Below, one piece after another: positions 1 to 36,108 of a DNA stretch of 36,108 bases; position 1 is the stretch's first letter, and each line of letters begins with the position of its first letter. The notes beneath the pieces are model-generated. The model was not told the origin of the DNA, searched no databases, and saw only the letters and a list, made by a program, of their open reading frames with translations. Where the stretch lies: NCBI GenBank assembly GCA_026709065.1, contig JAPOTS010000077.1:1-36108 (forward strand). Reading direction: 5' to 3'. The position numbers were made by a program, and so were the translations under genes. The DNA comes from Bacteroidota bacterium (lineage in GTDB: Bacteria; Bacteroidota; Rhodothermia; Rhodothermales; Bin80).

Positions 1-144
1 TTCCGGAAATCTTATATTTATCAGCTCTTTCGTAAACGAAACCGCCGAACTCAAGTCAACGGTCAAACCTTATCATAGCGTTGAGTTCACCTCAGTGACT
101 TACACTCCTCAGTTGGCCTTAGTGGTTAATTGTTGGCTATTATA

Positions 145-165
145 GATTGAAAATATGTTTCAATC
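145..165. repeat. Perfect inverted repeat, 8-bp arms
   Basis: Arms gattgaaa (145-152) and tttcaatc (158-165) are perfectly complementary with a 5-nt loop. It could form a hairpin or act as a binding site. No T-tract follows, so a classical terminator is not supported. Confidence 0.5.
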
Positions 166-176
166 TCCCTTTCTAA

Positions 177-206
177 GTTGAGGCACAAACAACACCGTTC
201 CTCAAC
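177..206. repeat. Inverted repeat, 7-bp arms
   Basis: Arms gttgagg (177-183) and cctcaac (200-206) are perfectly complementary around a 16-nt spacer, just after the hairpin at 145-165. The function is unknown. Confidence 0.4.
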
Positions 207-838
207 TGATTGACTGTGGTTGGCCATATTCAAGTGTTTCACACAGGTATCATCTGGTTAAGTCCATTATTGGTATGTAAACTTGATAAGTACTACCGTT
301 TCAGAAAGATATCCGGCTACAATAGATCCTTATTATGAGGTCTGCCTTATCCTCTTGAGGCTGTCAGTAGACGAGTCGCCTCTAAATAGCCTATAATTTC
401 GTAGCCCGAAATACGGAGTCCACACTGGGTCGACTGAATTCCATCTTATTTCGTTTCCCAGTGGCTTAGGTTGGATCTCACCGACCGATTGAACTTTACC
501 TAACGGTGGATTGAGAGCTCTCCAAGTCCACTCTGTGATTGAGAAGCACATCCTCTATCATTTTCATAGTTAGATGAGTACCAATTTTCATTAGACTCAG
601 ATTATTTGATTAGACATTTTCTCTACTTCAACATCCATGAGATTTAGCACTAATATCACAACTAATCAAAGATATGGCTATCCTATGGATCAATCCGCAC
701 CCACAAACTCCCCCCAGATTACTTGATGATATCCACGCTTAATATAGATATTACTCCTAAAGTAAAGTCCCTTTCGCTTAAACGATTCTGCGTTAGGGAA
801 CCCAATTGAGTTCAAGAGTCATATTAATCTTTAACCTG

Positions 839-2071
839 ATGACACATAATTGTAAACTGCCTGTCACTGTTTTAAGTGGTTTTCTTGGATCTGGTAAATC
901 AACCCTTCTAAATCATATTTTACACAATAAAGATAATCTGAAGGTAGCGGTCATTGTTAATGACATGAGTGAAGTAAATATTGATGCAAACTTCATAAGG
1001 AGTGAAAATACATTGTCTCGTACTGAGGAAAAATTAGTCGAGATGAGCAATGGATGTATCTGTTGCACTCTTAGAGAGGATTTAATGATTGAGGTTGAGC
1101 GATTAGCAAAAGAAAAACGATTTGATTATTTACTCATTGAAAGTTCGGGCATCAGTGAACCAGTTCCAGTAGCACAAACCTTTTCATTTATTGACCCCAA
1201 TAATGGAATTGACCTTTCAAAATTCAGCTACATTGATACGATGGTTACGGTTGTTGATGCATTCAATTTTTTTAATGACTTTGGGAGTCCTGAAACTTTG
1301 ACTGATCGAGAACTATCTAATATTGAGGGAGACTTTAGAACAATCGTAAATTTGTTGACTGACCAAATTGAATTTGCTAATGTTATCCTAATAAACAAAA
1401 CGGACCTTGTGCCAATAGATCACCTCGGAATTTTAAAAGCCTTTATCTGTAAGCTCAATCCATCGGCTAAAATTATCGAATCAACCTATAGTATTATTGC
1501 ACCATCTGAAATTCTCAATACTGGGCTATTTAATTTTGCAGAAGCCGAACAAAGTGCAGGATGGATTGCAGAACTCAAAAAAGATCATCATACCCCCGAG
1601 ACAGAAGAATATGGCATTAGTTCATTCGTATATCAAAGTAAAAAACCTTTCGATCCGAAACGATTTTGGGATTTTATTCAAAATAGATTTCCAGAGTCTA
1701 TTATCAGGAGTAAAGGACTATTCTGGATATCTTCCCGCAATGAACAAGCTTTGGTATGGAGTCAGGCTGGCGGATCATTAAAGGCAGGCAATGGTGGGGT
1801 CTGGTGGTGTACAATGCCTTTTGATAAGCGAATTCAGTATTTGTCGTTTATTGACAACCAAGAGCAGATTGAATCTTCATGGGATAAGACATTTGGCGAT
1901 CGAAAAAATGAAATTGTCTTTATTGGTCAGAATATGGAAAAAGAATCAATACTAAAAGAACTTGATGCTTGCTTATCCACTGATGAAGAATTATCTAATC
2001 AACTATGGAAACTGGGCTTTAATGATCAATGGCCCGTTCCAAAAATCAATTCTAACACCCATAATGATTAG
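839..2071 (+). CDS. COG0523 / CobW-type G3E GTPase (putative metallochaperone)
   Basis: Predicted 410-aa cytosolic GTPase of the COG0523 subfamily (CobW, YjiA, ZigA/ZagA relatives), which bind GTP and deliver or insert metals, often zinc. Seen: Walker A GFLGSGKST at residues 14-22, the metal-binding CICC motif at 73-76, ESSGISEP in the switch region, NKTD (G4) at 186-189, and a long C-terminal CobW_C-like half. The frame stays open to a TTG at 806. ATG 839 is preferred because it leaves the usual short N-terminus before the Walker A strand. The gene stands alone, facing the minus-strand gene that ends at 2203. I see no convincing Zur box, so a zinc-starvation role is inference from family only. 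Confidence 0.9.
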   Translation: MTHNCKLPVTVLSGFLGSGKSTLLNHILHNKDNLKVAVIVNDMSEVNIDANFIRSENTLSRTEEKLVEMSNGCICCTLREDLMIEVERLAKEKRFDYLLIESSGISEPVPVAQTFSFIDPNNGIDLSKFSYIDTMVTVVDAFNFFNDFGSPETLTDRELSNIEGDFRTIVNLLTDQIEFANVILINKTDLVPIDHLGILKAFICKLNPSAKIIESTYSIIAPSEILNTGLFNFAEAEQSAGWIAELKKDHHTPETEEYGISSFVYQSKKPFDPKRFWDFIQNRFPESIIRSKGLFWISSRNEQALVWSQAGGSLKAGNGGVWWCTMPFDKRIQYLSFIDNQEQIESSWDKTFGDRKNEIVFIGQNMEKESILKELDACLSTDEELSNQLWKLGFNDQWPVPKINSNTHND

Positions 2072-2202
2072 TCCAAACTAATTGTGCTATATGGGTAATC
2101 GTATGGTTACATCTCGTCTATGAACACCTAAACTTAATTGACAATTTCGGTGGAACTTCTTCAAATTGGTCTTGAACCGTCGACAAAATTTATTAGTCTG
2201 TA

Positions 2203-3135
2203 TCAACTAAACACACTTCTAAGAAGCTCTAAGCTTTTGGGAATGGCAGTTTGCTCGCTTTCCTTCCCTTCAAATTCCAAAGAAACGTATCCGACATAAT
2301 TATGCCTCCGCATGATTTCCGCAATTCTCGGATAATCTAAGTCCAATGTATACCATGTCCCTCCTCCATAGTAGGTTTTTGCTTGCATCAAAATCGTATG
2401 GGGGGCTAACAACTCAAGTTTATCGTAGGGATCTTCTAAGAAATTTCCAGTGTCTAGCGTTACTTTTAACCAAGGTGAATCTATTGCCTCTACAATTCTA
2501 AGCACCCCCTCTGGAGTACGCCCAAGTCCCCAATGATTCTCCAAGCCAAGAAGCACTCCACATTGACGCGCCTTAGGAATTAAGCGTTCAATGGCATCAA
2601 TGACCCATACAAATCCTTCTTCATCAGTATACCCTTCCAATGGAGGCTCAATCCCTCGATTATCCATCAATGCCGTAAATGACTCAGATGTCCCCCACCT
2701 GCCAGTGTTGAGACGCATCGTAGGAATTCCGAGCTCATAACAGAGTTCAATCTGACGAATGGTTTCATTAATATTGTGCTGACGCTCATCCTCATCAGGC
2801 GAAACAAAACCCTGATGGGTAGAGAAACCCATTAAATCTAAGCCATTCACAAAAGCGCGTCGCTTGAGGCCTTGAACATAATCAGGCTCTTCAGATGCCA
2901 TCTGCATATGTAGAATTTCTATCCCATCAAATCCCATAGCAGCCGCCTGATCAATGCAGGTTTCAATTGGATAATTTTCTTTCGGCCCATTAAACCTCCA
3001 GAATGAATATGTAGACACCCCAATAGGGTTCGGTTGCTGATTCTTGGCATCCTGAGCCATAACCGCAGGAGCGAAAGCGAGGCCCGTTGCAACGGTTGTG
3101 GCAGTGTGTAAAAAATTTCGCCGATTAGTCATCAT
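2203..3135 (-). CDS. Tat-exported sugar phosphate isomerase/epimerase-like TIM-barrel protein
   Basis: A 310-aa protein of the xylose-isomerase-like TIM-barrel superfamily (AP endonuclease family 2). Residues 1-27 form a twin-arginine signal (NRRNFL, then a hydrophobic stretch, cleavage around VMA-QDA), so it is probably folded in the cytoplasm and exported to the periplasm. Barrel motifs include GVSTYSFW near the N-terminus, GFDGIEILH, LGLENHWG (a likely metal-ligand Glu) and LKVTLDTGNF. The substrate cannot be told from sequence; relatives act on keto-sugars and inositols. It is divergent from the AGE-family epimerase at 3194 with only 58 bp between starts, suggesting shared control and a carbohydrate role. 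A second ATG lies one codon in. Confidence 0.85.
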   Translation of the reverse strand: MMTNRRNFLHTATTVATGLAFAPAVMAQDAKNQQPNPIGVSTYSFWRFNGPKENYPIETCIDQAAAMGFDGIEILHMQMASEEPDYVQGLKRRAFVNGLDLMGFSTHQGFVSPDEDERQHNINETIRQIELCYELGIPTMRLNTGRWGTSESFTALMDNRGIEPPLEGYTDEEGFVWVIDAIERLIPKARQCGVLLGLENHWGLGRTPEGVLRIVEAIDSPWLKVTLDTGNFLEDPYDKLELLAPHTILMQAKTYYGGGTWYTLDLDYPRIAEIMRRHNYVGYVSLEFEGKESEQTAIPKSLELLRSVFS

Positions 3136-3193
3136 TAGTAAAAGAAATTGATTCGTTCTTAAATTAGTGAATTATTTTGAATTTTTCTACTTC

Positions 3194-4360
3194 ATGACTC
3201 AAGAAAAACGTGAGAGTTTACGCATACGCTATGAGCATGAATTGTTTGAGCGTGTGCTTCCCTTTTGGCTTCGTCATTCCCCTGATCCCATCAACGGAGG
3301 GCATTTTAATAACCTTGATCACAATGGAACGATCTACGATACAACTAAGCATATTTGGATGCAGGCTCGATTAGTATGGATGTTCAGCAAACTTTATCGA
3401 GTCGTAGAACCGCGAGAAGATTGGCTTAATGCAGCTCAAAGTGGCATGGATTTTCTCAAAAATCACACAATCAGACCTGATGGCCGAGTATTTTTTTCCG
3501 TTACCTCGGATGGACATCCAATCTATCAGCAACGAAAAATTTTCACTGAATGTTTTTACGCCTTAGCTCTCTCAGAATTCGGGAACGCCATTGACCGTGC
3601 ATCCTATATTAAAGAAGCCATACTGATGGTTGAAAAAATTTGGGAATGGGCCGATGACGGGACACTCATTGGGCGACCTGCCCTTGATGGCGATCAGCCC
3701 TCTCAGCCCCTTGCTGTCCCGATGATGCTACTCAATCTGTTAGACGAAGTGAAAACTGATATAGACTGCTCATCAGAAATTGACGAGTGCTTTCAACGCA
3801 TCAAATTACATGTACATGGTCGCCACACTTTTGAATATGTAAGCACACAGGGTAAACAATTACAGGGGCCTAATGGACGACTCGTCAACCCCGGTCATGT
3901 TATAGAAGCTGGCTGGTTCATCCAACATATGGCCCATCGAACAAACAATAATACTATGATTGAGATGGGCCGCAAAATGATTCGTGATGCGCAATCTAAT
4001 GGATGGGATAAAACATTTGGTGGACTGTATTACTTTTATGATGCTGAGGGATTCAGTCCAGTCCAATTAGAATGGTCTATGAAACTTTGGTGGCCCCACT
4101 GTGAAGCCCTCTATGCTCATCTGCTCAATTATGCCTATACATCTAATTTGGATGACTTTCAATCTTTTCATTTGACTGATGACTATATCTTCCGTCACTT
4201 CGTTGATTCTAAATACGGTGAATGGTTTGGCTATTGTGACCAACTTGGCCAAATCACACACCGCTTTAAGGGAGGACCCTACAAGGGGTGTTATCATGTT
4301 CCGCGCTCTCTCTTGCTCTGTTGGCAATTACTTCAAGATTGGCCGAATCAAAAATTTTAA
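3194..4360 (+). CDS. AGE-family sugar 2-epimerase (N-acylglucosamine / cellobiose 2-epimerase-like)
   Basis: Cytosolic (alpha/alpha)6-barrel epimerase of 388 aa, the usual size for the AGE family. Seen: KHIWMQARLVW near residue 50, the NPGHVIEAGW motif with conserved His at residue 235, a WPHCEAL motif, and the C-terminal YHVPRSLL box. The family interconverts N-acetylglucosamine and N-acetylmannosamine, or epimerises the reducing-end sugar of beta-glycosides; which applies here is not decidable. ATG 3194 is chosen over an upstream GTG at 3167 because it leaves the usual short N-terminus. It heads a long collinear gene run and lies 38 bp before a Na+/solute symporter that may import its substrate. 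Confidence 0.88.
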   Translation: MTQEKRESLRIRYEHELFERVLPFWLRHSPDPINGGHFNNLDHNGTIYDTTKHIWMQARLVWMFSKLYRVVEPREDWLNAAQSGMDFLKNHTIRPDGRVFFSVTSDGHPIYQQRKIFTECFYALALSEFGNAIDRASYIKEAILMVEKIWEWADDGTLIGRPALDGDQPSQPLAVPMMLLNLLDEVKTDIDCSSEIDECFQRIKLHVHGRHTFEYVSTQGKQLQGPNGRLVNPGHVIEAGWFIQHMAHRTNNNTMIEMGRKMIRDAQSNGWDKTFGGLYYFYDAEGFSPVQLEWSMKLWWPHCEALYAHLLNYAYTSNLDDFQSFHLTDDYIFRHFVDSKYGEWFGYCDQLGQITHRFKGGPYKGCYHVPRSLLLCWQLLQDWPNQKF

Positions 4361-4398
4361 TCTTTTTTTCTTATCCTTAGAGGTCACATGACGGGTGT

Positions 4399-6036
4399 AT
4401 GACCGTAACATTTACATTTTTGGACTGGCTTTGGGTTGTTCTTTTTCTGCTACTTATGCTTGGTAGTGGAATCTTGTTTTATCGTTTAGGTAAACGTTCA
4501 GAGTCTGATTTTTTTCTGGCTGGGCGCGGATTGCCTTGGTGGCTTCCTGCTAGTAGCGTCTATGCAACCCATACCGCGACAGATACACCCATGTGGATCA
4601 CTGGTGTCATCTACAAAAATGGCATGGCCGGGATCTGGTACACATTTTTTTGCGGATGGGCTGCCATCAGTGCATTTGTTTCTACACGGATTTTTCGCCG
4701 ATCATTAGCCTACACACAAGCCGAATGGAATGTTGTAAGATTCACTGGACTCGGAAGTGAACTCCTGAGAGGCTGGATGGCTGGATGGCAATTCTTTATG
4801 AATATGTTTGTGCTCGGTTGGGTCGGAATTGCTATGGGACGAATCTGTGAATACTTATTTGCATGGCCGATATGGATCGGATTGATCGTCTTCTCATTGG
4901 TTTGTGCAGTCTATGTTTTAGCGGCAGGGTATTGGGGAGTTGTTATGGCAGATTTTCAGCAAGGGATCATTGCGTTTCTGGTGATTATTATCGTCTCAGT
5001 TTGGGGAATTCATACCGCAGGAGGGCCAAATGGCATCATTGAGAAACTTGAAATTCTGGGCGAGCTTGATCGAATGAACCCGTTTGCATTTACTGGGTGG
5101 TGGTCTGGAGATTTTCCCATTGCTTGGTTTATCACTATGATGCTCATTGCTTTTTTAGGTGGCTTTGGGATGGGCACAACCATTGACTGGTATGTTGAGG
5201 CGCAACGGATTCAATCCGCAAAAACCGTTCGTGATGCAAGTTATAGCATTTGGTGGGGAACCATTCTTGGCCTCATCAGAAATTCAGTTTGGGCGGTCGC
5301 CATCTTGGCCTTCTTCGTTCTATTTCCAAATATCACTGAGCCGAGTGAATATGAAATGGGCTGGTTCAGACTGGGATTTGATTACCTCCCCGCCGGGATG
5401 CTCGGATTTTTCTTCGCAGCCATCCTTGCGATTCATCTGTCAACGATTTCATCTCACCTCAACCTCGGTGCACTCTATGCGACAAGGGACCTCTATCAGC
5501 ATTATGTCAACCCTCAGGCAAGCCAAAAACGCTTAGTTCAAGTGGGTAGAATTTCTACTGGAATTCTCCTTCTCGGGTCATTCTTTTATGGGCTGATTAT
5601 GGAAGATATCACATCATGGCTCATTTTTGCATTATGGATCATGGCAGCTGGAATTTGGCTACCAAATATTCTACAAGTCATTTGGTGGCGATTTAATGCA
5701 TGGGGCTATCTGTCGTCATGGATTGCAAACCTAGGATTTAGTTGGCTTGTCGTATGGATACTCCCTGAACTCAATGTGATTCCTAATCTATTGGATTATC
5801 AGCAGTTTTGGATTCTCATGATCTTAGGTGCTCTTGTCTATTTTCCTGTGACGCTTCTGACAAAATCTGAACCAATGGATCACCTTGTGCATTATTATGT
5901 GATGTCCCGCCCGATTGGCTGGTGGAAACCCGTCCGAGAAGAAGCCATGCGGCGCGGTCTAATTTTAACTAATGGCGATACGGCTTCTGGGGCAGAACAG
6001 GCCAGCCGCCCTCTTGACACTTATCCCTCAATCTGA
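4399..6036 (+). CDS. Sodium:solute symporter (SSS family)
   Basis: A 545-aa inner-membrane protein with about 13-14 hydrophobic segments, an N-terminal LGKRSESDFFLAGR stretch typical of SSS transporters, and a TAxD-like TATDTP motif in the next helix. It should use the Na+ gradient to import a small organic solute. The AGE epimerase upstream makes a sugar or sialic-acid-related substrate reasonable, but this is inference. An ATG at 4388 opens only a five-residue frame, so ATG 4399 is the start. The stop overlaps the next gene (ATGA), indicating translational coupling to the small membrane proteins that follow. Confidence 0.88.
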   Translation: MTVTFTFLDWLWVVLFLLLMLGSGILFYRLGKRSESDFFLAGRGLPWWLPASSVYATHTATDTPMWITGVIYKNGMAGIWYTFFCGWAAISAFVSTRIFRRSLAYTQAEWNVVRFTGLGSELLRGWMAGWQFFMNMFVLGWVGIAMGRICEYLFAWPIWIGLIVFSLVCAVYVLAAGYWGVVMADFQQGIIAFLVIIIVSVWGIHTAGGPNGIIEKLEILGELDRMNPFAFTGWWSGDFPIAWFITMMLIAFLGGFGMGTTIDWYVEAQRIQSAKTVRDASYSIWWGTILGLIRNSVWAVAILAFFVLFPNITEPSEYEMGWFRLGFDYLPAGMLGFFFAAILAIHLSTISSHLNLGALYATRDLYQHYVNPQASQKRLVQVGRISTGILLLGSFFYGLIMEDITSWLIFALWIMAAGIWLPNILQVIWWRFNAWGYLSSWIANLGFSWLVVWILPELNVIPNLLDYQQFWILMILGALVYFPVTLLTKSEPMDHLVHYYVMSRPIGWWKPVREEAMRRGLILTNGDTASGAEQASRPLDTYPSI

Positions 6037-6338
6037 TGATTCGCAAAACGTGGTCAGCACAGCAAGCCGATGAATGGACAAAAGAAGACTGGATTGCGAT
6101 CGTTCTATCCCCTTTATGCTATGTACTCATTACAATTGGGGCAGCTCTGGCCATCCTGCTTCAGATTTCGGGCTTTATCATGTTATTAATTGGAATCGTT
6201 CTAACAGTCTATTTGCATCTGGTCATTGACCCAAAACTCAAAGCCATTTCCAATGAGTACGAAACAAAACAGCAAGATTATCTTCGTGAATTAGAAGCTA
6301 AGGTGCGTTGGAAATCCATTAATCAAAAAGAACCATGA
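6036..6338 (+). CDS. Small membrane protein, 100 aa, coupled to SSS symporter
   Basis: It starts within the stop codon of the symporter gene (TGATG overlap). Two adjacent hydrophobic segments (about residues 20-65) sit between charged ends, and the C-terminus is a short charged helix. I do not recognise the family. Position and topology suggest an accessory subunit of the symporter, comparable in idea to the small proteins that pair with some SSS transporters, or a local membrane scaffold. The next microprotein begins inside its stop codon. Confidence 0.75.
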   Translation: MIRKTWSAQQADEWTKEDWIAIVLSPLCYVLITIGAALAILLQISGFIMLLIGIVLTVYLHLVIDPKLKAISNEYETKQQDYLRELEAKVRWKSINQKEP

Positions 6339-6460
6339 ATCAAGCATTAGCAACTGTAATCGGGATGACAATCGCCTATGCTGCATCTTTTTTAGGGCTT
6401 ATTCTGGCCTATCGGGCATGGCGTAAACATCATAAAAATGGGAATCATGGGGGAGATTAA
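6335..6460 (+). CDS. 41-aa single-span membrane microprotein
   Basis: ATG 6335 overlaps the preceding stop (ATGA). The product begins MNQALATVIGMTIAY, has one transmembrane helix (about residues 5-27), then a basic His/Lys-rich tail (RAWRKHHK) and ends GNHGGD. The positive-inside rule puts the tail in the cytoplasm. It resembles in size and topology the short symporter accessory proteins found beside SSS genes, but I cannot confirm homology. Its frame overlaps the next microprotein by 14 bp. Confidence 0.65.
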   Translation: MNQALATVIGMTIAYAASFLGLILAYRAWRKHHKNGNHGGD

Positions 6461-6557
6461 TTTCATTTGGGGGATCGCAGTTCCAGCGACAATATTTATG
6501 ATCGCGTTTGGTGTCACTTGGCTACTTTACCGACAATTTTCGGGTAAAAACAATTAA
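6447..6557 (+). CDS. 36-aa single-span membrane microprotein
   Basis: It begins MGEINFIWGIAVPA, has one hydrophobic helix (about residues 7-27), and a short basic tail (LLYRQFSGKNN). The start lies inside the previous small gene, so three successive tiny genes after the symporter all overlap. The combination of overlaps, similar architecture and conserved collinearity argues that these are real genes. No family is recognised. Confidence 0.6.
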   Translation: MGEINFIWGIAVPATIFMIAFGVTWLLYRQFSGKNN

Positions 6558-6651
6558 GCACATTGTGTAAGCTTCTGTATTCCCCATAACACTTGTCAAT
6601 AGATATAATTGTTTATCTTTCACCTAAAGACGCACCTTTACCTGTAGTGAC

Positions 6652-8898
6652 ATTAGAAGACTTTTATTCATACTTGCGCTGATCGGTAGCAATATCAGCT
6701 ATGGACAAACTGCAAGCATTCGCGGTTTTGTTACTGATGCCGAAGATGGGGAAGCACTCCCAGGCGTGAATGTGATCTTAGAAAGTGATACAGGTGGACT
6801 GCGTGGGGGAGTGACCAATCCTGATGGAATCTATAATCTTACACGGATTTCGCCTGGTGCTTATATCCTTAGATTTTCATTTATTGGATATGCACAATGG
6901 TCAGATACGTTGGAATTCAGAGCTGGACAACGGCTGAACTTAAATATTGGGCTGGTTCCTGAATCTGAAATCTTGGCGGAAATGGTCGTTGAGGGGCAAG
7001 CCGAAACAGGCGCGGCCCGAGTAACCGCTGGACTGCAGACCGTCAGCCCCAAAGATATGGATCTCCTCCCAACTCCCGACGTTTCGGGCGATCTTGCAAG
7101 TTTCTTATCCACTCTTCCAGGTATTGTCACGCTGGGAGACAGAGGCGGACAATTTTATATCCGCGGCGGTGAACCCTCCCATAACTTGACACTTATTGAT
7201 GGTATGCAGGTCTATCAGCCATATCATATTCTAGGCTTCTATTCTGCTTTCTCCTCTGATATCATTCACCAGGCCGATATACATACCGCTGGCTATGGAG
7301 CCCCTTTCACGGGTCGAATTTCATCTGTCATTGATATCAAATCCCGCAACGGTAACAAGAGAGATTATACAGGATCTCTCTCAATTTCCCCATTCATCAG
7401 CTCCACACAGGTAGAAGGCCCTCTGGTCTATAATAGACTGTCATTCTTGGCATCCCTACGGCGATCCGTGGTTGAAGAAATCGCCCAAAACTATGTCTCG
7501 CAAAAGATGCCCTATACTTTCGGCGATGCATTCTTCAAATTGCATGGACAAGTCAGTTCCAATAGCCAATTATCTATCAGCGGACTTTATACAAGCGATC
7601 GAGGGGCCATAGGCCTTCAAAGTGACGACCGCATCCTTGAAGAAGTTGGTTGGCGTAATCTAGCTTTCGGAGTACGCTATGTGGTCTTGCCTAGAGTTCT
7701 TCCATTTGTTGCAGAAGTTCATCTATCCTACTCATTCTTAGAAACTGAGCAAGGACATACTGAGAATCCAGTCAGGCGATCTGAGATCTCAGGGTTTAAA
7801 TATGCCGTTCATATGAATAGCTTCTTCCAACGCACCGAATGGAAATGGGGATTGTACTGGCGTGCCCCACGCATCACCTCAGAGCTTGGTGGATTATTCC
7901 AAAACCCAGATTTTGGCATGAGCAGACGCCATAAAGCAGGCCTCTATGTTGAACCCGAATTCTATCTTACCTCAAACTTGAAAACTCGCTTCACTATAAT
8001 TGCCGAATTATTCCCCGGCCAGGAAGATAGAAATAATAATTTGGAGTCGCGCTTACGTACGATTTGGCATCGTAATGAACATGAAGTCAGTCTCGGTGCA
8101 GGATTATATCATCAAGAAATATTTGGACTCAGTGACCGCAGAGATGCTACAAACGTCTTTACCGCTTGGCGCAGTGCACCCATAGAAGATTTATCCCGAT
8201 CTCTCCACGTACTTGCAGGCTATAGAGTTAGCCCCTACCCTTGGCTTGAGCTATCGGTAGAAACTTACTATAAGCGACTCAGTGACCTGTTTATTGCCGA
8301 ATGGACGGCGTATCCACGCTTTACTTCCCTACTACAACGCGCTGACGGACGAGCATTCGGTTTTGAACTGCGAACAGAAATCAGACGAGAAAAATTCTAT
8401 GGCTATATCAACTATGGACTCTCCAATGTACGATATACCTCTAAACAGCCCTCTGCAGAATTATGGTACGGAAGCGAAACTCTTAGTTTTCGGCCTCCCC
8501 ATGATCGGAGACACCAACTCAATGCCGTTCTGACTACTCGCATCGCAAACATTGATATTAGTGCAAGGTGGAATTTTGGTAGCGGCCGCCCATTTACTCA
8601 AGTCTATGGGTTTGATGGATTTCTGTTACTTGATGGCGCACTAGATCTCTTCAATGCACCAGATAATCAGAGAGTGATTTATGGGCGGCCATTTAATGGT
8701 CTACTCCCCACATATCATCGCCTTGACATATCCCTTGAACGAGAATTTACATTTAATCAGTTTATTGTTACTGCACATGCGGGTGTCATCAATGCCTATA
8801 ACCGCCGCAACCTCTTTGCACTCGATCTCTTTACAGCACAGCGAAATTACCAGCTCCCTGTCGTTCCCATTGCAGGGCTAAAAATTGATCTTGACTAA
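6652..8898 (+). CDS. TonB-dependent outer-membrane receptor (apparent ATT start)
   Basis: A 748-aa receptor if translation begins at the ATT at 6652: RRLLFILALIG signal peptide ending near SYGQ, a carboxypeptidase-regulatory-like beta domain (about residues 22-105, with LPGVNVIL and GGVTNPDGIYNL), a plug domain (about 125-240, with FYIRGGEPSHNLTLIDG), then a 22-strand-type barrel. The first in-frame GTG (6766) would delete the signal peptide and half the regulatory domain, so it is not credible. The frame is open back to a TAA at 6625, with no ATG, GTG or TTG before the signal. The gene is followed immediately by a DUF4249 lipoprotein (TAATG overlap). The likely role is active import, via TonB, of a substrate handled by the following peptidase genes. 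Confidence 0.85.
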   Translation: MRRLLFILALIGSNISYGQTASIRGFVTDAEDGEALPGVNVILESDTGGLRGGVTNPDGIYNLTRISPGAYILRFSFIGYAQWSDTLEFRAGQRLNLNIGLVPESEILAEMVVEGQAETGAARVTAGLQTVSPKDMDLLPTPDVSGDLASFLSTLPGIVTLGDRGGQFYIRGGEPSHNLTLIDGMQVYQPYHILGFYSAFSSDIIHQADIHTAGYGAPFTGRISSVIDIKSRNGNKRDYTGSLSISPFISSTQVEGPLVYNRLSFLASLRRSVVEEIAQNYVSQKMPYTFGDAFFKLHGQVSSNSQLSISGLYTSDRGAIGLQSDDRILEEVGWRNLAFGVRYVVLPRVLPFVAEVHLSYSFLETEQGHTENPVRRSEISGFKYAVHMNSFFQRTEWKWGLYWRAPRITSELGGLFQNPDFGMSRRHKAGLYVEPEFYLTSNLKTRFTIIAELFPGQEDRNNNLESRLRTIWHRNEHEVSLGAGLYHQEIFGLSDRRDATNVFTAWRSAPIEDLSRSLHVLAGYRVSPYPWLELSVETYYKRLSDLFIAEWTAYPRFTSLLQRADGRAFGFELRTEIRREKFYGYINYGLSNVRYTSKQPSAELWYGSETLSFRPPHDRRHQLNAVLTTRIANIDISARWNFGSGRPFTQVYGFDGFLLLDGALDLFNAPDNQRVIYGRPFNGLLPTYHRLDISLEREFTFNQFIVTAHAGVINAYNRRNLFALDLFTAQRNYQLPVVPIAGLKIDLD

Positions 8899-9785
8899 TG
8901 ATGTCAAAGACACTTACTCTCACTGTGCTCGTGCTACTGATGGCGGCATGCTCTGAAACCGTTGTCACGCGATTACAGATTGATTTTCCATATTCTATCT
9001 ATGGAATCATGAACCCTAAATCCGATACCCACGCAGTCAGGGTCTTTGAAATCACACAAAACATTGCCGTCATTGATTCCGATCCTATTGACGCAACCGT
9101 CATGACGACTCAACTCAGCAATGGGGAGATACGCACATGGCGGGATACCGTCATCCAACTAGACAATGATGTCTATCGCCATGTTTACTGGTCGGTCTTT
9201 GACGCATCGATGGGCGAAACCTACCACTTGAATGTGACCCGTTCTGACGGTGTGCAATCCGAGGCGATGACCACAATCCCTCCCCCAATCATAGTAGAGG
9301 TATTAGAACCCGACACATTCCTAGTCCGTCAGGCGATCATGCCATTGAAAATTACAGGCACCCCCCCCAACCTTCCTCGAATTGATGTAGAGTACATCTT
9401 AGTCGGCTTTGATGAAAACGGTGCCAATCCAGTCTTTAAGCCCGTGACGATTAATTATGCTGGACTCCAGACCCCTGAATCAGATGGATTCTTGCTCAAT
9501 ATTGACCTCGCAAAAGACTATTTAGAAATCTATCAATTGTTTGATGAAGATAACGATGTGACTCCCAATATCATTGATCTCCGAGAAATATTTGTCACTA
9601 TTCATGTCGGTGATAGCCAATGGGTATCACCCATTGGCCTCTTTAATAACGATTTTCTGGTTGAGCCTGGATCATTCTCCAATGTAGAGAATGGGTTTGG
9701 GTTTTTTGGGAGCGGCTATTCTGAAACGATCTCATTTCGTCCTCCCCTGGTATTAATTCAGCGTGCAGGCTTTCAAATTCCATAA
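8898..9785 (+). CDS. DUF4249-like outer-membrane lipoprotein
   Basis: A 295-aa lipoprotein: hydrophobic signal with lipobox LMAAC (Cys near residue 18), then beta-rich domains and a C-terminal GFGFFGSGYSETISF motif typical of DUF4249. In Bacteroidota these lipoproteins sit next to TonB receptors and probably act as surface partners. The start overlaps the receptor stop (TAATGATG; two consecutive ATGs). A run of eight C at 9361-9368 encodes Thr-Pro-Pro in mid-gene and could slip. Confidence 0.78.
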   Translation: MMSKTLTLTVLVLLMAACSETVVTRLQIDFPYSIYGIMNPKSDTHAVRVFEITQNIAVIDSDPIDATVMTTQLSNGEIRTWRDTVIQLDNDVYRHVYWSVFDASMGETYHLNVTRSDGVQSEAMTTIPPPIIVEVLEPDTFLVRQAIMPLKITGTPPNLPRIDVEYILVGFDENGANPVFKPVTINYAGLQTPESDGFLLNIDLAKDYLEIYQLFDEDNDVTPNIIDLREIFVTIHVGDSQWVSPIGLFNNDFLVEPGSFSNVENGFGFFGSGYSETISFRPPLVLIQRAGFQIP

Positions 9786-9789
9786 TTGA

Positions 9790-10872
9790 ATGATGGCTCA
9801 TTCATCACTCCCTCTTATTGATGCCCATCTAGATCTTGCATGGAATGCATTATCATTCAATCGAGACTTAACAAGTCTATTGGATGATGTACGAAGTGCT
9901 GACCAGCTCTATACCGATGCCCCCTACCGTGGATCTAACCTCATTTCATTAGACGAACTTTCTGATGCACATTTACATATTTGCATCGCAACACTTTTAG
10001 CACGAAGTGGCCCTAATCCCCCTCCCTCTACGCTACGCATAGAGCTTGATTATGCACATCCATCTATTGCTCATGCACACGCACACGGACAATTGGCTTA
10101 TTATAAGTGGCTTGAAACATCTCAACATGCACGCATCATCCACTCTGCCGATGACTTAGATCAGCACTGGGAAAATCCAAAAACACTCGGCTTGATTCTC
10201 AGTTTTGAGGGATGTGATCCCATCCTCAACCTTGACGATTTACACCGCTGGCATCACTTGGGTGTTCGTGCCGCAGGCTTGACTCATTACGGAGAAGGGC
10301 GTTACGCTGGAGGTACGAATTCAACGACAGGATTAACCCGTGACGGCCATCTCCTACTCAAAGAATTTGAGTCATTGGGCATGATCCTTGATGTGACACA
10401 TCTTAGCGATGAGAGCATCAATAGTGTTTTTGATATCTTTGATGGTCATATCATCGCGAGCCATCATAATTGCCGGTCGCTCGTTCCTGGGCAACGCCAA
10501 CTTTCTGATCAGCATATCCGAGAACTTCTAGATCGCAAAGCGGTGATCGGCATCTCATTTGATGCTTGGATGCTGTATTCAAACTGGAAGCGCAATGAAA
10601 CCGATCGCTCCGTTGTTAGCCTCTCCTCTGCCGTCGATCATATAGATCATATCTGCGATCTTGCAGGGAATTCAGAGCATGTTGGAATTGGCAGTGATCT
10701 AGACGGTGGATTTGGGCTGGAACAAACCCCGACTGGATTGGATCGATATTCGAGTTTACAGTCTATGGAAATTCTTCTTTCTCAGCGGGGCTATTCAAAC
10801 ATAGATATTCACAATATCTTCTACAATAATTGGCTTAACTTTTTTCGTAAATCATTACCTCAATCTTCATGA
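9790..10872 (+). CDS. Membrane-type dipeptidase, peptidase family M19
   Basis: A 360-aa M19 (renal dipeptidase-like) zinc peptidase. Seen: IDAHLD with metal ligands His13 and Asp15, SFEG with bridging Glu140, DVTHLSD (His204), ASHHNCR (His225/226) and GIGSDLDGGFG (Asp303). Members cleave dipeptides, including those with a C-terminal D-amino acid. No signal peptide is visible, so it is probably cytosolic. It starts 4 bp after the lipoprotein gene and overlaps the RidA-like gene by four bases, so receptor, peptidase, deaminase and symporter look co-expressed. A second ATG follows the first directly. Confidence 0.92.
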   Translation: MMAHSSLPLIDAHLDLAWNALSFNRDLTSLLDDVRSADQLYTDAPYRGSNLISLDELSDAHLHICIATLLARSGPNPPPSTLRIELDYAHPSIAHAHAHGQLAYYKWLETSQHARIIHSADDLDQHWENPKTLGLILSFEGCDPILNLDDLHRWHHLGVRAAGLTHYGEGRYAGGTNSTTGLTRDGHLLLKEFESLGMILDVTHLSDESINSVFDIFDGHIIASHHNCRSLVPGQRQLSDQHIRELLDRKAVIGISFDAWMLYSNWKRNETDRSVVSLSSAVDHIDHICDLAGNSEHVGIGSDLDGGFGLEQTPTGLDRYSSLQSMEILLSQRGYSNIDIHNIFYNNWLNFFRKSLPQSS

Positions 10873-11333
10873 ATCATTACATCGATAAACTTGAATCTCT
10901 CGGATACCCGATAGATGATATTCCCGCACCCGGCGGGCTATATAAGCCAGTGACTGTTGTAGGATGCATTGCCTATGTCTCTGGTGCGGTGCCTGTTTCT
11001 CAGGGACTTTTAAAATTTGGTGGAAAAGTTCCCTCTGATTTAGACCTTGCCACCGCCCAACAAGCCGCAGCGCTGTGCGCTGCAAATAATCTTCGGGTCG
11101 TCTATCAATCATTAGGATCATTGGATTCAATTATTCGCGTGATTCGCCTGACAGGGTTTGTAAATTCTCAGCCCGACTTCACCGATCAACATTTGGTTAT
11201 CAACGGAGCCTCCGAACTATTAAAGCATGTATTCGGAGATACCGGAATCGGTGTTCGATCTGCCGTAGGAGTTGCTCAGTTACCGCTCGGTAGTGCCGTT
11301 GAAACTGAACTCATTTTAGAGCTTTCTGCATAA
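10869..11333 (+). CDS. RidA-family (YjgF/YER057c/UK114) protein
   Basis: A 154-aa protein, somewhat longer than classical RidA (about 128 aa), in the Rid superfamily of trimeric enamine/imine deaminases. The conserved Arg lies in IGVRSAVGVAQLP, followed by the Glu in GSAVETELIL. Rid proteins hydrolyse reactive 2-aminoacrylate-type intermediates from amino-acid breakdown, which fits a location directly after a dipeptidase. The longer N-terminus (residues 1-25) resembles the YjgF-like subfamily with a helical extension. It overlaps the dipeptidase by ATGA and is 2 bp from the next gene. Confidence 0.88.
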   Translation: MNHYIDKLESLGYPIDDIPAPGGLYKPVTVVGCIAYVSGAVPVSQGLLKFGGKVPSDLDLATAQQAAALCAANNLRVVYQSLGSLDSIIRVIRLTGFVNSQPDFTDQHLVINGASELLKHVFGDTGIGVRSAVGVAQLPLGSAVETELILELSA

Positions 11334-11335
11334 CG

Positions 11336-11581
11336 ATGGATTCTGTATTCCGACAGGCGCGCAGAGAAGCGCTACATATTGTAATCTTCTCTGTACTCTG
11401 TATGATCTGGACGATCGGATACTGTGGAATTTTTGCTTATAATGCTCAAGAGGTCACACTGATCTGGGGAATCCCCCACTGGGTCATCTTTGGTGTTGCA
11501 CTTCCGTGGTTGTCAGCAACAGTCTATAGCCTTTGGTTTGCCCTGATTCATATGAAAGAGAAAGGGGATGACTCCAACTGA
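11336..11581 (+). CDS. DUF997 / YhdT-like small membrane protein
   Basis: An 81-aa protein with two transmembrane helices (about residues 15-37 and 45-70) and a TxGYCGIFAY-like segment characteristic of the DUF997/YhdT family. In Escherichia coli yhdT lies directly upstream of panF, the Na+/pantothenate symporter; the same order appears here, with a 14-bp overlap into a PanF-like gene. It is probably an accessory subunit of that symporter. Confidence 0.82.
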   Translation: MDSVFRQARREALHIVIFSVLCMIWTIGYCGIFAYNAQEVTLIWGIPHWVIFGVALPWLSATVYSLWFALIHMKEKGDDSN

Positions 11582-13466
11582 TAATTCTTCTCTGATCGCA
11601 TTCATCTGCTATACTGCAGTCGTGCTTGCATTGGCCGTGATTTCCAATTATGCATTCAAGAAACGTTCGTTTTTGAGTGAGTATTTTTTGGGAAGCCGTG
11701 GACTTGGAGTTATTGCGCTGGCCCTTACTTTCGGCGCAACAAGTGCCTCTGCTGGATCATTTGCTGGCTTTCCTTCCCTCATTTATGCTCATGGCTGGTC
11801 ATTGGCCCTATGGATTGCCAGTTACATGATTTTTCCAATCTGTTCAATGGGTATACTCGGAAAGCGACTAAGCGTCATTTCTCAGAGGACTGGAGCAATT
11901 ACGGTTCCAGATATTCTACGTGAACGATTTGAGAGTCGCACGTTGGCATTGTTGAGTACTTCACTGATGGCGATCCTTTTATGTGTTTATTTAGTTCCTC
12001 AGTTTACACTTGCAGCCCTCATCATGCAACAACTCTTAGGGAGTTCGCCCATCTATCAGGAGCTTGCAATCCAACTACAGACTGTGCTACCAGAACTGAT
12101 TCCCCAAACCGCGAATCCTGAATATGTTTTTGGACTCCTATTATTTGCACTATTAGTTGTGGTATACACTACATTTGGTGGATTCCGTGCGGTCGTCTGG
12201 ACAGATATTCTACAAGGATTTGTCATGGTGATCGGGGTTCTATTAATGCTCATTTTTGCCATCATTCAGGTGGGTGGACTTCCGAACGCCTCCTCTGCGA
12301 TGAGTTCTATGCAACCTCCGCGTTTAGGGACCGCCTCCTTTAACCTTGACATGCCGGCTCCACCTAATGGTATCCGAATTGACTCAGAGACTTGGTTCAT
12401 GTTGGGCGACGACTTATATCGGACAAATGAAGCTGTTCATATCTTGGAAGGAACTCAGGAATCTGCATCAGTGAAAGTGACGCAGATCATGACACCGTTT
12501 GAGATTGACCGGATCACAGCCGATGGGGTTGCAGAGCTACCAGCTACCGCTGTCATTCACGAACTGACACCTTATGCCCGTGGAGATGGGCAATCTGGCA
12601 CCTATATGAAACCTCCTGGCCCCAGCCCTTCAGACCCCAACGGATTTTTGCCCCTTGGACTTGCCGTCTCTTTCTTTGCGTTTTGGGCCCTTGCAGGGAC
12701 TGGGCAACCAAGTAATATGGTTCGGTTAATGGCCTTTACTGGGACGCGGACACTGCGCCGTGCGATTGCATCATTGGTGACCTATTTTTTGATGATTTAT
12801 TTTCCGCTGGTCATCATTTTTTGCTGTGCCCGTTTACTGGCTCCTGGCTTAGACCATACTCCCGACCGTATCATGCCAGTCATGGCCTATATTTTATCAG
12901 AAGGGGCAGGCGTTCCATGGCTCGCTGGCATTTTGATTGCCGCCCCCTTCGCTGCCGCCATGAGTACTGTTGACAGTTTCATCCTAATGATAAGCTCAAG
13001 TGTGGTTCGAGATGTCTATCAGCAGTCCATTCATCCGTGTGCATCACAGCGTTCGTTGAAATGGATCAGTTATGGGACCACACTATTGATTGGCTTGATT
13101 GCGACATTTGGTGCGCTTTATCCTCCCCAGTTCTTACAGTACATCATTGTATTCACGGGTGGCGGATTGGCGGTTGCATTCTTAGCACCCGTTGCCCTTG
13201 GAATTTACTGGCCGCGCTTCAATAAATCAGGTGCCATCATGTCTATGGGATTAGGTATCATCGTGTATGCCTTACTGTATTTGATTGGATTTATAATTTT
13301 GAATGACATTACACCAGTGCGTCCATTAGGCTTAGACCCACTGATTTGGGGATTTCTTGCATCATTAATTGGAGGATGGATAGGCACGTATCTCACTGGT
13401 AGTAACTCAGAAGAGGTTCTTGAAAAATTCTTTGGAAAACCGCTCCCTACTCAGGATATTTCTTGA
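11568..13466 (+). CDS. PanF-like sodium:solute symporter with a large insertion
   Basis: A 632-aa SSS transporter, about 150 residues longer than PanF. N-terminal SEYFLGSRGLG and GATSASAGSFAGFPSL match the PanF branch. About 13 membrane helices are visible. Between roughly residues 240 and 355 lies a hydrophilic, beta-rich insertion absent from ordinary SSS members; it begins with NASSAMSSMQPP and ends with a Pro-rich PPGPSPSDP stretch, and probably faces the periplasm. The substrate is likely an amino acid, dipeptide product or pantothenate-like acid, judged from the upstream dipeptidase and RidA genes. It is the last gene of the long plus-strand run. Confidence 0.87.
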   Translation: MTPTDNSSLIAFICYTAVVLALAVISNYAFKKRSFLSEYFLGSRGLGVIALALTFGATSASAGSFAGFPSLIYAHGWSLALWIASYMIFPICSMGILGKRLSVISQRTGAITVPDILRERFESRTLALLSTSLMAILLCVYLVPQFTLAALIMQQLLGSSPIYQELAIQLQTVLPELIPQTANPEYVFGLLLFALLVVVYTTFGGFRAVVWTDILQGFVMVIGVLLMLIFAIIQVGGLPNASSAMSSMQPPRLGTASFNLDMPAPPNGIRIDSETWFMLGDDLYRTNEAVHILEGTQESASVKVTQIMTPFEIDRITADGVAELPATAVIHELTPYARGDGQSGTYMKPPGPSPSDPNGFLPLGLAVSFFAFWALAGTGQPSNMVRLMAFTGTRTLRRAIASLVTYFLMIYFPLVIIFCCARLLAPGLDHTPDRIMPVMAYILSEGAGVPWLAGILIAAPFAAAMSTVDSFILMISSSVVRDVYQQSIHPCASQRSLKWISYGTTLLIGLIATFGALYPPQFLQYIIVFTGGGLAVAFLAPVALGIYWPRFNKSGAIMSMGLGIIVYALLYLIGFIILNDITPVRPLGLDPLIWGFLASLIGGWIGTYLTGSNSEEVLEKFFGKPLPTQDIS

Positions 13467-13575
13467 AAACTATGGCTTTGTGAAGCGCCTATGATCTATC
13501 CATCCCTATCAAATTGGGTGAGGATCAACTCTGTCATCTTTCTTTTGAGATTTTGACACTACATTTATGAACAAT

Positions 13576-13605
13576 TTGACTCTCTGAATATTCAATTTCT
13601 AAAAT
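13576..13605 (+). promoter_or_regulatory. Candidate sigma-70-like promoter for the giant surface protein
   Basis: TTGACT (13576-13581) and TAAAAT (13600-13605) are separated by 18 bp, each one base from the sigma-70 consensus. This would give a leader of about 110 nt before ATG 13722. Bacteroidota often use other promoter motifs, so confidence is low. Confidence 0.3.
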
Positions 13606-13628
13606 ACTTATGAATCGTAAATTGCCTT

Positions 13629-13662
13629 GACCTGTTTACGTATTCCGAGTTGGAACAGGGTC
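13629..13662. repeat. Imperfect inverted repeat in leader of the giant gene
   Basis: gacctgtt (13629-13636) and aacagggtc (13654-13662) pair with one bulged base. It lies between the candidate promoter and the start codon, so it could be an operator or an mRNA leader hairpin. Confidence 0.35.
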
Positions 13663-13721
13663 GTAGTTTTAGAGTTTGCTCATAGTGATATCCTAAGATT
13701 TCACAAGCGAGTCCCTCACGA

Positions 13722-16700
13722 ATGCTTCGCATCTATTTCAGCATATATTTCAATAGTGTAGCAGAATTTGAGACTCAACTCAAAGAGATTCTTCTATTGG
13801 GTCTATGTTTGGTATGTTTTCTTCCAAATGTGGTTCTATCCCAAGTCCAACCAGTTCCCATCACCCCTCATGTCGATAAGGACTCCCTTGCACAGTTTAG
13901 ATTTGTGGAAGGCGAATCATCAAGCCCCTTACATGTATCTATAGGGGTAGGAGATGGCCGTGATCCATCTTTAGAAAGCACTGAATTTTGGGATATGGGG
14001 GGCGTTGATCTATTTCGGCTTGGGGACTCACGAATTGATGATTTTGAGATCTATGAATTTGATGAACTAATCGGTCCTGTCTGGAATCTCAATCAAGGTG
14101 ATCTTGAGAATGTTCAGAGTGATAATTCGCGAAACAAATTAGCGGGACTACAGATTGGGAATGCCCAAAATATATCGCAGAATTCTATCACTATCCTGGA
14201 GGGAAATTCAACTACATTTACGCTTTCTTTAACGGCTCAGCCTACCAGTGATGTTACGGCAACGATCACAGGGCATGTTGGTACTGATTTAATCTTAAGT
14301 GATGCTGTATTCACCTTTACGAATCTGAACTGGAATACTCAGCAAGAGATTACATTGACCGCAAACCAAGATACCGATGCGATACATGAAGATCCAATTC
14401 AGCTGACATTTACATATTCAGGGGCCAATAATATTCCCTCAAACAGTGTAACTGTCACAATTTTAGATGATGAAATTTCTTGGAGTTATCCACCCAGAAG
14501 AGTTCGAGAAGGCCATGGAATCAATTATAGGGTTGAGCTCCTTGATCAATTGACTCCCCCTTCTGGGGATGTCACCTTTACAATTTCAGGGCATCAAGGC
14601 ACGGATTTGATTCCACTTGCAGATCAGTTAGTTTTCCAACATTCTAAGTGGCAAATTTCTCAGCGATTGACATTTATAACTACAGCTGATATTGATGATC
14701 AGGAAGATGAAGTAACAGTGACACTCACGGCATCTGGGGGTGGTTTTGACGGGTTGAAATATACAGCAGACATTACCATTACAGAGCGGGTTCCGTTTGA
14801 TGAGTATGTTCCAGAGGGGGAAAGCATACTTAGCAAAACGTATTATCTTTTATTGTCTAACCTACGTTCATATAATACTTCAGTGTCAATAAACAATTAT
14901 CAAGGAACAGATCTGAGCGTAGATCCCACAACTCACATTATACCACCAAGTGGATTCACAAGATGTTATCCCTATTGTGACGTAGAAATTTACCCAACAG
15001 AAACAATCTACTACTACTACATATCAGAACCCTTTCAAAGTCGATTAACGGCTGCCGAAGATCCAGATGCGAAGGATGATCATGTATATCTTCAAATGCG
15101 GACATCAAGCGGCAGGAACGCATTGATTTTAGTTACCATTGGTGATAAAAATGCCCCCTCACTGATCGTCAGCCCCATAGAGCTGAGTATTACTGAAGGG
15201 CAGACAGGCAGTTTTAATGTGAAGCTTTCAGATGCTCCCCTCGGTAACCTTGGTAATAATGATGTAAACGTTAGCATTATTCGGGAAAATTTTTCGGATC
15301 TTACACCCGATCAATATAGCTTAACGTTTAACAGTAGCAATTGGGATGTAGCTCAGGTGGTTCGTCTCAGCGCCAGAGATGACTCTGACATTGAAGATGA
15401 TGATTTTGAGGTCGTCTCATTACTTGCGAGCGGTGGAGGATTTGACGATAAGCGCGGCCGGGTCAATGTAACCATTGTTGACAACGATGAAGGGTCACTT
15501 GTAATCAGACCTGATCCACTAAATGTCGATGAAGGAAGCAGTAAATTTTTTGCCGTATCCCTGGACTCGAAACCAAAAAATAGGGTCACCGTGAACATTT
15601 CTGAATTCTCCAAACCTGATCTTACAAGAACCCCTGCAATCCTTACATTCCTGCCTACTGATTTCAATACAGTCCAGCAGGTCAGAGTAAGGGCCTACAA
15701 CGATGTAAATTCTATTAATGAATCAGATACCCTTACTATAACTGCTAGTGGAGGTGGGTATGATGATACCTATAAACTTCCAGTTAATGTTAATGACTTG
15801 GGGGTGGCAGAGCTTGTTATTGATCCCGAATCCCTTGACATTCATGAGGGAGGAAGTGACTCCTTTGAAGTTTTTCTAACAATAGAGCCCACTTCTGAGG
15901 TGACCGTCACAATTCCAGCGTTTAACACTGAAAGTATAGCGCATAATTCAGGAGCGCTGACTTTTAACTCATCCAATTATAACGAACCCCAATCAGTGAC
16001 CGTTGAAGCTCTGGAAGATGTAAACGATAACACCGAATCAGAAACCATCACCTTGACCGCCAGTGGAGGTGGTTATGCTGATGTCACTGGTCAACTTCAA
16101 GTCAATGTCATTGAGGACGACGAAGGCGTAGCTGATCTCAATATTGTCCCAAAATCCCTTGATATTCATGAGGGAGGAAGTGACTCCTTTGAAGTTTCTC
16201 TAACAATAGAGCCCACTTCTGAGGTGACCGTCACAATTCCACCGTTTAACAACACTGAAAGTTTAGCGCGTAATCCTGAATCGCTGACCTTTACCCCCTC
16301 TGATTATAGCTTACCCCAATTAGTGACCGTTGAAGCTCTGCAAGATGAAAACCATATCAACGAATCAGAAACCATCACCTTGACCGCCAGTGGAGGCGGG
16401 TATACTGATTTGACTGGAACTATATCAATTACGGCCTTAGATCCTACTGTCAGCCTTCTTGCGTCTCCCACGACGGTATCCGAGGAAGATGAGGTTGCAG
16501 TGATTGTGGATGTGAGCATGTCACTGCAGACAGACCTTTCGATTCCAATTGTCTATGAGCCTAATGGCGAAAATCCTGCGACCTATTCCGATGATTACAC
16601 TGGGCCCTCTGAGATCACAATTCTTGCGGGCAGACTGAGAGGGACTGGACAGATTTCCATTCTGTCAGATGAATCAACTGAGCCGACGAATGAAACCTTC

Positions 16701-19700
16701 ACTGTAGCCCTTGGAACCTTACCCACAAGTGTTGATCAAGGAAGCTCATATTCACATGTCATCACGATCTTAAAGGATGATGCGCCACCCCCACCGCCCC
16801 AAGTGCGTCTATCGGTCAGCCCCAATCCAGTGGATGAGGGCAAGTCTGCAACCATTACCGCAACTCTCACCAGAATATTAAACCAGACCATCACTATCCC
16901 AGTAGTGTGTACTCCGCTGAATACAACCCAGAGAAGTGACTATGATTGTCCAGCCAATGTGACAATCCCTTCAGGAGTTCTGTCTGACGATGCAATGCTG
17001 ACAACAAATATTGACGAAGATACAGACAATGAGCGATTAAGTATCGCCTTAAGCACGCACCCAAGCGTGGATATTGGTCCGTCCAGCCCAGTAACTTTGA
17101 TCATCAATGATATAACCCAGTCAGTGGCGACCCTATCGGTTTCTCACCGTCAAGTGGAAGAAGGCAGTGAGGTCAATATCACCGTTCAAGTTTCTACTCC
17201 ACCACTGGTTGCAATCTCCATTCCTGTGGAGTGTTCTTCAACTGAAGCAGAAGCAGATGACTACACATGCCCCGACGAAATTTGGATCGCCCCAAGAGAG
17301 GATTCTGGAGATGACACAATTTATATTGAAGATGATGATTTAACAGAGGATGATGAGCGATTCACGGTCACCTTAGGAACCTCTACATATCAAATCTCGG
17401 GCCCTTCGTCGCATGAAGTCACAATTTTAGCCAATGATGAAGCACTTATTCTCCTTTCACACACCTCACTGACAATTACCGAAGGATCCGATAAACGCTA
17501 TACCGTTGAACTCTCGTCAGAGCCACAAGCCCCCGTGACGATTCAGATTGCTGAATCAACTGGGAGAATCACTTGGAGTCCTCCCACACTCATATTCACA
17601 TCTACCAATTGGAATTCACCTCGGGAAGTCACGATAGAGGCAGAGGAAGATGACAATACGATGACTGAATCGACTTCCCTAACCCATACGGCAAGTAGTT
17701 CAGACATTAACTATAACGGATTATCAGACAACTTGGTGGTGACGATCCCTGATAGTGACACGCCAAATTTATTTATTGATCCCCCAACCCTTTCCATACC
17801 TGAGGGGAAATCGGACAAATTTGAAGTCAAACTTAGTACCCAACCATCCGAACCGGTCACTGTGCAGATTTCTCCATTTATGAATCCTGAACTGTCACAT
17901 GATCGGGATATTCTAAGCTTCACACCTACCAACTGGAATCAAGAGCAAATCGTCACTGTTAATGCTGGAACGGATGATGATGCAGAGCCCGATGCCCCTG
18001 AAACACTCACACTGACCGCGAGCAGAGGTGGATACAATGGGATTACGGATGAGGTCAGGGTCTCAATTCAGGAAACGGGTAGTAAGGGGATTCGTTTAGC
18101 CCCAACATCCTTGACGATTGAGGAACAGGGAGATCCTGGCACATATACAGTTGCCCTTGATTCTGAACCAACTGCCAATGTACAGGTCACCTTCAACTCA
18201 GACACGCCAAAGGCCACATTCAATCACCCCGGTTTACTCTTCACTCCCTCAAACTGGCGCATTCCTCAGACTGTGACTGTGCAAGCGGTGAATGACTCTG
18301 ATAATGCTGATGAAACCATCACATTAGTTCACACTGCCTCTGGAGGTGGTTATGACGATGAGCGCGCAGATTTAAACCTACGCATTCAGGATGAAAATCC
18401 ATTGACGGTTTCAATATTTGACGAAACCGAACGAGAAAATAATGAGAAAGTTGAGCTGCGAGTAGAACTCAGCCAACCCACAGAACTGCTGGTCAGTGTT
18501 CGATATAAAACCATTGCTGGGACTGCGTCGGCAGGATCTGATTATATTGCTTCAGAAGGGATTATATTATTTGACCCTGGATCTACAAAGGGGAGGCTCC
18601 AAATTGAACTTGAAAACGACGAATTGCCTGAGCCTGATGAGCGCTTCACGGTGCAGCTCCCAAGTGCAACCAATGCAATAATTGCTAGATCGACCGGGGA
18701 GGTGACCATTTTTGATGATGATGCCAGTGCATCAACGATCCGAATTGAGGATCAAGTGGTATCCGAATCGGATCAGACAGCTCGATTTAATGTGCATTTA
18801 TCTACACCAAGCGAGGTACCAATCGTTGTGCACTACAGGACAGAAAACGGTACAGCGAGTGCAGGTCAAGATTACTATGCACAATCAGGGATGCTGACGT
18901 TTGCCCCAGGAGATTTACAACAGGAAATTGAGGTGAATTTAGTAGGTAGTAGCTCTAATCAACAAGGAAAAACCTTCGCAGTTCATCTTGAAAGCGCAAG
19001 TAAAGCTAAGATTGAGAAAGCAGTCGCCATCGCTACCATTAATAATGACGACGATGCCATTGCTATAGATGTGATGAAAGCATACACAGCCCGATTTGTA
19101 CGAACGTCCACCATCCAAGTCTTGGAGGCAATTCGGGAAAGAAATCGCCCTATAGAGTCATCCTGCTTTGCTGATCAACGTGCGAATTTAGTGCAGTTAT
19201 GGGGCAGCGTATCAGATTGGACACCGTCTTTGGGAGAGCTTCTGGCAGGTTGCCGGGTTGTACAACAGCATGAGCGTGATGATGGATGGTTCAGTGTATG
19301 GGGGCAGGGCGCATATACGCGTTTTCATGGACAAGTCGACAATGCATTAACCTTGCGTGGTGGTGTAACCACTGGAATGTTGGGGGCTGATTATCGTTGG
19401 CAAAATGGATGGATGGCGGGCCTAATTGTTACCCGAAGTCAAGGTGATGGATCGTTTCACATTGACCAAAAAAGAGGGGAAGTTGATGCAAGCCTTACTG
19501 GCCTGGTTCCCTATGTATCGGTGCAGGGAGCAGACTGGAGTGCCTGGATGTCGATGGGATATGGGCGGGGCCAGACAGAGGTAGAGTCGCTGGATGGAGG
19601 GCTGGCTTCCATATTTGGAGCGGCTGGAGTACAAGGAAAATGGATCTCTGGTGATGCAATCGGATTAACGGTTCATGGCGATGTCCTCGTTGCAGGCGCA

Positions 19701-20297
19701 GAAGTAGCGGAACATGACATTCGTAGCGAAATCGCCCGTGTTCGCGTAGGATTGCAGGGGGCACTGAAAGTTCACGAATCAATCCGACCCTACATTGAGA
19801 CAAATGTGCGTCAAGATGGCGGAGCTGCAGAAACCGGGATTGGACTTGAGCTCGGTGGTGGTGTTCGGTTTGCGTTTGGGCCATTAAAAGGAGAGCTTCA
19901 GACCCAAGGGCTTTTGATGCATACCGCAGATGGGTTTAATGAGTGGGGCATGTCCGGCTTTGTCCAGTTTGGACGAGGCCCAGAAGGATTGACGATGGCT
20001 ATTCGCCCCTCATGGGGGCCAACTCATCTAGGAAACCTGCATCGGCAACAGACCATCTTAGATACTCGGCCTTCTACATCAAATCAGCAACGCACCGAAA
20101 TTGAATTTGCATATGGAATCCCATTAAAGGTTGGTATCGCTCGCTCAGTTGCGGGCGTGACCCAGCTGTCTACGGGTAGGATGTACCGCTTGGGGACGGA
20201 GCTACGCCCATCAGATTGGATGAGTCTCTCCCTCTTTGGCCTTGCACATTCACAGCGAGACGTAGGGCTAAATCTGAGAGGTACTCTCACCTATTGA
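13722..20297 (+). CDS. Giant Calx-beta-repeat surface protein with autotransporter-like beta-barrel
   Basis: A 2191-aa protein. Residues 1-40 look like an extended signal peptide (basic/aromatic n-region, then KEILLLGLCLVCFLPNVVLS). Residues about 150-1775 hold some 15 beta-sandwich repeats of 95-110 aa with a shared pattern: EGxSxxFxVxL, VTVxI, a NWNxxQxVTV-like strand, E/D-rich turn, LTASGGGY, and a closing DD. The last two (about 1557-1775) are canonical Calx-beta domains (GTASAGxDY). Repeats 9 and 10 carry Cys pairs. After a linker, residues about 1850-2191 form alternating strands (VWGQGAYTRF to the terminal LRGTLTY) like an autotransporter barrel ending in an aromatic residue. Probably a type V-like, self-translocated adhesin. 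It is monocistronic and convergent with the usher operon. Confidence 0.82.
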   Translation: MLRIYFSIYFNSVAEFETQLKEILLLGLCLVCFLPNVVLSQVQPVPITPHVDKDSLAQFRFVEGESSSPLHVSIGVGDGRDPSLESTEFWDMGGVDLFRLGDSRIDDFEIYEFDELIGPVWNLNQGDLENVQSDNSRNKLAGLQIGNAQNISQNSITILEGNSTTFTLSLTAQPTSDVTATITGHVGTDLILSDAVFTFTNLNWNTQQEITLTANQDTDAIHEDPIQLTFTYSGANNIPSNSVTVTILDDEISWSYPPRRVREGHGINYRVELLDQLTPPSGDVTFTISGHQGTDLIPLADQLVFQHSKWQISQRLTFITTADIDDQEDEVTVTLTASGGGFDGLKYTADITITERVPFDEYVPEGESILSKTYYLLLSNLRSYNTSVSINNYQGTDLSVDPTTHIIPPSGFTRCYPYCDVEIYPTETIYYYYISEPFQSRLTAAEDPDAKDDHVYLQMRTSSGRNALILVTIGDKNAPSLIVSPIELSITEGQTGSFNVKLSDAPLGNLGNNDVNVSIIRENFSDLTPDQYSLTFNSSNWDVAQVVRLSARDDSDIEDDDFEVVSLLASGGGFDDKRGRVNVTIVDNDEGSLVIRPDPLNVDEGSSKFFAVSLDSKPKNRVTVNISEFSKPDLTRTPAILTFLPTDFNTVQQVRVRAYNDVNSINESDTLTITASGGGYDDTYKLPVNVNDLGVAELVIDPESLDIHEGGSDSFEVFLTIEPTSEVTVTIPAFNTESIAHNSGALTFNSSNYNEPQSVTVEALEDVNDNTESETITLTASGGGYADVTGQLQVNVIEDDEGVADLNIVPKSLDIHEGGSDSFEVSLTIEPTSEVTVTIPPFNNTESLARNPESLTFTPSDYSLPQLVTVEALQDENHINESETITLTASGGGYTDLTGTISITALDPTVSLLASPTTVSEEDEVAVIVDVSMSLQTDLSIPIVYEPNGENPATYSDDYTGPSEITILAGRLRGTGQISILSDESTEPTNETFTVALGTLPTSVDQGSSYSHVITILKDDAPPPPPQVRLSVSPNPVDEGKSATITATLTRILNQTITIPVVCTPLNTTQRSDYDCPANVTIPSGVLSDDAMLTTNIDEDTDNERLSIALSTHPSVDIGPSSPVTLIINDITQSVATLSVSHRQVEEGSEVNITVQVSTPPLVAISIPVECSSTEAEADDYTCPDEIWIAPREDSGDDTIYIEDDDLTEDDERFTVTLGTSTYQISGPSSHEVTILANDEALILLSHTSLTITEGSDKRYTVELSSEPQAPVTIQIAESTGRITWSPPTLIFTSTNWNSPREVTIEAEEDDNTMTESTSLTHTASSSDINYNGLSDNLVVTIPDSDTPNLFIDPPTLSIPEGKSDKFEVKLSTQPSEPVTVQISPFMNPELSHDRDILSFTPTNWNQEQIVTVNAGTDDDAEPDAPETLTLTASRGGYNGITDEVRVSIQETGSKGIRLAPTSLTIEEQGDPGTYTVALDSEPTANVQVTFNSDTPKATFNHPGLLFTPSNWRIPQTVTVQAVNDSDNADETITLVHTASGGGYDDERADLNLRIQDENPLTVSIFDETERENNEKVELRVELSQPTELLVSVRYKTIAGTASAGSDYIASEGIILFDPGSTKGRLQIELENDELPEPDERFTVQLPSATNAIIARSTGEVTIFDDDASASTIRIEDQVVSESDQTARFNVHLSTPSEVPIVVHYRTENGTASAGQDYYAQSGMLTFAPGDLQQEIEVNLVGSSSNQQGKTFAVHLESASKAKIEKAVAIATINNDDDAIAIDVMKAYTARFVRTSTIQVLEAIRERNRPIESSCFADQRANLVQLWGSVSDWTPSLGELLAGCRVVQQHERDDGWFSVWGQGAYTRFHGQVDNALTLRGGVTTGMLGADYRWQNGWMAGLIVTRSQGDGSFHIDQKRGEVDASLTGLVPYVSVQGADWSAWMSMGYGRGQTEVESLDGGLASIFGAAGVQGKWISGDAIGLTVHGDVLVAGAEVAEHDIRSEIARVRVGLQGALKVHESIRPYIETNVRQDGGAAETGIGLELGGGVRFAFGPLKGELQTQGLLMHTADGFNEWGMSGFVQFGRGPEGLTMAIRPSWGPTHLGNLHRQQTILDTRPSTSNQQRTEIEFAYGIPLKVGIARSVAGVTQLSTGRMYRLGTELRPSDWMSLSLFGLAHSQRDVGLNLRGTLTY
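15831..15926 (+). repeat. Near-identical intragenic DNA repeat, copy 1
   Basis: These 96 bases differ from 16155-16250 at only three positions by my reading. They encode the start of repeat 6 (from about residue 704). The offset between copies is 324 bp, i.e. 108 codons, so frame is preserved. Confidence 0.85.
16155..16250 (+). repeat. Near-identical intragenic DNA repeat, copy 2
   Basis: Second copy of the 96-base segment at 15831-15926, encoding the start of repeat 7 (from about residue 812). A further shared block of about 36 bp lies at 16034 and 16361. Other repeats in the gene are far more diverged, pointing to a recent duplication or gene conversion. Confidence 0.85.
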
Positions 20298-20618
20298 TCA
20301 CATGCCCCTTTTTAATTAAACCACATTCAACAGTTATAGATGGGCAATGGAAATCTGGGAATTTGCAACTTCTCAGTCTCATCTGGTTTGTACCAGGCCT
20401 AAATTGTGGGCATTGTATCCATCTTGAGTTCAGAGCTTTTGTACTGCTTTGTTGCACGCCCAACTCCTAAGCGAAACTTTTAATTATCACTGGTGGAAAT
20501 TCTAATTGTCGTTGTTGAAAAAAGCAGCTAAGGATAGACAAGAATCATCAACTTTATCAACAATAGCCCAGTCACTTTAAACCATAGGGGGCCAAATAAT
20601 CATAGACGTTAAAGCGAT
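20298..20618. other. Convergent intergenic region, no gene seen
   Basis: This lies between the 3' ends of the giant surface-protein gene (plus) and the ExbB-like gene (minus). No open frame looks coding. Weak inverted repeats are present: ctggt/accag around 20380-20395, and ttgttga (20512-20518) with tcaacaa (20557-20563). Neither has a proper T-tract, so a terminator cannot be assigned, although two transcripts must end here. Confidence 0.5.
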
Positions 20619-21314
20619 CTAATTGTGTGAGGGGCGTTCTCCTTTTGCCGACAGGGCATACGCACTGGCAATCGTCCATTTCTTTAATGTATTGTATCGC
20701 TTACGTAGCGATGCTTGCAAGAATACATTCAGCGGCCAAAGGATCAGACGCACGACCAATGCCAACATAGTAGACACCACGGCAATACCTAAACCAACTA
20801 AGTCAGACCCCTCATGCCGGCTACCACTCATAAAGAGAACAAAAATTCCAAGAAGGGTTCCAAGCAATCCAAGACTCAAGGCGATATACACGGCCGCTGT
20901 GATGTAGCGTTCCGTTTCTTTGTACCTTTCATGATCAAGTCTAATGAATTGAAAAGCATAATCAATCATTGATTGAGATGTGCCTCCACGATTGTATTCC
21001 TCAAGAATCAAACTCCCAATGACGACAAAAGGATTGCGTGTTTTACTCTGTTCAATGGAATGAGAGAATTCATGTTCAGTCATATTCTCCACATTGATCT
21101 TGAGCATAGAATTACTGCCTCGCCATTGTAAAAATTGTCTGACATAGGCAGAGATTAACATAAATAAGCCAATGACAAACAATGCACCCAGAGGCCACTC
21201 AAAGCCCTGAGCATACTGGATAATATCCCACGGGGTCAGAGGGATCGGAGATTCATTCGCTGCCTGGCCAGAAACAGGCATAGCAGCTTGAACAAAGAGT
21301 AAGAAATTTATCAT
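20619..21314 (-). CDS. ExbB/TolQ/MotA-family proton channel subunit
   Basis: A 231-aa inner-membrane protein with three visible helices: about residues 40-60, and the paired helices in AAVYIALSLGLLGTLLGIF and GLGIAVVSTMLALVVRL, the signature of the MotA/TolQ/ExbB superfamily. These proteins form the pentameric stator channel that uses proton motive force. The frame extends upstream to 21404, but ATG 21314 is preferred because the longer form would overlap the usher gene by 77 bp and the extra residues look non-coding. It is the last of eight genes. It should pair with the two ExbD-like proteins encoded upstream. Confidence 0.85.
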   Translation of the reverse strand: MINFLLFVQAAMPVSGQAANESPIPLTPWDIIQYAQGFEWPLGALFVIGLFMLISAYVRQFLQWRGSNSMLKINVENMTEHEFSHSIEQSKTRNPFVVIGSLILEEYNRGGTSQSMIDYAFQFIRLDHERYKETERYITAAVYIALSLGLLGTLLGIFVLFMSGSRHEGSDLVGLGIAVVSTMLALVVRLILWPLNVFLQASLRKRYNTLKKWTIASAYALSAKGERPSHN

Positions 21315-21327
21315 AAGGGAGGTAATG

Positions 21328-23790
21328 TTAACGAATTTGGAATGATTGAGTCCGTACAGGTTGAACTTCCAATATCTGTGTATATCCACTGAGATCCTCA
21401 ACACCTAATAAATCTATGAGTTCAACGCGATAGCTACCAGGCGGCAACAGCGCAGTAAACTGTCCCTGCTGCGAAACTGCTGCCCGAAGCACTTCTGTCT
21501 GCCCCTGATAGAAAATGACAACGGCCAAAGTTGGAGAACTCAGAGGAAGATTCTCTAACACGCCTGTAACAATAGTATTACGATGGATTGGTATTTCAAT
21601 GTATTTGGTTTCGCCCGGATCAGATAGGAAGCTAAAACTGGTTCCTGTGGGCAGATCAAGTTCTGGCCCTTCAATAGACCGCGGATCAATCACGACCTGA
21701 TACTGAGTACTCGGAACTAAATAATCTGCCCTAAATGTGCCAGATCCGTCAGCTTCCGTTCGGGCTCGCATCACATTAAGATCCAAACCATCATAAGGAA
21801 TTTCTCCTTGATTACGCCTCCCATCCCGATTGGTGTCTACAAAGGGGCGCAGGAGTGCACTACTCCATAGCTGAGATTCTCGGGAAAAGAGTAATCCACG
21901 GCTCAGTGACATTGAGCCATAGAAGCTCTGCTGGTTATAGGGGTTGTTTGGTTCAAACACCGTATGGCTTGAAAAACCTGCCCACGGGGCATTCATTCGA
22001 ATAGAAATTGATGTGTTGATCGCTTCAGCAGGGATGTTGTATCCGATACGTGCACCAAATGAGAATCTGCGATAAGACGCATGAACGGTCAGCCCTGCAA
22101 AATCAAACGATTCATAGCGCCCGCCTTGGCCTTGAAACCCAATTCGACCACGCACGCCTCTAATTTGACTGTAACGCGTGAGCGAGGTGCGCCATTGAAT
22201 TCGAGTATCACTGGGAGTATCTGACTGGAATTGTGTCATTCTGGGGCCTCCAGCAAAAATCAAACTGATTCGACGAGACAGCCGAAACGTGCCAGATCCG
22301 TCTAACTGCATAGTGGTATTTCCCCCAAATGATTCAAAACGTGTTCCATTAATAAATAGGCTCATCCCACCAACATTCCAACCAGCACGTCCAACAAAGC
22401 GCTGACGATAGTAGGTTAATCCCGGTTCAGTCGCCATCTCTGCCTCAGTTTGCAATTGAAACTGTCGACTAAACCACTGCAATGTAGCACGAAAAGCAGG
22501 ATTGGGATAAACGACCTCACCGCTAAACATAGTAGATCCCCCAATGTTAGTCACAATTCCGAGGGATGCCGCCTGTATGGAATCCACTTGCGAAAAGCTC
22601 CCGAGCGTGGTAATATTGTCTGAAATACCATAACTCAACCGAAGTTGCCCATAACTAGCAGAATGATCATATTGGTTACGACCAGCCTGTAAGTCCCAGT
22701 ATAACGTTTTGGATGGCAATAAATCCTCGGTGATCAATAAATAGCGGGTTTGCCGAGTGGGTATTCCTCCATTGGCTGGGACGATCTCCAATTCAACACC
22801 TGATGTCCCGTAATAGGCAGGAACAGACAACTGATAACGACCCTGCCCATCGGCCTGAACTCGGCTAGCCACCACCCCACCTACCAGTGCAGAAACTAAC
22901 GCGTTCGGCTCAGCAACCCCATCTAGCTTGGCCTCCCTCTGCTGATGACGCGTCGAAAGAGGGCGATTACTCATCTGAATCCCTTCATAGGTTTGTCGCA
23001 CAGGCCATTGATTGACATTAGCGCGACCCAGTGCAAACTGGGTGAGATATGCAGAGCGAGGAAAATCAAGCGTATAACTAAATTGCCTTAGGGTCGTCGT
23101 CCCTGAATACGAAGTCGTGGCATCCGCACGTAACTGTCCCCATAGCGCACTCGCACGCACACTCAAAAAACCCGTATAATCAATATCACGCCCCGAATAA
23201 TGTGTGCGATTAAACCGATACCCAAGTTGAGTACCTCCGATAAAACGCCGATTCCGACCATAGAGCATCGGCCCAATCCCAAGCCTAGGGGAAAGAACTT
23301 GAGGACGAAACTCATCGGCAAATAATACTTGCGAAGGACGAAGGATCAACTTATCAATATCATAGGTCAGCGCTCCCAGAGGGAAAATCCGTTCAAGATT
23401 GGAGGGGGTCAACAGATAACGTTCCCCATTAAGGAAATAACCACCAGTGATAAGTGTATCGCTGTGCTGCATACCGTTCTCAGACTGGCGTAAGAACGTA
23501 CCTCCAGCAAAATCGACTTCATAGGCCCATTGATTATTCGTAGCCTTGACCACCATTTGGGGGGTGTCCACCTTCATGTTGAGTGCCGTGAACACCGCGA
23601 CCACATCAATGAAGTATGCTTCCAGATCTGGATCCAAAAAGGCTGCTACAGGGCGAACAGGTTGTGATAATGATGACACGGGGCTCAAGAGCCACGGTGA
23701 CTCCTGCAACACACGTATCTGATCTTGCGCCTGAGCGGTCAGTGTTAAAAGCAAAACTAGAATACCCCAGCAAGATTTCTTGATCCTCAT
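21328..23790 (-). CDS. Outer-membrane usher-like protein (PapC/FimD/CS1-usher related)
   Basis: 820 aa with a signal peptide (MRIKKSCWGILVLLL... AQAQ). The order matches an usher: an N-terminal periplasmic domain (FLNGERYLLTPSNLERIFPLG), strand-rich barrel, a plug-like beta-sandwich (about residues 270-370: YEGIQMSNRPLST, NALVSALVGG, GQGRYQLSVPAYYG), more barrel, then a C-terminal PFVDTNRDGRRNQGEIPYDG segment and a final beta domain (about 740-820). Fimbrial ushers export and assemble surface fibres from chaperone-bound subunits. A TTG at 23802 opens the frame, but ATG 23790 is preferred. The assignment rests on domain order and motifs; similarity to classical FimD is remote. It sits between a TPR lipoprotein and an ExbB-like gene. 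Confidence 0.7.
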   Translation of the reverse strand: MRIKKSCWGILVLLLTLTAQAQDQIRVLQESPWLLSPVSSLSQPVRPVAAFLDPDLEAYFIDVVAVFTALNMKVDTPQMVVKATNNQWAYEVDFAGGTFLRQSENGMQHSDTLITGGYFLNGERYLLTPSNLERIFPLGALTYDIDKLILRPSQVLFADEFRPQVLSPRLGIGPMLYGRNRRFIGGTQLGYRFNRTHYSGRDIDYTGFLSVRASALWGQLRADATTSYSGTTTLRQFSYTLDFPRSAYLTQFALGRANVNQWPVRQTYEGIQMSNRPLSTRHQQREAKLDGVAEPNALVSALVGGVVASRVQADGQGRYQLSVPAYYGTSGVELEIVPANGGIPTRQTRYLLITEDLLPSKTLYWDLQAGRNQYDHSASYGQLRLSYGISDNITTLGSFSQVDSIQAASLGIVTNIGGSTMFSGEVVYPNPAFRATLQWFSRQFQLQTEAEMATEPGLTYYRQRFVGRAGWNVGGMSLFINGTRFESFGGNTTMQLDGSGTFRLSRRISLIFAGGPRMTQFQSDTPSDTRIQWRTSLTRYSQIRGVRGRIGFQGQGGRYESFDFAGLTVHASYRRFSFGARIGYNIPAEAINTSISIRMNAPWAGFSSHTVFEPNNPYNQQSFYGSMSLSRGLLFSRESQLWSSALLRPFVDTNRDGRRNQGEIPYDGLDLNVMRARTEADGSGTFRADYLVPSTQYQVVIDPRSIEGPELDLPTGTSFSFLSDPGETKYIEIPIHRNTIVTGVLENLPLSSPTLAVVIFYQGQTEVLRAAVSQQGQFTALLPPGSYRVELIDLLGVEDLSGYTQILEVQPVRTQSFQIR

Positions 23791-23805
23791 CAACGATTGC
23801 AAGAA

Positions 23806-25389
23806 TTAATCCCCAGTCTGATTACGTATCATCCGAAATCGGGACAGAAAAGACGCAGCCTTTTCATTGTTGCCAATACGCCGATACAAATTCCCCATCT
23901 CACGCAAGTAGTTCAACTTATCTTCCTTCGGAAATTGATCAAATGCATTTTCAATTTCTGACTCCATACCTAATGCTTGTTCAGGGTTATAGCGCGCCAG
24001 TTTAAGGGCCTCAACATACGCCCTACCAGCGTAACTGCTTTGTGTCTCTACGACCTGCATCAAATAAGTGAACGCACGGGCAGACTGTCCCTCTTGGTGA
24101 TGAGATAATGCACGCTCAAATAATGCACCCGAATAGGCCAAACGTACATCTTCCTTAAATTGAGGATAAGGCATTGAAGCGAGGCTTAACGTATCGGATG
24201 CATCGGTGCTTGGGGCCATGACAGGAACTGGGGTAAAGTCTTTGATTGTATACCAGAGTCCTTTCAAGGTATCTAATGCTGAATCTTCTATTCCATTACT
24301 GTGGGATAAAATGGCATGGTTATACGTGGCCTCCCAAATCGCAGTATTCCGGGTAAGCTGAGGGATGAGATTTCTCAATTCAGCAATGACCTCAAGTGGG
24401 GAATCCGAAGCAACCGTACGTAAGCTGTCAAACACCAAACGATGGTCTAAATTAAAGAAGTCCCATTGGGCCCAATTGAGCTCCTGGGTGGCAAAATTAA
24501 ATTGTTCATCATTGGTTGCATACTGACGGGACTGCATCAATGCACGGAAGACACCTTCGCCGTTTCTGCTATTGACAAATGAGCGGTATGCACGTACACC
24601 GTAGTTGAAGACCAATGCACTGTCAACGATGGCATCATCAAATGACAGCTCAGCATCATCAAGAACTGTCTGAGTAGCGCGAAGCCACATTACAGCACTC
24701 AGAGATGTGCGCTCAAGTTGATCCAGTGCGAGAGCAATCTCTGCCCATAACCCGTGCTCATCAGCACGTAGTAACACTAATTCTCTTAAAATAGAGAGCA
24801 TCTGCTCCCATGCCTGCTGCTCCCGAAGGAAATTAGCACGGATCGCATACACTTGGGCGAGTTGATACCTTGACTCTTCGTGCCGCGGATTCAACATGAC
24901 CGCTTGTTCAAATCGTGACTGTGCATTCGCTAAAAGGCCCAATACTTGAGCCGTATCCTGAGATGCCTGAGCACGGGCGGCAGCCGAGAGTGACTCTTGA
25001 GCACCAGCTAATGCATCTGTAAATGAGGTGGTATCTACGGTCGTAGGCTCCTGAGAAATACTGGATAGAACGGAGGGTCCCGCTACATCCGTTAAAAGGC
25101 TTTCAGCATAATTAATCAATCGTTGTCCTTCCAAGTATTGGGCTGAGGCCTGCACTTGAGCATCGGCATGGACAAAGGTGCTATCAAAGTCTTCTATGAC
25201 CTCGTTGATAACGAGCGAATCAATTCCTGGTAACGGTGCCGACACAAATGCGACGGGTTCAGGTTCGGGGTTGATCACTGGAGGCGGGCTCTCTACCACT
25301 GCCGCGGTCCCTCCACATCCAAACACTACCGTGATTGATAGAATTGATAACCAGTGACCTACGTTTGTTATGTAGTTAGGTTTGTTCAT
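23806..25389 (-). CDS. TPR-like periplasmic lipoprotein
   Basis: A 527-aa protein with a signal anchor and lipobox VVFGC (Cys near residue 25), a Pro/Glu-rich linker, then helix-rich TPR-type repeats from about residue 135 (ALAGAQESLSAAA, ANAQSRFEQAVMLNPRHEESRYQLAQVY) through the C-terminus (AGRAYVEALKLARYNPEQA, LREMGNLYRRIGNNEKAASF). It is probably anchored to the outer membrane as an assembly scaffold, comparable in role to TPR proteins in Tol-Pal (CpoB) or gliding (GltE) systems; that comparison is inference. It is 3 bp from an ExbD-like gene and 15 bp from the usher-like gene. Confidence 0.75.
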   Translation of the reverse strand: MNKPNYITNVGHWLSILSITVVFGCGGTAAVVESPPPVINPEPEPVAFVSAPLPGIDSLVINEVIEDFDSTFVHADAQVQASAQYLEGQRLINYAESLLTDVAGPSVLSSISQEPTTVDTTSFTDALAGAQESLSAAARAQASQDTAQVLGLLANAQSRFEQAVMLNPRHEESRYQLAQVYAIRANFLREQQAWEQMLSILRELVLLRADEHGLWAEIALALDQLERTSLSAVMWLRATQTVLDDAELSFDDAIVDSALVFNYGVRAYRSFVNSRNGEGVFRALMQSRQYATNDEQFNFATQELNWAQWDFFNLDHRLVFDSLRTVASDSPLEVIAELRNLIPQLTRNTAIWEATYNHAILSHSNGIEDSALDTLKGLWYTIKDFTPVPVMAPSTDASDTLSLASMPYPQFKEDVRLAYSGALFERALSHHQEGQSARAFTYLMQVVETQSSYAGRAYVEALKLARYNPEQALGMESEIENAFDQFPKEDKLNYLREMGNLYRRIGNNEKAASFLSRFRMIRNQTGD

Positions 25390-25392
25390 GAA

Positions 25393-25752
25393 TCAATTTG
25401 AATTGACTAAGAAAGTTGCATTTCTGCCAGCATTCTGGATCACACGATTCACACTCAGCAGCAAAAATGCGGGTGCCGACTCATCGGCATGAATCTCAAC
25501 GATCTGATTGGGCTGAATGGTTTGAGCTAATCCAAAAAGTCTGTCAGGGGGTAATAGTTGCTGTTCATTGGAAGAATCCAGATAATAGATTTCGCCGTTC
25601 TCGTCGATGGAAATCTGTAATGGGCGAAGAATTAATCCGCTCTCAGAAATCTCTTGGCTCACTGGCAGGTCTATATCAAACTCTGGCACGACGGCCACCG
25701 CAACCAAAGAAGCCAATATGATCAAAACGATATCTACCATTGATTCATCCAT
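25393..25752 (-). CDS. ExbD/TolR-like protein 2
   Basis: 119 aa with a five-residue cytoplasmic stub, one helix (MVDIVLIILASLVAVAVV) carrying the Asp expected for proton relay, and a periplasmic domain with the ExbD-type VEIHADESAPAF strand and SVNRVIQNAGRNATFLVN helix-strand end. It should form the rotor/plug dimer within the ExbB-like pentamer. The start overlaps the TonB-like gene by 8 bp. The N-terminus is unusually short for ExbD. Confidence 0.8.
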   Translation of the reverse strand: MDESMVDIVLIILASLVAVAVVPEFDIDLPVSQEISESGLILRPLQISIDENGEIYYLDSSNEQQLLPPDRLFGLAQTIQPNQIVEIHADESAPAFLLLSVNRVIQNAGRNATFLVNSN

Positions 25753-26779
25753 TTTCCAAAGCGTCTATTTGCGGTTTCCACCAATTGACAAAGATCTGAT
25801 ATTCCCGACGTGCTTGGGGGCTTTCCGCCGAAAGCTCCTCAGTCTCCAAGAGAACCACTTCCATTACCTCCCCTCGTTCTACAATCCCTTCCTCAAAGTA
25901 ATTGATCTGATACTGCAATGCAGGGTCTACAAAGTAGTAGATTTCCTCCCCATCAATCCATGCAATATGAAGGGTTCGGTTAATGGGGGAATACATCATC
26001 TGCAGGTTATAGGTGTTGGGACCTATGATGACCATCTCATTGATGGTCAAATCTGAAGATTTTTGCTCAAAGACGGTTCGAACAGGGCGATCTAATTCAT
26101 TAAGACGCTCCAGCATCCAGCGAATCACGGCATTCTCTCGTATAATCTCTTCCGAGGTCAGAGAAACATCTTCATCAAAGTCTTCAACAATGGATTCTAC
26201 AAGACGGTCAGGTTGATCGGGGCGAAGCACTAACTCAGCTTGAGATACATCAACTCCAGAGCTGAGTTGGGAGTTGCCGACGGAAACAGATCCAGTTACG
26301 ATATTGGGTTTCAGCGTCCATGATGCGGTGGATTTTTGAGGGGCGAGATTTGGATCCAGATCGTTTGAGCTGCTACTTCCAAAAATGCCCAGATCATCTT
26401 GTCCACCAAAATCCAATCCAAAATCCGCTTGAAGCGCCAATGATTCTGTCTCTCCTCGATCTGACTGCGTTGCATCCTCTTCAATGAGTTTGAACGATGA
26501 CATCTCTGTAAAACTTGACAACAGCTCATCTAATTGTTCGGCAGTGGCTTCGGGCTCCGAAACTTCATCCTCTATGGGAGGTTCGGTTGACTCTTCGGCA
26601 GCCACGGCCATTTCAATGGCCTCCAACATAATCAGGTCTAGTGATCGATCCACGCGATCTCGACGAGGCATTGGAATGACGTTGCTGACAATCACAATAA
26701 ATCCTAGTACTAGTACGAACAACCCAATGGTAATTGGTTGTCCCTTTTTGTCAGCTTCATGTTGGAATAAATTAGTCAT
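25745..26779 (-). CDS. TonB-like membrane-anchored periplasmic protein
   Basis: 344 aa with one N-terminal helix (ITIGLFVLVLGFIVIVSNVIP), then a long acidic, Pro/Glu/Ser-rich linker (about residues 60-200) and a folded, beta-rich C-terminal domain (about 215-344, including MVIIGPNTYNLQMMY and LHIAWIDGEEIYYF). This topology is that of TonB/TolA energy transducers, but I do not see a standard TonB C-terminal motif. Lying between two ExbD-like genes, it is the natural candidate to carry energy from the proton channel across the periplasm to the usher-like protein. Function is inference. Confidence 0.6.
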   Translation of the reverse strand: MTNLFQHEADKKGQPITIGLFVLVLGFIVIVSNVIPMPRRDRVDRSLDLIMLEAIEMAVAAEESTEPPIEDEVSEPEATAEQLDELLSSFTEMSSFKLIEEDATQSDRGETESLALQADFGLDFGGQDDLGIFGSSSSNDLDPNLAPQKSTASWTLKPNIVTGSVSVGNSQLSSGVDVSQAELVLRPDQPDRLVESIVEDFDEDVSLTSEEIIRENAVIRWMLERLNELDRPVRTVFEQKSSDLTINEMVIIGPNTYNLQMMYSPINRTLHIAWIDGEEIYYFVDPALQYQINYFEEGIVERGEVMEVVLLETEELSAESPQARREYQIFVNWWKPQIDALENG

Positions 26780-26785
26780 GAATAC

Positions 26786-27172
26786 TCAGTTGTTAACGGT
26801 GCAGGTCCACTTCTTGAACTCACATAAATCCAGGAGTTCTACCAGCTCCTGCACACTCGCCTGCAGAGTCGGAATGAGAACAAATACAACACCTGTGCGG
26901 GACTCAACGATTTGACTCATACAAGCCTCAAGCGACTGTATTGACACCAGATCACAGAACGTCTGTACACCATCCTCAATCCAGAAGCGTTGATCCCCAG
27001 AAAAGTGTAAGTTATGGACCGTTAACTCTAAGGGTTGGCTTTGAGCTTGCTCAACATCTCCAGGGAGTGCAACATTATTGCGGGGCGTGGTTTCTGTCAA
27101 GAGCAGAAACCCCACTAAAAGCACGAAGCCGAGATCAATAAACACCATTAAGTCGCTCCGATCCTCATTCAT
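26786..27172 (-). CDS. ExbD/TolR-like protein 1
   Basis: 128 aa: cytoplasmic MNEDRSDLM, one helix with the proton-relay Asp (FIDLGFVLLVGFLLLT), then NVALPGD like the ExbD periplasmic start, and a C-terminal domain ending in LVELLDLCEFKKWTCTVNN. ATG 27172 gives the standard ExbD N-terminus and a 4-bp gap from the gene upstream; longer starts overlap it. A second, divergent ExbD-like gene follows the TonB-like gene, so the motor probably has two different ExbD-type subunits. Three Cys residues lie in the periplasmic part. Confidence 0.8.
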   Translation of the reverse strand: MNEDRSDLMVFIDLGFVLLVGFLLLTETTPRNNVALPGDVEQAQSQPLELTVHNLHFSGDQRFWIEDGVQTFCDLVSIQSLEACMSQIVESRTGVVFVLIPTLQASVQELVELLDLCEFKKWTCTVNN

Positions 27173-27176
27173 TTTT

Positions 27177-27896
27177 TCAATCGCATACACGGGAAGAAAT
27201 TTCGGCACTACTGCTAGACGACTCAACAATGACACAACCATCTATATCTAAAAACGAGCGAATCTCTGGTTGTTTGTGCGCAATGATCGTCACGGATTGT
27301 TGCCATGTTGGGGGCTCGAGACACTGAGACACACCAGGTATAAATTCCCATTTGGATTCATCATAACCCCAAAATGAGATTTGCACATCTTGATCTTTCC
27401 GCGAAATATATCCCTGAAAATCTCCGTCTGAATAATAACTCTCAATAGTACGAATCATCGTGCTTGCTAGAGCTTTTTTAGGGTCCATTTCATTTTCAGC
27501 TTCTTCGGTGAGTAGTTCAGCGTACTCACGAATGGTCACGAGGTTATAGTCTGTGGCTAAGCCTTGAGTGCGCAGTGCATCTGCAATACTGCTAGATAGG
27601 TATGCGCCAAGTTGAAACTGCTCTTGCGAAGGATAGAGAACCAACGCATCATTTGATCCAAATCCGTCTCGGGTGATGTCATATAGCACCGCATACTCAA
27701 TCTCAGTTTCTTCAGGTAGGATGAACTGTTCTTCTAAAAGTGACTGAATGAATTCTTGGCTATTGACCTGCACTACGGGGACGACGCGTTGCGTAACATA
27801 TCCATCTTGGCCAAAGACAGGAATTCCCGTTATTAGGATCAAGATACCGAGACAGACAATCCGAAAAATAGTTTTAGGTAAGAAAGAATATATCAT
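27177..27896 (-). CDS. Secreted protein of unknown function in the usher-Exb operon
   Basis: 239 aa with a signal peptide (FRIVCLGILILITGIPVFG-QDG). The mature part has a mixed alpha/beta composition, an YAVLYDITRDGFG segment, an acidic helix, and a C-terminal third with Cys pairs (SQCLEPP, DIDGCVIV, SSRVCD) after a Ser run. No family is recognised. It starts inside the stop codon of the 1285-aa adhesin-like gene (ATGA overlap), so it is probably co-translated and works with it, perhaps as a minor subunit or periplasmic factor. Confidence 0.7.
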   Translation of the reverse strand: MIYSFLPKTIFRIVCLGILILITGIPVFGQDGYVTQRVVPVVQVNSQEFIQSLLEEQFILPEETEIEYAVLYDITRDGFGSNDALVLYPSQEQFQLGAYLSSSIADALRTQGLATDYNLVTIREYAELLTEEAENEMDPKKALASTMIRTIESYYSDGDFQGYISRKDQDVQISFWGYDESKWEFIPGVSQCLEPPTWQQSVTIIAHKQPEIRSFLDIDGCVIVESSSSSAEISSRVCD

Positions 27897-30800
27897 GAAT
27901 TGGGCGAAAGAATAATATTAGGGGGTGAGCCCTGATTTGGGGCAGATGATTCAAACCTGAGGATCAGATCACCCTCTGGTAGCGAATCCAATTGAATGCG
28001 CACACGGCTACGCGTATAGATCAAGACTTGGGATCTTCCTACCTGATCTCCCGATTCGTTCTCCACAATGACCTCACCATAAAATGGGATTCCCCCCGTT
28101 TCTAGAAGGAGAACTAAATCTGAATTCGTCTTTGATTCCAGCGATGCCTGAATCGGAGCGGGGCGAGAAGTATAGATTCCTGGTGCCTGAAATGTGACTC
28201 TAGCATTGGTTGTAGTGGGAGACTGGCTTTGGTTAATAAATTCGCGAGGAGTCACCGTAAAATTAAACATTCCTGCATAGCCTTGTTCTTGCAACTCAGC
28301 ATCATCAGCAATACCATAGTGAACCGACTGAGTTTCCCCAGGTGACAGCAACACTACTGTAGGATGTACCGCGACAATCGAGGTTAAATCTCCTTGTACG
28401 TCTTCTTGAGTCGTCACGCCAACAGAAAATCGCTCATCCTCCCGTGCTTCTCTGTAGCCAAATTCTAGGTCCACTTCAACCTCCATAGGATAGACGGACG
28501 GGTTCATAAGCTTAAAGGTGCCAGATCGAGTCTGCGGAGTCAAGACCGCGACTTGGGGCTGGATGCTAATGCTTTGTTGCCATTCTAATGAGGCTCCAGT
28601 GCCAGAAGCCGCGCGGAAGCCGACACCCTCGGGTCCTAATAATACCGTACGCCGCTCGGGCTCGACGCTCACCACGACTGGAATAGTTTTTAGCTGATCA
28701 AGGCCGTTAACCGTTAGCGCGACTGGAACCTGACCAGAATACAATCCTGGCTCGGTATTATCAAGGTTAATTTCTCCTCCAATCCGTAAGATTTGACAAT
28801 CATCTGGACGCATTGAGATCTGCAAAATCCGACTCGTCTGGTTATTTGCGGAGAATGTTGAACAGGATTCAGAGTTGGCTAATTGTGGCATGAGCATCAA
28901 TTCACGACCTGAATCTACATGGGATAATATAACTGATGGAAGTTGTTCTACGGAGACGGTGACGCTATCGCGGGCGACAATCATCATCCGCCCTGAGTGT
29001 GACTGTGCCCCATCGTAGACGATGCCAGAGATCAACTCTGTTGAAGGGTCAATCAGGATCTGTCCATTGGGTCCTACTACTCCAAAATCCAATTCTGATA
29101 CCGTAATCTCTACTTGTTGCACTATTTCTTCTAAGGGGCTGAGCACGATGACCGATACCGATGTCTGGGCTTCAATTGCACCCTCCGCCGAGACTGTAAC
29201 TCTATAGTCATAGGAAAATGAGTACTCTTGCTGTCGCGATGGAACATTAAACAACGGGCTTCCAGTTTCTTCATTTGTGAGACGCTCGGTTGGTGTCCAG
29301 TCCCACATGTATTCTAATTGCGCGCCTTCTTCGCTAGAGACGCTACATTCAATTGGCTGAGGCGATGCCCCGACTGTGACGACTAGTTCTTCTGGACACT
29401 CCAAAGAAATTGAATACTTCTCAATAGTAACCGTTAATGTCTCTGGATCTGGCGAAGGGGTTGCTTCAGGCGAAAATGCGTTGACCATATACGTATATGT
29501 GACAACTGCTTCTGGCTGATCAGCAGGGACATTGAAAGTCGGCATTCCACTATTGCGATCTCCTGTAAGAAGCGACAGCCCACTCTCTGAATTCCATTCC
29601 CACGTATAATCAAGTGGTTGATCAGGGTGTGCGGGGTCGGTCGTTGCCCTGCACATGAGTGGAAGCGGATCATCGCCTGGCCGAACAGTAATATCATCAC
29701 AGTCAATCTCAATGAATCTTGGTAAAACTTCAATTACTACTGTCTGTGGATCGGAATCCTTAAACTCGGGGGCCTCAACATGGATGTCATACGTATAGGT
29801 TTCAGTGGTCTCAACTGTGATTGGTACTTCAAAAATGGGAGGGGATCCTGGCGAGCCTTTTAACGGTCGGTCACTTGGACCATCTTGTTGTTCCCACTTA
29901 TACAAAAGGTTTGGAACCTGACCCTGCGCAGATGTGCAACTTAACTGTTTATCTGGATCTCCCGCAAATATTTCAATTGGACTATCGCAATTAAGAGATA
30001 GTTGCTCCAAATTTATCACGGTAACACTAATCCTACCTAGATTTTCAGGCGGATCTGTGGTATTGCCTGCGTTAATTGTTTTGGCATCCACTTCATATGT
30101 ATATGTGGCTCTTGGTTCATCTTGCTCCGAAGCATCTGGGACATTGAAGGTTCGACTTTCAGGATAATTAGGGTTTTCTGGTGACAGAAGTCGCTCTGCC
30201 ATAAGTCTATTCTCTCCGACAGCCTCCCAAGTATATGTAAAAACAGGATCTTCTTGTAGATCTGGATCGTGTTTCCACTCTGTATCAGCTTCGCATATAA
30301 GTGTTAAAGGTAGCTCACCAGTTTGTACCGTCATATCATCACCACATGTAATGATAATGTCTGGTTTCTCAAGAATCATTATGTTAACATCATATTCTAC
30401 GCTTGGTGGGATAACATTGTCAACTCTATCAATACGCGCTATAACTTTATAATTCCAAATTAAATCAGCCTCAACATCATTCAATAAATTAATAAGGAAC
30501 ATAAATAAATTACGTTCTTGATCAAAGTCCTCATCAGGTGAAAAAACGGGAATGGGGGCTCCTGCTTCTGCACTAAACTGCCAAATCAAATCTTCTGACG
30601 GAGGATCTTCTACCACACAACTAACCCTTAAATCTTCTGGGATCAATCCTTCGTACTGTTTAAAGGGCAAGGGATGCCCCTTCTCCTCTTTACAGTCGAG
30701 TTGAAAATCTAAAGGTGCGCGAGTTTGTTGAACGTTCAGCAGAAATTCCGCTTCTGCAACAGTGTTCGCTTCACCAAAAGCACGTACGGTCACCAGTACA

Positions 30801-31750
30801 GACCTATCTTGGTTGACCTCTGGAACAGGAATTGTAGGCCAATCATTGAATATTTCTGGTGAAATTAGATCTGATAATATCTGAATCCGAGGTGAACCCG
30901 CACCAGTAATTGAGCAAGGAACCTTGACCTGCTCCCCTTCAACAACAGTGATATCCTGACACTGAAGTTTAGGTGCGCGATTGATAACATGAATTTCTAC
31001 CTGCTCCGAGACAATCCGTCCAACATTCGGCATTTCAATATATAGCTCTAACGTTTGAACCGATGTAGCACTCTCAATGACCGGGGCTCGAACCATATAC
31101 ACAAATTCCCCCTCAGCGACAAGTTCAGTCGTGCTATATGGAGGCCAATCAAACTCAACATGATAATTCAAAAATCCTGCTGATTGATTGAGTCCTGTAC
31201 AAGGAATTTCAACCAACGCTCCACTCTCCACCGTGATAGGTGAAGCACACTGCAAATAAGGTAAGTCACTGGACACTACACCATCGGCATCAAACGGCAG
31301 CTGTATGGTATTCGCTACACCTGCCCCTGAGTAAATGCCATCCAACAGAAATTGGTCTCCCCCCCCCCGTATTATTGACTCGGTATCATTAGTTTGAAGC
31401 CCCCCCCCATTTTGCACGGTCACTGACACACGAGATTGATTTACTGGATCTCCAGTTTGATCAAAGACTATTCGCTGGTATACTATGTTCAGCGGTGAGT
31501 CTATATTTTCAGGGGCACGAAATTCTGGCGAAGCTTTTCCTAAATCGCTCAAATAGGCCAGTAATGAAGGATTCTGACTAACCCACTGATACGTATAATC
31601 AGGGGATGTCTGGATTCCACAGTCGATCAGAGTTGATGTGCCAGGTGTCACATATAGGTCATCCGAAATACAATCCTCAAAGAGCTGATCCTGTGCAAAT
31701 GCAGACGCTGTAATGACCGTTGCTAATAAAATACACGGAAGTATTTTCAT
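27893..31750 (-). CDS. Large adhesin-like protein: Ig-like repeats, DUF4402/pilin-like domain and PapD-like chaperone region
   Basis: 1285 aa with a signal peptide (MKILPCILLATVITASAFA). Residues about 25-875 contain eight Ig/PKD-like units, each opening with a Cys, a V-x-x-G turn and a second Cys, and often closing with a YTYEV-type strand. Residues about 885-1020 match DUF4402, found in fimbrial subunits of chaperone-usher loci (ELDFGVVGP, SGRMMIVARDS, ILRIGGEINL, PGLYSGQVPVALTV). Residues about 1050-1283 look like a PapD-type two-domain chaperone (VAVLTPQTRSGTFKLMNPS, HPTVVLLSPGETQSV, TSRPAPIQASL). Chaperone and subunit are normally separate proteins, so their fusion is unusual. It is the first gene of the operon. 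G9 and G10 tracts near residues 115 and 128 make it a phase-variation candidate. Confidence 0.68.
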   Translation of the reverse strand: MKILPCILLATVITASAFAQDQLFEDCISDDLYVTPGTSTLIDCGIQTSPDYTYQWVSQNPSLLAYLSDLGKASPEFRAPENIDSPLNIVYQRIVFDQTGDPVNQSRVSVTVQNGGGLQTNDTESIIRGGGDQFLLDGIYSGAGVANTIQLPFDADGVVSSDLPYLQCASPITVESGALVEIPCTGLNQSAGFLNYHVEFDWPPYSTTELVAEGEFVYMVRAPVIESATSVQTLELYIEMPNVGRIVSEQVEIHVINRAPKLQCQDITVVEGEQVKVPCSITGAGSPRIQILSDLISPEIFNDWPTIPVPEVNQDRSVLVTVRAFGEANTVAEAEFLLNVQQTRAPLDFQLDCKEEKGHPLPFKQYEGLIPEDLRVSCVVEDPPSEDLIWQFSAEAGAPIPVFSPDEDFDQERNLFMFLINLLNDVEADLIWNYKVIARIDRVDNVIPPSVEYDVNIMILEKPDIIITCGDDMTVQTGELPLTLICEADTEWKHDPDLQEDPVFTYTWEAVGENRLMAERLLSPENPNYPESRTFNVPDASEQDEPRATYTYEVDAKTINAGNTTDPPENLGRISVTVINLEQLSLNCDSPIEIFAGDPDKQLSCTSAQGQVPNLLYKWEQQDGPSDRPLKGSPGSPPIFEVPITVETTETYTYDIHVEAPEFKDSDPQTVVIEVLPRFIEIDCDDITVRPGDDPLPLMCRATTDPAHPDQPLDYTWEWNSESGLSLLTGDRNSGMPTFNVPADQPEAVVTYTYMVNAFSPEATPSPDPETLTVTIEKYSISLECPEELVVTVGASPQPIECSVSSEEGAQLEYMWDWTPTERLTNEETGSPLFNVPSRQQEYSFSYDYRVTVSAEGAIEAQTSVSVIVLSPLEEIVQQVEITVSELDFGVVGPNGQILIDPSTELISGIVYDGAQSHSGRMMIVARDSVTVSVEQLPSVILSHVDSGRELMLMPQLANSESCSTFSANNQTSRILQISMRPDDCQILRIGGEINLDNTEPGLYSGQVPVALTVNGLDQLKTIPVVVSVEPERRTVLLGPEGVGFRAASGTGASLEWQQSISIQPQVAVLTPQTRSGTFKLMNPSVYPMEVEVDLEFGYREAREDERFSVGVTTQEDVQGDLTSIVAVHPTVVLLSPGETQSVHYGIADDAELQEQGYAGMFNFTVTPREFINQSQSPTTTNARVTFQAPGIYTSRPAPIQASLESKTNSDLVLLLETGGIPFYGEVIVENESGDQVGRSQVLIYTRSRVRIQLDSLPEGDLILRFESSAPNQGSPPNIILSPNS
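31359..31368 (-). repeat. Poly-G tract (G10) in coding strand of adhesin-like gene
   Basis: Ten C on the plus strand, read as ten G in the gene, encoding Arg-Gly-Gly-Gly at about residues 128-131. It lies 31 bp after the G9 tract. Paired tracts allow opposite slips to restore frame. Confidence 0.9.
31400..31408 (-). repeat. Poly-G tract (G9) in coding strand of adhesin-like gene
   Basis: Nine C on the plus strand, read as nine G in the gene, encoding Gly-Gly-Gly at about residues 114-117 (NGGGLQ). Slippage by one or two bases would shift the frame and truncate the protein early. Confidence 0.9.
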
Positions 31751-32108
31751 TAGACGATAGTAGATTGGTAGTGATTAGATGAGAGGATACATCGGGTGCA
31801 CTTTAAATCCAGTTTTAGATGTTCTCCAATCATGAAATTTCTACATTCTGAAAAGCCAATCCATATCATAAATCCAGACTGCCTAACAGAATAGATTGAC
31901 AAGGAAGCATTGCGAAAAACACCACACGATGCCAGAATCGTGTGAGAATTATCCCCAACCACATATTACCCAAGTGGTATCCAGAGCGAAAAGAGACCAT
32001 TTTGGAATTGACATACATCAGGAGATTTCTATAAGGCATGTGTATAGTTTGGTGCCTTATGGTGAAAACTCCAAATCTATAAAGCACCCTATTTAAGTGG
32101 TAGAATAC

Positions 32109-32125
32109 TTGACAGGTCATGTCAA
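32109..32125. repeat. Perfect inverted repeat TTGACA-N5-TGTCAA
   Basis: Arms 32109-32114 and 32120-32125. It could be a dimeric regulator site; the left arm also equals a -35 consensus hexamer. No partner -10 was identified with confidence. Confidence 0.4.
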
Positions 32126-32333
32126 TTTTAAATTTGAATCAGAAATTCAGGAATAGCTAATAATTCTCTGCTGTTTAGACAACCATTATCTATGTTAAAA
32201 GCATTAGAGTAACGCTGAGAATCAACCATCCGAGACTTAGTCTTTGTGGTTGAGCCGAGTTTTCCCTGAAATAGGTTGGCGTTACTTGAAAGACTTAATT
32301 CTACGGATCGGCTATTGACTTGTCTGTCAAACA

Positions 32334-32357
32334 ATAGCCTAATTATGAATAGGCTAT
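32334..32357. repeat. Inverted repeat atagcct-N10-aggctat
   Basis: Perfect 7-bp arms at 32334-32340 and 32351-32357. Function unknown. Confidence 0.4.
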
Positions 32358-32444
32358 GAACAAGCCAAAACTGTAGAGTCCTTAGCTTTAGAACCCTGTA
32401 ATGAATTTTGTGAAATGCTAAGTAAAAGCACATCAAAAAAATTT

Positions 32445-32455
32445 GGGGGGGGGGG
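32445..32455 (+). repeat. Intergenic poly-G tract (G11)
   Basis: Eleven consecutive G in an otherwise AT-rich intergenic region, preceded by an A/T run. It is the longest homopolymer G/C run in the window and of the kind prone to slippage. It lies about 700 bp upstream of the adhesin operon start, so no direct effect is evident. Confidence 0.85.
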
Positions 32456-32466
32456 ATTTTCATTGA

Positions 32467-32655
32467 TCAAAATATTACAAAATCTACCCGTCCACCGCTT
32501 GGTTTTATAGAAATAGACTTGAAAAAAATGATATAAACCTTACAAAAGTTACACGAACTGATACGAAAACACTAGGTGATAATGAAATACTACGTTTATC
32601 CAACGATAAAGTTAAGAGATTTATTGGTTGGAAGTATGGAAATTTGAAATCTTAA
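32467..32655 (+). pseudogene. Start-less coding-like fragment
   Basis: An open frame of 62 codons directly after an in-frame TGA, with no usable start codon and ending at TAA 32653-32655. The peptide ends RLSNDKVKRFIGWKYGNLKS and its composition looks protein-like (WFYRNRLEKN, basic and aromatic). I do not recognise the family. It probably represents the 3' end of a gene whose front was lost by rearrangement. Confidence 0.35.
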
Positions 32656-33072
32656 CATAAAATTCATAATTGCCTAAAACATCTACGGACTATGACGGCT
32701 CTTGCAAAACTTCGCAATATGGGGGTTATAGTGTTGATTTGAAAAAATGTTGATTTTGGTCGCGTTTATGGGACAAAGTATCTATACGATAGAGTTTAGT
32801 CTCGGTTCCTTATCCTCCCCCTCGTTGATCTGTCCAAGAATCACATCCCAGATAAACTAAATGCTCAACAAGCCTAAATAGTAGATGGACTTTATACAGT
32901 GTACCCATAACTGACAGCACTCTATTCCACGATCACAACTGTTTTGATCAGGGTTATGCAAAGTCTTTTGAACAGGCATGGTGTCAAGTAAAGTTGATCT
33001 TATGTTAATCAATCGGGTGGATTCGCTGTCTATCGGTATCCTTACGATGTATCCATACGATTATCCCATATA

Positions 33073-33309
33073 TCACAATTGGTGACTTGTCCCTGAAAAG
33101 TTGCAATCAAGTAGAGTGACATGATCTCCGTTTTCTAAAACTCCATGAATGATTTCATTGGATATCTTTTCAATGTGTTTAAGTTTTACATCACTCAGTA
33201 GATGAAGATAGCTATTGGTGGAAGCTAAACATAGTTGACCGTATACTTTTTCTGATGGTAAGACTGTAAAGTGTCCACTCGTAACTTTATTATGGCTGAT
33301 ATTAACCAT
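33073..33309 (-). pseudogene. Truncated ApeA-like N-terminal domain (abortive infection remnant)
   Basis: Only 78 aa: GHFTVLPSEKVYGQLCLAS, then IIHGVLENGDHVTLLDCN. This pattern (a W/F-x-x-P opening, a V-x-G-x-L strand, then I-x-G-x-x-x-x-G-x-x-VTLLD) resembles ApeA N-terminal domain 1, found at the front of HEPN-type anti-phage proteins of several hundred residues. The frame stops after SGTSHQL, and no downstream frame restores the HEPN part, so the gene looks truncated. It lies 39 bp after the methyltransferase stop on the same strand, consistent with a defence cluster. The family call rests on pattern recognition only. Confidence 0.5.
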
Positions 33310-33348
33310 GTAGGGTCTTTGGATTTTTTACCTAAATAAATGAATAGT

Positions 33349-34485
33349 CTATCCTTTGTTAACCAAGAACAGAAATTCTTGATGTTTTTCCTGAGACTCA
33401 CTAATCCAGTCATGTGTCCACTTCATTTCGGCCATCACATTTTTTCTGTAATCAATTCTGCGTACTTTTGTTAATTCTCCGTTGTTGGTGAGAATCTCAT
33501 TCAACTCCTCTGCGGTACTTCTTCCCGATGAACTGTAAGACAGTAAAATCCATTTTGCACGAGTTTTTTTGATCAACCTTTCGATTGCCTCAACAGCGAA
33601 ATACTTATCCGTTGAAGGATTGCGCCTGAATTCTTCAAATACAGAGCCTACAAGGCGGTCAGATGAGTCAGTTCTTCTATTAGCCTTCCCAAAAAGTGCT
33701 GGTTTATCATTGAGACAAATGGTAGTCCATGGATGGTAATACGATGCATATCTGACACGAGAGGGAGGCATTTTTTCATTGTTTGAACCATAAGGTGGGT
33801 CATAGTATGCTAGGTCAACAGAATTATCTACAACGTCAAAAATATCTTTTTGAAGCACGATGTGTTTTGTATTTTGAGCAAAGACTCGGGGGACCTCAAG
33901 GTTTAATTTATTGTATGATCTTGGTGCCCATTCTTTAAGATATGCGACATAGTGCCCCAAGGTATTATCTACTTTATCCAAAGCGAGTATAAGACTAGTA
34001 AGTGCAACAGATTTTTCAATAGGCGAAAGGCACATTTCATCTATTCTGTCTCGCACTCCGTCCAGCTTCATGGTATTATGTATTTGCCAAGGTCTTTTGA
34101 GCCCATCATTTTGAATTGCTAGTCCACCATTAGGATATCCGCCATAGTAGTGTGTAAACCAACCTTTTTTTGGTGGAGTGAGCCGTAATTCCTGAATTAG
34201 GGAATCATAAGCATCCTTCGAATTTCGATTTAACATATAGCATGTTCCGAACACTTCTGACCATGTTGATATATCGTTGCATACAACTTGATATCCTGAC
34301 TTTGCCAGGGCCTGAGAAACACGTGTTGACCCAGAAAATCCATCTAGAATCGTCTTTGCCCCCGTCCAGGCAACCATTTCAAGTATGTGAGGAAGCAGTT
34401 TTAGCTTTGATCCGATATACTTGACACTTTCTGTTTCAGGAGATTCAACAATACAGTTTTCAAAAAGAGAGGCGCGGGACAACAT
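33349..34485 (-). CDS. D12-class (alpha) N6-adenine DNA methyltransferase
   Basis: A 378-aa type II modification enzyme. Seen: motif X-like KYIGSK (residues 22-27), SAM-binding motif I LDGFSGSTR (47-55), and catalytic motif IV DPPYG beginning at Asp229, with the recognition region between I and IV, i.e. the alpha order of the MethyltransfD12 family. It should transfer a methyl group to adenine N6 in the site recognised by its partner nuclease. ATG overlaps the nuclease stop (TGATG). The recognition sequence cannot be predicted from sequence here. It appears intact although the nuclease is frameshifted. Confidence 0.9.
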   Translation of the reverse strand: MLSRASLFENCIVESPETESVKYIGSKLKLLPHILEMVAWTGAKTILDGFSGSTRVSQALAKSGYQVVCNDISTWSEVFGTCYMLNRNSKDAYDSLIQELRLTPPKKGWFTHYYGGYPNGGLAIQNDGLKRPWQIHNTMKLDGVRDRIDEMCLSPIEKSVALTSLILALDKVDNTLGHYVAYLKEWAPRSYNKLNLEVPRVFAQNTKHIVLQKDIFDVVDNSVDLAYYDPPYGSNNEKMPPSRVRYASYYHPWTTICLNDKPALFGKANRRTDSSDRLVGSVFEEFRRNPSTDKYFAVEAIERLIKKTRAKWILLSYSSSGRSTAEELNEILTNNGELTKVRRIDYRKNVMAEMKWTHDWISESQEKHQEFLFLVNKG

Positions 34486-34988
34486 CAGTGACCATCCATT
34501 TTTTTAAGCCTCTCAATGTCTTCCATTACTTTTTCCAATGCTTCTTTGTGGCCTATTTCACTTGAAACCAGAGCATGAGAGAACAACTTAACCAGAATCA
34601 AATTATGTGAATAATCAATCCATCCACTCGTAATACTTTTGAAGTATTCTGCGCCATTTTTGGTGTGAGTCCATAGTCCACGCTGAAGTGCATTCGCAGA
34701 GGCTCCACCATAACGAACTTCACAGACATAGTTTCCTTCATTATTCAAGAATTTGTAAACAGGATGTTTTCTTCCCTTTCCAGAATTGATACGAACGATG
34801 CGGGCAACTTCTTCCTTGGCTTTGTCATAATTGAAAATCATGATGTTGCAACGCTGTACATTCTCGTCATAGATCAGGGGAAGCACATTAATTTCATCAA
34901 AAACGCTGAATGCAGAATCAGAAAATATACTTTCAATGACAGACCTATCAGAAACCTCCGCTCCCTCTTTCTCAAGTCGTGGAAACAT
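34485..34988 (-). CDS. Type II restriction endonuclease, C-terminal part (frameshifted)
   Basis: 167 aa from ATG 34988, but the same frame is open further upstream, reading AYGVGPLQLSTDKSFL before MFPRLEKEG, which directly continues the sequence of the preceding minus-strand frame. Notable motifs: CEVRYGGASANALQRGLWTH and SGWIDYSH. Together the two frames would make one protein of about 280 aa, a typical size for a type II endonuclease. Its stop overlaps the start of the methyltransferase gene. As a separate protein it would probably be inactive. The ATG at 34988 is unlikely to be a natural start. Confidence 0.65.
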   Translation of the reverse strand: MFPRLEKEGAEVSDRSVIESIFSDSAFSVFDEINVLPLIYDENVQRCNIMIFNYDKAKEEVARIVRINSGKGRKHPVYKFLNNEGNYVCEVRYGGASANALQRGLWTHTKNGAEYFKSITSGWIDYSHNLILVKLFSHALVSSEIGHKEALEKVMEDIERLKKMDGH

Positions 34989-35023
34989 TAGAAAGCTCTT
35001 GTCGGTTGATAATTGTAATGGGC

Positions 35024-35320
35024 CTACGCCATAGGCTTTGGGCTAATCTGAAATTCCTCTTGGTTAATGTCATCAATTATTTTGATGTCTTCCTCTTGTG
35101 ATTTAACCCGGTACAAGTCTTTCCCAACATGAATGGAACTGAAATCATACATGTACTGATTGACAAACTCACTGATTGCTATTTCGGCCAAATCCCCGTG
35201 GGTTTTATTACCGATCAGCCTCATAGTGAATATGTTACTCAGAGTGGTTGTTATCAGCGATGGGTTCTTTTGGATGAGCAACTCTAATCGCTGGATAAAA
35301 TTATTGTAAGGAGTACACAT
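35024..35320 (-). CDS. Type II restriction endonuclease, N-terminal part (frameshifted)
   Basis: About 98 aa from ATG 35320 (a TTG at 35341 opens the frame). It contains GNKTHGDLAEIAISEF and an acidic EEDIKIIDDINQEEFQISPK stretch that is the likely nuclease core, ending in PMA-stop. Moving to the -1 frame after the Lys gives ISPK-AYGVGPLQLST, which reads as a continuous domain. The break therefore lies at the putative active-site Lys. Either an inactivating one-base deletion, an assembly error, or true -1 frameshifting would explain it. The link to nuclease function rests on this continuity and on the adjacent methyltransferase. Confidence 0.6.
   Translation of the reverse strand: MCTPYNNFIQRLELLIQKNPSLITTTLSNIFTMRLIGNKTHGDLAEIAISEFVNQYMYDFSSIHVGKDLYRVKSQEEDIKIIDDINQEEFQISPKPMA
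35036..35042 (-). other. Slippery heptamer C CCA AAG at the frame break
   Basis: Minus-strand reading in the N-terminal frame is agC CCA AAG, matching the X XXY YYZ pattern for -1 frameshifting (X = C, Y = A, Z = G). A short perfect hairpin, gccta-tggcg-taggc, follows without the usual 5-9 nt spacer, so a stimulatory structure is not convincing. Confidence 0.45.
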
Positions 35321-35334
35321 GTTCAAATATAGGT

Positions 35335-35357
35335 GTTTCAAAAAAAAATATTGAAAC
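35335..35357. repeat. Inverted repeat gtttcaa-N9-ttgaaac upstream of the R-M genes
   Basis: Perfect 7-bp arms at 35335-35341 and 35351-35357 with an all-A/T spacer, just upstream of the nuclease start and within the divergent region to the gene at 35484. It is a possible operator for restriction-modification control. No C-protein gene is visible in the window. Confidence 0.4.
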
Positions 35358-35483
35358 TCAATGTAGTGCGATTTAACAAACGAGTTAATGATTAGGATCG
35401 CACATAACTTGTTTTCTTGATCTTAGGAACATAAACAAAAATTATGCCTTTATTAAATATTTGATCCAGTTGTTCAACGCTAC

Positions 35484-36089
35484 ATGACAAGAAAACAGTC
35501 ATTCAGCCTTTCAATGAACAACAATAACCATGGAAGAATGCCCCAAATCTTGACTCACATGAGCCCCCAATCAATTGCCGAATTGGCAAACAATGCTCGA
35601 TGGCATCGCGAAGCCATTGACTGGATTCAGTCTATAAATGCAAGATGCACCCAGTTTGATGATATTCCTCTACTCTTACAAAGAGAGGCCTCCGAGTATA
35701 TATACAAACGGTCAAGATCTCTCCAGAGTAGCGAGAATAAGTGGTTTCGGGAAGGAGCACGTCAGCTGAACGCATTTATAATTGGAAATTTTCAGATTAC
35801 GCCATATGGCGGAGTCTACGGGGATGGAAAACGTATTGACATTCCTGCGGTTACGAAACAGGTGCTCAATGAAATGCGAACTGATCATCTGTGCAAACAC
35901 ATGCTCTATGGGCTCAAATCGGAACTTCGGAAAATTGAAGACAGAGCACTGGAAATGAAAAGCCCCAATAGATATAATAGGATGAAAGGTTCAGTAGCCG
36001 GCCTTATCATAGCTGTAACTTTAACGAAACTTTTATTCTATGAAATCAAACTTACATTCTCCCCCTATTCAGTACTTTGTTGGACTTGA
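35484..36089 (+). CDS. Unknown protein, probably interrupted by an IS110-type element
   Basis: The frame opens with ATG 35484 (another ATG at 35514). The first ~165 residues look protein-like: MSPQSIAELANNARWHREAIDW, LLLQREASEYIYKR, a Gly/Tyr-rich ITPYGGVYGDGKRIDIPAV, then a helix KSELRKIEDRALEM. The last ~25 residues are hydrophobic and overlap the start of the transposase in another frame, so the natural C-terminus was probably replaced by read-through into the element. I do not recognise the family. It is divergent from the R-M operon and could be another defence-island gene. Confidence 0.5.
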   Translation: MTRKQSFSLSMNNNNHGRMPQILTHMSPQSIAELANNARWHREAIDWIQSINARCTQFDDIPLLLQREASEYIYKRSRSLQSSENKWFREGARQLNAFIIGNFQITPYGGVYGDGKRIDIPAVTKQVLNEMRTDHLCKHMLYGLKSELRKIEDRALEMKSPNRYNRMKGSVAGLIIAVTLTKLLFYEIKLTFSPYSVLCWT

Positions 36090-36108
36090 CGTTCACCGGG
36101 ACACGATA
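36040..36108 (+). CDS. IS110-family transposase, N-terminal fragment (cut by window end)
   Basis: The 23 codons visible read MKSNLHSPPIQYFVGLDVHRDTI. The GLDVHRDT motif is the hallmark start of IS110/IS1111-family DEDD transposases, where the Asp is the first catalytic residue. The rest lies beyond the window. IS110-type enzymes insert without long terminal repeats and are guided by a bridge RNA encoded in a non-coding end of the element. Confidence 0.78.
   Translation, partial: MKSNLHSPPIQYFVGLDVHRDTI

Follow-up and report, generated by a model that had tools for sequence, protein, structure and literature searches.

Chaperone-usher fibres have been described as passive adhesins, exported with the N-terminus of the tip protein leading and the chaperone-bound pilin domain passing last, through an outer-membrane usher (PapC or FimD) in which a plug lies between strands 6 and 7. 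Among the 5:2 proton motors of the Ton, Tol and Agl systems (ExbBD-TonB, TolQR-A and AglRQS), TonB is the component that opens receptors, and the Agl motor contains two unlike ExbD-type proteins, AglQ and AglS. Assembly by the chaperone-usher pathway requires no external energy (PMC4654587), and modules of the type TolQ-TolR-TolR-TPR, equipped with vWA force transducers, have been reported whose function is unknown (PMC12204202).

The window considered here (the whole stretch of DNA that was analysed, 36,108 nucleotides in length) belongs to the genome assembly of an uncultured Rhodothermales bacterium, 3.3 Mb in 139 contigs, and carries an operon in which a predicted structural relative of the chaperone-usher apparatus is encoded together with a putative 5:2-type motor. 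Eight open reading frames, all on the minus strand of the ORF list, fill positions 20619-31750 (Table 1). Their raw spacing ranges from -77 to +6 bp; with start codons chosen by fit to relatives (27172 for ExbD1, M24; 23790 for the usher, M5; and 21314 for ExbB, M31), the spacing across the operon becomes -8 to +15 bp. This agrees with an initial annotation, made from the sequence alone, that had described eight minus-strand genes with overlaps or with gaps of 15 bp or less. The usher-, chaperone/pilin-, ExbB-, ExbD- and TPR-like identities that it proposed were also upheld, whereas its TonB assignment survives as a matter of layout only, the protein having no TonB_C match. It further remarked that no described system with this set is known, and the open-licence papers searched here yielded none that pairs an usher with either ExbBD or FliG.

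Table 1. Genes and predicted domains of the operon (window coordinates; residue numbers refer to the encoded protein).
Feature	Coordinates	Strand	Basis
Gene 1, adhesin-like, 1285 aa; predicted signal peptide, Ig/PKD-like repeats, pilin-like and chaperone-like domains in a single chain	27893..31750	-	ORF; Ig_3 and PKD matches; domain HMMs
Predicted DUF4402-type pilin domain, gene 1 residues 858-1013	28712..29179	-	HMM from separate pilins of the sister operon, i-E 3.6e-17
Predicted PapD-like two-domain chaperone, gene 1 residues 1057-1269	27944..28582	-	HMM of stand-alone chaperones, i-E 6e-29; AF2 model
Gene 2, secreted/periplasmic, 239 aa, travels with motor genes	27177..27896	-	Co-occurrence with TonB-like gene
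ExbD-like protein 1 (ExbD1); start M24 of a longer ORF ending at 27241	26786..27172	-	PF02472, 28.1 bits; invariant Asp
TonB-like candidate force transducer, 344 aa; N-terminal TM, low-complexity linker, conserved C-terminal domain	25745..26779	-	Alignment
ExbD-like protein 2 (ExbD2)	25393..25752	-	PF02472, 23.1 bits; TolR model, 28 bits; invariant Asp
TPR lipoprotein, 527 aa	23806..25389	-	TPR matches; lipobox
Predicted divergent outer-membrane usher, 820 aa; ATG M5 of a TTG ORF ending at 23802	21328..23790	-	AF2 model; Foldseek and VIA matches to FimD and PapC
ExbB-like motor protein, 231 aa; start M31 of a longer ORF ending at 21404	20619..21314	-	PF01618, 28.1 bits; Thr of LGTL and second TM Thr invariant

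The eight-gene operon is real and recurrent. A search of 79 relatives placed the usher in 21 genomes, and the host genome itself contains a second usher, 27% identical to the first and located beside another ExbB. Related loci in named records come from metagenome-assembled genomes, nearly all of them Rhodothermales. Two layouts recur: a window type (gene 1, gene 2, ExbD1, TonB-like, ExbD2, TPR, usher, ExbB), in which some genomes place gene 1 ahead of the usher, and a sister type (gene 2, pilins, chaperone, usher, in some cases a further pilin, ExbB, ExbD2, ExbD1, TonB-like, TPR). Both are present in the host genome, where the sister operon (contig 65, L035) encodes the same motor as the window type together with separate small secreted proteins of ordinary pilin size, two of which match DUF4402 (PF14352), and a stand-alone protein of PapD size directly ahead of the usher. 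Recurrence of the gene set across genomes was what the initial annotation had asked to see, and it is observed in both arrangements. Incomplete loci also exist, one (L051) having no detected motor and another (L056) apparently having neither ExbD nor TPR genes; the latter, in which the usher, gene 1, gene 2 and the TonB-like gene are kept, is possibly a decaying copy.

Pairwise distances also grouped concordantly for each machine gene compared. The two layouts are cleanly separated by distances for the usher, ExbB, TPR protein and gene 2, and are separated with slight overlap by those for the TonB-like gene (maximum within a layout 0.80, minimum between layouts 0.77), while pair distances are correlated between usher and ExbB (r = 0.90, or 0.83 within types) and between usher and TPR protein (0.95). 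Among 395 genomes of the phylum, gene 2 (16 genomes) and the TonB-like gene (17 genomes) are found together in 16, and both are present in 11 of the 12 genomes whose usher match is strong. The corresponding co-occurrence p-value, approximately 1e-16, is inflated by relatedness among the genomes and so overstates the case; the existence of two layouts and the exchange of partners weigh more. One genome (G014) contains four copies of the window-type operon (L036-L039) that are 93-100% alike, indicating recent amplification; the idea that they represent a diversifying adhesin under a constant motor is unsupported, that degree of likeness extending to all genes compared.

The 820-residue protein is predicted to fold as an usher of the PapC/FimD type. 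Its AF2 model, which was built from 14 sequences and is of moderate confidence (pLDDT 72, pTM 0.47), displays a signal peptide, an N-terminal domain, six strands, a plug-like insert at approximately residues 290-341, a further 18-20 or so strands and two C-terminal beta domains. In a Foldseek comparison of that model with the PDB, the 17 best matches were all FimD or PapC, with E-values down to 8e-26, and its alignment by VIA to the PapC pore gave a Z-score of 21.6 (410 aligned residues, rmsd 4.5), as compared with 14.7 for the best non-usher barrel. The initial annotation had held that failure of this 821-codon gene to fold as an usher would point to chance adjacency; layout, Foldseek and VIA all place the modelled protein among the ushers. 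At the level of sequence, the Pfam Usher model (PF00577) matched only one of 18 usher relatives, at an E-value of 0.13, and missed the protein of the window, and no meaningful Pfam match was returned for the usher, the TonB-like protein or the 239-residue protein. An alignment of 18 usher rows proved too diverse to support a pattern search.

Gene 1 unites, in one chain, elements that are separate in the sister operon. Pfam detects only Ig_3 and PKD fragments in it; models constructed from the stand-alone pilins and chaperones of sister operons, however, identify both a pilin and a chaperone domain near its C-terminus, so that adhesin-like repeats, a DUF4402-type pilin and a PapD-like chaperone are joined covalently. 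Of 14 gene-1 proteins searched, all contain the chaperone domain and 12 also the pilin domain; the window gene and most of its relatives share the fusion, and gene-1 proteins ranged from 713 to 2246 residues among the loci that were read. When an AF2 model of the C-terminus was compared by VIA, the top rows were nearly all fimbrial chaperones (YadV, Caf1M, FimC and CsuC, with Z-scores of 11-13.6), a result to be read with the moderate confidence of both the usher and gene-1 models (pLDDT 72-73, pTM approximately 0.5, 13-14 sequences). PapD sequence models were absent from the 11 chaperones searched, with a weak PapD_N match in one class-level relative.

Because existing usher and PapD sequence models miss these proteins, the operon is best filed as a structural relative of chaperone-usher systems rather than as a member of a described clade. 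It resembles the systems typified by PapC/PapD, FimD/FimC and the archaic Csu in its usher fold, plug position, C-terminal domains, two-domain PapD-like chaperone and pilin-like subunits, and differs from them in the fusion of pilin to chaperone and in the possession of a dedicated proton motor. Chaperone-usher by fold, it lies outside the described clades both by sequence and by phylum, its Rhodothermales (Bacteroidota) host falling outside the phyla given for such systems in PMC4654587. If these assignments are correct, chaperone-usher systems extend into the Bacteroidota in a form that current sequence models miss.

The ExbB-like protein and the two unlike ExbD proteins retain the proton-path residues expected of a functional motor of the 5:2 type. 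The Pfam scores of ExbB and ExbD1 exceed their cut-offs, and that of ExbD2 falls just below the PF02472 cut-off of 25.4 bits. In an alignment of 18 ExbB rows, which takes in two proteins from usher-linked MotA-type loci, the threonine of the LGTL motif and a second transmembrane threonine (VST in the window) are invariant, as is the transmembrane proton-binding aspartate in alignments of both ExbD types. The 344-residue protein resembles TonB in layout alone (transmembrane segment, linker and C-terminal domain): neither TonB_C nor a TolA C-terminal domain was matched in Pfam searches of 14 relatives or among PDB sequences, and neither a family nor a solved relative was found for its C-terminal domain. 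The N-terminus of the TPR protein carries a lipobox (TVVFGC-GG) whose cysteine is kept in most relatives, and gene 2 has no Pfam, NCBIfam or PDB match. The protein with the TonB-like layout and the TPR lipoprotein are co-inherited with the usher and motor.

By sequence, the motor belongs to the ExbB/TolQ/MotA family. It shares with the Ton, Tol and Agl motors the ExbB threonines, the ExbD transmembrane aspartate, a membrane-tethered candidate transducer and two unlike ExbD proteins; in contrast to those systems, no TonB_C domain was found in the operon, and the outer-membrane partner would be an usher rather than a TonB-dependent receptor, Pal or Glt proteins. Its composition is that of the TolQ-TolR-TolR-TPR modules (PMC12204202), which likewise combine one TolQ, two unlike TolR proteins, one TPR gene and one tethered transducer, the differences being a transducer domain with no Pfam match and the inclusion of usher and adhesin genes in the set. 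An ordinary TonB nutrient system was considered and rejected: the operon contains no TonB-dependent receptor, and a separate ExbB-ExbD-ExbD locus is present on contig 135.

Additional loci demonstrated that motor and usher are each found with other partners. In five genomes (L141-L145), an ExbB/ExbD/ExbD/TonB-like/TPR/gene-2 module is present and no usher was detected; one of these modules runs off its contig on the ExbB side. The upstream genes, where annotated, encode a barrel of the PorP/SprF family, a large FG-GAP/Big_5/CARDB protein bearing a CHU_C signal for type IX secretion (T9SS), and a TPR protein. Related 5:2 motor modules appear to be combined with different partners in the outer membrane, a modularity that would become testable. 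Bacteroidota gliding, which relies on a GldLM motor, an SprB adhesin and an SprF barrel, is similar in concept, a proton motor there too working on a surface adhesin, and the usher-free module has PorP/SprF and CHU_C proteins as neighbours; the operon differs in having ExbB/ExbD rather than GldL/GldM, and an usher and chaperone rather than SprF and T9SS. A search for GldL gave no match in the host genome, but its control also matched nowhere.

A profile search returned usher matches in 78 of the 395 phylum genomes, mostly weaker and from class- and phylum-level relatives, and a chaperone homologue was found near the usher, usually directly ahead of it, in 19 of 20 such loci that were read (the exception lying on a short contig). 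In one fully annotated locus, DUF4402 proteins, a chaperone and the usher are accompanied by a 622-residue protein that joins a FliF C-terminus to three FliG domains, a TPR lipoprotein, MotA, and a MotB-OmpA-SPOR protein. The same usher-rotor-stator arrangement occurs in three more loci of class-level relatives (L099, L102, L104 and L108 in total), and comparison of coordinates revealed FliG-bearing frames of 600-700 residues adjoining a homologous usher in 16 genomes. The presence of FliF-FliG/MotAB genes beside homologous ushers strengthens a functional link between usher and motor. Such modules also occur away from ushers, and many homologous usher loci of more distant Bacteroidota have no motor alongside, so the usher family is not motor-dependent everywhere. 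A flagellar remnant in the host genome was rejected, as no FliG was found there. Stand-alone cassettes of FliF-FliG, a secreted protein of about 360 residues, a lipoprotein, MotA and MotB (L148-L151) were observed in genomes that have usher loci elsewhere.

The explanation that we favour, with somewhat better than even confidence, is that the proton-driven inner-membrane motor acts on the usher-displayed adhesin, for movement or for force-controlled adhesion. The usher would thread gene 1 with its N-terminus first, and, since a chaperone fused to the pilin domain cannot leave, the usher would keep hold of the adhesin as its anchor point. The ExbB/ExbD motor would then turn or pull the TonB-like arm, which might reach the usher, the chaperone domain or the TPR lipoprotein, so that the adhesin is moved or tensioned; surface motility or force-controlled adhesion would be the likely outcome. 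In the sister operon, the same action would be exerted on a polymer of separate pilins. The initial annotation had already suggested that a motor driven by proton-motive force acts on an usher through a TonB-like arm; the usher fold, the recurrence and a second motor type beside homologous ushers give that proposal partial support, and the arm resembles TonB in layout only, with no TonB_C match. A broader proposition, which we regard as evenly poised, is that the class and its relatives hold a motorised chaperone-usher family in which at least two proton motors (ExbB/ExbD with a TonB-like arm, and FliF-FliG with MotA/MotB) drive usher-anchored adhesins or pili as a new class of rotary or pulling appendage. 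If that is true, an usher with its own proton motor, and a second motor type on the same usher family, would constitute a new kind of surface machine, and the operon may represent a means of moving or tensioning surface adhesins that has so far gone undescribed.

According to the main rival, the motor supplies energy for export or assembly through the usher, with proton force either opening the plug or pulling a very large repeat protein through the pore. The size of gene-1 proteins, far above that of usual pilins, and the predicted plug-like insert between strands 6 and 7 are both consistent with such a role, for which PopC and Oar provide a precedent of TonB-dependent export (PMC6434023). 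The sister operon, however, combines the same motor with pilins of ordinary size, and many homologous ushers manage with no motor nearby; moreover, as known chaperone-usher assembly is described as free of any need for external energy (PMC4654587), the presence of a dedicated motor points to a role that follows or goes beyond assembly. In the usher-free module, the motor's neighbours are an SprF-like barrel and an adhesin-like protein, and the simplest reading is that the motor works on an adhesin on display. Together with the fused pilin-chaperone, that module favours such action over powered polymer export; the latter is unlikely, though by no means negligible.

A distinctly unlikely alternative makes the motor a module for envelope maintenance, or one like Tol-Pal, with which the usher genes are only co-regulated. 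One ExbB, two ExbD proteins and a TPR protein do resemble the TolQ/TolR/TPR modules of unknown function (PMC12204202), and the set is also found with no usher; in that usher-free form, however, the usher's place is taken by a different barrel of the outer membrane and a large secreted protein carrying a T9SS-type signal, usher and motor genes separate jointly by operon type, and a different type of motor is tied to the same usher family. Chance adjacency of unrelated genes, which the window by itself could not exclude, is rejected as exceedingly improbable, given two layouts recurring across genomes, the concordant grouping by operon type and the co-occurrence (inflated by relatedness) noted above.

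Other features of the same genome lie apart from the operon. On contig 115 (L147), another ExbB-like gene adjoins a gene that by eye encodes a Ser/Thr kinase-like protein, and several unknown genes, in what appears to be a separate motor-like module. Within the window, positions 13722-20297 encode, convergently with the operon, a 2191-residue protein of Calx-beta repeats whose C-terminal part is an autotransporter-like barrel, and positions 33349-34988 contain two adjoining minus-strand genes, by eye a DNA methyltransferase and a possible partner, that are perhaps the remnant of a restriction-modification system.
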